Shown here one piece after another: positions 1-64,000 of a stretch of 64,000 nucleotides of DNA. The translations under genes were made by a program, and so were the position numbers. The first letter of the stretch is position 1, and each line of letters starts with the position of its first letter. The notes under the pieces are model-generated. The model saw only the letters and a list, made by a program, of their open reading frames with translations. It searched no databases and was not told the DNA's origin. This DNA is from Salinivenus sp. (lineage in GTDB: Bacteria; Bacteroidota; Rhodothermia; Rhodothermales; Salinibacteraceae), in assembly GCA_018609755.1 (NCBI GenBank), contig JAHENZ010000022.1:1-64000 (forward strand), written 5' to 3'.

Positions 1-1
1 C

Positions 2-301
2 TCGCTGGAGAACGCCCACGACGCACTTGCGGACGTGGAGGCCGCCGGTTCGGTCCTCCAACATCAGCTGGCCGAGCACGACATCGACGGGACGCCGGCC
101 GAGCTGGCAGACCTCACGCGTGGCGACTACCTCGACGACGGCCGAAAGCTCAAACGCGACGGAGACAAGGTGGTCGTCTGCTTCGGAAAGCACAGCGGCA
201 AAACGCTCCGTGAACTTCAGTCCGACCACGCCGACTACTTTGAGTGGATGTACGACACGATCGACGAACTCCGTCCCCACATCGACGACGCGTTGGGGTA
301 A
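2..301 (+). CDS. DnaQ-like 3'-5' exonuclease, C-terminal part (truncated by window start)
   Basis: Frame is open from base 2 (SLENAHDALADVEAAG, typical ExoIII-motif region of DnaQ-type exonucleases); C-terminal CFGKHSGKTLRELQSDHADYFEWM resembles the small domain appended to such exonucleases. Confidence 0.7.
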   Translation, partial: SLENAHDALADVEAAGSVLQHQLAEHDIDGTPAELADLTRGDYLDDGRKLKRDGDKVVVCFGKHSGKTLRELQSDHADYFEWMYDTIDELRPHIDDALG

Positions 302-444
302 TCCCCTCAGAGGATCTTTACTTTGGACTCGGAGCATGACCGACCCGAATAGGCGCATGCGCATTTCGTACTGCGGATGTTGCGTCCCCCCCCATGTCCC
401 CTATGCCATAACCTCATGATTCCCAGACTTATGACTCTGCTTCA

Positions 445-894
445 ATGACGGAGACGACCATTCAGAATCAGCTGTACGACTGGTGCTCCGACAAGCGCCA
501 CCCGGTCACCATCGACAACTGCGGAGCCTGCACGATCGGCAAAGCGGACCTCTTGAGCGTGACGAAGGCTCGCCTCGTGCACGAGTTCGAAATCAAGTGT
601 ACAGTGGCCGACTACGAACGCGACTTCCAGGCCAAAGATACGAAGCACAAACGCCTGGGCCGCGCGGACAACCGCCTCATGTCGCTGCCGAACTACTTCT
701 GGTTCGCGACGCCGCCGGACCTGCTGGCGTTGGACGACCTCCCGGACTACGCCGGTCTCATGATCGTGGATGCGGACGGTTGCCACGAAGAAAAGCCCGC
801 CCCCCGCATTCACTCCGACAACCTCTCAGACAAGGACCGCCGCTACATCGAACGCGGCCTCACCCACCGGTATTGGAACCACCGCACCGACTAA
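445..894 (+). CDS. MmcB-like / PD-(D/E)XK-type putative DNA repair nuclease
   Basis: 149 aa ORF; KADLLSVTKARLVHEFEIKCTVADYERDFQAKDTKHKR resembles the D-x(n)-E-x-K core with trailing K..KH seen in MmcB-family proteins. Confidence 0.5.
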   Translation: MTETTIQNQLYDWCSDKRHPVTIDNCGACTIGKADLLSVTKARLVHEFEIKCTVADYERDFQAKDTKHKRLGRADNRLMSLPNYFWFATPPDLLALDDLPDYAGLMIVDADGCHEEKPAPRIHSDNLSDKDRRYIERGLTHRYWNHRTD

Positions 895-980
895 CTACGT
901 CCGGCCGTAGCCTCCGCGCCCCAACTCCGCACTCCATACTCCCCATTCCACATTCCCAATTCGACACTCGACATTATCCG

Positions 981-1054
981 CACCCCTGCCTGGACTCGAA
1001 CCAGGATTTGCGGCTTAGGAGGCCACCGTTCTCTCCAGGTTGAACTACAGGGGC
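981..1054 (-). tRNA. tRNA-Arg (anticodon CCT)
   Basis: Reverse complement GCCCCTGTAGTTCAACCTGGAGAGAACGGTGGCCTCCTAAGCCGCAAATCCTGGTTCGAGTCCAGGCAGGGGTG folds as a cloverleaf: acceptor GCCCCTG/CAGGGGT, TPsiC GGTTCGAGTCC, anticodon loop CTCCTAA. Confidence 0.93.
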
Positions 1055-1063
1055 AGAATTTAC

Positions 1064-1351
1064 TCAGCTAGAGACGATTTCAATGTCGATGTCGTACTCG
1101 TCGGTCGTAAGCGTGATGGTCCGGTTCTCATTTGCAAGGCCATAGTCCTCGATGGCGTCGGGAAATGTCCCCTCCGGTGTGTCCATGTTGAAGAGGGCAT
1201 CGGCCACGACCTTCCAGTCCTGCGGCGTCAAGTGCACCGTGGCGCTGCGGCCTTCGGCCACCATCGGGGCATAGTCAAGCACCCGTTCCAGGTGGTTGAT
1301 CGCCTGCTTGATGTGCTTGTTCTCGGGGATGTCGGGATCGAGCTCGGACAT
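1064..1351 (-). CDS. hypothetical protein, 95 aa, acidic
   Basis: Complete ORF, acidic composition, directly downstream of tRNA-Arg; no family recognised. Confidence 0.5.
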   Translation of the reverse strand: MSELDPDIPENKHIKQAINHLERVLDYAPMVAEGRSATVHLTPQDWKVVADALFNMDTPEGTFPDAIEDYGLANENRTITLTTDEYDIDIEIVSS

Positions 1352-1725
1352 GAACGAATGAAATAGAATCAGACAAGAAGGCTGATTGCTTCCGCTCTAC
1401 GAAGGGCCTCGGCGGCACGTTCCTCTGCCCCCTTCCGTACGGCCCGCGAAGAAAATGCCCGCCTGTCCATTGGTCCTGCAATTGCCACGACCCTCTGCGG
1501 AACGGTTTGCAGTGTACAGCCCACGGGACAGCCGTGCCCCCAGCCCTCGCGGGGGGCTCTGTGGATCCCGCGGTATGAGGCTTCGCTGTAAGATTTCCTC
1601 GCCTCCTGAGATGAAAGATTGCCGAAGGCACCTCTGCCTGTCCCGGTGCCCAACAGACCTCAGGCTGCGTTTTCGGTGCAGGCTTTGTATTCTCTAGTGC
1701 GTTCTCCAACACCACGTATATCCCC

Positions 1726-2616
1726 ATGCGGTCCTATCTCGATTACCTTCAGGACATCCTCGACAATGGGACGAAACACGCCGACCGCACCGGTACCGGC
1801 ACAATTCGCGTGTTTGGGCGACAGCTCCGGTTCGACCTCACGGAGGGCTTTCCCCTCCTCACGACGAAACGGGTCTGGATGCGGGGGGTGACGGAGGAGT
1901 TGCTCTGGTTCCTGCGGGGCGAAACCAACATTCAATCGCTCGTCCAGGCAGACGTGTCCATCTGGACCGATTGGCCCCTGCAGCAGTATCGGGAGGCGAC
2001 CGGTGCCGACATCTCGCAGGAGGCGTTCGAGAAACAGATTGCGGAGGACGATGACTTTGCCGAGAAATGGGGCGACCTTGGACCGGTCTACGGCAAACAG
2101 TGGCGCGATTTTGCGGGGCCCGAGCGCCGGGTGGACCAGATTGATCGCCTGGTGGAGGGGTTGCGCGAAGACCCACAGTCCCGCCGTCACGTCGTGAGCG
2201 CGTGGCACCCGGCGCAAGTCGACGACATGGCCCTGCCGCCCTGCCATTATGCTTTCCAGTGCTTCGTGGAGGAGGGACCCCCTGGATCTCCCGACCGGCT
2301 GTCGCTACTGTGGCAGCAACGCTCCGTGGACAGCTTCCTGGGCCTGCCGTTTAACATCGCCAGCTACGCTTTGCTCACGCACATGCTGGCCCAGCAGGCC
2401 GACCTCACGCCCCACGAGCTCATCTTCCACGGCGGCGACTGCCACATCTACCAGAACCACGTGGAACAGGTGAAGGAGCAATTGACGCGCGAACCGTACG
2501 AGCGCCCCAGGCTCCGACTCCACCCCCAGGACGCACTCGACAACTACACACCCAACGACGTCAACATTGAGGACTACGACCATCATCCGGCCCTGAGCGC
2601 CCCCATCGCGGTGTAG
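1726..2616 (+). CDS. thyA: thymidylate synthase
   Basis: MRSYLDYLQDILDNGTKHADRTGTGTIRVFGRQLRFDL...GDLGPVYGKQWR...LPPCHYAFQCFV...RSVDSFLGLPFNIASYALLTHMLAQ is ThyA throughout. Confidence 0.98.
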   Translation: MRSYLDYLQDILDNGTKHADRTGTGTIRVFGRQLRFDLTEGFPLLTTKRVWMRGVTEELLWFLRGETNIQSLVQADVSIWTDWPLQQYREATGADISQEAFEKQIAEDDDFAEKWGDLGPVYGKQWRDFAGPERRVDQIDRLVEGLREDPQSRRHVVSAWHPAQVDDMALPPCHYAFQCFVEEGPPGSPDRLSLLWQQRSVDSFLGLPFNIASYALLTHMLAQQADLTPHELIFHGGDCHIYQNHVEQVKEQLTREPYERPRLRLHPQDALDNYTPNDVNIEDYDHHPALSAPIAV

Positions 2617-2688
2617 AATACGACCGTCTGCCCGTGAGATGTGAGAACCTCCCCATTGAAACTGATCAGGAATCCGCCTTCTCCTCTC

Positions 2689-3144
2689 ATGCCTTCCCCC
2701 GAATTGCCCGATAGAAACGCGTCTGAGCCTTTAGAAAAGAGCCTCCTCCCAAGCGACGCTCCCGACCCGTTTCCCCTCCTCGCCGAAGCCGCCTCACGCG
2801 TCCTGCGACGGCGCTTCCGGATCGTGCTCTTGATTCAGAGGACCTACGAGCGGATGCTGGCGCACTCCGACGTGCTCTCGGCCGTGTGGAAGGACCTGAA
2901 GACGATGCTGCGACTGGTACTCCGGTGGGGGAGTCGATCGTACCGGCAGGTGTCGTGGACGCCACTGGTTCTCATCGTCGGCGCGCTTCTGTACTTCGTC
3001 GTGCCGGTAGACCTGGTGCCGGACACCCTCGGAGCCCTCGGATTCGTGGACGACGTGACGGTCATCTCGACGGTCGTCCGACGCGTCCGGCACGAGCTCG
3101 ATCGCTTCCGCCGCTGGGAAGAAACCGCTGCTCTCCCAGAATAG
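2689..3144 (+). CDS. DUF1232 (YkvA-like) membrane protein
   Basis: WTPLVLIVGALLYFVVPVDLVPDTLGALGFVDDVTVISTVVRRV matches the DUF1232 signature; ATG at 2689 preferred over GTG at 2641. Confidence 0.85.
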   Translation: MPSPELPDRNASEPLEKSLLPSDAPDPFPLLAEAASRVLRRRFRIVLLIQRTYERMLAHSDVLSAVWKDLKTMLRLVLRWGSRSYRQVSWTPLVLIVGALLYFVVPVDLVPDTLGALGFVDDVTVISTVVRRVRHELDRFRRWEETAALPE

Positions 3145-3251
3145 GGCCTGCATGCGGATCGTACCTCCCGTACTCATGACGCTCTCATGCCCTCTCGCCG
3201 GAAACCGGGCACGGCTACGCCTTCTGTCTCCCCAGCACTCAGCACGAGACA

Positions 3252-3341
3252 ATGACGCTACAACTGATTCTCGCCCTCGTCGCCGGCCTCCTCACCGGGG
3301 CCCTCATCGCCTGGTACCGCCGATCTGCAAATGATGAGTAA
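3252..3341 (+). CDS. putative 29-aa single-TM small protein (or remnant of a longer gene)
   Basis: ATG-initiated MTLQLILALVAGLLTGALIAWYRRSANDE*; read directly, below ORF-track length cut-off. Confidence 0.35.
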   Translation: MTLQLILALVAGLLTGALIAWYRRSANDE

Positions 3342-3471
3342 AGCGTGACACGTGAGTTCTTCCCTTCTACTACCCCCACACTCCCACACGCACACACATT
3401 TTCCGGCAGAACAGAGAGAAACGAGCAAAAGAGCCACCACCGATAGGCCGAAGCCGTCTCCTCCAAGCCGC

Positions 3472-3720
3472 CTACGGCACGATCTGCTCCCCATCTTCGT
3501 CCGTCAAGATCAGAGCATCCACCGGACAGATGGCAGTCGCCTCCTCCAACCGCCCGGCATCGATGTCCGGGGTCTCGTCCTGAAAGTCGACAATGTTTTC
3601 CTGGTCAATGACAAAGATCTCGGGGGCCAGATTGGTGCAATTCCCCGACCCAATGCAAAGTGTGCGGTCAATTCCCACCGTCATGCCACTGATCTCGCGC
3701 TCGCGGTAGTCGTCGTCCAT
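3472..3720 (-). CDS. ferredoxin, single Fe-S cluster type
   Basis: VGIDRTLCIGSGNCTNLAPEIFVID...ATAICPVDALILTDEDGE: Cys spacing of a short ferredoxin. Confidence 0.85.
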   Translation of the reverse strand: MDDDYREREISGMTVGIDRTLCIGSGNCTNLAPEIFVIDQENIVDFQDETPDIDAGRLEEATAICPVDALILTDEDGEQIVP

Positions 3721-3859
3721 TCGTCTACGAAAAGATTACTAGGGAGAAATCCGTTGAAAATCGATGTCTCCCACGATACGTCGGGAGACGCGTTCCAGGG
3801 TGGCGCATTCCAAAAAGGGACGTTACAACCCGAAGAGAAGCACTTCTCAAGAGGCCGCT

Positions 3860-5815
3860 TCACTCTGAAGAGTCTCCCTCCGAACGGCTCTCGAGTTCTC
3901 GCTCCTTCGCCAACGAATCGTCCAGGAGGTTACCGGCAATCTGGATGAAGTCGCGCTCGGTGATGATGCCGACGAGCCGTTCCTCCCGCACCACGGGCAG
4001 CGCTCCGATCTGATGCTCGCGCATCATCTCGACCGCCTCCAGCGTCGCCCGCTCCGGCGAGACCGAGATGGGATCCTCGACCATAATTTCTTTCACCGGA
4101 ACGCCGCCCTCCGGCACCTCCGTCCGCTCGGCCATGTGCCGCAGCAGCGTCCGATGGCTCACGAGTCCCACCAGACGGTGCTGCTCATCTTCGACCAGCA
4201 CGTGGCGGATGCGCTGCCAGTCCATGAGTCGCGCCACAAACTCGATCGACTCCTCCTCGTGGACGGTAAACAGCTCAGTCGTCATGTAGTCTTCGACGTT
4301 GGTGTCCTTCATGCCCGTAGGCGTGTAGCCCTCTTCGAGAGCAGCCAGAGACCACTCGTGAACGGGCGCTCCCTCCTTCTGCCGTTCGACCATGCCGCGC
4401 GTGAGGGCGCCGAGCCGCTCCGCCCGCGACCCGACACCTTTCATTCGAGCCATAGAGTCGAGCTGCCACTGGGCCCCCGTCTGTTGCGTCTCCACTCGTT
4501 TCTGGATGATGCCGAGGTACCGCTCGATGTCAGAGTCGCTGATGTCAGAGTTGCGGAGGCCCGACTCTGCGCGAGGCAACAGCGTGTCGAGGATGAGCTC
4601 GTGGGCCGGCCGCTTCGAGCCGTCGAGCCACGTAAACTGTGAGGCGAGGCCGTTGCGCGCCGCCGCAATGAAGTTGTGACGGGCGTCGTCGAAGTCCATG
4701 TCGCGGGATACGTCCTGGTACTCGTCGGCCAGCCCCGCCACGAGGCCGTACCAAAAGACGGCATTGGCAATCTCGTCGATGACGGTGGGGCCGGACGGCA
4801 GCACGCGGTTCTCGATGCGGAGGTGGGGCTTGCCGTCCGTAATCCCGTAACAGGCCCGGTTCCAGCGGTACACGGTGCCGTTGTGGAGCTGGAGTGCCAT
4901 GAGGTTGGGCACCTTCCCTTCCTCCAGCATCTCCAGCGGCTGCTCGTCGAGCTCTGTGGTGAGCAGCACCCGGAATCGGGAAATGTCCTCCTTGAAAATC
5001 TCCAGCACGGACTCGTCCACCCAGTCACTGCCGAAGTGCACGCGCGGACGCATCTCCCGGAGATACAGGTTGCTGGAACGGGTGTCCACGGCCTGCTGGA
5101 AGAGGGCGATGCGGGTTTCCCGCCACAGACGCTTGCCGAAGAGGAGAGGCGAATTGGTTCCCGCCGCCAGGCAGGGCGCTGCCACCACCTGCGCGATGTT
5201 GTAGTAGCGCGGAAACTCCTCGGGCGACACCTGGAAGTGGGTCTGGAAGCTCGTGTTACACCCTTCCAGCATGATGGAGTCGTGCTTCAGGAAGAGCTCG
5301 TCGACCCCCCGTATCTGGTACTGGCCCGGCCCTCCTCGAAGTCGGCCCAGCGCGTCGTTGAGCGCATAGTAGCGAGGCCGAGGCGTCATGTAATCGAGGG
5401 CAAAGTCCGACAGGTGCGCCGTCGGGAGGATGCCGGTCATGGCAATGTCGCCGCCCACCTCCTGCGTGAGCGCCCGCACCTTCTCGATGAGCCCCCCCGT
5501 GGCCTGCTCCATCTCCCGGAAGCAGTCGCCTCCGTATTTGAGCGGGTCCATGTTGAACTCGATGTTGAACTTCGTGAGCTCCGTGACGATCCGCTCGTCG
5601 GTGTTGCGCTCCAGCACCTCCTCGATGATGGGCGCTGGCGCCCCCCGCTCGTCAACCATAAACAGTTCCTGTTCGGCCCCAATTCGCCGCACGCCGGACT
5701 CAAACATGTCCTCGTGCAGCATCAATTCCAGAGCCCGAACATCCTGAATCAGATGGTTCGTAAATTCCCGCAGAACGGACGGATCCGCGTCTCGGTGTAC
5801 GTTGTGCTCACCCAT
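3860..5815 (-). CDS. GCS2-type carboxylate-amine ligase (glutamate-cysteine ligase-like) fused to C-terminal CBS-domain pair
   Basis: N-term RRIGAEQELFMVDERGAPAP...FNIEFNMDPLKYGGDCF and HLRIENRVLPSGPTVIDEIANAVFWYG; C-term two CBS repeats (YMTTELFTVHEEESIEFVARLM..., IMVEDPISVSPERATLEAVEMMREHQIGALPVV). Start placed at MGEHNVHRD. Confidence 0.85.
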   Translation of the reverse strand: MGEHNVHRDADPSVLREFTNHLIQDVRALELMLHEDMFESGVRRIGAEQELFMVDERGAPAPIIEEVLERNTDERIVTELTKFNIEFNMDPLKYGGDCFREMEQATGGLIEKVRALTQEVGGDIAMTGILPTAHLSDFALDYMTPRPRYYALNDALGRLRGGPGQYQIRGVDELFLKHDSIMLEGCNTSFQTHFQVSPEEFPRYYNIAQVVAAPCLAAGTNSPLLFGKRLWRETRIALFQQAVDTRSSNLYLREMRPRVHFGSDWVDESVLEIFKEDISRFRVLLTTELDEQPLEMLEEGKVPNLMALQLHNGTVYRWNRACYGITDGKPHLRIENRVLPSGPTVIDEIANAVFWYGLVAGLADEYQDVSRDMDFDDARHNFIAAARNGLASQFTWLDGSKRPAHELILDTLLPRAESGLRNSDISDSDIERYLGIIQKRVETQQTGAQWQLDSMARMKGVGSRAERLGALTRGMVERQKEGAPVHEWSLAALEEGYTPTGMKDTNVEDYMTTELFTVHEEESIEFVARLMDWQRIRHVLVEDEQHRLVGLVSHRTLLRHMAERTEVPEGGVPVKEIMVEDPISVSPERATLEAVEMMREHQIGALPVVREERLVGIITERDFIQIAGNLLDDSLAKERELESRSEGDSSE

Positions 5816-6018
5816 AATAGTCGATCGTGCTGTCGTCAGAGTAAGTGCAGTCCAAACGGACGAAGCGCTTCCGTCCGTCCTTTCGAACGAAAATTGTGGT
5901 TTCCCAAACGGAACACGCCCCCCACCTCTTTCGGCACACGGTCGCCTCTGATCCCAGGCATCCCACGAAGAAAGGGGAGAGAAGAAGGGAATATAATTAA
6001 ACTTCTGCAAACCAACCC

Positions 6019-6188
6019 AGTGACCTTGCACAACGACTCTGGCGGTTTTGAGCGTCGGGTCCCTGACGCCCCAATCGTCAGCGTTTGCCGGCAGCGGTCG
6101 ATCCCGAGCATATTCCGCGCAGGAGAGACAGACGGAAACAGCGTCACGATCTCTGCGATTTCTCGCGCTTCAGTTGTGCAAGCCCACT
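6019..6188 (-). mobile_element. MITE-like element family 1, copy A
   Basis: Bounded by imperfect 16-bp TIRs AGTGACCTTGCACAAC / AGTGGGCTTGCACAAC (14/16); near-identical internal sequence at 12475-12643 and 41117-41285 (inverse orientation). Confidence 0.8.
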
Positions 6189-6194
6189 AGCGAA

Positions 6195-6338
6195 GAGACT
6201 GTTTTGGTTTCTGAACCAAGGTTCCCCCAACGTCGCTCCCCCTTAGACTACAGACAAGCAGTACACGTGTGGGCGAGACTATCTGTTGATTTCAACCATC
6301 CCGCAGTCGTCAGGAGATCGTCAAATCAAAACAGTCTC
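6195..6338 (-). mobile_element. TIR-bounded element family 2, copy A
   Basis: Left end GAGACTGTTTTGGTTT, right end AAATCAAAACAGTCTC (15/16 inverted match); related ends and subterminal sequence at 12080-12241. Confidence 0.65.
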
Positions 6339-6438
6339 CAAGAACGGGATCGGGCATGCAATCGCAGAAACCTCGGGATTGACACCACCGTTCAGATCGA
6401 TTGGGCACTTAACTGTTTCTTGATTGCCGCACCGTAGG

Positions 6439-8187
6439 ATGATTGCTGACCAGAGGCATGCGTGGACGAGATGGGGTTCCCTCCTTGGGCTCGTTGCAGG
6501 ACTGGTGCTTGCAGGCGCCCTGCTTTCCCGAGCGACTGCTCAGCCCGCTCCGTCTCCCGACCTCTCCGATCAAAAGGCTCAGAAGCTTTTCGTTCAGGGC
6601 CTCACGCAGTCCTATTTGGAAGATTATGAGGAAGCCATCTCACTGTTTGAGAGCGCCCTGGAGGTGTCCCCCCAGCAGCCGGCCATTCTCAGTGCCCTAT
6701 CGGAGGCAGAAGCCGGTCGGAATAATGTAACGTCCGCTATTTACTACGCCCGACAGGCCCGGACGAATGCCCCCGACGAGCCGTACTATTATCACACCCT
6801 TGCAGACCTCCTCCGGGTGGCTGACCAGCCGGCGGAGGCCATGGACGTCTACCGGTCGCTGCTCTCTCGCTTTCCCAATGATCGGGACGCTCGTCTGGCT
6901 CTCGCCCGTCTCCAGAAAGAGAGCGGCGCTCCCCGAGAGGCCCTGCGCACCTACGAGACCCTGCTGGAAACGACGGAGCATCCGCAACCGCAGGCATACG
7001 CTGAGATGCTGGCCCTCTACCACGAGGTGGGCAACGAAGAGGGGCTCGAGCGTACGCTGAAGGCACTCATCGACCTCCGACGCAATACGTCCCGCTACCG
7101 TGAGCTACTGGGGCAGCTGTACACGCAGCAGGACCGATACAATGACGCCATTCCGCTCTTTGAGGCCTTGCTTCAGGAGCGTCCGAGCAATCCCCGTCTC
7201 CTCAGTCGCCTGAAGATGCTGTATACCGAGACCGGAAAATCGCAGAAGGCGCAGACGGTTGGGGCCACCGCTTCGACCACCACCGCTCCGTCTCAGCTCG
7301 TCGCCCGCGCCCGGTCCTTTTACAATCAGGCCTCTTCGTCCGACACGGCCACGGTTCAGTCCGCCGTAGAGCTGCTTCAACGCGCCCTGAAAACGGCGCC
7401 TACGCAGGTCGAGGCTCTCGACCTGCTGGGGACGATTTACTTCGAGCAGGGACGCTATGAAGCGGCGGCCCCACTTTTCCAGCGGGCGATTAACGAGAAC
7501 CCTCGAGACCCGAGCCGCTGGCGATATGCGGCAACAGCGCATCTCCGGGCCGACTCTCTCCGGCAGGCCGCTACGATGGCCGAAGAGGGACGACTGCTCT
7601 TCCCGGGCCGCTACGACCTCACGCGGATTGAGGCCTTCTCTCGCCTCCGTCTCGGGGAGGTCGAAACGGCGCTGTCTCGCTTCCAGGAGGCCCGCTCGCA
7701 AATGGACAGTTCGACGGTCTCCGCCGCCGAGCGCGCTGAGTTCCACGCCGGACGGGGGCACGCCCACCAGCGGCTCGGCCACGTTCAGAAGGCCCACGCC
7801 GCGTACGAACTGGCCCTCCGTCTCGACGCCCAAGCCCCCATGGCCCTGCGACAGTATCCGTACAGCCTTGCGCAGCAATCGGACCGCCTGGATCGTGCCC
7901 TGGAATTGGCACAGCTGGCGGTTGACGTACTCGGCGCCACCCCTGAAACTCTCGACCACCTTGGCTGGGTCTACTTCAAGCGCGAAAACTACTCGGAAGC
8001 CGAGGCCGTGTATGAGAAGGCGCTCGCGTCCGGAACGGTGAGCGCCCAGTTGTACGAGCATTTCGGCGACGTACAGCACGCCCTCGGCAACGAGTCACGG
8101 GCCCAGGCGTACTGGAAAAAGGCGCTCGACCGGGCCCCCGACCGGGGATCGGTCCGGCAGAAGCTCAATTCGAGCCCGCAGAGCTAA
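6439..8187 (+). CDS. secreted tetratricopeptide repeat (TPR) protein
   Basis: N-terminal hydrophobic signal segment followed by many TPR-like repeats (e.g. LDLLGTIYFEQGRYEAAAPLFQRAINENPRDP). Confidence 0.88.
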   Translation: MIADQRHAWTRWGSLLGLVAGLVLAGALLSRATAQPAPSPDLSDQKAQKLFVQGLTQSYLEDYEEAISLFESALEVSPQQPAILSALSEAEAGRNNVTSAIYYARQARTNAPDEPYYYHTLADLLRVADQPAEAMDVYRSLLSRFPNDRDARLALARLQKESGAPREALRTYETLLETTEHPQPQAYAEMLALYHEVGNEEGLERTLKALIDLRRNTSRYRELLGQLYTQQDRYNDAIPLFEALLQERPSNPRLLSRLKMLYTETGKSQKAQTVGATASTTTAPSQLVARARSFYNQASSSDTATVQSAVELLQRALKTAPTQVEALDLLGTIYFEQGRYEAAAPLFQRAINENPRDPSRWRYAATAHLRADSLRQAATMAEEGRLLFPGRYDLTRIEAFSRLRLGEVETALSRFQEARSQMDSSTVSAAERAEFHAGRGHAHQRLGHVQKAHAAYELALRLDAQAPMALRQYPYSLAQQSDRLDRALELAQLAVDVLGATPETLDHLGWVYFKRENYSEAEAVYEKALASGTVSAQLYEHFGDVQHALGNESRAQAYWKKALDRAPDRGSVRQKLNSSPQS

Positions 8188-8236
8188 CCGGTTCGTCCCC
8201 TCCTCGTCCTCCTCTTTCCCCGTTGCGTACGCATCT

Positions 8237-9028
8237 GTGATTTCCGAATCGCCTTCCCTCCCCCGACTTCTGATGCTTGCTCTGGGCGTGGGCCTGGCCG
8301 TTTTGGGTTGCAGTGGCCCCTCCACGACCCGTGCCCCCTCGGCCCTCCCCGCCGCGTTCCCCGATCACTCTGCCGAGCAAATCCGAACCTCCCTCCGACA
8401 GTCGACCGACACCCTTCAGCGATTTTCCGCGACGGCCCGCGTCTCCGTCCGAACGCCTTCAGACAACCGCTCCTTCAACGCACAGATCCGGCAGGAGAAG
8501 GCCGATTCGTTGTTCATGCGGTTTAGTCTTTTCGGGTTTGAGGGGGGACGCATGCTGCTGACGCCCGACAGCGTATTCTTTTACGACAGCCGCGAGAATA
8601 CCCTTCGCGTCGGCCCTGTAGACAAGGCCCAGCAGATCCTTCCTGCGCCCGTCGCCTCCGATGAGGTCTTCGGCAACATGCTCGGCATTGTGGCCCCCGA
8701 CGAGCCGACTGATTGGACCGTCACGGCCGACAGCAGCCGCTACTACCTATCCGATCCGACGGGGCAGCGAACGTGGACGGTGGACCCCCGCCGCTGGCGC
8801 GTCGTTCGATACACGAAAACCGACGGCAACGGAACGCTTCTTGAGGAACGTCGCTTCGCCAACTTTCAATCGACGAAGGGCCTCACCCTCCCGTACCGCG
8901 TGATCTTTCAACGCCCTCAGGAAAACTTGAAAGCGCAAATTGACTATAAGGAAATTCAGCTCAATCCCGCAGGGCTGTCCTTTGCGCTGGACGTGCCATC
9001 CAACGTTCCGCGCAAGCCGCTTCGCTGA
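8237..9028 (+). CDS. DUF4292-like lipoprotein (LolB/LolA-like fold expected)
   Basis: Lipobox LAVLGCS; SFNAQIRQEKADSLFMRFSLFGFEGGRMLLTPDSVFFYDSRENTLRVGP pattern; between TPR and M23 genes. Confidence 0.75.
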   Translation: MISESPSLPRLLMLALGVGLAVLGCSGPSTTRAPSALPAAFPDHSAEQIRTSLRQSTDTLQRFSATARVSVRTPSDNRSFNAQIRQEKADSLFMRFSLFGFEGGRMLLTPDSVFFYDSRENTLRVGPVDKAQQILPAPVASDEVFGNMLGIVAPDEPTDWTVTADSSRYYLSDPTGQRTWTVDPRRWRVVRYTKTDGNGTLLEERRFANFQSTKGLTLPYRVIFQRPQENLKAQIDYKEIQLNPAGLSFALDVPSNVPRKPLR

Positions 9029-9065
9029 CTTGTCCGCTTGATGGCACTCATTGACCCTGTGCCCA

Positions 9066-10316
9066 ATGCGTCTCCCGTGGCTCCCCGACTGGCGTCGCTC
9101 GCTTGCCTGCGTCCGGCTGGCGGCCCTCTTGCTTCCGATGGTGCTGCTTGCTCCCAGGATCTACGCGCAGGAGGACCTGCAGGCCCGTCGAGCGTCGACC
9201 GAGGAGCGGCTTCAAAACTTGAAACAGCAAATCCAGCAGGACCAGTCCCGCCTTCAGGAAACGGCCAAGGCTGAAGAAGCGACCCAAGAAAAGCTGGAGT
9301 CTCTCCAGCGCGAAATTGCGCTTCGCGAAGAGTTGGTGTCCACCTACCAGCAGCGACTCGACGAATTGGAGCGGGAACGCGGCAGTCTCCGCGACACCCT
9401 TCAGCAACTGGAGGGACGGCTCGACGACCTTCAGCAGGAGTACCAGCAGCGCGTCCTCCACGCCTACAAGTACAACCGCATCCCGGACCTGGCCCTGATC
9501 CTGGCCTCCCGCTCCATCAATCAGATGCTCGTGCGCATCCGGTATCTCCAGCGCTTTGCGCAGCAACGTCAAAATCAGCGGTCGGACGTGAAGCAAGCCG
9601 CCGCGCGGGTGCGCCGGTCTCGGGAGAAGCTGAAACAGAAACAGGCTCAAACGCAGGAGTTGCTCGCGGAGGCCCGTCTGGAGCGCGAGAACCTGGAAGC
9701 GCTGAAGACCGATCGGCAGGAAGTCATCGAAAACCTGCGGAGCCGCCGATCAGAGCTAAAGGAAAAGATTCAAGAGAAGCAGGCGCAGGCCCGGCAGCTG
9801 GAGGAGCAAATTCGCGAGATTGCGGCCAAAGTTGAACGGGCACGCGAACAGAAGCCGGAAGCCCAGCAGGCGGAGCAGGCGGCCCTCTCGGCCAACCTCT
9901 CGGCCTCATTCGAGCAAAACAAAGGAAATCTTCCGTGGCCCGCCGAGGGGGCGATCACCGAAGGATTCGGTAATCGCGTGGATCCCGTGCATGGAACCCA
10001 AACCTATCACCCCGGCATCCTCATCGCCACAAATCCGGAGGAGCGGGTGCGGGCCGTCTTCCGCGGCACGGTGAGCGGCGTGGACTTCGTGCCGGGCTAC
10101 GGAACGTACTTGGTGGTGCGGCACGGGGAGTACCTGTCGGTGTACAGCAACTTCTCCACCCTGTACGTGGAAGAGGGCCAAACGGTGGACGCGGGCGAGG
10201 TTCTCGGGCTGTCTGGCACGGACGAGCAGCCGCGGGGCGCTGGGGTTTTTTTTGCCGTCTTCGACCGGTCGCAAAACAGTTCGGTCGATCCGACCTCGTG
10301 GCTTACGGCTCGATAG
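9066..10316 (+). CDS. EnvC-like murein hydrolase activator / M23 family metallopeptidase
   Basis: Signal peptide, long coiled coil (Q/R/E rich), C-terminal LytM-like GNRVDPVHGTQTYHPGILI...VVRHGEYLSVYSNFSTLYV. Confidence 0.88.
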   Translation: MRLPWLPDWRRSLACVRLAALLLPMVLLAPRIYAQEDLQARRASTEERLQNLKQQIQQDQSRLQETAKAEEATQEKLESLQREIALREELVSTYQQRLDELERERGSLRDTLQQLEGRLDDLQQEYQQRVLHAYKYNRIPDLALILASRSINQMLVRIRYLQRFAQQRQNQRSDVKQAAARVRRSREKLKQKQAQTQELLAEARLERENLEALKTDRQEVIENLRSRRSELKEKIQEKQAQARQLEEQIREIAAKVERAREQKPEAQQAEQAALSANLSASFEQNKGNLPWPAEGAITEGFGNRVDPVHGTQTYHPGILIATNPEERVRAVFRGTVSGVDFVPGYGTYLVVRHGEYLSVYSNFSTLYVEEGQTVDAGEVLGLSGTDEQPRGAGVFFAVFDRSQNSSVDPTSWLTAR

Positions 10317-10497
10317 AGCGATTTGAGAGCTGAATTTCGGGGCTCCCGTCCCACGGGGTTACGTCCCTCTCTCCAGTACTGGACCGGATTCACAAAAACC
10401 TTTCTGCCGGTCGGGATCGGCAGTTTGGGGTTGGACACTCACGCGGCGTATTTTAACGCTGGTTCATCCTTCTCTCTGTACGCAACCCTTCCTCCTC

Positions 10498-11916
10498 ATG
10501 GCTACCCACTACGACTGCGTCATCATTGGCAGCGGCCCCGGCGGCTACGAAACGGCCGTGCGCGCTTCGCAGCTCGACATGAAGACCGCAATTGTCGAAA
10601 AGGATAAGCTCGGCGGTGTGTGCCTCAACGTCGGCTGCATCCCGACGAAGGCCCTGTTGAAAAGTGCCGAGGTGATGGCGGAGTCCACCCACCTGTCCGA
10701 CTTCGGGCTGGAGCTGGACGGCTCCGTCTCCCCCAACTTCCCGAAGGTGATTGAACGAAGCCGTGGGGCGGCCAACCAGATGAATCAGGGCGTCCAGTTC
10801 CTGATGAAGAAAAACGACATTGACGTGCTGTACGGCCACGGTCGGCTCGCCGACGACAGCACTGTTGAGATCGAGCCGTCGGTGAACATGGACGGAGAGG
10901 AAATCGGCGAGGAGCAAACGGTGACGGCCGACCACATTATCCTGGCCACCGGCGCACGCCCGAACGAGCTCCCCTTCCTCCCCATCGACGGCGAGAACGT
11001 GATCAGCTCGACGGAGGCGATGCTTCAGACGGAGCAGCCTGACTCATTGGTGATCGTGGGGGCCGGCGCTATTGGGGTCGAGTTTGCCTACTTCTACCAC
11101 CACATGGGGACGGACGTGACGCTCATCGAGGTGATGGACCGCATCGTCCCCAACGAGGACAAGGACGTGTCCAAGGAGTTGGCGAAGGCGTACAAGCGGA
11201 TGGGCATTGACGTGATGACGAGCGCTGGCGTGCAGGGGGTGGACGACAGCGACACGCCGCTGGAGGTGGAAGTGGAAACCGACGACGGCACTGAACACAT
11301 CGAGTGCGACCAGGTCCTCTCCGCCGTGGGCGTGGTGGGCAACGTCGAAGACATCGGCCTCGAAGAAGTGGGCGTCGAAACCGACGGCAACGACATCGTG
11401 GTGGACGACTACTACCGCACCAACGTGGACGGCGTGTATGCCATCGGCGACGTGACCGGGGCGCCCTGGCTCGCGCATAAGGCCAGTCACGAGGGCATCC
11501 TCTGCATCGAGAAGATCGCAGGCCACGACGTGCGCCCCATCGACAAGAAGGACATCCCGGCCTGCACCTACTGTCAGCCCCAGATCGCGTCCGTGGGCTA
11601 TACCGAAGAGGAGGCCAAGGAGGAAGGCTACGACGTGAAGGTGGGCAAATTCCCCTTCAAGGCCAACGGCAAGGCCGCAGCACTGGGTCACCAGGACGGC
11701 TTCGTCAAAACGATCTACGACGACAAGTACGGCGAATTCCTGGGCTGCCACATCATCGGCAACGACGCAACGGAGTTGATCGCCGAGGTGGTGGCCGCGC
11801 GCAAACTGGAAACGACGGGGCACGAGATCATGGAGTCGATGCACCCGCACCCAACGCTGTCGGAGGCAGTGATGGAGGCGACCCGCGCCGCCTACGGCCA
11901 GCCCATCAACATCTAA
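10498..11916 (+). CDS. lpdA: dihydrolipoyl dehydrogenase
   Basis: DCVIIGSGPGGYETAVRASQLDMKTAIVEKDKLGGVCLNVGCIPTKALL; TYCQPQIASVGYTEEEAK; C-term EVVAARKLETTGHEIMESMHPHPTLSEAVMEA. Confidence 0.97.
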   Translation: MATHYDCVIIGSGPGGYETAVRASQLDMKTAIVEKDKLGGVCLNVGCIPTKALLKSAEVMAESTHLSDFGLELDGSVSPNFPKVIERSRGAANQMNQGVQFLMKKNDIDVLYGHGRLADDSTVEIEPSVNMDGEEIGEEQTVTADHIILATGARPNELPFLPIDGENVISSTEAMLQTEQPDSLVIVGAGAIGVEFAYFYHHMGTDVTLIEVMDRIVPNEDKDVSKELAKAYKRMGIDVMTSAGVQGVDDSDTPLEVEVETDDGTEHIECDQVLSAVGVVGNVEDIGLEEVGVETDGNDIVVDDYYRTNVDGVYAIGDVTGAPWLAHKASHEGILCIEKIAGHDVRPIDKKDIPACTYCQPQIASVGYTEEEAKEEGYDVKVGKFPFKANGKAAALGHQDGFVKTIYDDKYGEFLGCHIIGNDATELIAEVVAARKLETTGHEIMESMHPHPTLSEAVMEATRAAYGQPINI

Positions 11917-11942
11917 CTCCCGGCCTCTTCCGTCCCATTCCG

Positions 11943-11973
11943 GCCCCGTTCTCCTCGGAGGACGGGGCTTTTT
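11943..11973 (+). terminator. Rho-independent terminator downstream of lpdA
   Basis: GCCCCGTTCTCCTCGGAGGACGGGGC hairpin followed by TTTTT. Confidence 0.85.
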
Positions 11974-12079
11974 CTGTATCAGAATGGAGTACGGGGGATT
12001 TCCTCCAGGCACTGCTCTCGTCCAACGAGAACGATCGAATCCCCGCCTTGCACTGTTTCTTCACTGCCGGGGGCTCTTA

Positions 12080-12241
12080 GAGACCGTTTTGATTTCACAC
12101 GCTGGCGTCAGGAGTCTCCCGTGACGACTGTAACCTGGTCGATTCCAGCCGTTCTACGCTCCAACATTCCTCGCGAACCTCCTGGGGAAAACGGAACGGC
12201 ATCGTTAATGAACACGACTCAAAAATCAAAACACCAGTCTC
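12080..12241 (+). mobile_element. TIR-bounded element family 2, copy B (degenerate)
   Basis: Left GAGACCGTTTTGATTT; right end reverse complement GAGACTGGTGTTTTGATTT; shares subterminal TCTCC(C)GTGACGACTG with the reverse complement of copy A. Confidence 0.55.
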
Positions 12242-12474
12242 TCAGACCGTGAAAAATATCCAACCCACGAACCGTCCAGCGGCCCTGAGGTAACCAACGA
12301 GTTGCTATCTGGTATGATATATGCAGTACTTCCCGGTACACTTGCCGAACGAGAGTATGGATCCCAACAATACTGAGACCGGTCGCCTCCTCTCTGGAAC
12401 TGCACAAACGGTGCAGGCGCTGTACAAATAGCCTCCAGGAGAGATAAATACCGGGCGTCCAGATCCGGACTGCT

Positions 12475-12643
12475 AGTGGGCTTGCACAACTGAAACGCGA
12501 GAAATCGCAGGTATCGTGACGCTGTTTCCGTCTGTCTCTCCTGCGCGGAATATGCTCGGGATCGACCGCTGCCGGCAAACGCGGACGATTGTGGCGTCAG
12601 GGGACCGCGCTCAAAACCGCCAGAGTCGTTGTGCAAGGTCACT
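12475..12643 (+). mobile_element. MITE-like element family 1, copy B
   Basis: AGTGGGCTTGCACAACTGAAACGCGAGAAATCGCAG...GTTGTGCAAGGTCACT; homologous to 6019-6188 and 41117-41285. Confidence 0.8.
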
Positions 12644-12714
12644 CGACGCTCCAGCGTCTCTTCTTCGTAGAAGGAAGGGGTATCGACGACTCCCAATTGA
12701 CGAAACGATCTGAA

Positions 12715-13755
12715 ATGGCAAAGTCTAACCACGTCACGTTAGAAGACATTGCCAAGAAACTTGGCATTACCAAGGTCACCGTTTCCAAGTCGCTTCGCGA
12801 CCACCCCGACATCTCTACGTCGACGAAAGAAAAGGTAAAAGAAAAGGCCGACGAACTGGGATACAGGCGAAATCGACTGGCACAGTCTCTCACTCTAAAT
12901 AAGACAAACACGATTGGGGTCATCGTCCCAAAAATCTCGCATACGTTTTTCTCAGACACGCTAGAGGGAATCAATAGAGTAGCATACGACAACGACTACG
13001 AAATCGTACTGTGCGTGTCAGAAGAGAAAGAAGAACGAGAAAAATCTCACGTTGACACCTTGCTGTCGATGCAAGTGGATGGTCTCCTCATCTCTGTCTC
13101 GGAGGAAACATCCAGCCCCGAGCACCTCCAGGAAATCACCAATCAAGGCGTCCCCCTCGTCCTCTTCGATCGTCGGATTGACGGCGTCGACGCCGCGTGC
13201 GTGACGGTGGACGACCAGGGAGGTGCCTACAAGGCTACCGAGCACGCACTCGATCGAGGCCTCACCGAAATCGTTCACATCTCGGGATACTCGAACGTCA
13301 ACATCGGGAAAAACCGGCAAGCGGGATACGAGAACGCCCTCCGTGATCATGGGCTCACGCCCGACGACGAGTGGATCATTGAGGGCGGATTTGGAGAGGC
13401 CGACGGGTATTGGGGTGGGGTTGAGATGATCGAGCGTGGAATCAATCCGGATGCGATTTTTGCCGTCACCTTCCCGGTGGCACTGGGGGTTGAGGACGCG
13501 ATTCGCCGAAAGAAGCCATCAATCAGAGACAGCCTGCAGATCTACTCGTTCGGCCAGCACGAGCTCAATCGCTTCTTCTCGAACCCGCACACCTCCGTTC
13601 ATCAGCCCGCCAAGAAGATTGGTAGCGAGGCGATGTCCTTGCTTCTAAAACGGATGGACGACCCGGACGCCGACATTTTGGACGTTGAACTCCCGACGCA
13701 CATTGTGGAAGTCCAGGAAGATGCCCTCCCCCCCTACCTGGACGACGGTTCCTAA
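12715..13755 (+). CDS. LacI-family transcriptional regulator, likely regulator of the pectin/uronate locus
   Basis: HTH VTLEDIAKKLGITKVTVSKSLRDHPDISTSTKEKVKEKADELGYRRN plus periplasmic-binding-like domain; start at MAKSNH. Confidence 0.95.
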   Translation: MAKSNHVTLEDIAKKLGITKVTVSKSLRDHPDISTSTKEKVKEKADELGYRRNRLAQSLTLNKTNTIGVIVPKISHTFFSDTLEGINRVAYDNDYEIVLCVSEEKEEREKSHVDTLLSMQVDGLLISVSEETSSPEHLQEITNQGVPLVLFDRRIDGVDAACVTVDDQGGAYKATEHALDRGLTEIVHISGYSNVNIGKNRQAGYENALRDHGLTPDDEWIIEGGFGEADGYWGGVEMIERGINPDAIFAVTFPVALGVEDAIRRKKPSIRDSLQIYSFGQHELNRFFSNPHTSVHQPAKKIGSEAMSLLLKRMDDPDADILDVELPTHIVEVQEDALPPYLDDGS

Positions 13756-13757
13756 TA

Positions 13758-13780
13758 CCGAATCCATTTACAGGATTCGG
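13758..13780. terminator. hairpin downstream of LacI gene (possible terminator, no clear T-tract)
   Basis: CCGAATCC-ATTTACA-GGATTCGG inverted repeat immediately after the stop codon. Confidence 0.4.
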
Positions 13781-13886
13781 GGATGTAGGTATGGAAGTAT
13801 GAACACATGCACGTGGAAGACGCGTCCATACTGCAGCGTCAGCTATGATTCTTACGGTAGGTCAAATTCGAAAAAGCGACCCGTTT

Positions 13887-13915
13887 GTGGCGCCGTTGGA
13901 GTCCAACGGCGCTAC
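13887..13915. repeat. dispersed palindromic repeat, copy 1
   Basis: GTGGCGCCGTTGGAGTCCAACGGCGCTAC; same core at 15555, 32152 and 52766. Confidence 0.85.
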
Positions 13916-14052
13916 AGGGGCGATTTTGAACGGAATCGCAAAACATGTGCGCGGCGTGTCGGGACTCTTCATGCCCAAACATTGACGGTGGACGCAGCAA
14001 TACCTACATACTTCCAAATTTCCATACACCAGCGAATCTTGCGGCGTTGGTG

Positions 14053-15471
14053 TCATTCCCCCAGCCGATACGTCTCTTTGGCGAGCCCATAGGCCAGCGC
14101 GTGGGCCATCTCGTGCGCCTCTTTTTCGGTGACGATGTGCCGCGCCACGAGACTCGCCAGCACGTTGGCGTCCACGCGCCGCGACAAGTCGTGACGGGCG
14201 GGGATGGAGCAAAAGGCCCGCGTGTCGTCGTTGAAGCCGGCCGTGTTGTAGATGCCGGCCGTCTCAATCGTGCGCCGCCGGTACCGTTGCATGCCTTCGA
14301 TGCTGTCGTGAAACCACCAGGCCGGCCCGAGAGTGAGGCAGGGGTAGTGACCGGCCAACGGCGCCAGCTCCCGCGAGTAGGTCGACTCGTCTAGCGTGAA
14401 CAGGACGAGGGTGAAGTCGGGGTCGTTGCCGTACGCGTTGAGTAGTGCTTCGAGGTTTTCCGTAAACTCGGTCCGCACGGGAATGTCGCCGCCCTTATCG
14501 GGTCCGAACCGCTCGTACACGGCCTGATTGTGGTTCCGGTAGGCGCCGGGATGGAGCTGCATCACGAGCCCGTCCTCGGTGCTCATGCGGGCCATTTCCA
14601 TGAGCATGTTCGCCTGAAAGAGCCGTTCGTCCTCTTCGTCCGCCTCTCCGCGGAGGGCCTTCTGAAAAATCGCGTCCGCCTTGGCCTCCGAGAGCTCGTT
14701 CGTATATGGCTCGAGCACGGCGTGGTCGGTGGCCGTGGCGCCCATGGACTTGAAGAACGCCCGCCGGTCTTCCAGGGCCTCGATAAAGTCCGCGTACGAG
14801 TCGATGGTCATCCCGCACCGCTCGCGGAGCTGGTCGAGGTGATCATCCCAGTCGGGCGCGGTGATGGTGAAGAGGGCATCGGGGCGGAAGGTCGGCCGCA
14901 CGGTCCCGTCCCAGTCCGACTCTCGAATGGCCTTGTGATGCTCCAGCGAATCGGTGGCCGCGTCGGTGGTGCACAGCACCTCCACGTCGAAGTCCTCAAA
15001 CAGCGCGCGGGGCCGGAAGTCCTCCGACTGCAGCTGCTCGTTGATCTGGTCGTAAACGTGCTGAGCCGAGTCCCCGTCCAGCTTGTGCTCGACCCCGAAG
15101 ACCTCGGACATCTCGTGGTCCAGCCACGCCCCGGTCGGCGTCCCGCGAAACAGGTAGTAATGCTCGGCAAAGCGCTGCCAGATTTTGCGGGGATCCTCCT
15201 CCACCGGCGTGCCGTCGCGGGTGGGAATCCCCAGATCCTCCAGCCGAACGCCTTGGGAGTAGAGCATCCGGAAGATGTAGTGATCCGGAATGATGAGCAG
15301 CGAGGTCGGCTCCGGAAACGGCTCGTCGTTGGCGAGGAGGCGGGGCTCGACGTGCCCGTGGGGGCTCACGATCGGGAGATCCTTCGTCTCCTCGTACAGC
15401 GACCGAGCGATGCGCCGAACGGACGGATTGGGGTCGAAGTATCTGTCGTCGTGAAGGGTCAGAGGCTCCAT
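14053..15471 (-). CDS. uxaC: glucuronate/galacturonate isomerase
   Basis: ETKDLPIVSPHGHVEPRLLANDEPFPEPTSLLIIPDHYIFRMLYSQGV...; C-term LARHIVTEKEAHEMAHALAYGLAKETYRL. Confidence 0.95.
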   Translation of the reverse strand: MEPLTLHDDRYFDPNPSVRRIARSLYEETKDLPIVSPHGHVEPRLLANDEPFPEPTSLLIIPDHYIFRMLYSQGVRLEDLGIPTRDGTPVEEDPRKIWQRFAEHYYLFRGTPTGAWLDHEMSEVFGVEHKLDGDSAQHVYDQINEQLQSEDFRPRALFEDFDVEVLCTTDAATDSLEHHKAIRESDWDGTVRPTFRPDALFTITAPDWDDHLDQLRERCGMTIDSYADFIEALEDRRAFFKSMGATATDHAVLEPYTNELSEAKADAIFQKALRGEADEEDERLFQANMLMEMARMSTEDGLVMQLHPGAYRNHNQAVYERFGPDKGGDIPVRTEFTENLEALLNAYGNDPDFTLVLFTLDESTYSRELAPLAGHYPCLTLGPAWWFHDSIEGMQRYRRRTIETAGIYNTAGFNDDTRAFCSIPARHDLSRRVDANVLASLVARHIVTEKEAHEMAHALAYGLAKETYRLGE

Positions 15472-15554
15472 TTTGATGGATGAGTCAATTCAATGAGATT
15501 ACTGATACGTGAATGAGCTCCTTTCGCTTTATTTGGGTATGCCCCCCTCAATCC

Positions 15555-15583
15555 GGAGCGCCGTTGGACTCCAACGGCGCTAC
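15555..15583. repeat. dispersed palindromic repeat, copy 2
   Basis: GGAGCGCCGTTGGACTCCAACGGCGCTAC. Confidence 0.85.
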
Positions 15584-15632
15584 ACGGTGATTACCCCGGG
15601 GGGACAAAGGAGCGGGAGGGCAAAAAAATGCT

Positions 15633-17126
15633 CTACCCAAAGGTGTCCGCGTGACGCCGATACAGGTCGCCCATCGTCGCGACCAGCTCTTCGAAAAAGC
15701 TATAACCGCGATCGTACGTCTCCACTAGATCCGGAGATGGCTGAAAGCTCTCGCCCATCGCGACCATGGCGCCGGAAGCCTGCGTGAGATCGTCGAACGT
15801 GCCGTCCGCCGTAAAGCCCAGCATGCTCTCCCCCACGAGGGCCGCGTCCGGGGTGCGGGTGCGCTCCACGGGCACGTCCAGCGTATGGGCCACGATTTTC
15901 GGCCAGAGCGCCGACCGTGCGCCGGACCCGCCGATGCGCATCCGGTCGTAGTGGAATCCATTTTCCGTGGCCGCATCCTGCACCATTCGAAGGGCGTAGG
16001 CAACCCCTTCGAGGACAGAGCGCGTCAGGTGCGCCCCGGTGTGAAACTCCTTCAGTCCGAAGAAGGAGCCCGAGGCCACGTCCCCAATTCGCGGATCGCG
16101 CTCGCCCGTCAAAAACGGAAGGCAAAACAGTCCGTCGGCCCCTGCGGGCACCTCTTCGGCCCGCGACATGAGCTCCTCGTAGGAGACCTCCGATTCCAGC
16201 TTGTCGCGGTACCACTGAAGGGTGACCCCGGCGTTGTTGATCGCCCCGCCGACGGCCCAGCGCCCCTCCATCAGCGCGTAGGTCTGCAGGCGCATTTGAG
16301 ACGGATCGTCCAGCACCGGGGTGGTCGCACAGCCGCGAATCATGGCCGTCGTCCCCAGATTGCAGACGGCCACCTCTTCGCCGTACCCCCCCATGCCCAG
16401 AATCATCGCCCCGCCGTCGTACAACCCCGGAAGCACCGGCGTATTTCGGGGCAATCCCAGGGCCTCGGCTGCCTGCGCCGTCAGCTCCCCGTGGAACGCG
16501 TCTCCCCGCACCACCTCCGGTAGCGACGCCCGATCGAGACCGATCCACTCCAGTACGTCGTCGTCCCAGTCCGAATCGTGAATGTTGAGGAGCTGAGTCG
16601 CGGAGGCAATGCTGGGTTCGGTGACAAATTCGCCCGTCAGGTTTTCCATCAGGAAGCTTTTGAGGTCGGAAAACCGAGCGGCCTTCGCGAACACGTCCGG
16701 CCGTTTCTCCCTGACCCACACGAGCTTCGAGAGCGTGTAGGTGAAGAGCGGTGGGCACCCCGTGCGGCGGTACAGGTCCTCCACGGGGAGGGTCGTGCGA
16801 ATCTGCTCCATCACCTCCTTGGGCCGATCGTCGAGGAGCGTCATCATCCCCGTCAGGGGACGGCCCTCCGCATCGAGCGGAAGAAATCCGAACTGGTACC
16901 CCGAGAGCCCGAGGAACGAGATGGAATCGCGATGGGGACGCGCCACTTCCGTCGTCAATTCAGTAATCACCCGCAGGAGCGCCTCCGGATCGTGCTCGAA
17001 CGCGCCCTGCTCGGAGCGAAGGGCGGGCGTCCGCGCGGATTCGCGGGCCCGGATTTTCCCTTCCGGCGACACGGCACCTACCTTCACGTTCGTGGTGCCT
17101 ACGTCAATGATCAGAGCGAGACTCAT
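15633..17126 (-). CDS. FGGY-family carbohydrate kinase (gluconokinase/xylulokinase-like)
   Basis: LALIIDVGTTNVKVGAVSPEGKI; GLYDGGAMILGMGGYGEEVAVCNLGTTAMI; RIGGSGARSALWPKIVAHTLDVPVERT. Confidence 0.92.
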   Translation of the reverse strand: MSLALIIDVGTTNVKVGAVSPEGKIRARESARTPALRSEQGAFEHDPEALLRVITELTTEVARPHRDSISFLGLSGYQFGFLPLDAEGRPLTGMMTLLDDRPKEVMEQIRTTLPVEDLYRRTGCPPLFTYTLSKLVWVREKRPDVFAKAARFSDLKSFLMENLTGEFVTEPSIASATQLLNIHDSDWDDDVLEWIGLDRASLPEVVRGDAFHGELTAQAAEALGLPRNTPVLPGLYDGGAMILGMGGYGEEVAVCNLGTTAMIRGCATTPVLDDPSQMRLQTYALMEGRWAVGGAINNAGVTLQWYRDKLESEVSYEELMSRAEEVPAGADGLFCLPFLTGERDPRIGDVASGSFFGLKEFHTGAHLTRSVLEGVAYALRMVQDAATENGFHYDRMRIGGSGARSALWPKIVAHTLDVPVERTRTPDAALVGESMLGFTADGTFDDLTQASGAMVAMGESFQPSPDLVETYDRGYSFFEELVATMGDLYRRHADTFG

Positions 17127-18151
17127 GCGCCCACCTCCGCCCTCGTTCCGCGAACGAGCACGTCTGGATTCGCAATCTCGTCGGGCACCGTCCCGTGGAG
17201 CACCTTCTCAATGTCCTCCACGTTTTTCTCGTCCATCAGACGGAGGGACCGCTCCGTGTAGCTGCCCACGTGCGGCAGGACAATCACGTTGTCCAGTTCC
17301 AAAAACGGATGATCCTCGCGGATCGGCTCCCGCTGGAGCACGTCCACACCAAGCTTCGCGATCTTCCCCGATTCGACTGCCTCCGCGAGAGCGTTCTCGT
17401 CGGTCAGTTCGCCGCGAGCCGTGTTCACGATGTACACCCCGTCCTTCATCAGCCCGATCTCCTCCTCCCCGATCATCTCGAAATTCTCAGGGTTGTGGGA
17501 CGCGTTTAGCGAGATCAGGTCTGCACGACGGACGAGATCGTGGAGGTGCGTCGGTTCTACCCCTGCCTTTTCGAGCACTGGATCGGCAATGTTCGGGTCG
17601 TACGCCAGTACGTCGGCGCCGAACCCTTCGCTGATGATTTCACCCACCCGGCTGCCGATGTTGCCGTAGCCGATGACGCCCACCGTCATGTGGGACAGCT
17701 CCCGCCCCACGAAGTGACGGCGCTGCTCCCACTCCAACGCCTTGCTGGCCTGAGCGCCGGGCACCACGTCGCGCAGGCACGCCATGATGAGGCTGAGGCT
17801 GAGCTCCGCCACGGCGTCCCGCTCCGGTTCGCCGGCAATGCGGGTCACGATCACTCCGGTATCGGTGGCGGCCTCCAGATCCACGTTGTCACACCCAATG
17901 CCGTGACGGGCCAGGAGGAGGAGTTCGTCATTCTCCTCAAAGAACACTCGCGGAAAGTGTGGGGTCACACTCGCCACGATAAAGGGATACTCGTCCAGTT
18001 CGTCGACCAGCGTCTCTCCGTCCACCTCCGGGTCGAACTGGAAGCGCTGGACCGGCCCGAGGGCCTCCAGCCGCTCCAGCAGCTCGGGAAAATGGCGCCC
18101 GAACGTGGACGAGTTGACGATCGCCGTTTGAATGTCGTCTTGATCGATCAT
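17123..18151 (-). CDS. D-isomer-specific 2-hydroxyacid dehydrogenase
   Basis: GHDNVDL-type region (RHGIGCDNVDLEAATDTGVIVTRIAG), VGVIGYGNIGSRVGEI, YIVNTARGELTDENAL, VLPHVGSYT; overlaps kinase start by 4 bp. Confidence 0.93.
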   Translation of the reverse strand: MIDQDDIQTAIVNSSTFGRHFPELLERLEALGPVQRFQFDPEVDGETLVDELDEYPFIVASVTPHFPRVFFEENDELLLLARHGIGCDNVDLEAATDTGVIVTRIAGEPERDAVAELSLSLIMACLRDVVPGAQASKALEWEQRRHFVGRELSHMTVGVIGYGNIGSRVGEIISEGFGADVLAYDPNIADPVLEKAGVEPTHLHDLVRRADLISLNASHNPENFEMIGEEEIGLMKDGVYIVNTARGELTDENALAEAVESGKIAKLGVDVLQREPIREDHPFLELDNVIVLPHVGSYTERSLRLMDEKNVEDIEKVLHGTVPDEIANPDVLVRGTRAEVGA

Positions 18152-18372
18152 GAGCAGTCTCTGCGTTGGGACATCTGGAAATTGCCCTGTTGTGAGATGC
18201 AACCGTTTTGCCCGATTGACAGCGGACCACCGACGGCAAACCGGCGCCCTTTGTGGAGCTCCTCTTCGCTCAGTTCAGGGCACGGTTCGCCGCGGTCGGC
18301 CGTCCGCCGTCCATACACAGCCCGATGCTTACGACTCGGGCTCAATTTCAGCCGGGTGTGCACGCACTGGAC

Positions 18373-19776
18373 TTACTCCCCCCACTCCGTGTGGAACGTG
18401 CCCTCGGCGTCACGTCGCTCGTAGGTGTGCGCCCCAAAGCAATCCCGCTGGGCCTGAATCATGTTGGCCGGGAGGTCGGGAGAGGTCAGGGACTCGAAGT
18501 AGTCGAGCGAGGCACTGTGGCCCGGCACCGGAAGGGCCGCCGCTCGGGCCGCCTGCACCACGCGCCGAAGGGCCGGAATGGCGTCGTTGTACTCGGACTG
18601 GAAGTTCGGCGCTGCTATCAGATTGTCCGGATACGGCGTCTCGTCGTACGCCGTGCGGATGGGATCGAGCAGCGTCGACCGAATGATGCACCCGTCCTTC
18701 CAGATGCGGGCCACGGTGGACAGATCCAGGTCGTACCCGCGCTCCTCGGAGGCCACGTTCAGCAGCTTGATGCCCTGCGCGTAGGAGGAGACGGTGGAAA
18801 TGTAGAGAGCCTCTTCGAGATCGTCGAGGAATTCCTGTGAGAGGGACTGCTGCGGGCGTCGCACCTTGTACTGTCCTCCGATCCGACCTCGCTCATCCTT
18901 CACAGCCGACAGAAAGCGTCCCTCCACCGCCGCCGACATCGTCGGGACGGGCACGCCGTAATCGAGCGCGGACTGCACGCTCCACTTGCCGGTGCCCTTC
19001 TGCTTGGCAGTGTCGAGGATCTTGTTGATCAGGAAGCCGTCGCCCCGATCGTCCTTCTGCCTGAGAATGTCAGCCGTAATCTCGTAGAGATACGCCCCTA
19101 CGCGCTCGTTCCACTCGGCAAACTGGTCGCTCATCTCGGGCGGGTCCATCTCCAGCCCCTGCGCCATCAGCCAGTACGCCTCGGCGATGGACTGCATCAC
19201 GGCGTACTCGATGCCGTTGTGGACCATCTTGACGTAGTGACCCGCCGAGTGCGGCCCCAGGTACGCACAGCAGGGCTCCCCGTCCACTTGCGCCGCGGCG
19301 TCCTCCAGCAGCGGCCCGACGATCTCGTAGGCCTCCTCGTGTCCGCCCGGCATGATGGATGGCCCGTGCAGCGCGCCGTACTCGCCCCCGCTAATGCCAG
19401 TGCCGAGGTAGAGCAGCCCCTCGTCCTCAGCCGTTTCGATGCGCCGCTCCGTGTCGTGAAAGTCGGAGTTCCCCCCGTCCACGATCACGTCCCCCTCATC
19501 CAAGAGCGGAATGAGCTTGTCGATGAAAATGTCGACCGGCTTTCCGGCCTTTACCATCAACAGCACCTTCCGGGGTCGCTCCAGCGAATCGACGAACGAT
19601 TCCAAGTCGTACGTCGGGACGATCTGCTTGTCCGTTCCCCGCTCTTCGTAGAAGGATTCGGTCGTCGAGCCGGTCCGGTTGTACACGGACACCCGATTCC
19701 CATTGGACTCAATGTTGAGCGCAATATTCTGGCCCATCACGGCCATCCCAATTACGCCAATGTCGGAGTCACTCAT
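18373..19776 (-). CDS. gnd: 6-phosphogluconate dehydrogenase, decarboxylating (long form)
   Basis: DIGVIGMAVMGQNIALNIESNGNRVSVYNRTGSTTESF; GISGGEYGALHGPSIMPGG; HYVKMVHNGIEYAVMQSIAEAY; KGTGKWS. Confidence 0.96.
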   Translation of the reverse strand: MSDSDIGVIGMAVMGQNIALNIESNGNRVSVYNRTGSTTESFYEERGTDKQIVPTYDLESFVDSLERPRKVLLMVKAGKPVDIFIDKLIPLLDEGDVIVDGGNSDFHDTERRIETAEDEGLLYLGTGISGGEYGALHGPSIMPGGHEEAYEIVGPLLEDAAAQVDGEPCCAYLGPHSAGHYVKMVHNGIEYAVMQSIAEAYWLMAQGLEMDPPEMSDQFAEWNERVGAYLYEITADILRQKDDRGDGFLINKILDTAKQKGTGKWSVQSALDYGVPVPTMSAAVEGRFLSAVKDERGRIGGQYKVRRPQQSLSQEFLDDLEEALYISTVSSYAQGIKLLNVASEERGYDLDLSTVARIWKDGCIIRSTLLDPIRTAYDETPYPDNLIAAPNFQSEYNDAIPALRRVVQAARAAALPVPGHSASLDYFESLTSPDLPANMIQAQRDCFGAHTYERRDAEGTFHTEWGE

Positions 19777-19943
19777 AATTTCGTGTCTGCGTTATCAGTA
19801 GAAAGATAATTTTGCGCGCGCCTCCGTCCTTCCAAGCATTTGTGGCGCTCCGGTTCGCAATTGTCTCTCGATCAAACGCCTCTTCATCTATCGACCGTTG
19901 CACGCTGGGCCTCGTTGAACTCAAACGACGCTTCTCGGCCGCT

Positions 19944-20759
19944 CTACCCTTCCCCCCTGTTTACAACACGCTCAGCAAGATCGAGGTCGAGCCCCTGAAT
20001 GCCGTCGAGCACGAGCTCCGCCATTCGACGCGCTCCGTAGTTGTTGAAGTGCGTATCATCCGCTCGGCCATTGGGATAGTTGGGGTGTTGCCCCGGCTCC
20101 AAGTGGTTGTAGAGGAATTTGGAGTTCTCGGGCCCTAGCTCTCGGAGCAGGGCCTTGCTCTTTTCTGTGTGGTCGATGAGCGGCACGTCGTGGGCCGTCG
20201 CCACCGCCCGCGTCAGCTTGGCGTAGGGGTGCGTCCTCTCCAGATTGCCATTGTCGTTGAAATGCCGACGTGCCACTGGAGTGAGCAATACGGGCCGTCC
20301 CCCCTTCTCCCGCGTCTCCGTCACGAACTTCGTGAGGTTCGCCTTGAAGTTTTCCTCCGTGGTGTACTGCTCTTTCGACGGTACCTCGTCGTTGTGGCCG
20401 AACTGGATGAAGACGTAGTCTCCCTCCTCGAGATTGTCGACGATGGGCTGCCACCGTCCCTCTTCGAGGAAGGTGCGCGTGCTCCGTCCATTCCTCGCGT
20501 GATTCTCCACCCTCACCGTCTCGTCGAAGAAGACGGCGAACGGCGTGCCCCACCCCGTCTCGGGATACGCTTCCATCTCCTTCTCCGCCATGGTCGAGTC
20601 CCCGATCATGTACACCGTGATCGTGTCTTGTGGCGCTAGTCCCACGCTGAAGAGAAGGAGTCCGATGAGACCGGCGATTTTTGCGAGAGCGTTCGTCACG
20701 GTTCGGTGGGTTCCTGGCGGGAAAAAAGGAGACGAGTGAGTCCAGCACGTCCGGGCCAT
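19944..20759 (-). CDS. rhamnogalacturonan acetylesterase-like SGNH hydrolase (CE12-like)
   Basis: TVYMIGDSTMAEKEMEAYPETGWGTPF; VENHARNGRSTRTFLEEGRW; VFIQFGHNDE; DDTHFNNYGARRMAEL. Confidence 0.9.
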   Translation of the reverse strand: MARTCWTHSSPFFPPGTHRTVTNALAKIAGLIGLLLFSVGLAPQDTITVYMIGDSTMAEKEMEAYPETGWGTPFAVFFDETVRVENHARNGRSTRTFLEEGRWQPIVDNLEEGDYVFIQFGHNDEVPSKEQYTTEENFKANLTKFVTETREKGGRPVLLTPVARRHFNDNGNLERTHPYAKLTRAVATAHDVPLIDHTEKSKALLRELGPENSKFLYNHLEPGQHPNYPNGRADDTHFNNYGARRMAELVLDGIQGLDLDLAERVVNRGEG

Positions 20760-20774
20760 TGGATTCCGAACACG

Positions 20775-22388
20775 CTACTGGACGTTGAAGAACTCAAAAT
20801 CCGCGTATCCACCCTCCGACGCGTCGTCCGGCGTGAGGGCGTACACCCCCACTTTCGCCCCAATCCACTGCCCCTGTACGGCCTGAAACGGCTCGCCGAT
20901 GGTCTCGAAGGCGTCGCCCCCGTCGAGGCTGTAGACAAACTGCACCTCGGCGCCATCCTGCACGCGCGCCTGCAGACGCACGTCCTGTGCGTTATCGAGC
21001 GGCACCGTGACGGGCTCCTGCGGCGGCCCGCCCTCGTGCGCGTCCATCTTGCGGGTGTGGATAAGTTCGTAGCCGTCCGCCGTGTGCCGGACGGACACGT
21101 GCGCATAATCTTCGCCCATCACGATGAGCCCCGCTTTTTCGCCGGAGGCCCGCCCATTGAACGACATTTTCGTGGTGGCGGTAAAGGCGGGCGCCGGGAA
21201 TTTCTGGAGCAGCAAATTGGGCACCGGCCACATGTTCTCCGCCCCCTCCGGCATCGGCTGCGAGAACAGCGTGAGCGTCCCCACCCGGTCCGTCAGCGAA
21301 TACCAGCCGGGGTGATTATTTCCGTGCCACTGCCACTGGAGCCCGAGGCGCGCCTCCTCAAACTCGTCGGAGGTCTGCGGCACCATCGTCGGCGGATCGG
21401 CGTCCACGTCCGGCGTTTCGTGCTCCAGCACCGGAATGCCGGTGCCGTCGTCGTTCGGGTCGCGCCCCATCACGGGCCAGCCGTTCTCCCACCGCATCGG
21501 CTGGAGGTGCACGATGCGACCGTACGCGATGTGCTCCTGAAAGTGAATGAACCAGTCCTCGCCGCTGTCCAGGTGCACCCATGCGCCCTGGTGCGGGCCG
21601 TTGATCTCCGTGTCGCCTTGCTCCAGCACCGTCCGGATCTCGTAGTCGCCGTAGACGCTGTCCGCGCGGAGGACCGTCTGCCAGCCGTCTCGCACACCAC
21701 CCGCCGGGGCAAAGATGTAGTAGTCGCCGTTGCGCTTGTAGAACTTCGGCCCCTCGATGGTGGGGTGCGGCCCATGCCCGTCGTACACCTTCTGGCTCCG
21801 TCCCACCAGGTGCGTGCCGTCCGGATCCATCGGCGCCACGTGCAATACGCTGTTGATGCCCGCCCGGCTTTTGGCGAAGGCATGCACCAGATAGGCGTTT
21901 CCGTCGTCGTCCCAGAGCGGCGCCGGGTCGATCCAGCCCTTCGCCTCTTGGACGAGCACCGGATCTTCCCACTTCCCCCGCGGGTCGTCGGTCTTCACCA
22001 TGAAGATGCCCGCATCCGGATCCCCCCAGAAGATGTAGAACTCCCCGTCGTGGTAGTTGAAGGAGGGCGCCCACACACCGTTGCCGTGCTGCGGCACGTC
22101 AAAGCGATCCGGCAGCTCGGGAACGGCGTGGTTGATGAGACGCCAGTTCACCAGGTCCTTCGAGTGCAGGATGGGCAGCGCGGGAAGGGCGTTGAAGCTG
22201 GACGACGTCATGTAGAAGTCGTCCCCCACCTTCACCACGTCGGGATCGGAGTAGTCCGCGTAGATGATGGGATTTTTGTACGTGTCCTCGTCGACATTGG
22301 GATTCCACACCTGTGCCTGCCCCGGCAACACGGTGAGGGCAAGAAGCAGAACGGATCCGGCGAGACACTGGGCGGCGCGGTGCATCAT
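20775..22388 (-). CDS. glycoside hydrolase family 43 protein, secreted
   Basis: Signal peptide then YKNPIIYADYSDPDVVKVGDDFYMTSSSFNALPALPILHSKDLVNW; IEGPKFYKRNGDYYIFAPAGG; C-terminal beta-sandwich-like domain; start at MMHRAAQ. Confidence 0.93.
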   Translation of the reverse strand: MMHRAAQCLAGSVLLLALTVLPGQAQVWNPNVDEDTYKNPIIYADYSDPDVVKVGDDFYMTSSSFNALPALPILHSKDLVNWRLINHAVPELPDRFDVPQHGNGVWAPSFNYHDGEFYIFWGDPDAGIFMVKTDDPRGKWEDPVLVQEAKGWIDPAPLWDDDGNAYLVHAFAKSRAGINSVLHVAPMDPDGTHLVGRSQKVYDGHGPHPTIEGPKFYKRNGDYYIFAPAGGVRDGWQTVLRADSVYGDYEIRTVLEQGDTEINGPHQGAWVHLDSGEDWFIHFQEHIAYGRIVHLQPMRWENGWPVMGRDPNDDGTGIPVLEHETPDVDADPPTMVPQTSDEFEEARLGLQWQWHGNNHPGWYSLTDRVGTLTLFSQPMPEGAENMWPVPNLLLQKFPAPAFTATTKMSFNGRASGEKAGLIVMGEDYAHVSVRHTADGYELIHTRKMDAHEGGPPQEPVTVPLDNAQDVRLQARVQDGAEVQFVYSLDGGDAFETIGEPFQAVQGQWIGAKVGVYALTPDDASEGGYADFEFFNVQ

Positions 22389-22586
22389 GGCAAGTGGAAG
22401 TTGGGAGTCAATTCCGTCGGAAAATAGAAAACTCAAGTTGCGGGAGACATTCATTTTGCTCTGAGGACGACGGAGGACGGATTCGTTCTCAATCATGTGG
22501 GGCCGGAACCGCGACACCCCGAACAGGAAGTAATACCAGATACCGAAGATGGTTGAGCACTTTGTTGAGAGAGTTTCGGTACGAAA

Positions 22587-22608
22587 GTCACGAGGCGCGC
22601 CTCGTGAC
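22587..22608 (-). terminator. perfect 22-bp palindrome; likely terminator for the pectinesterase gene
   Basis: GTCACGAGGCGCGCCTCGTGAC, followed on the minus strand by TTTCG; adjacent smaller hairpin TTTCG-GTA-CGAAA at 22574-22586. Confidence 0.5.
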
Positions 22609-22714
22609 GGACGTTCCACTCTGACCGAAGCAATTACATGCATACCGATCCATCGGAACTGGTATAATGTCATCAATTCGGTGGGCACGTCGGATCGAGC
22701 TGGACCTTCCTGCG

Positions 22715-23713
22715 CTACCGAGGAGACACGCGGTACCATTTCGACCGCTCGACTGTCTTCTCCGCCGAAAAGATATTCATTTTCGTGTAGCGTTCGGCCT
22801 CCGCTTCGGTGAGCTCGTGGCTCCAGTCCACCCGTCCCGACCGGTCGGCGCCGGGGCCGGTGTTGGCGTACTCCGCGTAAAACGTAGTCTTTTTCGCCTC
22901 CGGCTTTGCCCAGTTGTCCCATCCCTCAGACCGGATGTGCGCGCCCATCTCGGTCCGGATGAATACCGTTCGTGCGTGCTTCCGCCAGGGGCGTCCCAAA
23001 TAGACCTGCTCCACCTCGGGCGCCGCCGTCAATCGACAATCCAAGAACACCAGTCCAAACGGCTCGCTCTCTGGAGTTGACGCCGCCGTGATGTAGGAAT
23101 CGTCCGTCGAGTGAATCCGGCAGTCTTCAAACACCGCCGTCGCTTGTCCGAAGATAAAGTCCGTCGTGCCCTCAATGTAGCAGTCTTTGAAGTACTGCCG
23201 GTGGCCTTCCCCCGCAACGTAGATCGTATCCTGGTGCCCAAGAAAACGGCAATTCTCAAATACGACGCGGTCGCCCTCCACGCGCAACGCAAGGGCCTGT
23301 CCCACCGGGCCAGCGCTGTTTTTTACCGTCAAATTCCGCGCGCGGAAGTCATTGCCCTGCACCATCAGCGTGTACGTAAAGAACGTGCTGTTGCGGCCGC
23401 GATCGATTTTATCGAAGTGGTCGTCGTGCGTGATGATCGTCTTCTCCTTGCTCTCCCCAATGAGCGTGATCCGCGGATTCCACGCGTGCACCGTCACCTT
23501 CTCCCGGTACACGCCGTTCTTCACGAAGATGGTGATCCGCTCAGGAGGAAAGGACTTGGCCCCGTCAATAGCGGCCTGGATGCTGGCATAGTCGCCGCTC
23601 CCATCCTTCGCGACCACGTAATCGTACGCCACATCCTGCCCAAGAACCGGCCCCGCAACCAAACACGCCGCGAGGACGCCGATCCACATCGGGACTTTGA
23701 GAAGAGACCGCAT
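22715..23713 (-). CDS. pectinesterase (CE8)
   Basis: VVAKDGSGDYASIQAAIDGAKSFPPERITIFVKNGVYREKV; GQALALRVEGDRVVFENCRFLGHQDTIYV; YIEGTTDFIFGQATAVFEDC; VYLGRPWRKHARTVFI. Confidence 0.96.
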   Translation of the reverse strand: MRSLLKVPMWIGVLAACLVAGPVLGQDVAYDYVVAKDGSGDYASIQAAIDGAKSFPPERITIFVKNGVYREKVTVHAWNPRITLIGESKEKTIITHDDHFDKIDRGRNSTFFTYTLMVQGNDFRARNLTVKNSAGPVGQALALRVEGDRVVFENCRFLGHQDTIYVAGEGHRQYFKDCYIEGTTDFIFGQATAVFEDCRIHSTDDSYITAASTPESEPFGLVFLDCRLTAAPEVEQVYLGRPWRKHARTVFIRTEMGAHIRSEGWDNWAKPEAKKTTFYAEYANTGPGADRSGRVDWSHELTEAEAERYTKMNIFSAEKTVERSKWYRVSPR

Positions 23714-23881
23714 ACGCACAGGAAAGGAGTGTGGGACCAGAATCGAGAGCCCGAGAAGAACAATCAACGAAACGTGCCCCCCGCCCCCAGAGAGGGTCAA
23801 CTCTCCGGAGGCCGGAGGGTGTGGGAGGCACGTCACGCGTTGATTCACCCGGTACATTCACCGTCTCTCACGCGAGATACA

Positions 23882-25561
23882 CTAGCGACCGCTGTAGCCC
23901 GGGTTCTGGGTGAATTCGTTGTCGTTCTCCACCGCGTCGAGCTGCGACTGCGGAATCGGCCGTAGACGGTGAAAGTCCTGGATATGCGGCGCCGCTCCGG
24001 GATTGTGCGCCTGCGTCCGGCTCACCAGCGCGTCGTTGCGCTTCAGCACCGTCCAGCGCAGTTGCTCGCCCGCAAACTCTCGGGCCCACTCGTCCAGCAG
24101 GAACTCCCGGTCGATATCTCCGGCCGTCACCTCCATGTCGGACTCGTGCCCCGGTCGGGCGGCTCGCCGACGAATTTCGTTGATGGGACCAACGGCCTGT
24201 CCCGGACTTCCCATGTTCAGATATGCTTCCGCCTGGATCAGGTACATCTCCGCAAGCCGGATGACGAAGGCATCCCGACTGCTGATCTGCAACTGGATGG
24301 ACGGCCGCGTAGGATCAACGAATTTCGTGAGGGCCGGGTAGATGTCCCGCCGGACCGGCGACCCGTCGGGATTGTAGATGTCGTCCCGGTCGAAGACGAG
24401 GTAGGGCTTGTCGTCGGCAAACCCATCCGGTAGGTCCCGCGACGTGGCGTAGAGGGCCGTGTCGCCCGTCGCAATGCCTTGCGGCGGATTCTCCTGGTTC
24501 GAATACCACACTTCGCGAAAGGTATCATCGTACCGCGTGCTGTGCTCGCGATCATAGAGGTCGAGCAGGAAGCGGCTCGGCATGTACCGGTTGAACGGGC
24601 GCCCGTACTCGATCGACCGATCTACGCCCGAGAAGTCGTCGTAGGTTGGGAGAAAGTGGAGATGCCCGTTGAAACCGCCGCGGAAGTGTCCCTCCGGGTA
24701 GCGAACGTCGTCCTGCTGGTCGTTCAGCGTGAGGTCGCGCGTGTAATTGACGGCCCAGATGACCTCGCTATTTTGGAGGTTGTCCATGTCCCAGAGCCGG
24801 TCGTAGTCGTCCAGCAGCTCGAAATCATACTGGGTAATGACCCGATCCGCCAGGTTGATGGCCTCCTGGTTATTTCCTCGAGCCACGTGCATGCGGGCCG
24901 CAAAGGCCTCTGCCACCGGCTTCGTCGCGCGCCCGTAATCGTCGGTACTAGTCGGCAGGTTATCGATCGCGAACTCCAGATCGGAAAAAATCTGCTGGTA
25001 GAACTGGTCGACGGACGTCCGGTTGGCCGTCGTCTCCACGTCGTCCGTGGGGTCCGTCGTCAGGTGCACGCCCCCCCATTGGTCCACGATGTGCCAATAG
25101 AAGAACGCCCGCAGGAAGTGGAGCTCCGCCTCCCGTCTCGTCTGCATCTGCTCCGATAACCCCGACTCCTCGACGCGATTGATGCCCGAATTTACCAGGT
25201 TGACCGCCGTGTACAGGTGCTTCCACATCCCCGTGATGTCGTCCACCCCACCGCCGTTAATGATGTCCACCTCAGACGTGAGATCCTCGTACGTGGACAG
25301 CGGGACGTTTTCGTCTCCCCCTCCGCTCAACCACGTATCCGTTCCCTGATTGGCGAAAGCGTATCCTTCTTCCTTCCCGTACCACCAGCGCGCATAGCTG
25401 TAGGAGGCATTTACGAGGCTCTCGAAGCCTTCAGGCTGCGTGTAGACCGACTCGTCCGTCAGTCCACTGGGATTGTACTCCGTCAAGTCACACGACGTGA
25501 TCAGTAGCGCACTGCACGCAAAAACGAGTGAAAAGGCAACGATCTTAGCTGTATCTAGCAT
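23882..25561 (-). CDS. RagB/SusD family nutrient uptake outer membrane lipoprotein
   Basis: Lipobox ALLITSCD; LTEYNPSGLTDESVY; FLRAFFYWHIVDQWGGVHL; INEIRRRAARPG; adjacent to SusC. Confidence 0.95.
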   Translation of the reverse strand: MLDTAKIVAFSLVFACSALLITSCDLTEYNPSGLTDESVYTQPEGFESLVNASYSYARWWYGKEEGYAFANQGTDTWLSGGGDENVPLSTYEDLTSEVDIINGGGVDDITGMWKHLYTAVNLVNSGINRVEESGLSEQMQTRREAELHFLRAFFYWHIVDQWGGVHLTTDPTDDVETTANRTSVDQFYQQIFSDLEFAIDNLPTSTDDYGRATKPVAEAFAARMHVARGNNQEAINLADRVITQYDFELLDDYDRLWDMDNLQNSEVIWAVNYTRDLTLNDQQDDVRYPEGHFRGGFNGHLHFLPTYDDFSGVDRSIEYGRPFNRYMPSRFLLDLYDREHSTRYDDTFREVWYSNQENPPQGIATGDTALYATSRDLPDGFADDKPYLVFDRDDIYNPDGSPVRRDIYPALTKFVDPTRPSIQLQISSRDAFVIRLAEMYLIQAEAYLNMGSPGQAVGPINEIRRRAARPGHESDMEVTAGDIDREFLLDEWAREFAGEQLRWTVLKRNDALVSRTQAHNPGAAPHIQDFHRLRPIPQSQLDAVENDNEFTQNPGYSGR

Positions 25562-25686
25562 GGCAAAAAATGTAGGACGTTAAGGGAACAGTGAGGGGAG
25601 GCCGAGGCCGGCCCGAAAGAGTAGAGCGAAGACCGGAAGGAGAACGGCCCTTCCGGCCCCGCTGCTTAAGGCGCTTCGCCGGATGA

Positions 25687-28600
25687 TTAAAGGCCGATAT
25701 TCACTCCTGCCACGAACGCCTGCGTCATGGGGAAGCTAAGCCCGCCACCGCGCTCGGGATCATAGTCGTCGACCTCGGCAATCGTCCACAGATTTCTTCC
25801 CCGCACGTAAATCCGTGCGCTTCTGAGATTCATGCTGCTCAGCAGATTATCGGGAAGCGTGTATCCCAGTGTCACACTTCGAAGCTTAACGAAGCTCGAA
25901 TTTTCATACGTCAGGGCATCGAAGTAAGGATAGTTCTCGTCCGACCGCTGGGAATTGGGGCGGGGGAACGCATTGGTCGGATTGTCCGGCGTCCAGTAGT
26001 CCACCGCCGAGCCGTTTTCCTGCCCCGACGGCTTGTAGTTCCCGTAGTAGTCGTACTGCATCATCGACCCGACGCGGGCGAAAATGAGTGCACTGAAGTC
26101 AAAGCCCCTGTACCGGAAGCGATTCTCAATGCTACCACTCCAGTCGGGACGCGGAGAGCCGAGAATCGTACGATCTTCCGGCGTGATCTCCCCGTCACCA
26201 TTTTGATCTTTGACTTTGATCTCGCCCGGTTCCTGACCAAAGGAGGCTGCCTCCTGAGCCTCATCCTGCTGCCAGATGCCAATTTTCTCGTAGTCGTAAA
26301 ACACCGACGTCGGCTCGCCGATGAACCAGCCGTTGGCCACGTCGTCGCCCTCTCCGGTCAGCGAAACGATTTCCTCGTCGTTGGAGAAGAACGTCAGATT
26401 CGACTCCCACGTAAAATCGTCGGAGGTCACGTTCTGAGTGTTGAGACTGACCTCAATCCCTCGATTTTGCGTCTCGCCCACGTTCTGGACGATGGACGAG
26501 GCTCCGCTCGTCTCCGGCAAGAAGCGTTCGAGGAGGAGGTTCGACGTGTTGGTGTTGTACACGTCCAGGGTGGCCGAGACGCGACCGTCAAACATTCCCA
26601 CGTCCAGCCCCAGGTTCGCCGTGCGGGAAATCTCCCATTCGAGGTTCGGATTCCCCAGCTGGTCGCTGAACGCAAATCCGGGCGCCGCTTCCTCGCCCCA
26701 GGCCCAGGGGATGCGTATCAGATTGGCCTGCGTCGCGTACGGCTCGACCGCATCGTTTCCGGATACGCCGTAACTGACTCGGAGCTTCATCTCATTGAAC
26801 AGGGACTGGTCCTGCATGAAGGACTCCTCCGAGATGCGCCAGGCAGCCGCGGCAGACGGAAATACGGCCCATTTGTTGCCTTCACTAAGCCGCGAAGACC
26901 CATCGGCCCGGGCCGTCAGATTCAGCAGATACTTTCCCTGCCACCCATACCGCAGGCGCCCGGCATAGGACAGCAGACTGGATTCTTCGTAGCCGCTGTT
27001 GATGGAGATGCCCTCGGGAGCGTTCCCCAACCCGTAAAACAGCTGCGAATTCAGAAGCTGCCCCTGCCCCAGCTCCGAGCCGAAGTCGCTCCGATTCTGG
27101 AGGTAGCTGAACACACCCGTGAGCGTCACCGAATGCTCCCCGAAATCGTCGTCGTAGGTGAGCACGTTCTCCATGTCGAGCCCGCGGCTGTTCGAAGTGA
27201 AATACCGAGACTCGGGCGCCGCTCCGTTGCGATCGATCGTAAGCGAGGCCCTGTAAATGCCCTGCCGCGAATAGTTGAGCCCGTACGAGACATCGGACCG
27301 AAAGGTGAGGCTCTCCCACGGCGTCAGCTCGACGAACACCGTCGGCGTGAGGTCCGTGGTCTTCGTGTTGTTCTCGTAGTGATCCGGTTGCTCGTCGATC
27401 AAGGGGTTGATGTTCGCCCCCGTCGGGTACTCGATGATCTCTCCATTGTCGTCGAACGCCCGCGTAATGGGAGGAATCTTGTTGGCCATGTTCAGCGGAT
27501 TGGCCCGCTGGTCCTGATCCGAGAACGTCGCCTGGGTGTTCGTTCCCACCTTAATCGCGTCGTTGATCTCGTGGCTCAGGTTCACGCGCAGCGAGTAGCG
27601 CTTCAGGTGGTCCATCTCCACAATGCCGCTCTCGTCGTAATAGCCCAGAGACAGATAGGCACTCGTGGTTTCGGACCCCGTCGAGACGCCTACCTGATGA
27701 CTCTGCTGAAGCCCCGTCTTGATGAGCCGATCCGACCAATCCGTGTAGACGTCATTCTCGATGGCCTGCAGCTCTCGGGAGGAGAAGATGTTCGGATCGT
27801 CTTCTGGCCCACTCCACTCCCCCGTCGTCCGATGGGCCTCTCGTCTTTGCTCCACGTACTGATCCGCATCGTTGTGCTCGGGATACCCGGTGGACTGGGT
27901 CATACCGACGTACGAACTCACGTCGACGCGCGTCCCTCCCTCTGTTCCCTTCTTCGTGGTAATGAGCACCACACCGTTCGCACCGCGGGCACCGTAGATG
28001 GCCGTCGAGGCCGCATCCTTGAGCACCTCCACGGAGGAAATGTCGTTCGGATTGAGAAACTGGATGCTACTATACTGCACCCCATCAACGATGAAGAGCG
28101 GCTGGTTCGAGGCCGTGAGGGAGCGGTTTCCTCGAATGGTGAAATCGAGGCCTGCAGCCGTTTCCCCGCTCTCCTTCGTGATATCCATGCCGGGCACCTC
28201 CCCCTGCAGGGACTCCAACACGTTGGAGGCCGGCACTTCCGTGAGCTCTGCCTCCCCGATCGAAACCACCGATCCCGTCAAATCACTCCTCTGGACCTGT
28301 CCATACCCGACGACCACCAGTTCGTCCGCCTGCACGGCACTGGGCAACAGATGGAAATCCACCTCCGTCGTCTCGTTGGCCCGCACTTCAACGCCTTCTA
28401 CAACCTTCGGACTAAACCCGACAAACGACGCCCGAACGGTGTACGTCCCCGGACTGATGCCCGAAATCGTGTAATTGCCGTTTGCATCCGTCGAGGTCCC
28501 TTGCTGTGTCCCTACCAATCTCACGTTCGCACCGGGCAACGCCTCTCCCAACGTGCTATCGATGACAACCCCAGTGAGCGTCCCCTGCTGGGCCTGAGCC

Positions 28601-28746
28601 GTGAGGCCGAAGGGAACGAACACCAGCATCGCCACCCCGAGGCACGCAATGCGCGATACGTTTCTCAGAAGTACCCTCAAAAAGTGAAAGCAAAACGATT
28701 GGCCTGGAGGCAACGCCTGTGATAACGAAGTATCAGAATGATTCAT
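25687..28746 (-). CDS. SusC/RagA family TonB-linked outer membrane protein
   Basis: Carboxypeptidase-like domain GTLTGVVIDSTLGEALPGANVRLVGTQQGTSTDANGNYTI; plug ADELVVVGYGQVQRSDLTGSV; VEVLKDAASTAIYGARGANGVVLITTKKG. Confidence 0.97.
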   Translation of the reverse strand: MNHSDTSLSQALPPGQSFCFHFLRVLLRNVSRIACLGVAMLVFVPFGLTAQAQQGTLTGVVIDSTLGEALPGANVRLVGTQQGTSTDANGNYTISGISPGTYTVRASFVGFSPKVVEGVEVRANETTEVDFHLLPSAVQADELVVVGYGQVQRSDLTGSVVSIGEAELTEVPASNVLESLQGEVPGMDITKESGETAAGLDFTIRGNRSLTASNQPLFIVDGVQYSSIQFLNPNDISSVEVLKDAASTAIYGARGANGVVLITTKKGTEGGTRVDVSSYVGMTQSTGYPEHNDADQYVEQRREAHRTTGEWSGPEDDPNIFSSRELQAIENDVYTDWSDRLIKTGLQQSHQVGVSTGSETTSAYLSLGYYDESGIVEMDHLKRYSLRVNLSHEINDAIKVGTNTQATFSDQDQRANPLNMANKIPPITRAFDDNGEIIEYPTGANINPLIDEQPDHYENNTKTTDLTPTVFVELTPWESLTFRSDVSYGLNYSRQGIYRASLTIDRNGAAPESRYFTSNSRGLDMENVLTYDDDFGEHSVTLTGVFSYLQNRSDFGSELGQGQLLNSQLFYGLGNAPEGISINSGYEESSLLSYAGRLRYGWQGKYLLNLTARADGSSRLSEGNKWAVFPSAAAAWRISEESFMQDQSLFNEMKLRVSYGVSGNDAVEPYATQANLIRIPWAWGEEAAPGFAFSDQLGNPNLEWEISRTANLGLDVGMFDGRVSATLDVYNTNTSNLLLERFLPETSGASSIVQNVGETQNRGIEVSLNTQNVTSDDFTWESNLTFFSNDEEIVSLTGEGDDVANGWFIGEPTSVFYDYEKIGIWQQDEAQEAASFGQEPGEIKVKDQNGDGEITPEDRTILGSPRPDWSGSIENRFRYRGFDFSALIFARVGSMMQYDYYGNYKPSGQENGSAVDYWTPDNPTNAFPRPNSQRSDENYPYFDALTYENSSFVKLRSVTLGYTLPDNLLSSMNLRSARIYVRGRNLWTIAEVDDYDPERGGGLSFPMTQAFVAGVNIGL

Positions 28747-28803
28747 TGGTCTAGGCTGGGTCGTGGAGCAAGCTTATTCAACAGCGATGGTTCTGGACCT
28801 TCT

Positions 28804-28818
28804 ACTTAACCGGTAACT
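28804..28818. promoter_or_regulatory. putative LacI-family operator upstream of susC
   Basis: ACTTAACCGGTAACT, 58 bp upstream of susC start; shares TWACCGGTWA core with 28988 and 36960. Confidence 0.5.
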
Positions 28819-28987
28819 CCGTATACAAATTTACGTATCTGCCTTTCGAGCCGACGACGGACGGCAGACCACCGAAAATAAAATCCTTCACACAAGACGA
28901 TCCGTCGTCCAGGACACCGACTTCCTCGGAGTCGTCATGCAGAGAGGTCGGCCGTCTTCTCGTAACACAATGTATCCCGTGCCCTGG

Positions 28988-29001
28988 ATTAACCGGTAAC
29001 T
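28988..29001. promoter_or_regulatory. putative LacI-family operator, distal site upstream of susC
   Basis: ATTAACCGGTAACT followed by degenerate TTATCGGTAATTTT. Confidence 0.45.
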
Positions 29002-29587
29002 TTATCGGTAATTTTAGAGTAAGAAAACGCTTCCAACAGTTCAAGTAAACGACTCGTGCCCTTCAAATCTTCACCTTTTATACACAATACGTGACAATAC
29101 GAGCCGCAAACGCCCCCGCACTCATTTCTTCCTGCCGAGTCCTGCGTCACGTTTTCCGTGTCGGATAGAGCGTCGTTTATCGAATCGCAATAGCGTAGCA
29201 GACAGCCCTCTTTGGACATTGAGTACCATTCGGCACTCGACATCCCCTGCTTGACTGAGTAGTCGATTCAACGCAAAACTCCCCTCGAATCGTGGTCCAC
29301 CGGCGCTCCCGTCGTGCGCACGTGCTCCTCTCTGTCCCTCCTCTTCCAACCCTCTTTTCCTCCAATCCGAATAACAGTCTAAACCTACCGAGGGGGCGAA
29401 CGTATGGACGTGGGAGCCATCGTTACACCCCCCTCCTCCAATTGTACATTCCTCTATTGGCCAAGCGGACTTGGCGTCACCGCACCTCCGTCGCTTGCGG
29501 ATGTCGATGGCGAGAGAGTCAATTCGAGGGCGAGCAGTTGGAGTTGCGAGGAGCGACCGCCAAGGACCATGGGATATCAGTGGATGC

Positions 29588-31183
29588 CTACCCCACCCGG
29601 ATGAGGGCGTCGTCGGAAACGTCCGGCCCCAGTTCGACGGCCTCCTCGGACACGGAGTCGTCGATCCGCACGTCGCCCGTCTTCTCCCCTCGCACCACGA
29701 TTGGCGAGTCTCCGCCCGACAACGCCAGCCACCGCAAGGTGACATCCGTGCAGTTGTCAAGCTCGAACACCTGTTCCTCTGCCTCCACCTCTGCTTCGGT
29801 CATGGTGAGGCCGTTCACCCGCCGGCACAGCACGCCCTCGTCCGCACGGATCGTCACGTTTTTGAGCCGGAACCCCTGCACCCATTCCTCCGGAAGGCCG
29901 ATGAGTTCGACGCCCATCGCCGCCCCGTCTACCCGCACGTTCTGAATGTTGATGTTGCGAAACAGGGGTGCCGGGCCCGTTGCCTCTCCGCCGCTGTAGA
30001 AGCTGTTGATGTTGATCGCCTGATTTTGCACGTCCCGCATCTCCACGTCCCGGATGTAGAGATTCTCCACCACTTCCCCTCGCCCTCGCTCAGACTTGAG
30101 GCGGATGCCCCGATCAGTCTCCACGAAAAGACAGTCGTGCACGTAGACGTTACGGATCCCGCCGGAGGTCTCGCTTCCCATGACGATTCCGCCGCTGCCG
30201 GTGCGCACGTCCCGCGCGTCGATGTGCCGCGCCACAATGTTTTCGCTGGGCATACCCACCCGGCGCCCGTCCTCGTTGAGGCCCGACTTGATGGGAATGG
30301 CGTCGTCTCCAGTCTCGAAGTGGCAGTACTCCACGAGCACGTTCCGGCAGGAGTCGGGATTGACCCCGTCCCCGTTCGGCGCCTCCAGCGACTGCACGTG
30401 CACGTCCCGCACGATCACATTCTCGCAGTAGACCGGGTGCACGGTCCACATCGGCGTATTGGTGAGAGTGATGCCTTCGACAAGCACGTTCTCGGACTTC
30501 CAGGGCTGGAGGAAACTCGGACGCAGCCCATTATCGCCGTTGCCGTAGCGCCGTTCCGACAGGGGCCGCTTAGCATCCTCGATGCGGCTGTACCCGTCGT
30601 GGTTTTCCTCGAAGTACGTCCACCAGTGTGCCCCGTTGCCGTCGAGGGTGCCCTTCCCCGTAATCGCTATATTCCGACAATTCGGCGCGTAAATGAGCGG
30701 CGAGTAGTTGTAGACTTCCACGCCTTCGATCCGGGTATGCACCACCGGCAAATAATCCTCCCGGTCCCCACTGAAGCGAATCGTCGCCCCCTCCGTCACG
30801 TGCAGGTTCACGTTGCTGCGCAGGTGAATCGGGCCGGTCAGCCAGTCACCTTTGGGCACGACGACCCGCCCGCCCCCGGCCTCATGACAGGCTGCAACCG
30901 CTTCCGAAAACGCCGCTGTGTTTTTCGTCTCTCCGCCCGGCTCGGCTCCGTAGTCTCGAATGTCGAAGAGCCGGTCCGGAAACGTCGGCCGAACCAAGTT
31001 CGGCATCGCGAACGGCGCGTCGATCGGGGCAATGTCCTCGGGCACGTCTTTTTCCCGAAGCGGCTTCACGAGCGGCGCTTTTGTCTCGGAGGCAGAGCCG
31101 CCGTTTGACCAGTTCAGAAACAATGAGCCGGCCCCGAGTGCGGCCGATTGCAGGAGGAAATCGCGTCTATTGGGAGTGTCCAT
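29588..31183 (-). CDS. polygalacturonase-like glycoside hydrolase family 28, Tat-type signal
   Basis: NRRDFLLQSAALGAGSLF (twin Arg); ITGKGTLDGNGAHWW; NTPMWTVHPVYCENVIVRDVHVQS; NGDGVNPDSCRNVLVEYCHFETGDDAIPIKSG. Confidence 0.94.
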   Translation of the reverse strand: MDTPNRRDFLLQSAALGAGSLFLNWSNGGSASETKAPLVKPLREKDVPEDIAPIDAPFAMPNLVRPTFPDRLFDIRDYGAEPGGETKNTAAFSEAVAACHEAGGGRVVVPKGDWLTGPIHLRSNVNLHVTEGATIRFSGDREDYLPVVHTRIEGVEVYNYSPLIYAPNCRNIAITGKGTLDGNGAHWWTYFEENHDGYSRIEDAKRPLSERRYGNGDNGLRPSFLQPWKSENVLVEGITLTNTPMWTVHPVYCENVIVRDVHVQSLEAPNGDGVNPDSCRNVLVEYCHFETGDDAIPIKSGLNEDGRRVGMPSENIVARHIDARDVRTGSGGIVMGSETSGGIRNVYVHDCLFVETDRGIRLKSERGRGEVVENLYIRDVEMRDVQNQAININSFYSGGEATGPAPLFRNINIQNVRVDGAAMGVELIGLPEEWVQGFRLKNVTIRADEGVLCRRVNGLTMTEAEVEAEEQVFELDNCTDVTLRWLALSGGDSPIVVRGEKTGDVRIDDSVSEEAVELGPDVSDDALIRVG

Positions 31184-31235
31184 GGCGAGTCTGCACAATT
31201 AGGTTGACGTCGAAGTTTGGGTGTGCCGGGAGCAA

Positions 31236-32024
31236 TCAGAGGGTTTTTGAAGAGAAGCCGCCGTCAACGGCCACGTTCGCCCCGGTAATAAAGGAGCCCG
31301 CCGTATCGGAGGCCAGCAGGAGTGCAGTGCCCACCAGTTCGTTGGCCTCCCCAAAGCGGCCCGCGGGCGTCTGCCGCATGATGTCATTGATGCGCTCGTC
31401 GGAAAGAATCTCCTTGTTTTGCTCGGCAGGGAAGAAGCCCGGCGCAATGCAGTTGACTCGAATGCCCTCCGGCGCCCACTCTCGGGCCAAATTCTCGGAC
31501 AGATTCACGAGCCCGGCCTTCGAAGCACCGTAGGTAAACACTTTCGAAAGAGGGGTCAGCGCCGCCATCGAACTAATGTTGATGACGCTCCCGCCCTCGT
31601 CCTGATCGAGCAGGTACTCCCCCACGACCTGACACGCCAGAAACACGCCCTTGAGGTTTACCTCCATGATCTTGTCCCACTCCTCTTCCTCAATTTCCAG
31701 GAAGGGCGTGGCGGAATTGACCCCGGCGCTGTTCACCAGCACGTCGATACGGCCAAACTGATCATCCACCTGCTCTACGAGGGAGTGCAGGTCCGACTTC
31801 GAGGTCGTATCGCACCGGATAAAGGTGGCATCTCCTGCGTCCGACAGGTCACTGAGGGTTTCGGCTCGTTTCGTCCCGGTCTCCTCGTCTCGGCCCACGA
31901 CCACCGTATTCGCCCCAGCGCGACACAGCCCCTCGGCGAGCGCCCCGCCGATCTCCCCCGTGGCGCCGATAACGATGGCCGTCTGGCCCTCCAGACCGAA
32001 CTGTTCATTCAGATAATTGCTCAT
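31236..32024 (-). CDS. SDR-family oxidoreductase, probably D-mannonate oxidoreductase type
   Basis: GQTAIVIGATGEIGGALAEGL; VLVNSAGVN; YGASKAGLVNLSENLAREWAPEGIRVNCIAPGFF; position next to uxaE-like gene. Confidence 0.88.
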   Translation of the reverse strand: MSNYLNEQFGLEGQTAIVIGATGEIGGALAEGLCRAGANTVVVGRDEETGTKRAETLSDLSDAGDATFIRCDTTSKSDLHSLVEQVDDQFGRIDVLVNSAGVNSATPFLEIEEEEWDKIMEVNLKGVFLACQVVGEYLLDQDEGGSVINISSMAALTPLSKVFTYGASKAGLVNLSENLAREWAPEGIRVNCIAPGFFPAEQNKEILSDERINDIMRQTPAGRFGEANELVGTALLLASDTAGSFITGANVAVDGGFSSKTL

Positions 32025-32151
32025 GCGCTCAAATCGTCAATTGAATGCGTGAAGTGCGAAAAGCGATCGTCGTACTCATTTGGATAAACCCCAAGAAGCG
32101 CCGTTGGAATGTAGGATTGTGAGATTGTCCGCCGGACGAGAGCGAACCTCT

Positions 32152-32188
32152 CCTTGTAGCGCCGTTGGACTCCAACGGCGCTACAAGG
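32152..32188. repeat. dispersed palindromic repeat, copy 3 (longest, 18-bp arms)
   Basis: CCTTGTAGCGCCGTTGGA-C-TCCAACGGCGCTACAAGG; an isolated half site AGCGCCGTTGGA lies at 32097-32108. Confidence 0.88.
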
Positions 32189-32310
32189 GAGATGCAGACC
32201 TTTTCAGAGGAAGAAACGTCCGGTGCCAGGATGTCCATTGATCCTGCGATTAATCTTGCAAAGGCACAATCCAACAGCGCTTCCGGCAGAATCCACAGTA
32301 GCAATCGCCC

Positions 32311-33882
32311 CTACTGCCCGATTGTGCCCACACTCTCAATGTGGTGGCGGAAGTGGCCTTCGAGGGTGTCGAAGTGCTCTTCCTCGTGCTCGTTCAACAG
32401 TTCGAAGAAGCGCTCCTTGAACCGCCACGCCCCGTCCTGCTTCGCGGTCAGGACCGACCCGTACGTAATGTGCAGGAGCTGTCGGCCGTTGTTTTCGTCG
32501 AGATAGGTCGCCTCCAGTTCGGCGTCGTCCACATCGCCCGGATCCGGAATTGCACTCAGATCCGTGCTCACGTGATAGGTCTTCCGGTCCGCCTCGAAGC
32601 GATCAAAGGCGTACGCAACGATCCCCCGAAAAAACTCCGGCGCATGGCGAGCCGGAATGCGGAGAGCCTCCAGGTAACTCGTGCCCGCCGTCTTGAGGTG
32701 CACTTTCGGCCCGGCCTGGCGCCCCAGAATTGGAAACACCGTAAACTTGTCGCTGCCCGAATGCACGCTGAGCTTGTAGCCCCCGCACGCCTGCAGGATG
32801 ATCACGTGCTTCTTCAGTGCCTCCTCGAAGGCGTCCGGATCGCCGATAAAGTCGATCCCCTTCTCGAAGTCTCCCACGAACCGCGGCGCGAGGCTCGTCA
32901 CCTCCACCCCAAGGCGGTCTAGCTCCGCCGCCACGAAGTAGTGCTCGCGCGGATGCGTAGGCTGATCAGTCTCGTCCACGGACATCTCCAGGTCGTATTC
33001 GGCGTCGGGCCGGTCGGCGGCGTACCGGGCGGCCACGTGATCGGCCAGCGTCTTCGTGTTTGCGATTGCCGCACTGTACTTCACCGACGCCCGCTTGAGC
33101 TCTTCTTCGGTAAAGGAAATCTCCAGCCGTCCGGCGTCACTCTCCAAAACGAGGGGCTCTACGGTGTAGTGCTCCAGGTAGGCCTCGGGCGTAACGTCGA
33201 GCATGTCCCAGGGAAGCGCTTGGAAGCGGCGCGTCAGTTCGTTCGCGTCCAGGTGATCGGCCTCATTGTCGACATGGTCCGACGGGTCGATGGTGTACAT
33301 CGTGTATCCGGTCTCGAAGCACCGGTCGATGTCCTCGGGCGTCTTCAGGTGATCGGCGTCGGCTCCGAAGCCCCCGGTGTACCCTTCCTGAAAGACTGCC
33401 CAGGTCACGTCGTCCATCACCTCCTGCGGAGAGCGTCCGGTGCGCTCCATCTCGCGGATCGACTGCTGCGCCAGGATCGGCTGCGCGTTCAGCGCCTCAC
33501 AGGCGCGAATGTGGCCCGGCGTGGCCAGCCCCAGGCGATCGCCGCACCCAATGGCGGGGGTCGTCCCCAACGGCTGCGGCGCCGTCCAGGAAAAGAGTCC
33601 CCGGAGCTGTTGGGCATTCTCGGGCGAGCACGGACACACAGCCACCGTCTCCGACGACGATTCAATCACCGCCTCGCGTTCGAAGGGACCCTCCTCGGCC
33701 TCCCCCACGACAATCAGCTTCAGATCGTGGCCGTGCCGAGCCAGCGCGTAGACCGTCCCGTCCCGTTCGCGAACGGACTGTTCGTAAAGGTGCCACTCTC
33801 CCCCCTCCTCTTCGAGAAGGTTCTGGAGATCGTCGACGGCAATAGAGGTGAGATCGGCGGAAGTAGCCATCTTTTCGGTCAA
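32311..33882 (-). CDS. uxaE: tagaturonate epimerase family protein (UxaE-like)
   Basis: LGTTPAIGCGDRLGLATPGHIRA; QEGYTGGFGADADHLKTPEDIDRC; GGYKLSVHSGSDKFTVFPILGR; HVKTAGTSYLEALR-type region. Assigned from recalled family pattern plus uronate gene context. Confidence 0.8.
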   Translation of the reverse strand: MTEKMATSADLTSIAVDDLQNLLEEEGGEWHLYEQSVRERDGTVYALARHGHDLKLIVVGEAEEGPFEREAVIESSSETVAVCPCSPENAQQLRGLFSWTAPQPLGTTPAIGCGDRLGLATPGHIRACEALNAQPILAQQSIREMERTGRSPQEVMDDVTWAVFQEGYTGGFGADADHLKTPEDIDRCFETGYTMYTIDPSDHVDNEADHLDANELTRRFQALPWDMLDVTPEAYLEHYTVEPLVLESDAGRLEISFTEEELKRASVKYSAAIANTKTLADHVAARYAADRPDAEYDLEMSVDETDQPTHPREHYFVAAELDRLGVEVTSLAPRFVGDFEKGIDFIGDPDAFEEALKKHVIILQACGGYKLSVHSGSDKFTVFPILGRQAGPKVHLKTAGTSYLEALRIPARHAPEFFRGIVAYAFDRFEADRKTYHVSTDLSAIPDPGDVDDAELEATYLDENNGRQLLHITYGSVLTAKQDGAWRFKERFFELLNEHEEEHFDTLEGHFRHHIESVGTIGQ

Positions 33883-33979
33883 TAATAGTGGAAGTAAGAG
33901 CGTAACGTCGGTTCTGCTGTCGGTATTCGTTCACACCAAATCCAGTCACTCCTGGATACAATTTTTCCCCTTCGTCCCG

Positions 33980-35275
33980 TTAGAAGCCGAACACCCCAGG
34001 CAGCCAGAGGCTCAGCTCCGGAATGAACGTGACGAGCATCAGCGCCACGACCATCGCCGCAAACAGCGGGAGGAGGGGCTTCACCAGCTTCTCGATGGTC
34101 GTGTCGGCCACGGCGGCCCCCACGAACAGCACCGTCCCCACTGGCGGCGTGCAGAGGCCCACGCACAAGTTTAGCACCAGCATGATGCCAAAGTGGATGG
34201 GGTCGAGGCCCAGCTCGGTCACCACCGGCAAAAAGATCGGCGTAAAGATCAGCACGGCCGGCGTCATGTCCATGAACGTGCCGACCACCAGCAGAATCAG
34301 ATTGATAATCAGGAGGATCAAGACAAAGCTGTCGGTGAGCCCGAGGAGCCCGTCGCTGATTTGCTGTGGCAGGTGATCGTAGGAAAGAACCCACGACATC
34401 GCGATGGATGTGCCGATGAGCAGCATCACGATGGCCGTGGAGCGCACTGTTTCCAACAGAATGTCCGGCAGGTCTTCAGTCCCGATTTCCCGATACGAAA
34501 AGGCCAGTACGAGAGCGTAGAGCACGGCGACGGCGGCAGCTTCGGTTGCCGTGAAGATGCCGGCGACGATGCCGCCGATCACGACAATCAACATTAAGAG
34601 GCTGGGCACCGCCTCCAGGAAGCGTGTGCCTACGGTCCAGAGACTTTGTGTGTCCCCCACCGGATAGTCCTCGCGGTACGCCCACACAGCGGCGACCGCC
34701 ATCAGACTCAGGCCCACGATGATGCCCGGCACGTACCCGGCCAAGAAGAGAGCTCCGATCGATAGGCCGCCCCCCGCCAGCGAGTACACGATGAGGATGT
34801 TGCTGGGGGGAATGAGAAGTCCCGTCGTGGCCGACGTGATGTTTACGGCCGCACTGAATTCTTTGTCGTAGCCCTCCTCTTCCATTTGCGGGGCCATGAA
34901 GCCGCCCACGGCGGAGGCTGCCGCCACGGCCGAGCCGGAAACCGCCCCCATGAGCATGGCCGCTACGACATTCACGTGGGCGAGCCCTCCGGGCACCATG
35001 CCGATGAGCGACTTCGCGAAGCCCACCAGGCGACTCGCGATGCCGCCGCGGTTCATGAGCTGTCCTGCGAGAATGAAGAACGGAATGGCGAGCAGAGCAA
35101 AAGAGTCCAGCCCCGTCGCGAGCTGCTGAGCGATGGTCGTGACCGACGGAGTCAGGGTGATACTCAGCAGCATGGTCGCCACCGACGCGAGCCCGATACA
35201 AAAGGCCACCGGTACCCCCAGGAGAAGGAGGAGAACAAACACGAGCCCGAGCACGAGAAGAGCAGTAAGGGCCAT
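33980..35275 (-). CDS. TRAP transporter large permease (DctM-like)
   Basis: About 12 hydrophobic segments; GVPVAFCIGLASV; IPFFILAGQLMNRGGIASRLVGFAKSLIGMVPGGLAHVNVVAAMLMGAVSGSAVAAASAVG. Confidence 0.95.
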   Translation of the reverse strand: MALTALLVLGLVFVLLLLLGVPVAFCIGLASVATMLLSITLTPSVTTIAQQLATGLDSFALLAIPFFILAGQLMNRGGIASRLVGFAKSLIGMVPGGLAHVNVVAAMLMGAVSGSAVAAASAVGGFMAPQMEEEGYDKEFSAAVNITSATTGLLIPPSNILIVYSLAGGGLSIGALFLAGYVPGIIVGLSLMAVAAVWAYREDYPVGDTQSLWTVGTRFLEAVPSLLMLIVVIGGIVAGIFTATEAAAVAVLYALVLAFSYREIGTEDLPDILLETVRSTAIVMLLIGTSIAMSWVLSYDHLPQQISDGLLGLTDSFVLILLIINLILLVVGTFMDMTPAVLIFTPIFLPVVTELGLDPIHFGIMLVLNLCVGLCTPPVGTVLFVGAAVADTTIEKLVKPLLPLFAAMVVALMLVTFIPELSLWLPGVFGF

Positions 35276-35278
35276 CGG

Positions 35279-35809
35279 CTATGCGTCGGTTGATGAGGAA
35301 GAGAGGTCCCACGCGGCATCGCCAGAACGCTCTTCTTGCAGGGCTCGAACGTGTCCACTGACGTGGACGAGGCTGTAAAATGTCATCAGAGCCCCCGTCA
35401 GGGGCAAGACGACGTACACGTACCCGATCGGCAGATTGAGGGAGGCTGAGGTCTGCCCCAGACTGAGCTGGATGTAGACGAGGCGGAGTCCGCCCCCAAT
35501 CAGCACCGCAACCGCAAAGAGAATGATGCAGGCCTGAATGACGATTCGGAGCCAATGACGGGCCCGGCCGTCGAGCCGCTCCGGAAGCAGTTCGAGCGCC
35601 AGATGGTCGTGCTGTCCCACGCCGTAGCCCGCTCCCAGCACCCCCACCCAGATGAGTAGGAACCGTGCAAGCTCTTGGGTAAAAGAACTCGGGTCTCCCA
35701 GCACGTACCGGCTGAAGACCTGCCAGAGCACGTTTAGGACTGCGGCCCCCATGAGCCCCACGAGGACGGGCCCCAGAATGTGGTCAACGATTTGTTTTGC
35801 TCGATTCAT
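35279..35809 (-). CDS. TRAP transporter small permease (DctQ-like)
   Basis: Four TM segments, NVLWQVFSRYVLGDPSSFTQELARFLLIWVGVLGAGYGVGQHDHLALE; directly upstream of DctM. Confidence 0.93.
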   Translation of the reverse strand: MNRAKQIVDHILGPVLVGLMGAAVLNVLWQVFSRYVLGDPSSFTQELARFLLIWVGVLGAGYGVGQHDHLALELLPERLDGRARHWLRIVIQACIILFAVAVLIGGGLRLVYIQLSLGQTSASLNLPIGYVYVVLPLTGALMTFYSLVHVSGHVRALQEERSGDAAWDLSSSSTDA

Positions 35810-35879
35810 ACTCCCTGTGCAATCTCACGTCAAAAAGCCATCGATTCTCTTCTCGGCCCCCCACCGGGACTCTGCGGAA

Positions 35880-36926
35880 TCATTCAACAGGCGTCTCGTC
35901 ACCGGACGGATCCTGCTCCGGTTCTTCGACCTCCAGCGCCCGTACCTCCTGGGCGAGTTCGTACACCTTCGGCTCCTGCTCTTCGTAATGGTCGTAGACC
36001 GGCTGGACCGCCTTCACGAAGGGCTTCGTGTCCGGTCGTATAATTTTGACCCCGGCCTTCTTCACGATGCGTAGCGCCTCCTCCGTGGCTTCGGCCCAGA
36101 GCTCCTTCTGGTACTGTGCCGACTCGTCGGCCGCCTCCTGGAGCCAGGTCTGTTGTTGCGGCGTGAGGCGCTCCCAAAGGTGCGTGCTTACCAGCAACAC
36201 GTCCTGCGGCGCAGTGTGCTTGTCGAGGCTGTAGTATTCGCAGAGCTCGTAGTGATTGGTGAGGTGAAAGCTGGGCGGGTTGTTCTCCGCACCGTCCACC
36301 ACCCCTTGTTGGAGCGCCGTATAAAGCTCGCCAAAAGAGATCGGCGTGGCCGCGCCGCCCATCTCGTTCACCATCCGAATAGACACCGGACTACTCATCG
36401 TCCGGATCTTCATGCCCTGCAAGTCGGCCGGCGTTCGAATCGGCTCATCTGTGGTGTAGAAGCTTCGGCTGCCGGCATCGTAGAAGGTGAGCCCCCGCAG
36501 CCACACGTCCTGACTCGACAACAGAATTCTACGCCCGATCTCCCCTTCCATGACCGCGTACCGGTGCGCATCGGACCGAAAAACGTACGGAAGTCCAAAG
36601 ACCTTGTAGGGCGCCGCAAAGCTCTCCATGACTGCGGACGACACTTTCGTAATCCCGAGACTTCCCACCTGCAACAGCTCCAACAACTCTCGCTCCGATC
36701 CCAGCTGTTCACTCGGATATATCTCCATCCGCATTGTGCTGTCGGACTTTTGCGCCAGACGATCGGCCATGTCCTGCATGGCCTTGTGCACCGGATGCGA
36801 CGGACTCAGGGCATGCCCGAGTCGAATCACGGTCTCGTCCTCGTTGACGCTACATCCCAAGCCTGCGAACGCGCAAACACAGAGGATGGCGAGCGCGGTG
36901 GTGAACTTCCTACTGAAGGTGCTCAC
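35880..36926 (-). CDS. TRAP transporter substrate-binding lipoprotein (DctP-like)
   Basis: Lipobox FAGLGCS; IRLGHALSPSHPVHKAMQDMADRLAQKSDSTMRMEIYPSEQLGSERELLELLQVGSLGITKVSSAVM. Confidence 0.95.
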   Translation of the reverse strand: MSTFSRKFTTALAILCVCAFAGLGCSVNEDETVIRLGHALSPSHPVHKAMQDMADRLAQKSDSTMRMEIYPSEQLGSERELLELLQVGSLGITKVSSAVMESFAAPYKVFGLPYVFRSDAHRYAVMEGEIGRRILLSSQDVWLRGLTFYDAGSRSFYTTDEPIRTPADLQGMKIRTMSSPVSIRMVNEMGGAATPISFGELYTALQQGVVDGAENNPPSFHLTNHYELCEYYSLDKHTAPQDVLLVSTHLWERLTPQQQTWLQEAADESAQYQKELWAEATEEALRIVKKAGVKIIRPDTKPFVKAVQPVYDHYEEQEPKVYELAQEVRALEVEEPEQDPSGDETPVE

Positions 36927-36959
36927 GAAAAACCGTTGATTGGACGTGCATATAGCTTG

Positions 36960-36975
36960 AAGTAACCGGTTACTT
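36960..36975. promoter_or_regulatory. putative LacI-family operator upstream of dctP
   Basis: Perfect 16-bp palindrome AAGTAACCGGTTACTT, 34 bp upstream of dctP start. Confidence 0.6.
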
Positions 36976-37125
36976 AATCGATAAAGTAAACAAACGAGAC
37001 TTGAAAGACCCTGAGGCTCTGAAGGAGGCTTTTTATTGTTAAGATTAAGAGAAATGAGCTGGAAATCATTCGCTTGGCCCGTTGACCTAAAGACGTCGGG
37101 TGTAGAAGCGACTCCGCGGTTTTGA

Positions 37126-38769
37126 CTACCGCGCCTTCAGAACCCAATCCGTCGGATCAATCCGTATCGCCGCGTCGGGATCCACCGTGAGACGTCCCGA
37201 TCCTCCACTCATCGTGACGACTCGCTCCTCTCCGTTCACCTGCACGGGCACCGGCACCTCGAACGTTGATTCTCCTGTATTTCGCCACTCCAACTGAAGG
37301 CCGGTTTCTGTCCGCGTCGAGTCGAGTTGAGGGAGCGCTGCCTGATAGAGATAGGTGTCCGCAATCCCGTCAAGCGAGTGCCCGGCAACCGACTCTGCCA
37401 GCCGAACGAAATCGTCGGTGTCCACGTGCCGGCACGCTTGTCCCGTGGTCGAATCAGGCGCAACGAACCGGCGGAGGAGAGTTTCGACCGAGTCGCGGCC
37501 CACCATCGAGCGGAGCGTGTGTAGGACGAGCGCGCCCTTGTAGTAGACGTCGCGGCCGTAGATGCGTTGGGCGGAGGTCGGTTCTCTACGGGCGATGGGT
37601 CTTTCGTTCGAGACCTGTCGGCGAAAGTAGTTGATGACCTCGTGGTAGCCCTCTTGCCCGCGAAGCGATTCTGCATAGAGTGCCTCCAGATACGTGGCGG
37701 TTCCCTCGTGAATCCAGAAATCCTTCCAGTCGCGCACCGTGAGGCAGTTGCCGTACCACTCGTGCGCCAGCTCATGGAAATGAAGAGCGTCGAACCCTGC
37801 GTCGTAGCCCAGCCCGCCGGTCCGGTCGAAGTCGTTGCCGTAGGCGATGAGCGTCTGGTGCTCCATCCCCAGGAAAGGCGTCTGTGCGATGCCGTACTTG
37901 TCGGCCCGAAAGGGATACGGCCCGAGGGTCTCTTCGAGGAATCGGACGTGGGTCAGAAAGTGCGGGAGATGGGCTCGTGCCCGCGCGGTATCTGCAGGGA
38001 GCGCGTAAAACGTGACGGGAACATCCGTGCCCGCCGTACTGGCGTAGGTGGTATCCAGGGACCGGTACGGACCGGCGTTCAGGGTGACGGCGTACGTGTT
38101 GATGGAGGTGGAGACGTGCCAGCGGTACGTTTGTGTGCTGTCGGAGGCTCGGTCCACCGCCCGGAGCGTGCCGTTCGACGCCGCGACAATGGAGTCCGGC
38201 ACGGTGATGGCGATGTCCATCGAGTCCGGCTCGTCGGACGGGTGGTCTTTCACCGGCCACCACAGATCCGCCCCGGCCGTCTGTCCCGAGGTGGCAATCC
38301 ACGGGTCGCCGTTCGGCGCTTCGGCCCAGGTGAAGCCGCCCTTCCACGGGGGATTGGGCGCCACCCGCGGAGCCCCCTCGTATTCAACCGTGAGTGACAC
38401 TCGCTCCCCTGCCGTCCTCGACGAGGGCAGGGAAATCCAGAGTTGATTGTCCCCGGCCCGTCGCTCGAACGGGAGCGATTGAGAACGCCCCCCCTGGCGC
38501 ACATCCGTCACCGTCAGGCGACGATCGAGGTTCAACACAAACACACTCAACGAGTCGGTCACGTCGGCTTCCACCGTAAGCGCTCCCTCAATCGTCTGAG
38601 CGTCCGGATGGACCCCCACGGCCAGTTCGTAGTGCGTCACGTCGTAGGCGGCCTGCTCTGCCAGCAAGGCCCCGCCCGAATCTTGTTCTTGCGCCGGTAC
38701 CGTCTGGCACCCGCCGGCAAGGACGAACCAAAGGAGTAGTGAACACCAGGTATACCGACAGGGATGCAT
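37126..38769 (-). CDS. M1-family metallopeptidase (aminopeptidase N-like), lipoprotein
   Basis: Lipobox VLAGGC; FLGMEHQTLIAYG; DALHFHELAHEWYGNCLTVRDWKDFWIHEGTATYLEALY (HExxHx18E). Confidence 0.95.
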   Translation of the reverse strand: MHPCRYTWCSLLLWFVLAGGCQTVPAQEQDSGGALLAEQAAYDVTHYELAVGVHPDAQTIEGALTVEADVTDSLSVFVLNLDRRLTVTDVRQGGRSQSLPFERRAGDNQLWISLPSSRTAGERVSLTVEYEGAPRVAPNPPWKGGFTWAEAPNGDPWIATSGQTAGADLWWPVKDHPSDEPDSMDIAITVPDSIVAASNGTLRAVDRASDSTQTYRWHVSTSINTYAVTLNAGPYRSLDTTYASTAGTDVPVTFYALPADTARARAHLPHFLTHVRFLEETLGPYPFRADKYGIAQTPFLGMEHQTLIAYGNDFDRTGGLGYDAGFDALHFHELAHEWYGNCLTVRDWKDFWIHEGTATYLEALYAESLRGQEGYHEVINYFRRQVSNERPIARREPTSAQRIYGRDVYYKGALVLHTLRSMVGRDSVETLLRRFVAPDSTTGQACRHVDTDDFVRLAESVAGHSLDGIADTYLYQAALPQLDSTRTETGLQLEWRNTGESTFEVPVPVQVNGEERVVTMSGGSGRLTVDPDAAIRIDPTDWVLKAR

Positions 38770-38865
38770 CCAAACGGTTGAATCATTCAGCGTGCAGCGA
38801 ACGGCCCTTCTGCGCTCCTCAATTGCCCCCATTTCAATAAATGCAGAGAGAGATCCGAGGGGCAA

Positions 38866-39447
38866 TCACGACGAGTCCTGCGAGCCACGGAAAAAGAGAT
38901 CGGCGTAGCCCCACCCGTACCCCAGGACGAATCCGTAAATGCCCCCAAGGGCCGTGCAGAGGAAGAGGTCGACAAAAAATACGTCGGTCGCGTAAATGGT
39001 CGTGGGCTCCACGAGAAACAGCAGCGCACCAAGTGCGCAGCAGAGGGGGACAGTGACGGACGTTCGGCCACGGATCGTCTCATAATCGGCCGAAAGGCCG
39101 CCGACCTGATCCAAGATCGCCTGACTGACAGAAATGGTTCGATTCTCGTCCGAGGCCCGTCGCCGCCACTCCTCTTTGTAGGATCGCCGCCGCACGTGTA
39201 CGTCGTCTACCGTGTCCCCCGCCGGGTCCTTCTCCTCATCCGAAGCGTCGTACTTCGCCCGCTTCTGAGGGTCACTCAATAGCTCAAACGCCTTCTGCAC
39301 CCGCTGAAACTCTTCCTTCGCCGCCGCTTCCTCTCCTTCTTCTACCCGATCCGGATGACACTCCAGTGCCCGCTCCCGGAACGCTTCTTTAATCTCGTCC
39401 TGGCTGGCATCCTGACGGACCCCCAGCACAGCGTAGCAGTCCATCAT
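38866..39447 (-). CDS. J-domain (DnaJ-like) membrane protein
   Basis: DCYAVLGVRQDASQDEIKEAFRERALECHPDRVEEGEEAAAKEEFQRVQKAFELLSDPQKRAKYD; C-terminal hydrophobic segments. Confidence 0.92.
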   Translation of the reverse strand: MMDCYAVLGVRQDASQDEIKEAFRERALECHPDRVEEGEEAAAKEEFQRVQKAFELLSDPQKRAKYDASDEEKDPAGDTVDDVHVRRRSYKEEWRRRASDENRTISVSQAILDQVGGLSADYETIRGRTSVTVPLCCALGALLFLVEPTTIYATDVFFVDLFLCTALGGIYGFVLGYGWGYADLFFRGSQDSS

Positions 39448-39729
39448 GAGCGGCTGAGTATCGAGTCGGATCTGCCCAAAGCCTGAGTGTAGCGTCTTTC
39501 TAATTCTTGAGACCGGAATCTGTTGCAGTGATCAAGAACCACCCGTAAAATCGGAATTACTTTTACGCCGAGCCTGCTTGTCTCCTTCTCATCACGAAAA
39601 GAGACGCTTGTAACGGTCTCCATTCTCCCTCGTCCATTGACCGAATCGTGCAAAGAACGACACGCTGAGGAACAGAGCGTTGGTACTCAGTCCCCATCAC
39701 GCGAACCCACCACCAATAAGTTGTAATCC

Positions 39730-41118
39730 ATGCTTGTTCAGAACTGGTCGTCTTCAACCCGGCATACATTCACTTTGCTACTTCTCGTATGTGCAGGTCT
39801 CCTCTCGTTCATGGCCTGTGACACCGGCGGGACGTTGAGTGACGGAGACGACTCCACAAATGATGAGATGACACCGAAAGAGACGACGACCATTTCCGGA
39901 ACAGTAAATGACGGAAACACCTCGAAAGCTCTCGCTAAGAGCCAGGCCAAGACGGCAGTGGCCGACGCTACTATCTCCGCCGTCGCCGTGAAGGAAGACG
40001 GCTCCACGGTCGAACTCGAGGCGAGCACACAGACCGACAGCGATGGCACCTATGAATTGGACGTAGAGCGGCAAACCAAGGGAGCTACGATTGTCGTCCA
40101 AGCGGAGAAGAGCAGCACAGACTTTAGCTCCAGCGTCGGCATTCAGGTTACCGATACGGCCTCCACGTCGGCGCATCCCATGACCCCTGAGACGCACGCC
40201 GAGGCGCAGGTGGCAATGGCGTCGAACGCAGAAGCAGGAGACGCTGAAAATCCAGCAGAGGCGCTCGCGGATGCCGCGGCTCTGGTCGATAATGACGTGG
40301 CGAACGCCATTCTGAGTGGCGATGTCGCCCCCTCCGAAATTTCGTCCCTGGCGCAATCGATGGACCAGACCCGCGAGGACTATGCGAACGACGCCGGGAC
40401 TGAGATCAGCGGGCAGGATGTCGCCCACGCAGAGCAATCGGCCTACGAAAACCTGCAGTCAGCACTGGCTACGGCCAGCGATAGTGCAGATCGGGCAGAA
40501 GCCTTGCAGGCCTTTGAGGAGGGGATGGCCTCGGCGTATGAGGAAGCGGGAGCGTCCACCGATCTGCAGGCCGAGATTGAGCAGGCCGGGACCCAGGTGG
40601 CCCTCTCAGCGATCGATGCCTCCTCCCTACCGGACGCTGCACAGCGCGGTCTTGAGCGCCGTGCCACCGTCCTCCGCTCAATTGCCACGGGCGCTTCACT
40701 GGAGGACACCTTTGCGAACAGCGGTTCCAGCGAAGACGCCACGAATGCCGTCGCGGCGGATCGAGATTCTCTAGTCGAAGCCGTTCGATCGGCCTCGAGT
40801 CTCTCTGAGATTGAGACCGCCCGTTCCACGTTCCAGCAAGAGGTCAAATCGCATATGGAGACCGGGTTCAACATGCGTCCCGCGGACGTGCAATCCGGCT
40901 TTGACAACCTCCAAACGAGTCTCGACGCCCTCGATCAAGCACTTAATACCGCGGTATCCTCGACCGGAGACGTGAATACAGACGCAGTATCCAACGCCTT
41001 CCAGCAATTCTACGAAAACGGGGGGTCAACCGTCGAAGGCGTCTACGCCAATCAGGGAATGCAACAAGGAGCGGGAAGCGCTGCTGCGAAGATAACCACC
41101 CGGATTGGGGCGTTTTAG
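39730..41118 (+). CDS. putative lipoprotein, Ala/Ser-rich acidic, unknown function
   Basis: Signal LLLLVCAGLLSFMACD; early beta-rich region (ISGTVNDG...ADATISAVAVKEDGSTVELEASTQTDSDGTYELDV) then helical Ala-rich region. Confidence 0.65.
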   Translation: MLVQNWSSSTRHTFTLLLLVCAGLLSFMACDTGGTLSDGDDSTNDEMTPKETTTISGTVNDGNTSKALAKSQAKTAVADATISAVAVKEDGSTVELEASTQTDSDGTYELDVERQTKGATIVVQAEKSSTDFSSSVGIQVTDTASTSAHPMTPETHAEAQVAMASNAEAGDAENPAEALADAAALVDNDVANAILSGDVAPSEISSLAQSMDQTREDYANDAGTEISGQDVAHAEQSAYENLQSALATASDSADRAEALQAFEEGMASAYEEAGASTDLQAEIEQAGTQVALSAIDASSLPDAAQRGLERRATVLRSIATGASLEDTFANSGSSEDATNAVAADRDSLVEAVRSASSLSEIETARSTFQQEVKSHMETGFNMRPADVQSGFDNLQTSLDALDQALNTAVSSTGDVNTDAVSNAFQQFYENGGSTVEGVYANQGMQQGAGSAAAKITTRIGAF

Positions 41119-41285
41119 TGGGCTTTCACAACTGAAACGCGAGAAATCGCAGAGATCCTGACGCTGTTTCCGTCTGTATTTTCTGCGCGGAATATGCTCG
41201 GGATCGACCGCTGCCGGCAACCGCTGAGGACTGTGGCGTCAGGGGACCGACGCTCGAAACCGCCAGAGTCCTTGTGCAAGGTCAC
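41117..41285 (+). mobile_element. MITE-like element family 1, copy C
   Basis: AGTGGGCTTTCACAACTGAAACGCGAGAAATCGCAG...CTTGTGCAAGGTCAC; homologous to copies A and B; first bases overlap the TAG stop of the upstream CDS. Confidence 0.8.
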
Positions 41286-41320
41286 CGGTACGCTTCTCTG
41301 ACTGAACATCCTCACTAAAC

Positions 41321-41359
41321 CGAAAGGCACGGCTCCTTCCGTGGGAACCGTGCCTTTCG
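41321..41359. terminator. bidirectional terminator-like hairpin
   Basis: CGAAAGGCACGG ... CCGTGCCTTTCG inverted repeat between convergent genes. Confidence 0.75.
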
Positions 41360-41421
41360 TATTGTGGGGTCATCGAACTGCGAAGAGCGCACTTTTGGGA
41401 AGTCCAAGCAAAGTGCACACT

Positions 41422-42129
41422 TCAGGTCATCTTCGACTCGGACTCAATAGATTTCACCACTTGCAGCACGATCTGGGCCGAGGACTGCGCCGCCTCGTGC
41501 AGGAAGTCTTGAAAATCAACGTCCGAAGACCCGTCCGCCCGATCCGAAATCGCCCGCACGAGCAAAAACGGCACGTCGTTGAGGGTGCATACCTGCCCCA
41601 CCGCCGCCCCTTCCATTTCCACACAATCGCCCTCTAGATCCTCCCGAATCTTTGTTCGAAGCGCCTCGTCCTGAATGAAGGTATCGCCCGTGCAAACGCG
41701 GCCCGTCCGGATTGAGTGGCCCGGGAGATCCACCTCACAGGCACGCCTCACCAGCTCGTTCGACGCCGAAAAAAATCGCAAATCGGAGAAGGGGATCTGG
41801 CCTGTAGGCAACCCCAAGAAGTCGACTTTCACGTCGTGCTGAACGCAATCCTCGGCAATCACGACGTCCCCGATGTCGAGATCGTCGTGGAGTGCGCCCG
41901 CAGAGCCCGTGCAAATCACGGCGTCAACGTCGAAGTCATCGATCATAACCTGGGTGCACATCGCCGCATTGACCTTGCCGACCCCGGCCTTCACCATAGC
42001 AAGTTCGTGGCCGCAATACCGCCCCTCGTGAATTGTCAGTCCTGCTCGCTCCCGAGTATCGTCCACCGTACAGGTGTCCAGGTAGTGTTCGATCTCTTCT
42101 GCCATCGCGGACATAATCGCAAGCGCCAT
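41422..42129 (-). CDS. mtnN: 5'-methylthioadenosine/S-adenosylhomocysteine nucleosidase
   Basis: ALAIMSAMAEEIEHYL; VKAGVGKVNAAMCTQVMIDDFDVDAVICTGSAGAL; GDTFIQD; CVEMEGAAVGQVC; VRAISDRADG. Confidence 0.9.
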   Translation of the reverse strand: MALAIMSAMAEEIEHYLDTCTVDDTRERAGLTIHEGRYCGHELAMVKAGVGKVNAAMCTQVMIDDFDVDAVICTGSAGALHDDLDIGDVVIAEDCVQHDVKVDFLGLPTGQIPFSDLRFFSASNELVRRACEVDLPGHSIRTGRVCTGDTFIQDEALRTKIREDLEGDCVEMEGAAVGQVCTLNDVPFLLVRAISDRADGSSDVDFQDFLHEAAQSSAQIVLQVVKSIESESKMT

Positions 42130-42223
42130 AGCAATCGCCGGGACTTGTGGATCGAGGGAATCGAGGAGGACTTTCCCCCGAAAACGTACAGGGTGTCCCG
42201 CCAAATTCCCAGCCGCCCATGCA

Positions 42224-44605
42224 TTACGGCCCGTCGAGCTGGCTCCCGTCCGGAAGGGTCGGCTGCTCGCGAGCAATCTCCAGCGACTCCTGGTAGATCT
42301 CTTCCAGGTCGAGCACCTCCTGGTCGCTTCTGGCTCGCAGAAAGATGGGCGTCTTGTAGAGGGGCGTTTCGACCGTGACCGTGGTCGGTCCCTCCACCGA
42401 AGCGGCGTCCGGATTCCAGTAGTCGACCCAGCGGCCCTCGGGCAAATAGACGTCCCGCTCGCGTGCCCCTTTCTCAATCACCGGCGCGACGAGATAATCG
42501 TCCCCGTAGAGGTACTCGTCCCAGATCGACCAGGCCTTCTCGTCGCTCGGATACTCCACAAACAACGGCCGCATGATGGGCACGCCCGTCTCGTGGGCCT
42601 TTTGGGCGTAGTGGGCCGAGTAGTCGGACAGATGTTGGTGGAGAAGCGCATACGTCCGCCAGGTGGCGATGGCCTCGGCGTTATATCCGGTCCCATCGGG
42701 CATATCCCACGGCGCACGGTCGTTCAGTGGACCGATCTCCATGATGGGGCTGAATGCACTCATAGCAAGCCATCGTGACAAGAGTTCCTCCGTGGTCGTC
42801 CCCCCCCAGTACCCTCCGGTGTCGCTCCCCCAGATTGGAAAGCCCATGACCGCCGCACGCAGCCCGCCGATGAGCGTGTTGCGAAAGCCCAGCCACGTGG
42901 CGCGCGTGTCGCCCGCCCAAAAGGCGTTGGCGTAGCGCTGAGACCCTGCATACCCGGCTCGCGGCATGACCACGACATCATCGCGATGGGTCCGGGCCAC
43001 CTCCTGTACAGCCTTCGCGTAGAGCACCGGGTACTCGTTCTGCACCTCATGCATCGACCGCCCGTCGTGGGCATAGGCGTCCCGGGCATCACTTACAAAC
43101 TCCTCCGCCCGATCGAGCTTGAACGCCGCCACTCCGTCGTCCAGCAGACGCGCCACGTAGTCCTGCCACCACGCCACCGCCTCCGGATTCGTAAAGTCGA
43201 TCATCGTGTACGACCGGTCGGCAATGGTAACGAACGGACGAATCTCTTCCGCTGTCTCTGCCTCTCGGACCTGCCGGCGCAGTGCGGTTCGAATCTGAGT
43301 TGGACTCATGTCCTCCGCCACGAAGTCGTCCGAGGGTCCCTCTTCCCGGCCGAGATGAAGGCGGGCGGCCACCTCAAGTGGAAACCCATCGAGGGCTTCC
43401 ACCTGCTCGAGAATCTCCGGCTTCAGACTCAGCAGATACTCGTCGCTCTGCATTTTCTCCGCACTCATCTCCTTCAGGCCCATGTCCACCATGCCCTTCG
43501 ACGGCAACGCGTACCCCCGACGGAGGGCTACATCCGCCATGTCGCCCATCACCCAGGGAGCAATCCACACCAGAAACTCCGAGTCGTACTCCTGCTTAAC
43601 CCAATCGATCATCGACTCGGCATTCGGGAACCGCTCCGGATCCCACTCGAAATCGTCGTAGCCCCGCACGCCCTTCGCCCACGGGCGGTCCACCCAGTAC
43701 ACGTCCAGCGGAATGTCGAGGGCGTCCATCATGAGAGCGTCCTCGTACACCATGGAGTTGTACGGGCCGCGGTACGCCGTGCCGTCATAAAGCGTGTCCC
43801 GGTTCACGTGATTGTCCCGCCAGCGCCACGTGCCATACGCCCACTTGGGCGGCGTGGCGGGCCGCCCCGTCACCGCGGTGTACTGATTGAGGACGGTCTT
43901 CGGAGTCCCCGGAAAGAGGTGGTACGACAGCGAGGCACTGTCGAATGCAAATCGCACCCGCTCGTCGTCGGCCTTTGCCACGTCGAACATGCCGAGGTGC
44001 GTATTGTCGACGTAGAGGCCGTAGCCCACACTCGACAGGTAGAAGGGCGTGTAGAGCGACACCGTACCGTTCACGTCCATTTTGACGTGATGGCCCCGCC
44101 GGTCCAGCGCCACGGCGACCGACGAGTCGCGGGGCACGTCGTCGTCATTTCCACGCACCCGCTCGGTGAGGCCGTGGAAGTGCTCCCCGTCGCGGGCGGC
44201 CAGCACCTCGCCCACGCGTTGAATGCCCTCATTTGGAACGAATTGCACCGACACGCGCCACCCGCCTGTGGCCTGCGGCTCAATCTGGACGAGGGCCTCT
44301 CGCCCGTCGGTCGTCTCGTAGCGCGCGTCCAGGGCCGTCGACCGCTTCGTGAACGAGAGCGGGTCGGTAAGATACTGCACACCCTCGGCCGTCACGTAGA
44401 AGAGGGACGAGCGAGCCGTGTCGGGGCGATGCTGACGCGCGAGCGCCTGCCCTCCGTCCGTCGACGTGAAGGCATACGAGAACGGCGCCCGAGACACTTC
44501 AAGCGCGTACGACGATGACGTCTGTGCGACGACTGTCCCTGGCGCACCTCCGAGCACGAGTCCGAGTGCCAGCAACACGAATGCGAGCGGGCGAGTCCGG
44601 GGCAT
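42224..44605 (-). CDS. glycoside hydrolase family 31 protein, secreted
   Basis: Signal peptide; ATPPKWAYGTWRWRDN; PLDVYWVDRPW; FKLDRAEEF; FWAGDTRATWLGFRNTLIGGLRAAVMGFPIWGSDTGGYWG; SPIMEIG. Confidence 0.93.
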   Translation of the reverse strand: MPRTRPLAFVLLALGLVLGGAPGTVVAQTSSSYALEVSRAPFSYAFTSTDGGQALARQHRPDTARSSLFYVTAEGVQYLTDPLSFTKRSTALDARYETTDGREALVQIEPQATGGWRVSVQFVPNEGIQRVGEVLAARDGEHFHGLTERVRGNDDDVPRDSSVAVALDRRGHHVKMDVNGTVSLYTPFYLSSVGYGLYVDNTHLGMFDVAKADDERVRFAFDSASLSYHLFPGTPKTVLNQYTAVTGRPATPPKWAYGTWRWRDNHVNRDTLYDGTAYRGPYNSMVYEDALMMDALDIPLDVYWVDRPWAKGVRGYDDFEWDPERFPNAESMIDWVKQEYDSEFLVWIAPWVMGDMADVALRRGYALPSKGMVDMGLKEMSAEKMQSDEYLLSLKPEILEQVEALDGFPLEVAARLHLGREEGPSDDFVAEDMSPTQIRTALRRQVREAETAEEIRPFVTIADRSYTMIDFTNPEAVAWWQDYVARLLDDGVAAFKLDRAEEFVSDARDAYAHDGRSMHEVQNEYPVLYAKAVQEVARTHRDDVVVMPRAGYAGSQRYANAFWAGDTRATWLGFRNTLIGGLRAAVMGFPIWGSDTGGYWGGTTTEELLSRWLAMSAFSPIMEIGPLNDRAPWDMPDGTGYNAEAIATWRTYALLHQHLSDYSAHYAQKAHETGVPIMRPLFVEYPSDEKAWSIWDEYLYGDDYLVAPVIEKGARERDVYLPEGRWVDYWNPDAASVEGPTTVTVETPLYKTPIFLRARSDQEVLDLEEIYQESLEIAREQPTLPDGSQLDGP

Positions 44606-44658
44606 GGGCGGAACAAGGATGAGGTGTGAAGGAGACCGGTCTAGGATGTTGAGCGTCT

Positions 44659-45357
44659 TCAGTCACTGCCGAGGCGGCGAATTCGAAGATCGCGGAACCG
44701 ATAGACCTTGCCATCTTCGCCATGGTGCTGAATGCCGATGACGCCCTCCCGGTCGACGGTGTCGCGAACGGCGGTGGTCATCTCTCCATTCACCCAGATC
44801 TTGAGGCTGTCGCCCGCGGCCCGGATTCGATACTCGTTCCAGCCGGTGGGCTTAAACGCGTCTCCGTGCTCTTTCCGAAAGGAGACGCCCGCGAGGGAGT
44901 CCTCCTCCGGCGGATGCAGCCAGCCGCGACGCCCCTCGTCGTAGAGCCCACCGGACCACGCCCGATCGGTCGGGTCCACCTCGGCCTGATACCCATATAC
45001 GCGGTTCGTGTCTACCTGCGCCCGAAACATGAAGCCGGAGTTCGACTCGCGATCCGGCAGGCGAACCTCTCCCTCGAACACGAAATTGCCGTAGGTATCC
45101 TCGGTAACGAGGAAGAATTTGTCGTCGGCCTGCAATTCGATTGTGCCATTTTCGACACGGGCCTCGCCCCAGTCGTACGGATTCCGCCAGCCATCGAGCG
45201 ACTCGCCATCAAAGAGCTGGGTCCACTCCACTGTAGCCTCTGTAGCACTTTCTCCTCCAGATGAGGAGTCATCGGAGGACTGGCAGCCAGTGAGAAGAAC
45301 AGCAATCGGAAGAAAAGCGAAAAGAACGCCTCGCCGAAGTGCCGTGGAATACGTCAT
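44659..45357 (-). CDS. DUF1080 / 3-keto-disaccharide hydrolase-domain lipoprotein (paralogue 1)
   Basis: Lipobox VLLTGCQ; WTQLFDGESLDGWRN...GNFVFEGEVRLPDRESNSGFMFRAQ...GWNEYRIRAAGDSLKIWVNGEMTT. Confidence 0.9.
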   Translation of the reverse strand: MTYSTALRRGVLFAFLPIAVLLTGCQSSDDSSSGGESATEATVEWTQLFDGESLDGWRNPYDWGEARVENGTIELQADDKFFLVTEDTYGNFVFEGEVRLPDRESNSGFMFRAQVDTNRVYGYQAEVDPTDRAWSGGLYDEGRRGWLHPPEEDSLAGVSFRKEHGDAFKPTGWNEYRIRAAGDSLKIWVNGEMTTAVRDTVDREGVIGIQHHGEDGKVYRFRDLRIRRLGSD

Positions 45358-45407
45358 GAGTCTGCGGTCTGAATGTCCGGAGGTCTCGAAAGGCAGCATG
45401 GATTCCA

Positions 45408-46790
45408 TCAAACACTTGGCTCCCAGCCGGACTCGTACTCGCGGCTCCAAAGCTGCATCGCCTCCTCGTCGTCGACAATTTTGCCAGTGTCGGGGTCGGT
45501 CTGGAGGGTATGCCCGGTGCGCTGGGCAATGTTGCCGAGGTGACACAGCAAAACGCTCTTGCGTCCTTCCTCAATTGGGGAATGCGGCTCCTCTTCCCCC
45601 CGAATCGCCGCCAGAAAATTGGCAACGTGACGATCTGTGTTCGACCCGCCCCCCACGGTGCCGGTCCCACTGACCTGCTCTCCGGTCTGAGCCTCGTTGG
45701 CATACTCGATGAGGTTGTCGTCATTGTCGTACACCACGTACCCGCCGCGATCAACGATGAGCGTTCCTTCGGTGCCGTGAATGGACGCGCCGCGGCCGCC
45801 GCCCGGATCGCCATCCGTCCCCTTTAGCGGATTGGCGTTGCAGCTGCGTCCTTCCCACGCGATCATCTTGTCGTCGCCGAACTCATAGCTGGCCACCTGC
45901 GTGTCGTAGGCCTCCCAGTCGTCGTCGTAGTGGAAGCGTCCCCCGCTGGAGGTGACCTTCGTGGGGTGATCCACGTCGAGCGCCCAGCGGCAGACATCAA
46001 TCTCGTGGGTCCCGTTGTTGCAGATCTCCGCCGTGCCCCAGTGCCAGCGCCAGTGCCAGTTATAGTGCACGAGGTTTTCCATGTAGTCGCGGCGCGGGGC
46101 CGGCCCCTGCCAGAGCTCATAGTTGAGCCAGTCGGGGGCCTGCGCAGGCGTCTTCAAATCGAGCGGCCCGCGGTCGTTGGCGTACCAGGCCCGCCCGTAG
46201 TACGGCTCGCCAATGATGCCGTCCCGAATCTTCTGAACGGCCTCAATTGAGCGGGGAGAGGACCGCTGCTGGTTGCCCATCTGCACGACGAGGTCCGAGT
46301 GCTTCTGCTGTGCCTCCAGCAGCAGTTCGCCTTCGTGCGGGTTGTGGCTGCACGGCTTCTCGACGTAGACGTGCTTTCCCGCATCCATCGCGAGGAGCGT
46401 GGCGGGGGCGTGCCAGTGATCCGGCGCCGCAATCGCAATCGCGTCCAGATCGTCATTTTCCAGCATGCGGCGCACGTCGGGTACGCCCTCCGGCTGCCGC
46501 TCCTGCAACGGCTCCCCCCCATCCGGGTCCGTAATCGACGCAATGGCACGATCGATCGCCCGCGAGTCAACGTCGCATACGTAGCCGACTTCCGCCCCCT
46601 CCGTACGCGCAAACACTTCGGTGAGGTAATGGCCTCGGCTGTTCACGCCCATCACGCCCACAACGACCCGATCGTTGGGCGCCCCGACTCCGAACGCTGG
46701 GGATAATGATCCAGCCACGCTGAGCCCGACGCCGGCCGCAGCTGTACGCTTGAGAAAATCGCGACGATGTACGCCGTCCAAGTTGCCCAT
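45408..46790 (-). CDS. Gfo/Idh/MocA-family oxidoreductase with Tat-type signal
   Basis: RRDFLKRTAAAGVGLSVAG; VVVGVMGVNSRGHYLTEVFART; DAIAIAAPDHWHAPATLLAMDAGKHVYVEKPCSHNPHEGELLLEA. Confidence 0.93.
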   Translation of the reverse strand: MGNLDGVHRRDFLKRTAAAGVGLSVAGSLSPAFGVGAPNDRVVVGVMGVNSRGHYLTEVFARTEGAEVGYVCDVDSRAIDRAIASITDPDGGEPLQERQPEGVPDVRRMLENDDLDAIAIAAPDHWHAPATLLAMDAGKHVYVEKPCSHNPHEGELLLEAQQKHSDLVVQMGNQQRSSPRSIEAVQKIRDGIIGEPYYGRAWYANDRGPLDLKTPAQAPDWLNYELWQGPAPRRDYMENLVHYNWHWRWHWGTAEICNNGTHEIDVCRWALDVDHPTKVTSSGGRFHYDDDWEAYDTQVASYEFGDDKMIAWEGRSCNANPLKGTDGDPGGGRGASIHGTEGTLIVDRGGYVVYDNDDNLIEYANEAQTGEQVSGTGTVGGGSNTDRHVANFLAAIRGEEEPHSPIEEGRKSVLLCHLGNIAQRTGHTLQTDPDTGKIVDDEEAMQLWSREYESGWEPSV

Positions 46791-46869
46791 TAGAGAATCA
46801 GATTGATCAGAGATTGGCGACAGGGAACCATTCAGGTGCAGGCAGAGCGGCGGTCCTACGCTTCGTTTC

Positions 46870-47673
46870 CTACTCGCCGGCGGGGAGCTCCCGGATTTTG
46901 ACGTTGCGGAACCAGAAGTCGTTGCCGTGATCCTGCAAGACGATGTGGCCGGCTCGTCGCGTCCGAAAGCCCTCGATGTCTGCGTACTTGCTGGCCGCAA
47001 ACAGGGAGTCAAATTCGGCGGTGTCCAGGTTGTATTCCACCACCTTCTCGCCGTTGAGCCAGTGCTCCCCGTGATTTCCGCGAAAGACCACCCGGGTCTG
47101 ATTCCATTCCCCCACTGGCTTCAGCGATTTGTTATCGTTGGGAGGAATCAAGTCGTAGAGTCCGGCGGCGCGATGGCTCGGCTCTTCCGAATCGGGGTGC
47201 CGCTTATCGTCGAGAAGCTGGTACTCAAACCCGAGCGCGGCGTACTGCGGCTCGTGGGTCGTCGAAAGCGAGTCGGAGACGTTGTACTTGATGCCGCTAT
47301 TCCCCCCCTCACTCGCCTTCCACTCCAGTTTGAGCTCGAAGTCGCGGTAGGTGTCGGTCGTCATGATGTCGCCGCCCTCCAGCGGCTGGCCGTCCGGGGC
47401 AGTGGGCACCTCCCCGCTCTCGACCTTCCGGATCGTGCCGTCCAGAATTTTCCAGTGGCCCTTCGGAATGGAATCGCGACCGAGTCCCGTCCAGCCGTCG
47501 AAGCTGGTGCCGTCGAAGAGAAGCGTCCAGCCCGCCTCCTGCTCGGCCTGAGTCAGCGTATTCGCGGCCGTCGATTGGGCCTCTTCTCCATCGTCGTCCG
47601 AACTGCTTGACGTGCAGGCAATCCCCGAAACGAGGAGGATTCCGACGAGCAAAACCGTAGAAATCGTGCGCAT
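46870..47673 (-). CDS. DUF1080 / 3-keto-disaccharide hydrolase-domain lipoprotein (paralogue 2)
   Basis: Lipobox LVSGIACTSSSS; GWTLLFDGTSFDGWTG...YRDFELKLEWKASEGGNSGIKYNV...GEWNQTRVVFRGNHGEHWLNGEKVVEY. Confidence 0.92.
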   Translation of the reverse strand: MRTISTVLLVGILLVSGIACTSSSSDDDGEEAQSTAANTLTQAEQEAGWTLLFDGTSFDGWTGLGRDSIPKGHWKILDGTIRKVESGEVPTAPDGQPLEGGDIMTTDTYRDFELKLEWKASEGGNSGIKYNVSDSLSTTHEPQYAALGFEYQLLDDKRHPDSEEPSHRAAGLYDLIPPNDNKSLKPVGEWNQTRVVFRGNHGEHWLNGEKVVEYNLDTAEFDSLFAASKYADIEGFRTRRAGHIVLQDHGNDFWFRNVKIRELPAGE

Positions 47674-47845
47674 AACCAGTATATTCTCTCAAACTTGCGT
47701 GTGTGAAGACCGTCGTACCCCCGTCAGCACGAGGACAAAAGACCGAAACCGCTTCCAATAACAGTCGAAACGAATACCACCTGGCCAATGGGGACTGGGA
47801 CCCGAAAACACGAGGAGACGTTCGTGCTGTCTCGCTCAGCGCGAG

Positions 47846-47861
47846 ACTTATCCGGTTAAGT
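47846..47861. promoter_or_regulatory. putative LacI-family operator upstream of DUF1080 paralogue 2
   Basis: ACTTATCCGGTTAAGT near-palindrome, related to 28804, 28988 and 36960. Confidence 0.4.
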
Positions 47862-47917
47862 AACTGCTTGCCCCTCCAAAAAGTCAAGGCGATCTGTCTC
47901 CTATTTGTCCCAGCCCC

Positions 47918-48877
47918 TCACCGATCTACGTCCTCGGTATGCGCTTCTCCGTCCAGATATGGCTGCACCTCCGCCCAGGTCGGGATGCCCTCCGAGTCAC
48001 CCGTGACGGTCGTAGCCAATCCGCCGGCGACATTGCCAAGTCGGAGCGATCGTCCCACGGACCATTCTCGGAGCTGTCCGGCCAAATACCCGGCGGTGAA
48101 GGCATCCCCGGCCCCCACAACGTCGACCACCTCCACGTCGATGGCCGTTCGACGTTCGAGGTCGCCGTTCCCATTCACGGCTAATGCCCCCTTCTCTCCC
48201 AGTCGCACGACGACCTGACGAGGCCCCATTTTACGCAGTGCCCGTGCCGCCTCGGCCGGGTCTTCCTCATCAGTCAGCAGCGTGGCCTCGCCCGCCCCGG
48301 TCAGCACGGTGTGGACGTACGGCATCATCTCAAGAAGCTCCGCACGGGCCTCCTCTTCCGACCAGAGTTTTCGACGGACGTTGGGATCGAGCGATACGGC
48401 CACATCCTCGGCCTCTGCAATCTGCAGGGCCTCCCACACCGTCTCCCGACAGGACGCACTCAGGGCCGGCGTAATGCCGGTAAGGTGGAGATACTCCGCC
48501 TGCGCCACGTATTCTGCATCGAGATCGGACGGGACCATGCGACTGGCAGCAGAATCGTCGCGGTAGTAGTAGACGCGGGTCAGGTCGGAGCGGCGGCGCT
48601 CTTTAAAGTATACGCCCGTGGGGGCCTCCTCGTCTTCCACGACCCGAGAGGTGTCCACGCCCTCACCCCGGATCGCTGACTGCACACAGGCCCCAAACTC
48701 GTCTGCCCCCACCCGGCTCATCCACCCCGTCTCGTGTCCGAGGCGGGCAAGTCCAATGGCCACGTTGGATTCAGCCCCGCCGACGTATCGCTCAAACTGG
48801 CGGGCGTGGCGCAGCAATCCCGACTGCGTCGGCGTCATCTGAATCATGGACTCGCCCAGCGTTACGACGTCAAGCAT
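47918..48877 (-). CDS. kdgK: PfkB-family sugar kinase, probably 2-keto-3-deoxygluconate kinase
   Basis: VTLGESMIQMTP; YVGGAESNVAIGLARLGHETGWMSRVGADEFG; LDPNVRRKLWSEEEAR; VVDVVGAGDAFTAGYLAG. Confidence 0.85.
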   Translation of the reverse strand: MLDVVTLGESMIQMTPTQSGLLRHARQFERYVGGAESNVAIGLARLGHETGWMSRVGADEFGACVQSAIRGEGVDTSRVVEDEEAPTGVYFKERRRSDLTRVYYYRDDSAASRMVPSDLDAEYVAQAEYLHLTGITPALSASCRETVWEALQIAEAEDVAVSLDPNVRRKLWSEEEARAELLEMMPYVHTVLTGAGEATLLTDEEDPAEAARALRKMGPRQVVVRLGEKGALAVNGNGDLERRTAIDVEVVDVVGAGDAFTAGYLAGQLREWSVGRSLRLGNVAGGLATTVTGDSEGIPTWAEVQPYLDGEAHTEDVDR

Positions 48878-49172
48878 TCACGAATCGGGAAATCATTGAG
48901 GGAGTTGCGAATAGACATACGATCACCGCCCCCCTACGCTAGACGGCAGGTGAGAAAAGATCAACCTTCGACGACGACATCCGGCACTCCAAAGAGAGGT
49001 GCTCGCCTCACTGAATTTCAAACTCCTCCAATGCCAACCGCACCTTGGGTGTTTGACTCTATCTCAATGCGCCCACGCTCCCGCGTCCTCTTTCGCTTAC
49101 AGAAATGGAGTGTCCCCTTTGCTGAGAAGCGAACGAGCCCACAGCTTCGAATCATAAGCGCGTCTCGCCTTC

Positions 49173-49952
49173 TCATTCAATTACGCCGCGTTCGGCCAGC
49201 GACGTATGGTCCATGCCCGCGATAATGAGGTGGTCGTGGACTGGAATGCCCATCGTTTGTCCTGCTTCCACCAGTTGACGAGTGATGCGAACGTCCTCAC
49301 GGCTGGGCTCGGGGTTGCCGGAGGGGTGGTTGTGGAGACAAATCACCGCTGCTGCGTCGTCGAGGATGGCCTGCTCAAAGACCCCGCGCGGTTCAACGAC
49401 ACTCGAGGAGAGTCCCCCTTCGCTCACTGTATAGTCGCCGATGATGACGTTGGCCGTGTTCAGATGAACAACCTTGAATACCTCCTTCTTGAGGTCCCGC
49501 ATGAGGGGACCGTACACGTCTGCCACGTCGCCGGGACAGGTCACCTGGACGCGCTCCTCCTGCTGCCGCTGGGACTCGACCCGGCGGCCGGCCTCGAAAG
49601 CTGCGGTGAGCTTGGCTGCCTTGGCCGGCCCCACCCCCTGGGTGCGAGTCAGTTCTTTGGGCTTGCGCTGCGAGACGGCGTGGAGCGAGCCGTAGCTCTG
49701 CAGGAGCGACCGCCCCAACTCGACCGCCGAGACGGGACCGTCGCTCGTGCGCGTGCCAGACCCAAGCAGAAGCGCCAGCACCTCGGCGTCGGACAACACC
49801 GTGGGCCCGTGCTGCAAGAGCTTCTCGCGGGGCTGATCGGACGGGTCCCACTCGTGGATGGGGACGTGGTAGAGAAGCGCGGGCTCACTCGACTCCTCGT
49901 CGGCGGAAGAATCGGACTCCGGGTCTTCGGAAGAAGAGTTCGTGGCTCCCAT
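49173..49952 (-). CDS. radC: RadC-family JAB/MPN-domain protein
   Basis: REKLLQHGPTVLSDAEVLALLLGSGT; GVGPAKAAKLTAAFE; AAAVICLHNHPSGNPEPSREDVRITRQLVEAGQTMGIPVHDHLII. Confidence 0.95.
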   Translation of the reverse strand: MGATNSSSEDPESDSSADEESSEPALLYHVPIHEWDPSDQPREKLLQHGPTVLSDAEVLALLLGSGTRTSDGPVSAVELGRSLLQSYGSLHAVSQRKPKELTRTQGVGPAKAAKLTAAFEAGRRVESQRQQEERVQVTCPGDVADVYGPLMRDLKKEVFKVVHLNTANVIIGDYTVSEGGLSSSVVEPRGVFEQAILDDAAAVICLHNHPSGNPEPSREDVRITRQLVEAGQTMGIPVHDHLIIAGMDHTSLAERGVIE

Positions 49953-50048
49953 GAGAGAAGATGATCTTGAGGTTATTACTGAATGCACCCTCAAGACACA
50001 CAATCTCCCTCAATTATAACGTCAGCTCCGCCCGTCCCCTGGTGGAGA

Positions 50049-51170
50049 CTATTCCGGCACCAGCTCATTCAGCAGGTGCGCGTTCGAGGGGCTGTTCTGC
50101 AGGTGCCGTTGGAGTGCCTGCATCGCCTCGATGGGCGAGCGGGAATTGAGTGCGCGGAAGAGTTGGTTGTGCTTCTTCCGGCGCACCTCGCCCAGCAGCC
50201 GCTCCTCATTCCGGGTGCCGCTCTCCCGCAGATTGACCGCTGGGAAAATGCGCTTGTCGGCCATCTCGCGGTCCAGGACAATCTCGGAATTCCCCGTGCC
50301 CTTGAATTCCTCGAAGATGACCTCGTCCATCCGGCTTCCAGTGTCGACGAGCGCTGTAGCTATGATCGTGAGCGAACCGCCCCCCTCGACGTTGCGGGCC
50401 GCGCCGAAAATCTGGCGCGGGATCTTGAGCGCCTCGGCGTCAAGCCCACCTGAGAGCGTGCGACCACTGCCGTCGACCCAGAGGTTGAACGTGCGACCGA
50501 GACGGGTCAAGGAGTCGAGCAGGAGCACGACGTCCTTTCCCGTCTCCACGAGCCGCTTCGCGTGCTCCAGAGCGAGGGTCGAAACGCGAACGTGGTTGTC
50601 TTCTCCCCGATCGTTGGAGGACGCAAAGACCTGCGACTCTGTGGTACGCCGAAAGTCGGTCACCTCTTCCGGACGCTCGTCCACGAGTAGCGACACGAGC
50701 TCGACTTCCGGATGATTGGCCGTCACGCCCGCCGCGATGTCCTTGAGCATGACGGTCTTGCCGGCCCGCGGCGGCGAGACGATGAGAGCCCGCTGCCCCT
50801 TCCCGAGCGGGGCCACGAGGTCGAGCACCCGCATGGACATGTCATCGGTGCCCGTAATGAGATTGAGCTTCTCGTCCGGGTAAATGCTGGCCCCGTGATC
50901 GAACGTCTTGAGCTGCGCCCATTCCTTGGGCGGCATGCCCATGACGCTGTCGATCCAGCCAACCTGCATCCCGCCCTTGCGGCCGGGTTTGAGATCTCCC
51001 TCTATGACGACCCCGTCCCGCAGATTAAACTTGCGAATGAGGGGCGGCGGCATGAACGGATCATCGTCATCTTTGGGGAGATCCGGCCGCAGCTCACGCA
51101 TGAAGCCGTACTTCTTATCCCCAATCAGCTCGAGGAGACGACGAAATTTCTTTTTCTCGTTTTCGGACAT
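50049..51170 (-). CDS. rho: transcription termination factor Rho (short form, no Rho_N helical domain seen)
   Basis: GKGQRALIVSPPRAGKTVMLKDIA; LVDERPEEVTDFRR; LLLDSLTRLGRTFN; SLTIIATALVDTGSRMDEVIFEEFKGTGNSEIVLDR; in-frame TAA 9 nt upstream of start. Confidence 0.97.
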   Translation of the reverse strand: MSENEKKKFRRLLELIGDKKYGFMRELRPDLPKDDDDPFMPPPLIRKFNLRDGVVIEGDLKPGRKGGMQVGWIDSVMGMPPKEWAQLKTFDHGASIYPDEKLNLITGTDDMSMRVLDLVAPLGKGQRALIVSPPRAGKTVMLKDIAAGVTANHPEVELVSLLVDERPEEVTDFRRTTESQVFASSNDRGEDNHVRVSTLALEHAKRLVETGKDVVLLLDSLTRLGRTFNLWVDGSGRTLSGGLDAEALKIPRQIFGAARNVEGGGSLTIIATALVDTGSRMDEVIFEEFKGTGNSEIVLDREMADKRIFPAVNLRESGTRNEERLLGEVRRKKHNQLFRALNSRSPIEAMQALQRHLQNSPSNAHLLNELVPE

Positions 51171-51878
51171 AGTCGGTTACACGATGAGTGATAAAGTCGA
51201 CAGGGATCACACCGGACCGATCCTGTCGATAGCGTACAGAGAAATTGTTTGATTGAGCTCCGAATGGTCAGTCTCAAAGATCCAGGCCTGACCGCTCGTC
51301 GTTACCCTGTTCTGCGGAATCGTCCCGCATTTCCATGCTCGGTTCCGTGGGAAAGAATGTCTCAGGGGTGTCATCCCGCCCCAGCCGACAAACCCCACAA
51401 TCCCATAGGAGCAGAACAAATCGTCTACAAGAGATCTGCCACACGAACGTACACACACAATGCCAGAAATCTCTGTCCATCCTCCGGTACTGTCCGGAGC
51501 GGGGTGCTGTCACCAATTCCTCCGAGAAACGGGATCACTGGATCAAGGAATAGGACAGCCGGACCTCCCGGCCGCCAAGAGGGACGAGTCGTCCAAATAT
51601 AGTAGGGGGAAAATAGACGCGGATTCAAAAAGGGAGACCATGGCCCAACGGTCCGGACCAGCCCTGACACTTCACCTTACGAATCTAGCCATGAGAGGCG
51701 CCGGACTACATACAAAATACCGTACGTCTGTAATCCGACATTGAGATTTCCCCGACCCCTCACGCCGGTGAGGGACCACTCTCAGGAAAGCCAAGACGGC
51801 ATTCCAGAGGGCAACAGTACTGGCGCCAAGCCAGAAGATAGGTCCTTCAATCATTTGGGGGAACGCCGAGGTAGGTAG

Positions 51879-52709
51879 ATGGTTTCCCGCACTCCGATTC
51901 GCGTCCGTTCTGCCATCCGAACGCCCGGACTTGTGACCTATCAGGACCTGCATTTCGAGCAAGATGGCCCTCCCGATGCTCCCCGTCTCCTTTTGCTTCA
52001 TGGGTGGGGAAGCAGCGCACAAAACCTGCGTCCACTCGCCAATGCCCTCTCCACCTCCTACCGCACACACACGATCGACTTGCCCGGTCACGGGGCTTCT
52101 CCTCCACCGCCTGAGCCGTGGGGTGTTCCGGAGCATGCTGCCCTTCTACACGCGTACATCGATCAGGAAATTCAATCCCCCGTCACGATCCTCGGTCACT
52201 CGAATGGGGGACGCATCGCCATGTATATGGCCAGCACCCCGGAGCACGCGCCCCTCGTCGATCGCCTCGTGCTCATTAGCCCCTCGGGCATCCAACCGGA
52301 GCGGTCCTGGAGCTACCATCTACGATCCGCTTTCGCCAACGCCCTTAAAGCCCCGTTCCAAATCCTGCCGTCTCCTCTCCGGGCGCCGGCCATGGATTGG
52401 CTCCGGCATTCCCTCGTCTGGCGCCTGCTGGGATCGTCCGACTACAACACGCTCTCCGGCGTCATGCGTGAAACATTTGTCAAAACCGTCAATCACCACC
52501 TGAACGGAGAACTGAAGCGCATAGAGGTCCCCACGCTCCTGTTCTGGGGAACGGAGGACGAGGCGGTCTCTCGGAAGCAAATGACGGTGATTGAAGACGC
52601 AATCGAGGACTGTGGACTCGTCGAACTGGAGGGGGCCGGCCACTACAGTCACCTCGACGACTTTGACACTGTTCTCTCCTCTACCCGACATTTCTTAGAG
52701 CATACCTAG
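51879..52709 (+). CDS. alpha/beta-fold hydrolase
   Basis: LLLLHGWGSSAQNLRPLANAL; VTILGHSNGGRIAMYMAST; LLFWGTEDEAVS; GAGHYSHLDD. Confidence 0.93.
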   Translation: MVSRTPIRVRSAIRTPGLVTYQDLHFEQDGPPDAPRLLLLHGWGSSAQNLRPLANALSTSYRTHTIDLPGHGASPPPPEPWGVPEHAALLHAYIDQEIQSPVTILGHSNGGRIAMYMASTPEHAPLVDRLVLISPSGIQPERSWSYHLRSAFANALKAPFQILPSPLRAPAMDWLRHSLVWRLLGSSDYNTLSGVMRETFVKTVNHHLNGELKRIEVPTLLFWGTEDEAVSRKQMTVIEDAIEDCGLVELEGAGHYSHLDDFDTVLSSTRHFLEHT

Positions 52710-52765
52710 TGTATCGCCAACCGTGTGATCGGTAGAGTCGACTCGCAAGAAGAGACACGTTTTGT

Positions 52766-52790
52766 AGCGCCGTTGGAGTCCAACGGCGCT
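52766..52790. repeat. dispersed palindromic repeat, copy 4
   Basis: AGCGCCGTTGGAGTCCAACGGCGCT; extended similarity to copy 1 over about 130 bp (13871-13999 vs 52750-52876). Confidence 0.85.
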
Positions 52791-52955
52791 TCAGGGGCGA
52801 TTTCGGCCGAAATCTCGGTAAACGTGTGTGCCGCGTGTCGCGACTCTTCTCTCCAAACCATTGACAGTTGACATAGCACTATCCTCCGCAGAGCCCTCCC
52901 TTCGGCGGAGTGCTCTTTCGCTTCACAGTCTATTCTCCAGCCCGACGTTGCCCTG

Positions 52956-54578
52956 ATGACTATCGCCCTTTCCATTCTCGCAACCATCGCGACACTGTTT
53001 GCGGGCTGGCGGGCGATGCGGCGCACGCGGTTTTTCCTCCACATCTTCCAGTTGGAAACGTACAAGTTTGACCGCTACGGCCGGTGGCTGGCCGACCACC
53101 TTTCGACCGTGGTACGGCTCTCGCACGCCGTCGGGGCCGGTCTGCTGGGCCTCGCGGCAGTGGGCTTTGCCTATTCTCCTTCTGATTGGATCGCCGTCGG
53201 CCTACTCCCCCTCTGGGCCCTGGCCTTCATTTCGTCGCGCCGGTACCGGAGCGATGAGGAAAAGAAGCCGCTTGCCTTCACCGCTCGAATGACGCGCCTC
53301 GCCGTTGCGACGGGCGTGGTGGCGGTCCTCCCAGTCGTCCTCGGCGCCGTCTATGGATGGCTGCGGGGCGACCCAAGCGGGTTTTTCTGGTACCTCCTCG
53401 GGTTTTTGATCACCGACCTTGGGGCCCCGCTGTGGGTCGCACTTGGGGCGAGCCTCACCCATCCCATCGAGACCATCATTCAGGAGGGCTTCAAGCGACA
53501 GGCTCGACAACACTTGGCTGATCGGCCCGACCTGTCGGTCGTGGGCATCACGGGGTCTTATGGCAAGACGAGCACCAAATTTATCGTCGCCGAGCTCCTG
53601 CGGCAGAAGTACAACGTGTACGCCACGCCCAGCTCGTACAATACGCCCATGGGCCTCTGCCTCGCCGTCAACGAGCACCTCAAGCCCGAACATCAGGTCC
53701 TCGTGCTGGAGTACGGCATCCGCTATCCCGGCGACATCGACGAACTCTGCGACATCGCGCGCCCGAACCTTTCGGTCGTTACGACCATCGGGGTGGCCCA
53801 CCTCGAAACGATGGGGTCGATCGATGCCATTGCGGACGAGAAGGGAAAGCTCGTAGAGTATACGACGGCGGACGGCCCTACGGTGCTGAACGCGGACGAT
53901 GACCGGGTCGACGCGATGGCTGAGCGCGCCAACGGACCGGTGTGGCGCATCTCGACCGAGGGCAATCCGGAGGCCGACATTACGGCCCAAAACATCCATT
54001 ACGACACGAGTGGCACGTCCTTTTCTGTGACGGACGATACCGGCACCACCGCTACGTTTCAGACCCGTCTGCTCGGTGTGCACAACGTAACGAACGTGCT
54101 CCTGGCCGTGGCGGTGGGACGGAGCATGGGGCTTCGACTGCGGCAGATGGCCCACGCTGCCGAGCGGATCGAGCCGATCGAGCACCGCCTGCAACTCCGC
54201 GAGCGAGGGGACGTGACGATTATCGACGACGCCTTCAACTCAAATCCCGTGGGCGCCCGAAACGCCGTCGACATCCTGGGCCGGATGAAAGACGGGCGAC
54301 GTGTGATCGTGACTCCTGGAATGGTGGAAATGGGAGACCGACAGTGGGCGGAGAACAAGACCCTCGGTACGCACATCGCGGATAACGACATCGATCTTGC
54401 CGTGCTTATCGGCGACGAGCAGACGGCCGCAATCCGGGAAGGGCTTGCAGAGTCGAACTACCCGGACGACCGCGTGAAAGTCTTCGGCAGTCTCTTTGAC
54501 GCCCAGGACTTTCTAAAGCAGTACCTCCGGTCCGGGGACGTGGTACTCTATGAGAATGACCTCCCCGACCAATACTGA
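52956..54578 (+). CDS. MurF-like Mur ligase with N-terminal multi-TM region
   Basis: Several N-terminal TM segments, then VVGITGSYGKTSTKFIVAELLRQKYNVYATPSSYNTPMGLCLAVNEHL; VLEYGIRYPGDIDELCDIARPNLSVVTTIGVAHLETMGS; IIDDAFNSNPVGARNAVDIL. Confidence 0.9.
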   Translation: MTIALSILATIATLFAGWRAMRRTRFFLHIFQLETYKFDRYGRWLADHLSTVVRLSHAVGAGLLGLAAVGFAYSPSDWIAVGLLPLWALAFISSRRYRSDEEKKPLAFTARMTRLAVATGVVAVLPVVLGAVYGWLRGDPSGFFWYLLGFLITDLGAPLWVALGASLTHPIETIIQEGFKRQARQHLADRPDLSVVGITGSYGKTSTKFIVAELLRQKYNVYATPSSYNTPMGLCLAVNEHLKPEHQVLVLEYGIRYPGDIDELCDIARPNLSVVTTIGVAHLETMGSIDAIADEKGKLVEYTTADGPTVLNADDDRVDAMAERANGPVWRISTEGNPEADITAQNIHYDTSGTSFSVTDDTGTTATFQTRLLGVHNVTNVLLAVAVGRSMGLRLRQMAHAAERIEPIEHRLQLRERGDVTIIDDAFNSNPVGARNAVDILGRMKDGRRVIVTPGMVEMGDRQWAENKTLGTHIADNDIDLAVLIGDEQTAAIREGLAESNYPDDRVKVFGSLFDAQDFLKQYLRSGDVVLYENDLPDQY

Positions 54579-54689
54579 TTGTGGAGTGGGGAATGAGAAT
54601 GTTGGATTGCCCCCTACACACTCTCACACTCTTCACCCCCCACTCCCACGCTCTCTACCCCCACGCTCCTGTTCTCCCACGCTCAGATT

Positions 54690-55292
54690 ATGCTCGACTT
54701 CGAACGACGCCTCTGGACGGACGGATACGAGCGGGTGGCCGGCCTCGACGAAGCGGGGCGGGGCTGTCTGGCCGGTCCCGTCGTGGCCGCCGCCGTCGTC
54801 CTGCCGCCTGAAATGGAAATCCCCACGATTCAGGACAGCAAAGCGCTCTCCGAGGAGGAGCGTCTTGCTGCCCGCGAGCAAATTGAAGAACAGGCCTTGG
54901 CGTTCGCGATCGCTCGCTGTTCCCCCGATGAGATTGACGAGCTCAACATCCTCCAGGCAGCCCTCAAGGCCATGCGCCGGGCTGCACACCAGTGCCAGCC
55001 GCCCCCCGACTTTCTGCTCGTGGACGGCAATCAGTGGTCACGCTCGCTGACCGACGCTCCCTGGCCGTACGAGACCGTCGTAAAGGGCGATGCCACGAGT
55101 CAGTCGATCGCCGCCGCCTCCATCCTTGCGAAGACCGAACGGGACGCAATGATGCGCTCGCTCCACGACGAGCATCCTGAATACGGCTGGGAGTCCAATG
55201 TCGGCTACCCGACCCAGCAGCACTACGAGGCCCTCGCCGAGCATGGTGCGACCCCCTACCACCGGCGGTCGTTCACACTCTTTCGGGAGTAA
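54690..55292 (+). CDS. rnhB: ribonuclease HII
   Basis: RVAGLDEAGRGCLAGPVVAAAVVLPPEMEIPTIQDSKALSEEER; VVKGDATSQSIAAASILAKTERDAMM. Confidence 0.97.
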   Translation: MLDFERRLWTDGYERVAGLDEAGRGCLAGPVVAAAVVLPPEMEIPTIQDSKALSEEERLAAREQIEEQALAFAIARCSPDEIDELNILQAALKAMRRAAHQCQPPPDFLLVDGNQWSRSLTDAPWPYETVVKGDATSQSIAAASILAKTERDAMMRSLHDEHPEYGWESNVGYPTQQHYEALAEHGATPYHRRSFTLFRE

Positions 55293-55465
55293 CCGCCCCC
55301 GTGCATGCCACACTTCCGTGCTCCCTTTTGCCCACATCCCCTCTCGCTCCTCCGGTCCACGGCTTGCCACCATCGGCTGTGCACAGTTATCCTTGAGTAG
55401 AGGCAGTTCTCCCCTCTGGTCTCCCCTTCGTCCACTCTCATCGCCCAATCCAAGATCACCTCTTT

Positions 55466-57445
55466 ATGCCTGGAACCGCTTCCGAACCGTCCGACACGTT
55501 TCCGTTTGACCAAGAGGTCGTCTGGCGGCCCGATCCCGAGGTGGTGAGCAACTCCAACCTCCGACACTTCATGGACGCGCACGAAATTTCCGGGCTTGAC
55601 GCGCTTCGCTCCCGAGCCGCCGAGGATGTCGGGTGGTTCTGGGACGCCGTTATCAACGATCTGGAGATCGAGTTTTCCCGGGACTATGACGAGATCGTCG
55701 ACCTGTCGGATGGGATCCAGCACCCGACGTGGTGCGTGGGCGGCGAAATGAACATCGTTCACAACCTGCTCGACAAGTGGCAGGGCACGCCGGTGGAGGA
55801 CCGTGTCGCCCTTCGTTGGGAAGGGGAAGACGGAGCGACGCAAACCTTGACGTACGGGGAGCTCCATCGCCGTGTGTGTCGATGTGCCAACGCCCTCCGC
55901 GACATGGGATTGGAGAAAGGCGACCGGATTGGGCTTTACATGCCCATGACGCCCGAAATTGTGATCGCATTCCTCGCGATTGTCAAGATCGGTGGAGTCC
56001 TCCTGCCCCTCTTCAGCGGCTACGGGGTGGGGGCAATCGTCACCCGCCTACAGGGCGCAGACGCAAAGGCCCTCTTTACGGCCGATGGCTTTGCACGTCG
56101 GGGCTCGCCCATCGACATGAAGGAGACGGCAGACAAGGCCGTCGCGCAGTGCCCCTCGGTCGAACACGTCATCGTACATCGACATCTCGGGCGCCGAGAC
56201 GTGCCCATGACTGCCGACCGCGACGTGTTCTGGACGGACGCACTGGCGGGCCACGACGACGAGGCCTACACCGAGCGAACGAAGGCCGAGGACGTGGTGA
56301 TGATCATCTACACGAGTGGCACCACGGGCCCCCCAAAAGGCACGGTGCACACGCACTGCGGCTTTCCCATCAAGGGGGCGCAGGACATGTATCACCCGAT
56401 GGACCTGAAGCCGGACGAGACGATGTACTGGATGAGCGACATGGGCTGGATGATGGGGCCGTGGCTCGTCTTCGGCACCCTAACCGTCGGCGCCACGATG
56501 GTGCTGTACGACGGCGCCCCCGACCATCCGGATCCCGGTCGTCTCTGGCGCATGGTGGACGATCACGACGTCACGCACCTCGGCGTCTCGCCCACCCTCA
56601 TCCGCGCCCTCAAGACGCACGGGGAAGAGCCGGTGGCGGCGGCCGACCAGTCCAGCCTGCGGGCCATCGGGTCCACCGGCAGTCCGTGGGATCCCGCGTC
56701 CTGGAAATGGTGCTTCGAAACCGTGCTCGACGGCGAAAAACCAATTCTGAACTACTCCGGCGGCACGGAAATCTCCGGCGGCATCCTCTGCGGCAATCTC
56801 TTGGAACCCCTGAAACCCGCCGCGTTCTCCGGGCCGGTGCCCGGCATGGATGCCGACGTGGTGGATACTGACGGCACACCGGTCCGAGGCGAGGTTGGTG
56901 AACTCATCATTCGAAAGCCGTGGATCGGCATGACGCGGGGCTTCTGGGACGGCGACGACCGCTACCACGACGCCTACTGGAGCCGGATCGACGACGTGTG
57001 GGTGCACGGCGACTTCGCCGCCGTTGACGAGGACGGCCTCTGGTACATCCTGGGGCGCTCGGACGACACCATCAACGTGGCCGGCAAACGCATCGGCCCA
57101 GCCGAAATCGAGGCGCTCATCAATGCCCACGAGGCAGTGGCGGAGAGTGCCGCCGTCGGCGTGCCGCACGACGTAAAGGGTTCGGAAATTGTGGCATTTG
57201 TGGTGCTCCAGTCCAATCAGAACGAGACGGAACGCCTCCGCACGGCCCTTCTGCAGACCATCGCGAACGAAATGGGCAAGCCGCTGAAACCACGTGAGAT
57301 CCTGTTCGTCGACGCGCTTCCCAAAACACGCAATGCGAAGGTCATGCGCCGCGTGATTCAATCTGCCTACCTCGACGAGGACCTGGGCGACACCTCTAGC
57401 CTAGAAGACCCGAGTACCGTCGAGGCCATCCGGAACGCCCGGTAG
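55466..57445 (+). CDS. AMP-dependent acetyl-CoA synthetase family protein
   Basis: VMIIYTSGTTGPPKGTVHTHCGFPIKGAQD; MYWMSDMGWMMGPW; LGRSDDTINVAGKRIGPAEIEALINAHEAVAESAAVGVPHDVKG; LPKTRNAKVMRRVI. Confidence 0.93.
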   Translation: MPGTASEPSDTFPFDQEVVWRPDPEVVSNSNLRHFMDAHEISGLDALRSRAAEDVGWFWDAVINDLEIEFSRDYDEIVDLSDGIQHPTWCVGGEMNIVHNLLDKWQGTPVEDRVALRWEGEDGATQTLTYGELHRRVCRCANALRDMGLEKGDRIGLYMPMTPEIVIAFLAIVKIGGVLLPLFSGYGVGAIVTRLQGADAKALFTADGFARRGSPIDMKETADKAVAQCPSVEHVIVHRHLGRRDVPMTADRDVFWTDALAGHDDEAYTERTKAEDVVMIIYTSGTTGPPKGTVHTHCGFPIKGAQDMYHPMDLKPDETMYWMSDMGWMMGPWLVFGTLTVGATMVLYDGAPDHPDPGRLWRMVDDHDVTHLGVSPTLIRALKTHGEEPVAAADQSSLRAIGSTGSPWDPASWKWCFETVLDGEKPILNYSGGTEISGGILCGNLLEPLKPAAFSGPVPGMDADVVDTDGTPVRGEVGELIIRKPWIGMTRGFWDGDDRYHDAYWSRIDDVWVHGDFAAVDEDGLWYILGRSDDTINVAGKRIGPAEIEALINAHEAVAESAAVGVPHDVKGSEIVAFVVLQSNQNETERLRTALLQTIANEMGKPLKPREILFVDALPKTRNAKVMRRVIQSAYLDEDLGDTSSLEDPSTVEAIRNAR

Positions 57446-57517
57446 AGCCGGACCATACCGAGGGATTCGTCGTTTCTTTACACCCGCTCAATCCCAAACT
57501 GTCTGTTCACTGCGGAT

Positions 57518-58657
57518 ATGTCCGTTCCCCGGCGGCCATTTGTTCCGCTCTTTCTACTCATCGTCCTTCTGGTTGCCCCCGCAGCGGCGCAGACGGACGG
57601 CATCACCATTACCGGGACCGTGATGGACGACAGCACCGGGGGCCCTCTCCCCCACACCCACGTCTTCATCTCCGGGTCCATGACGGGCACGGCCGTTGGG
57701 GAGGATGGTCGCTTCCGCCTTTCCGGCCTCTCGCCCGGCGCAAAGCGGCTCTACGTTACCCGTCTGGGGTACGAGGCCGAGCAGATGACGCTCGTCCTGC
57801 CCTCGGATACGACAATAACGCTTCACTTCCGGCTGGAGCCAACCGTGATCCGCGCCGAAGCAGTCACAATTTCGGACCAGCGAGACGAAGAGTGGTACGA
57901 GCGGCTTGACCGGTTTAAACGACTGTTCATTGGGGAATCGGAGGCTGCTAAACGCTGCCGCCTGACGAATCCGAAGGTACTTCGATTCGACACGGCCTGG
58001 TGGGGAAAATTCGAGGCCGAGGCCACGCGCCCTCTCATCTTCGAGAATCGAGCGCTCGGCTATCGGGTCACCTACTACCTAAAGGAATTCGAGGTACGAG
58101 GCGACATTGTGCGCTGGGACGGAGAGCCCGTGTTTGCTCCACTCTCCCCCCGAGACTCCGTTGAGGCCGCGCGCTGGACTGCCAATCGCCGTGAGGCGTT
58201 TTACGGCTCGCTGCGGCACTTCCTTCTCGCCCTTCTCAACGACCGCGTGCAAGAGGAGCAGTTTCAGATGCACCGCATGCCCCGTGCCCAGGCCTTCCGG
58301 CGCCTGGGACGAGCGGACCGACTTCCGGCCGACCGTGACGACATCGTGGCCGGGCGGGTCGATTCTCTGTACGCACTGAATTTCCGTGGAGCATTAGAGG
58401 TTCGGTACAGTGGCGAGGCCGAGTCGTCTGCGTATCTTGAATGGGCCGACGCCCACCGGGCCTCGCGCAGTTATCAGGTGTCCCGCATCCGCCTCAACAA
58501 GCATCCGATTCACGTGGATCGACGGGGCGAAATCGTGGAACCGTACGGGGCCACCCTCCGCCGCTACTTCGCATTCTCGCGGCGACTGGCCCGCCTGCTT
58601 CCCCACGAGTACCGGCCGCCCAACACGTCGCTCGCCGCTTCGGTCCCGTCAAAATGA
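57518..58657 (+). CDS. secreted carboxypeptidase-regulatory-like domain protein
   Basis: Signal peptide; ITGTVMDDSTGGPLPHTHVFISGSMTGTAVGEDGRFRLSGLSPGAKRLYVTRLGYE. Confidence 0.8.
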   Translation: MSVPRRPFVPLFLLIVLLVAPAAAQTDGITITGTVMDDSTGGPLPHTHVFISGSMTGTAVGEDGRFRLSGLSPGAKRLYVTRLGYEAEQMTLVLPSDTTITLHFRLEPTVIRAEAVTISDQRDEEWYERLDRFKRLFIGESEAAKRCRLTNPKVLRFDTAWWGKFEAEATRPLIFENRALGYRVTYYLKEFEVRGDIVRWDGEPVFAPLSPRDSVEAARWTANRREAFYGSLRHFLLALLNDRVQEEQFQMHRMPRAQAFRRLGRADRLPADRDDIVAGRVDSLYALNFRGALEVRYSGEAESSAYLEWADAHRASRSYQVSRIRLNKHPIHVDRRGEIVEPYGATLRRYFAFSRRLARLLPHEYRPPNTSLAASVPSK

Positions 58658-58658
58658 T

Positions 58659-59027
58659 CTATCGCCAAAAGGCGTTTTCGTAGTGCTCAATCTGAGGCGT
58701 CCCGTCCGAGAGCACAATGCCCACCACGTCGAATCGGGACGGGGCCCCTTCGAATTCCCGCTCGTGCAGGTAGGCCCGCGAGACCTTTATCAGCGATTGC
58801 TGCTTCTCGTCGGTGACGGACGCTTCCGGGGGACCAAAGCCGGATCCGCTCCGGGTCTTAACTTCCACGAACACGAGTTCCCCGCCCTTGCGGGGGTCGA
58901 AGCAGACGAGATCGACCTCGTTTCGCTCGAAGCGATAGTTTCGTTCAAGCACGCGGTACCCTTCCTCCTCCAAAAAGTCGGCGGCAATCTCTTCTCCCCG
59001 GTCTCCGATGTCCTTCGTGCTGCCCAT
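58659..59027 (-). CDS. yraN: YraN-family (UPF0102) endonuclease-like protein
   Basis: [55 protein letters not shown]. Confidence 0.93.
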
Positions 59028-59058
59028 CGTCTTGGGACAGAATGATTGGTTACACGTC

Positions 59059-59694
59059 TCACTCCGAATCATCCCCCTGCTCGTTCGACGTCGTCTCTAA
59101 TGCCCCCGCAACAGATATCAGCTGCCGGATAACGTCCTCATTTTGGTTCTTGACCAGCGGAAGTAGCGCCCCCGTCACACGTTCAAAGACGTCAATGAGC
59201 TCAATCAGGTTCTGGATGCGTTCATAAAGCGCCTGGTCCGCCGCGGGCCGATCATCGAGGGCTTGGTCGTCCGGGATGAGGTGTTCGGCGACGCCTTCCA
59301 GCTGGTCTCGTAGAGGCCGCACCTCCTGCTGCTCCCGCTCTTCGATGATGCGGGCCGTCACCGTCCACACGTCCGTCTCCGCCACGTAATGATCTTTTCG
59401 GGAATCCGGCACATGCGTCTTTTCGACGAGCGACCACTCCACGAGAGAGCGGAGGTTCATATTGGCGCTGCCCCGGCTGATTTGGAGTCGCTCCATGATC
59501 TGGTCGGTATTGAGGGGCTGCTCCACACAGTAAAGCAGGGCGTAGACCTGGGCCATCGTTCGATTGATACCCCAGCTGGAGGCCATTTTCCCCCAGAAGG
59601 TTACGAATTGATCGACCGCCTCCGCGTGCCGGGGGCTTGTTTCCGACACATTCAGGGGCGAATCCGAGAGCGTAGAAGAATTCGAAGAGGCCAT
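59059..59694 (-). CDS. GbsR/MarR-family transcriptional regulator
   Basis: [63 protein letters not shown]. Confidence 0.9.
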
Positions 59695-59865
59695 AACACC
59701 ACCCGGCCGCCCAACGGCGGTTCGGTTCAAAAATCTGGGAGCAACGGAGTAGGGAAAGCCTACTCCCGTAGCCCTGGAAATTGTTTCTCCCCGTCATTAC
59801 GAATCGATCATCCTGCTTTGTAGCTTTTCCTGATCACGGCCTCTTCCCAAAGCCAGTCTTCCCGA

Positions 59866-60705
59866 ATGAGTGCGGACGCGCAAATTATCACCCTGACCAC
59901 CGATTTTGGCACCCAAGATGGCTACGTGCCCGCGATGAAGGGAACCATGCTCTCCATTGCCCCGAACGCGAGACTCGTAGACGTAACCCACCAGATCGAC
60001 CCGCAGGATGTGATGGAGTCAGCGTTCGTGCTACAGTCGGCCCAGCCGTATTTTCCGGAGGGCACGGTGCACCTGGTCGTCGTAGATCCCGGTGTCGGAA
60101 CCGACCGAAAGGCGGTGGCCCTGCGGCATAAAGGGCACTGGTACGTAGGACCGGACAATGGCGTATTCCCGCTCGTGCTTGACGAAGAGCCGCCCGACGC
60201 CATCATTGAGCTCGACAACCCTAACGTGTGGCGCACGTCCTCTCCGAGCTCTACCTTTCACGGACGCGACATTTTTGCACCAGCCGCAGCCCACCTGGCG
60301 GCTGGGCGATCACTGGACGAGCTCGGCTCGCCCGTGGAGAGTCTGGAGCCGCTCCGGTGGGCTCAGCCGTTCGTCGAGGACGATTCGGTGGAGGGATGGG
60401 TCGCCCACGTCGACCACTTCGGCAACTGCATCACGAACGTGCGCCGGGCCACCCTGGTGGACGCCCTGAATCTTGATTCGGAGGGCAACACCGCCGACGC
60501 GTTTCCGCCCCTTGAGGTGTACGCGGGCTCCACCGTACTCAACTCCATTCACTCCACCTATGGCGACGTGTCGGGGGGGGATCCGCTGCTGTTGTTCGGG
60601 AGTACGGGATTTCTGGAAGTGGCGGTAAATGGGGGAAACGCGGCGGAAATGCTTGACATTCGGAAAGGCGACTCCATCAAGATCGCCCTCGTGGAGTCGG
60701 GATGA
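59866..60705 (+). CDS. DUF62 SAM hydrolase/hydroxide adenosyltransferase (SAM-dependent chlorinase/fluorinase superfamily)
   Basis: IITLTTDFGTQDGYVPAMKGTMLSIAPNARLVDVTHQIDPQDV; VVVDPGVGTDRKAVAL; GPDNGVF; FHGRDIFAPAAAHLA; VDHFGNCITN. Confidence 0.93.
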   Translation: MSADAQIITLTTDFGTQDGYVPAMKGTMLSIAPNARLVDVTHQIDPQDVMESAFVLQSAQPYFPEGTVHLVVVDPGVGTDRKAVALRHKGHWYVGPDNGVFPLVLDEEPPDAIIELDNPNVWRTSSPSSTFHGRDIFAPAAAHLAAGRSLDELGSPVESLEPLRWAQPFVEDDSVEGWVAHVDHFGNCITNVRRATLVDALNLDSEGNTADAFPPLEVYAGSTVLNSIHSTYGDVSGGDPLLLFGSTGFLEVAVNGGNAAEMLDIRKGDSIKIALVESG

Positions 60706-60858
60706 GCGCATGCGCAAACCTGCGTCGCGCTCTCCTTCTCGAACTCTAGAGAAAACGAGCGTTGACATCTTTGCAGATTCGCCCGGGCAGACGAGATGTC
60801 GTAGACAAACCCCCACCGTGTTCCTCCTTTCAGCGTGAGCCCTCTGCTGCTTTCCTAT

Positions 60859-62115
60859 ATGCCGTCTTCTACCCCCTCCCCCGAGTCCAGTCTGGATCGC
60901 CACTTGCAGGCTCTCTATCCGCTGGCCCGCGTCTTGGCGGGCTCCGAGAAGGCCGCCATTCTCATTGAGGACGTATACAGCCAGGTGGCGGACGTGCCTC
61001 CGGACGAGCGTCCCGATGACGAACGAGCCTGGCTATTCCGGCTTCTGATCGAGCATCGAGACGGGTCCCTCCCCTCCACCGGTGCTGACGTACACCCGGG
61101 CACTGAGACCTCGTTCACAGACGATCCGTTCCGGCGGGAGGTGGCCGAACAAACCGCTGAGCGCAAGTTGCCGGTTGCCTTTGCGGCCTGCTCCCTCCAC
61201 GAGCGTGTGATCCTCGCAGTTGACGTGCTGGCATCTCCTTCTGACGAGCTGCTCGCCTCGGCACTGGACACAACAGTGGAGAACGCCCGGTCCATTCGGG
61301 ATCAGGCCCGCTCGGCTCTTCGCGCCTCGCTGCGGGACGTACTGAACGGTCCGGAACGGATGCTCGTGGACGTGGCCCTTCCCGACGAGGCGCTGCGTGC
61401 TCAGCTACGCACCCTTTTCAAAGACCACTTTCAACCCGCCCCGTCCTCCCTGCGCGCGACCGTCCGCGACATTTTGGAGCGAGCTCAGGCTAAGCGAAAA
61501 AACGATGCGTCCGATTCTTCCGCCTCCGGTCTTTCTCTGCTCTCCTCCTTGGGAAACAAGCTCTCCGTCCGCCACCTCGTTGGTACCCTCGTCCTGATTG
61601 GGGTCCTTGGCCTCGGAATCACCGGATGGGAATACTTCACCTCCTCGCCCTCGACCGCTCCCCCCTCGCCCCAGAGCATGGTAGCGCTCGCGGCTCAGCA
61701 GGCCTCGGAGATCACGGTCGCCCACCCCACAACGGATGCAGAGTCGGCCGCGGCCTACGTCCGTGAGACGTGGGACCGCCGGGTGGCCGTTCCCTCCATT
61801 GAGGGGGCAACCCTTCAAGGCGTGGGACGGTTACAGGCAGGCTCGGACGCGGCGATCCCCGTGTTTCTTTTCGACGACCCACCGGAGAAGGCTCGTATCG
61901 TCGTCTACGCCTTCAATTACGCGCTACTGAACCGCCTCGGCCCTCACGGCACCCTCGACCGCTCCCTCCGTTCCCAACTGACCGCGAACCGCTCGCTGCT
62001 TGAAGAGGAGCACGCCGACCGAAATGTCGTGTTGTGGCGACAACAGGATGACATTCTCGTCGCCGTTGCACCGCACCTGTCCTCCTCCACCCTCCGCACC
62101 CGCATCCAGCGCTGA
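60859..62115 (+). CDS. membrane protein with sigma-factor-like N-terminus and anti-sigma-like TM/sensor C-terminus
   Basis: N-term LDRHLQALYPLARVLAG...ERAWLFRLLIEH and LPVAFAACSLHERVILAVDVLASPSDELLASALDTTVENARSIRDQARSALRASL (sigma-2/4-like); one TM (LVGTLVLIGVLGLGITGWEYF); C-term EGATLQGVGRLQAGSDAAIPVFLFDDPPEKARIVVYAF...RNVVLWRQQDDILVAVAPHL. Confidence 0.55.
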   Translation: MPSSTPSPESSLDRHLQALYPLARVLAGSEKAAILIEDVYSQVADVPPDERPDDERAWLFRLLIEHRDGSLPSTGADVHPGTETSFTDDPFRREVAEQTAERKLPVAFAACSLHERVILAVDVLASPSDELLASALDTTVENARSIRDQARSALRASLRDVLNGPERMLVDVALPDEALRAQLRTLFKDHFQPAPSSLRATVRDILERAQAKRKNDASDSSASGLSLLSSLGNKLSVRHLVGTLVLIGVLGLGITGWEYFTSSPSTAPPSPQSMVALAAQQASEITVAHPTTDAESAAAYVRETWDRRVAVPSIEGATLQGVGRLQAGSDAAIPVFLFDDPPEKARIVVYAFNYALLNRLGPHGTLDRSLRSQLTANRSLLEEEHADRNVVLWRQQDDILVAVAPHLSSSTLRTRIQR

Positions 62116-62142
62116 TCCCGACTCCCGGTTCTATCACGGGAG

Positions 62143-63528
62143 TCAGTCCGGAAGCTCTATGCGGAAGGTCGACCCTTCTCCTACCGTCGATTCCACGAGT
62201 TCGAGTGTGCCCCCGTGGTAGGTCTCGACCACTCGGCGCGCGAGGCTGAGCCCGAGCCCCCACCCTCGCTGCTTCGTGCTGAATCCGGGTCGAAAGACGT
62301 TTCCCCACTGGCGGCGTTCGATCCCGGATCCAGTATCCTCGACCTCGACGTACACTCGATCCTCCTCCCGTCCCCCCGAAACCGCAATCCGTCCAGTGTC
62401 ACCCTGAATTGCGTCCAGGGCGTTCTTGAGGAGGTTCTCCATGACCCAGGCGAAAAGCTCCTGGTTTACCTCCACCTCCAGCGCGGCCGGCAGATCCACG
62501 GAAAGCTCGACCTCTTGTCCCCGATGCGGCAGCCGCCGCCGGATGTAGGAGGCCGACTCTTCAACGATCGGCACGAGATTGCAGCGCTCGAGCTTGGGCT
62601 GCGAGCCGATGTCGGAAAAGCGGTTGGCAATGCGCCGGAGCCGCTCCACGTCGTTCTCAATTTCATCGAGCGTCTGCTCCCGCTGCTCTTCGTCCAAATC
62701 CGAGGACCGGAGCATCTGGATCCACCCCAGTAGGCTGGACAAGGGGGTACCGAGCTGGTGAGCAGCCTCCCGGGCCATGCCCATCCAGAGACTGCTTTGC
62801 TCATTGCGTCGGATGTACGAAAAGCCGAGGTAACCGACCAGGATAAAGAGCCCCACGAAGAGAAACTGCCCCCACGGAAAGATGCGAAGTTCCTGAATGA
62901 GCCACGACTCGTCGTAGTACAGATACTGCGTGAGCTGCCCCCGTTGCCGGGCGACGCTTTCATCGGCCGTCGAGAGATCGACTCGAATCGGAATGGGATC
63001 GAACGTGGCCGCCATTTCTTTCGTGCGCTGCCGAAGCCGCCGGAGCGCCACCGAATCGTCGGGCGACAAGGACGAGAGCGTGTCGGGCACCTCTACATTT
63101 CGCCAGAATCGGGGATGCCGGCCGGTCGAGTCCGTTATGATCGCCGGGATGCCGAACCGATTGGGCTCAATAATCTCGCTGAGGATAAAGTTGAGCTCAT
63201 TGGTCGGCGGCATGGTCTGTGCCCAATCCACGGCCTGCTGGTACCGGGCCAGCTGCTCAGATGAGAGCTTCGGGGCTTGGCCGCTCTGCTCCAATCGGCG
63301 CAAATAGTCTTCCAGCGCTCGAAACTCGGCCAAGTGCGGATTCACAGACTGGCGCTGAGCCTTCACGACTTCAGCGTGGGCGTCGGCCCAGAGCTGAATG
63401 AGGGCCTGTTCCCGCTCGCGGAGGCGATCGACCAGGCGCTGGGTGTAGAGAAGCGAGGCGACGGCGATGACGCCCGCAAGGACGATGAGGCCGAGCTTCA
63501 GGCGTACGGACCAGCGATACGTGTTCAT
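62143..63528 (-). CDS. two-TM sensor histidine kinase
   Basis: H-box SLWMGMAREAAHQLGTPLSSLLGWIQML; N-box ENLLKNALDAIQG; DTGSGIERRQWGNVFRPGFSTKQRGWGLGLSLARRVVETYHGG. Confidence 0.95.
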   Translation of the reverse strand: MNTYRWSVRLKLGLIVLAGVIAVASLLYTQRLVDRLREREQALIQLWADAHAEVVKAQRQSVNPHLAEFRALEDYLRRLEQSGQAPKLSSEQLARYQQAVDWAQTMPPTNELNFILSEIIEPNRFGIPAIITDSTGRHPRFWRNVEVPDTLSSLSPDDSVALRRLRQRTKEMAATFDPIPIRVDLSTADESVARQRGQLTQYLYYDESWLIQELRIFPWGQFLFVGLFILVGYLGFSYIRRNEQSSLWMGMAREAAHQLGTPLSSLLGWIQMLRSSDLDEEQREQTLDEIENDVERLRRIANRFSDIGSQPKLERCNLVPIVEESASYIRRRLPHRGQEVELSVDLPAALEVEVNQELFAWVMENLLKNALDAIQGDTGRIAVSGGREEDRVYVEVEDTGSGIERRQWGNVFRPGFSTKQRGWGLGLSLARRVVETYHGGTLELVESTVGEGSTFRIELPD

Positions 63529-63713
63529 GGACGGGAGCCCTGTTCGTCGTTCCGGAAAACTGCCAGGGGACGGACTCCCAAGGACCAGACGCGCACTGGT
63601 TCCCGACGCCCATCACGCGAATTGACCTGCATCTCTGAAAAGACGGGAGCTCCCTCGGGACGCGCCGCTGACGCCCAACAGCGTCTCAGTCTCTACACCC
63701 AGGACGGGCTTAG

Positions 63714-63908
63714 AACCTCTAACAGAACCTAATCCATGTCGCTCTAGGACATCTGAGATGTCCAAGCTTGACTCCGGCAATCTAGATTGCCAAGCCCATC
63801 CGACGGTCGTTGGGATCTGTCCTTTCGGTTGGATGGGCTCCAAATCAAGTTTGGAGCGACAAACCAAAGTGCTTTTATGTCGGCTTTTCAGCGGTTTTGT
63901 TAGAGCTT
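63714..63908. repeat. multi-hairpin element bounded by 16-bp imperfect inverted repeats
   Basis: Outer AACCTCTAACAGAACC / GGTTTTGTTAGAGCTT (14/16); inner stem GTCGCTC/GAGCGAC; hairpins GGACATC-TGA-GATGTCC, GGCAATCTAGATTGCC, AGCCCATCC...GGATGGGCT, CTCCAAA-TCAAG-TTTGGAG. Confidence 0.65.
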
Positions 63909-64000
63909 CTTAGTCCCGTCATCCACGTTGCCCCACGCGCTCAAGCCCCCACGGGCAGAAGCAAAAACGCGACGGCAGAGGGGATGGACCTCCACACATA

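Follow-up and report, generated by a model that had tools for sequence, protein, structure and literature searches.

Gene content of the locus

From our analysis of a 64-kb stretch of Salinivenus sp. DNA (the window, in its full length), we found a triad of minus-strand genes encoding a C-type DUF1080 protein (DUFc, P0002), a Gfo/Idh/MocA oxidoreductase (GFO, P0001) and an N-type DUF1080 protein (DUFn, P0003) [Table 1]. The co-directional DUF1080-oxidoreductase-DUF1080 arrangement described in the first-pass annotation is thus confirmed, every element lying at the place given, and profile matches likewise identify its two flanks as a GH31 protein and a KDG kinase-like PfkB protein. The kinase gene, the upstream neighbour of the triad, keeps this position in locus L130, the orthologous operon of a genome of the same genus (G009). 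GH31 was rejected as a conserved partner of the triad, being absent from the L130 operon and not beside the triad in the relatives examined.

Table 1. Features of the window that bear on the triad, with coordinates counted from its first base.
Feature	Coordinates	Strand	Remarks
DUFc, C-type DUF1080 (P0002)	46870..47673	-	Exported, probable lipoprotein; likely 3-keto-glycoside eliminase/hydratase by sequence
GFO, Tat-exported Gfo/Idh/MocA oxidoreductase (P0001)	45408..46790	-	Likely glycoside/uronide 3-dehydrogenase by sequence
DUFn, N-type DUF1080 lipoprotein (P0003)	44659..45357	-	Candidate catalytic partner or sugar-binding module
LacI-type operator ACTTATCCGGTTAAGT	47846..47861	.	172 bp ahead of DUFc start codon
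GH31 family protein	42224..44605	-	PF01055, 175 bits; next downstream of DUFn, 53 bp gap
KDG kinase-like PfkB sugar kinase	47918..48877	-	PF00294; NF040938, 254.6 bits, under the NF040938 cut-off
LacI-family regulator	12715..13755	+	PF00356/PF00532; start set at Met43 of a longer frame
UxaE tagaturonate epimerase	32311..33882	-	PF16257, 540 bits; adjoins triad in L130
SDR, D-mannonate oxidoreductase-like	31236..32024	-	NF006132, 240 bits, under cut-off 281; adjoins triad in L130
TRAP transporter DctM + DctP, probable uronate importer	33980..36926	-	PF06808 + PF03480
UxaC uronate isomerase	14053..15471	-	PF02614, 299 bits
Operator-like core GTAACCGGTTAC	36962..36973	.	Upstream of TRAP DctP gene; 10/12 core positions
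Operator-like core TTAACCGGTAAC	28806..28817	.	Upstream of pectin-locus SusC; 10/12 core positions

The exported oxidoreductase

Profile searches assigned both the N-terminal and the C-terminal Gfo/Idh/MocA domains to GFO. The Tat signal proposed for this protein is borne out by a match to TAT_signal_seq (19.2 bits against a cut-off of 16.7) and by an RR motif that is nearly invariant among 34 relatives, and TatC is present in the host genome. Residues G48, R52, D73, E144-K145-P146, H262 and D265 are invariant in the same set, and GFO has the Rossmann domain of the superfamily together with its EKP lysine and active-site His. Its best PDB matches by sequence are 8tdf/8tdh, and its best fold match is 8tdf, the AL3 glucoside-3-dehydrogenase (rank 1, TM 0.70); further fold matches include the glucuronide-3-dehydrogenase 8tdi, KanD2 and DgpA. 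Judged from its sequence, GFO is likely a glycoside or uronide 3-dehydrogenase. Against the BT_2158_fam model NF058561, GFO scored 134.8 bits (E 3e-39) and did not reach the equivalog cut-off of 750, and a BT2158-like paralogue of the same genome (contig C162) scored better, at 461.3 bits.

Conceivably, GFO could instead be an aldose or uronate C1 oxidoreductase of the glucose-fructose oxidoreductase type that yields lactones, with the DUF1080 proteins simply binding or hydrolysing ordinary glycosides. Exported glucose-fructose oxidoreductases are indeed members of this superfamily (1ofg and 1h6a by sequence, 1rye by fold), PTE-family hydrolases, which are possible lactonases, follow DUFn in loci L012 and L145, and L012 carries a gluconate permease. 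We consider this highly improbable, as the nearest sequence and fold matches of GFO are 3-dehydrogenases and not glucose-fructose oxidoreductases, and 12 of the 13 genomes with DUFc also have GFO. Moreover, secreted AP_endonuc_2 proteins, a signature of 3-keto pathways, lie beside GFO relatives in L131, L133 and L148 (in L148 by sequence), as they do in known 3-keto operons.

The DUF1080 pair

Both DUF1080 proteins exceed the curated cut-off of PF06439 (3-keto-disaccharide hydrolase, DUF1080; 26.8 bits), with 160.5 bits for DUFc and 137.9 bits for DUFn, and they are 26% identical to each other. The earlier description of both as lipoproteins stands for DUFn, whose lipobox LTGC is textbook; for DUFc it is likely but less sure because its lipobox, GIAC, is weaker. 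In PDB comparisons, DUFc matched the second domain of 4jqt (177 bits), 3hbk (166 bits) and 8rr2/8tda (136-138 bits), and DUFn matched the first domain of 4jqt (107 bits; 337 bits with an N-type profile), which is also the best fold match of the DUFn predicted model (pLDDT 81). DUFc falls in the C-domain clade of the DUF1080 tree, and fused N+C DUF1080 proteins occur near GFO in 16 relatives. On these comparisons, DUFc is the C-domain and DUFn the N-domain of an ancient two-domain protein (4JQT, BT3469; many Bacteroidota), separately encoded here. The tree, the PDB domain matches and the fused forms thus overturn the proposal that the two are paralogues for different anomers or steps. BT3469, on whose role our literature search found no paper, joins in one chain a first domain resembling DUFn and a second resembling DUFc, whereas in the window each half has a gene of its own, one on either side of the oxidoreductase gene.

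His249 of DUFc, invariant in C-types, aligns with His275 of BT2157, which we equated by position with the His of the QDHG motif, on the basis of the 3osd chain and of a length of 290 aa for BT2157. This hydration His is kept in both types (H249 in the C-type, H212 in the N-type), and the H275N substitution in the B. theta lyase abolishes hydration (PMC13273386). As regards this His, the loss of catalytic residues from both proteins, which the first-pass annotation had named as an argument against its own model, is not seen. The structural comparison that it had proposed also brought up 3-keto enzymes, the deposited names of matching DUF1080 structures being 3-keto-2-hydroxy-glucal hydratase and 3-keto-glycoside eliminase/hydratase. 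The 3-keto-glycoside eliminase/hydratase family is a close relative of DUFc, which is likely an eliminase/hydratase itself.

Within the same module, DUFn may instead be a lectin without catalytic activity, binding the sugar and presenting it to its catalytic partner, since its fold also resembles CBM66 modules (TM to target as high as 0.73), the N-type has Gly122 where the C-type has Glu150, and the N-type is always the minor partner of the C-type in fused proteins. We rate this possibility as somewhat unlikely, given that the hydration His H212 along with Q124 and E126 is invariant among N-types (as are R144, W173, N174 and Q210, in DUFn numbering) and that the likeness to CBM66 is common to the entire DUF1080 fold. 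The idea that DUFn is a simple stand-in for the AP_endonuc_2 partner is weakened because fused DUF1080, AP_endonuc_2 and GFO co-occur in L052 and L086.

A conserved operator upstream of the triad

The LacI-type operator candidate noted ahead of the first gene holds up well. The palindrome ACTTATCCGGTTAAGT is exact and occurs in this exact form only once in the 5.0 Mb genome, which contains four further places at two mismatches (none for the reversed control); within the window, the next-best 16-base match has three mismatches. We take the site to be more than chance because it recurs in the orthologous operon L130, where ACTTAACCGATTAAGT, one mismatch away, separates the LacI gene from UxaE. 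The LacI protein of the window is 59% identical to the one beside UxaE in L130, with a near-identical recognition helix, and from this similarity it is the ortholog of that regulator. Operator-like 12-base cores number six in the window, shuffled sequences giving 3.25 on average, and therefore only core positions are suggestive; the TTAACCGGTAAC core has a second identical copy at 28989-29000. Window 16-mers with four mismatches were rejected as operators, their numbers being within chance.

Linkage to uronate catabolism

We then compared the surroundings of the triad in relatives. In L130 the operon reads KDG kinase-LacI-UxaE-DUFc-GFO-DUFn-SDR, where UxaE and the reductase enclose the triad and no glycosidase gene, and in L012 the order is SusCD-DUFc-GFO-DUFn-UxaC. 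Hence, DUF1080-GFO-DUF1080 triads beside uronate genes, for which a neighbourhood search had been suggested, do exist. A fused DUF1080-GFO lies beside TRAP-UxaE-SDR in G017, DUFc alone directly follows TRAP-UxaC in G049, TRAP genes adjoin DUFc or a fused DUF1080 in L132, L149 and L150, and UxaC has DUFn or DUFc nearby in L012 and L150. The dehydrogenase and a DUF1080 gene are encoded together in L130, L012, L132, L131 and L133; G039, G049 and G058 have both DUFc and GFO, the two being unlinked. Of 27 genomes of the family, four have GFO, and these four and no others have DUFc and full-length UxaE (Fisher p 5.7e-5, kinship ignored). Blastn and tblastx of the stretch between the operator and DUFc gave no clear match to a UxaE remnant. 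As read from gene linkage, the module is tied to uronate catabolism (UxaC, UxaE, TRAP, mannonate oxidoreductase-like SDR and KDG kinase) and not to pectin depolymerisation.

Outside the family, GFO-DUFc pairs are found without UxaE in G031, G032 and G034, and therefore the substrate may be other than a uronide in some bacteria. The same 3-keto chemistry could act on neutral gluco- or galacto-glycosides, such as side chains or disaccharides from uronate-containing glycans, with the uronate genes simply co-induced because the parent glycan contains uronates. The characterised relatives indeed act on neutral glucosides or disaccharides (the 8tdf AL3 enzyme, the 3-ketotrehalose hydrolase BT2157 and the proposed 3'-ketolactose hydrolase CCNA_01705; PMC9007349), and GH31 adjoins the triad in the window. 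This neighbour is not conserved, however, and the glycosidase-free position of the triad inside the G009 uronate operon and the lone DUFc after TRAP-UxaC in G049 make neutral substrates clearly unlikely, in favour of a uronide.

The first-pass annotation had linked the triad to the pectin locus, with pectin side-chain oligosaccharides as its substrates. Pectinesterase, GH28, GH43 and SusC/D lie 15-25 kb from the triad, operator-like sites precede SusC, and a two-mismatch operator stands 8 bp before a GH106 rhamnosidase gene (G000:C26:6736). Even so, this version is very unlikely and the linkage was not sustained: G009 has the triad in its uronate operon and none of GH28, GH88/105 or PL1, GH28 occurs without the triad in G022, G028 and other genomes, the pectin block is additional when compared with G009, and the DUF1080 tree gives domain partners rather than recent paralogues. 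At 12-37 kb, the pectin locus appears to form a block of its own, apart from the triad.

Comparison with known pathways and proposed mechanism

An alternative glycan-breakdown pathway, BT2156-BT2159 and Alistipes AL2-AL3, was reportedly described by Nasseri et al. in Nature in 2024. These systems (8tda, 8tdf, 8tdh, 8v31), like the triad, pair an exported Gfo/Idh/MocA dehydrogenase with a DUF1080 protein; their proteins are the best sequence and fold relatives of the triad, which keeps the catalytic His. The triad differs in its extra N-type DUF1080 and in its wiring to uronate genes and a LacI operator, and its GFO forms a separate, divergent subfamily. No AP_endonuc_2 (BT2156-like) partner lies beside the triad, and no BT2159-like second dehydrogenase between 42 and 49 kb; the non-adjacency of these two, as well as a GFO score of 135 out of 750 bits that the C162 protein surpasses, counts against the reading proposed below.

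P2B11 glucuronide-3-dehydrogenase (8tdi) shares the Gfo/Idh/MocA fold, is among the leading fold matches of GFO and shows that 3-dehydrogenase chemistry exists on uronides, although it is only 16-17% identical and of a different subfamily. The 3-ketolactose route of Caulobacter (LacABC with the DUF1080 protein CCNA_01705) also oxidises C3 in the periplasm before a DUF1080 protein acts, but its dehydrogenase is a membrane-bound GMC/LacABC complex rather than a Gfo/Idh/MocA protein (PMC9007349). A GMC oxidoreductase with gluconate-2-DH subunit 3 was not found among the genes examined around the triad; the host has such a cluster elsewhere, on contig C162. The Agrobacterium GlycDH-AtOGE-AtHYD-Gfo pathway follows the same logic of oxidation, elimination, hydration and reduction as the route proposed here, whereas its eliminase, like its proposed hydratase, is a TIM-barrel sugar isomerase-like protein (PMC10628242).

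The PF06439 domain in both flanking proteins, the glycoside 3-dehydrogenases nearest to GFO and the export signals support the original suggestion of an exported 3-keto glycoside-cleaving system. Most likely, the triad works by oxidation, elimination and hydration and would free uronates or uronide-linked sugars for TRAP import. From the gene content, homology, conserved residues, export signals, operator conservation and uronate-gene linkage, we infer a stepwise, non-Koshland glycoside cleavage by three exported proteins. GFO, with pre-bound NAD(H), would oxidise C3 of the non-reducing sugar; DUFc would eliminate the aglycone across C1-C2 and then add water; DUFn, the ancestral partner domain now a separate lipoprotein, may assist hydration or hold the substrate; and the 3-keto sugar would be reduced back last, perhaps by the same dehydrogenase, closing the cofactor cycle. 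Freed galacturonate or glucuronate would enter through TRAP and pass to UxaC, UxaE, the SDR reductase and KDG kinase, and the LacI repressor would govern the module together with the TRAP genes and, in the organism studied here, also SusC/D of the pectin locus. To this full reading (3-keto module, uronide substrate, cofactor cycle and LacI co-control) we assign a probability of roughly 0.6. A bolder version, which we offer tentatively and think rather unlikely, has DUFc and DUFn split elimination and hydration between them in place of the TIM-barrel isomerase-like partner; joined by GFO, they would make up a periplasmic pathway for 3-keto-uronides that is complete in itself, and bacteria able to catabolise uronates yet lacking GH28, GH88/105 and PL1 would cleave uronides chiefly by it.

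The 3-keto route of oxidation, elimination and hydration has so far been worked out mainly on neutral glucosides. If our reading is true, the uronate-tied module would extend it to uronides, whose bonds are otherwise the province of GH28, GH88/105 and polysaccharide lyases, and the widespread two-domain DUF1080 proteins of the BT3469 type would gain a testable function.

Gene Organization of the Triad

The triad comprises a C-type DUF1080 gene (DUFc), a Gfo/Idh/MocA oxidoreductase gene (GFO), and an N-type DUF1080 gene (DUFn), all found exactly where the first-pass annotation had placed them. The start of GFO was set at the ATG at 46790 from its Tat motif, the open frame as listed running longer; the motif scores above its NCBIfam cut-off and is nearly invariant in 34 relatives, and the host genome encodes TatC. 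The lipobox is textbook in DUFn and weaker in DUFc.

Coordinates of the triad and of related features in the window and other loci
Feature	Location	Position	Strand	Basis or remark
DUFc (P0002), DUF1080	window	46870-47673	minus	PF06439 (Pfam)
GFO (P0001), Gfo/Idh/MocA oxidoreductase	window	45408-46790	minus	Gfo/Idh/MocA domains (Pfam), Tat motif
DUFn (P0003), DUF1080	window	44659-45357	minus	PF06439 (Pfam)
LacI-type palindrome	window	47846-47861		before DUFc
Pectin block, LacI, UxaC to DctP	window	12000-37100		
Tat-type PhoD-like phosphatase gene	L012	10557-12218		between GFO and DUFn
PTE-family hydrolase gene	L012	13014-14051		after DUFn
DUFn with internal stop, shortened UxaC, UxaE cut at contig end	L145 and L146 (G011)	5109-7365 and 13670-14017		
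Second 3-keto cluster	L092 (own genome, contig C162)	3342-13223		
Operator-like palindrome	L101 (G000:C26:6736-6751)	1501-1516		8 bp before GH106 gene

DUFn and DUFc match domains 1 and 2, respectively, of the two-domain protein 4jqt (BT3469) in phmmer searches. Profile comparison confirmed that N and C types share ancestry, and in a quick domain tree with long branches DUFn groups with fused N-domains while DUFc falls in a clade holding fused C-domains. A fused N+C DUF1080 lies within 10 kb of the GFO relative in 16 of the 80 relatives found in public genomes. The halves are encoded separately around GFO in the window, in the same-genus genome G009 (locus L130), and in L012; both precede GFO in L038, and in L132 they are fused. 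In many Chitinophaga genomes (L015-L030), a DUF885 family gene adjoins the fused DUF1080 and GFO genes.

Predicted Functions of the Proteins

Sequence and predicted fold (pLDDT 86.7) both place GFO nearest to glucoside-3-dehydrogenase AL3 (8tdf/8tdh); P2B11 glucuronide-3-dehydrogenase, KanD2, and DgpA were also matched. GFO reaches 134.8 of 750 bits against the BT2158 equivalog, and as this is below equivalog level we placed it in a sister subfamily. The first-pass annotation regarded absence of a cofactor site as damaging to its 3-keto glycoside-cleavage reading; the NAD-binding and EKP/His/Asp motifs of GFO are intact. Close GFO relatives occur with no DUF1080 gene within 10 kb in L051, L055, L060, L082, and other Planctomycetota/Verrucomicrobiota loci, and therefore the subfamily has other partners too; in these loci, the GFO relative often adjoins another Gfo/Idh/MocA gene.

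DUFc is nearest to 4jqt domain 2 and 3hbk, then to B. thetaiotaomicron DUF1080 enzymes, whose structures are deposited as 3-keto-glycoside eliminase/hydratase or 3-keto-2-hydroxy-glucal hydratase. The H275N variant of a B. thetaiotaomicron 3-keto-O-glycoside lyase is without hydration (PMC13273386). We infer that this lyase is BT2157, in which residue 275, counted from chain 3osd (265 residues of the 290-residue protein), corresponds to the QDHG-motif His. Neither C-types nor N-types vary at this His (His249 in DUFc, His212 in DUFn), and therefore the loss of catalytic residues from both proteins, which the same annotation had also named, is not seen. DUFn may be a sugar-binding module instead of a catalytic assistant, as its predicted fold also matches CBM66 and it carries Gly122 where the alignment places the invariant Glu150 of the C-types.

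The own genome has 11 DUF1080 matches in total and a second, more canonical 3-keto cluster, which encodes a GMC oxidoreductase, a Tat-GFO (461 bits against BT_2158_fam), two DUF1080s, a secreted AP_endonuc_2 protein, a ThuA-like protein, and gluconate-2-dehydrogenase subunit 3.

Linkage to Uronate Catabolism

In G009, the gene row is KDG kinase, LacI, tagaturonate epimerase (UxaE), DUFc, GFO, DUFn, a D-mannonate oxidoreductase-like gene (SDR), and MTAN, at the same RadC-Rho site as in the window. G017 has a probable uronate importer (TRAP), UxaE, and SDR beside a fused DUF1080-GFO, and L012 (same contig as G013:C402) reads SusC-SusD-DUFc-GFO-PhoD-DUFn-PTE-UxaC, UxaC being uronate isomerase; in L145, too, DUFn is followed by a PTE-like gene. 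In two genomes of another family, TRAP-UxaC-DUFc (G049) and TRAP a few genes from DUFc (G039) were found. Among 27 family genomes, the own genome, G009, G013, and G017 are the four that have GFO and DUFc, and the same four are those with full-length UxaE (p 5.7e-5, kinship ignored). DUFc and GFO co-occur over 60 genomes (p 1.6e-8; genus level p 3.7e-5; kinship ignored in both). Neither GFO nor DUFc was found in G011, whose copy is apparently decaying.

The first-pass annotation had tied the triad to the pectin locus, a link which now appears unlikely: uronate genes adjoin the triad in relatives, and G009 lacks the pectin block. In a search for GH28, GH88/105, and PL1, G009, G013, G017, and G049 had none (for GH88/105, none above cut-off). 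On alignment with L130, the ∼12-37 kb stretch with pectin genes is absent in G009, its two flanks lying ∼2 kb apart there, which suggests a separate segment that was either gained or lost. Identity to G009 is 81-93% for the triad and KDG kinase, 74% for SDR, 62% for UxaE, and 58% for LacI. In the simplest history, the RadC-Rho site originally held a uronate operon that included the triad; the window lineage gained the pectin block with its own LacI, UxaE, and SDR and lost the originals, while triad and operator were retained. In the same-genus genomes G003, G004, and G010, which do not have the triad, that side of RadC lacks all of these genes.

Putative LacI Regulation

The palindrome proposed earlier was recovered as ACTTATCCGGTTAAGT, the sole exact match in the genome. 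The sister operon in L130 carries ACTTAACCGATTAAGT just upstream of UxaE, beside its LacI gene, whose window counterpart is 59% identical with a near-identical recognition helix. Six operator-like 12-base cores occur in the window (∼3 anywhere expected by chance), four of them upstream of genes, two for SusC and one each for DctP and DUFc. A LacI regulon is plausible. One of four sites with two mismatches elsewhere in the genome precedes a GH106 alpha-L-rhamnosidase gene, which may also belong to this regulon.

Proposed Mechanism

Most likely, GFO with retained NAD(H) would oxidise C3, DUFc would then perform elimination and hydration with DUFn assisting, and re-reduction would be followed by uronate import through TRAP. 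The chemistry class is suggested by homology; a uronide substrate, suggested by gene linkage, is less certain. The family of every part is already known. A Nature 2024 work reportedly belongs to the published pathway logic. This logic is also found in other reports (PMC9007349, PMC10628242, PMC13273386). The new elements are an N/C DUF1080 pair split into two genes, a divergent subfamily of GFO, and a consistent link with uronate catabolism under a putative LacI operator.
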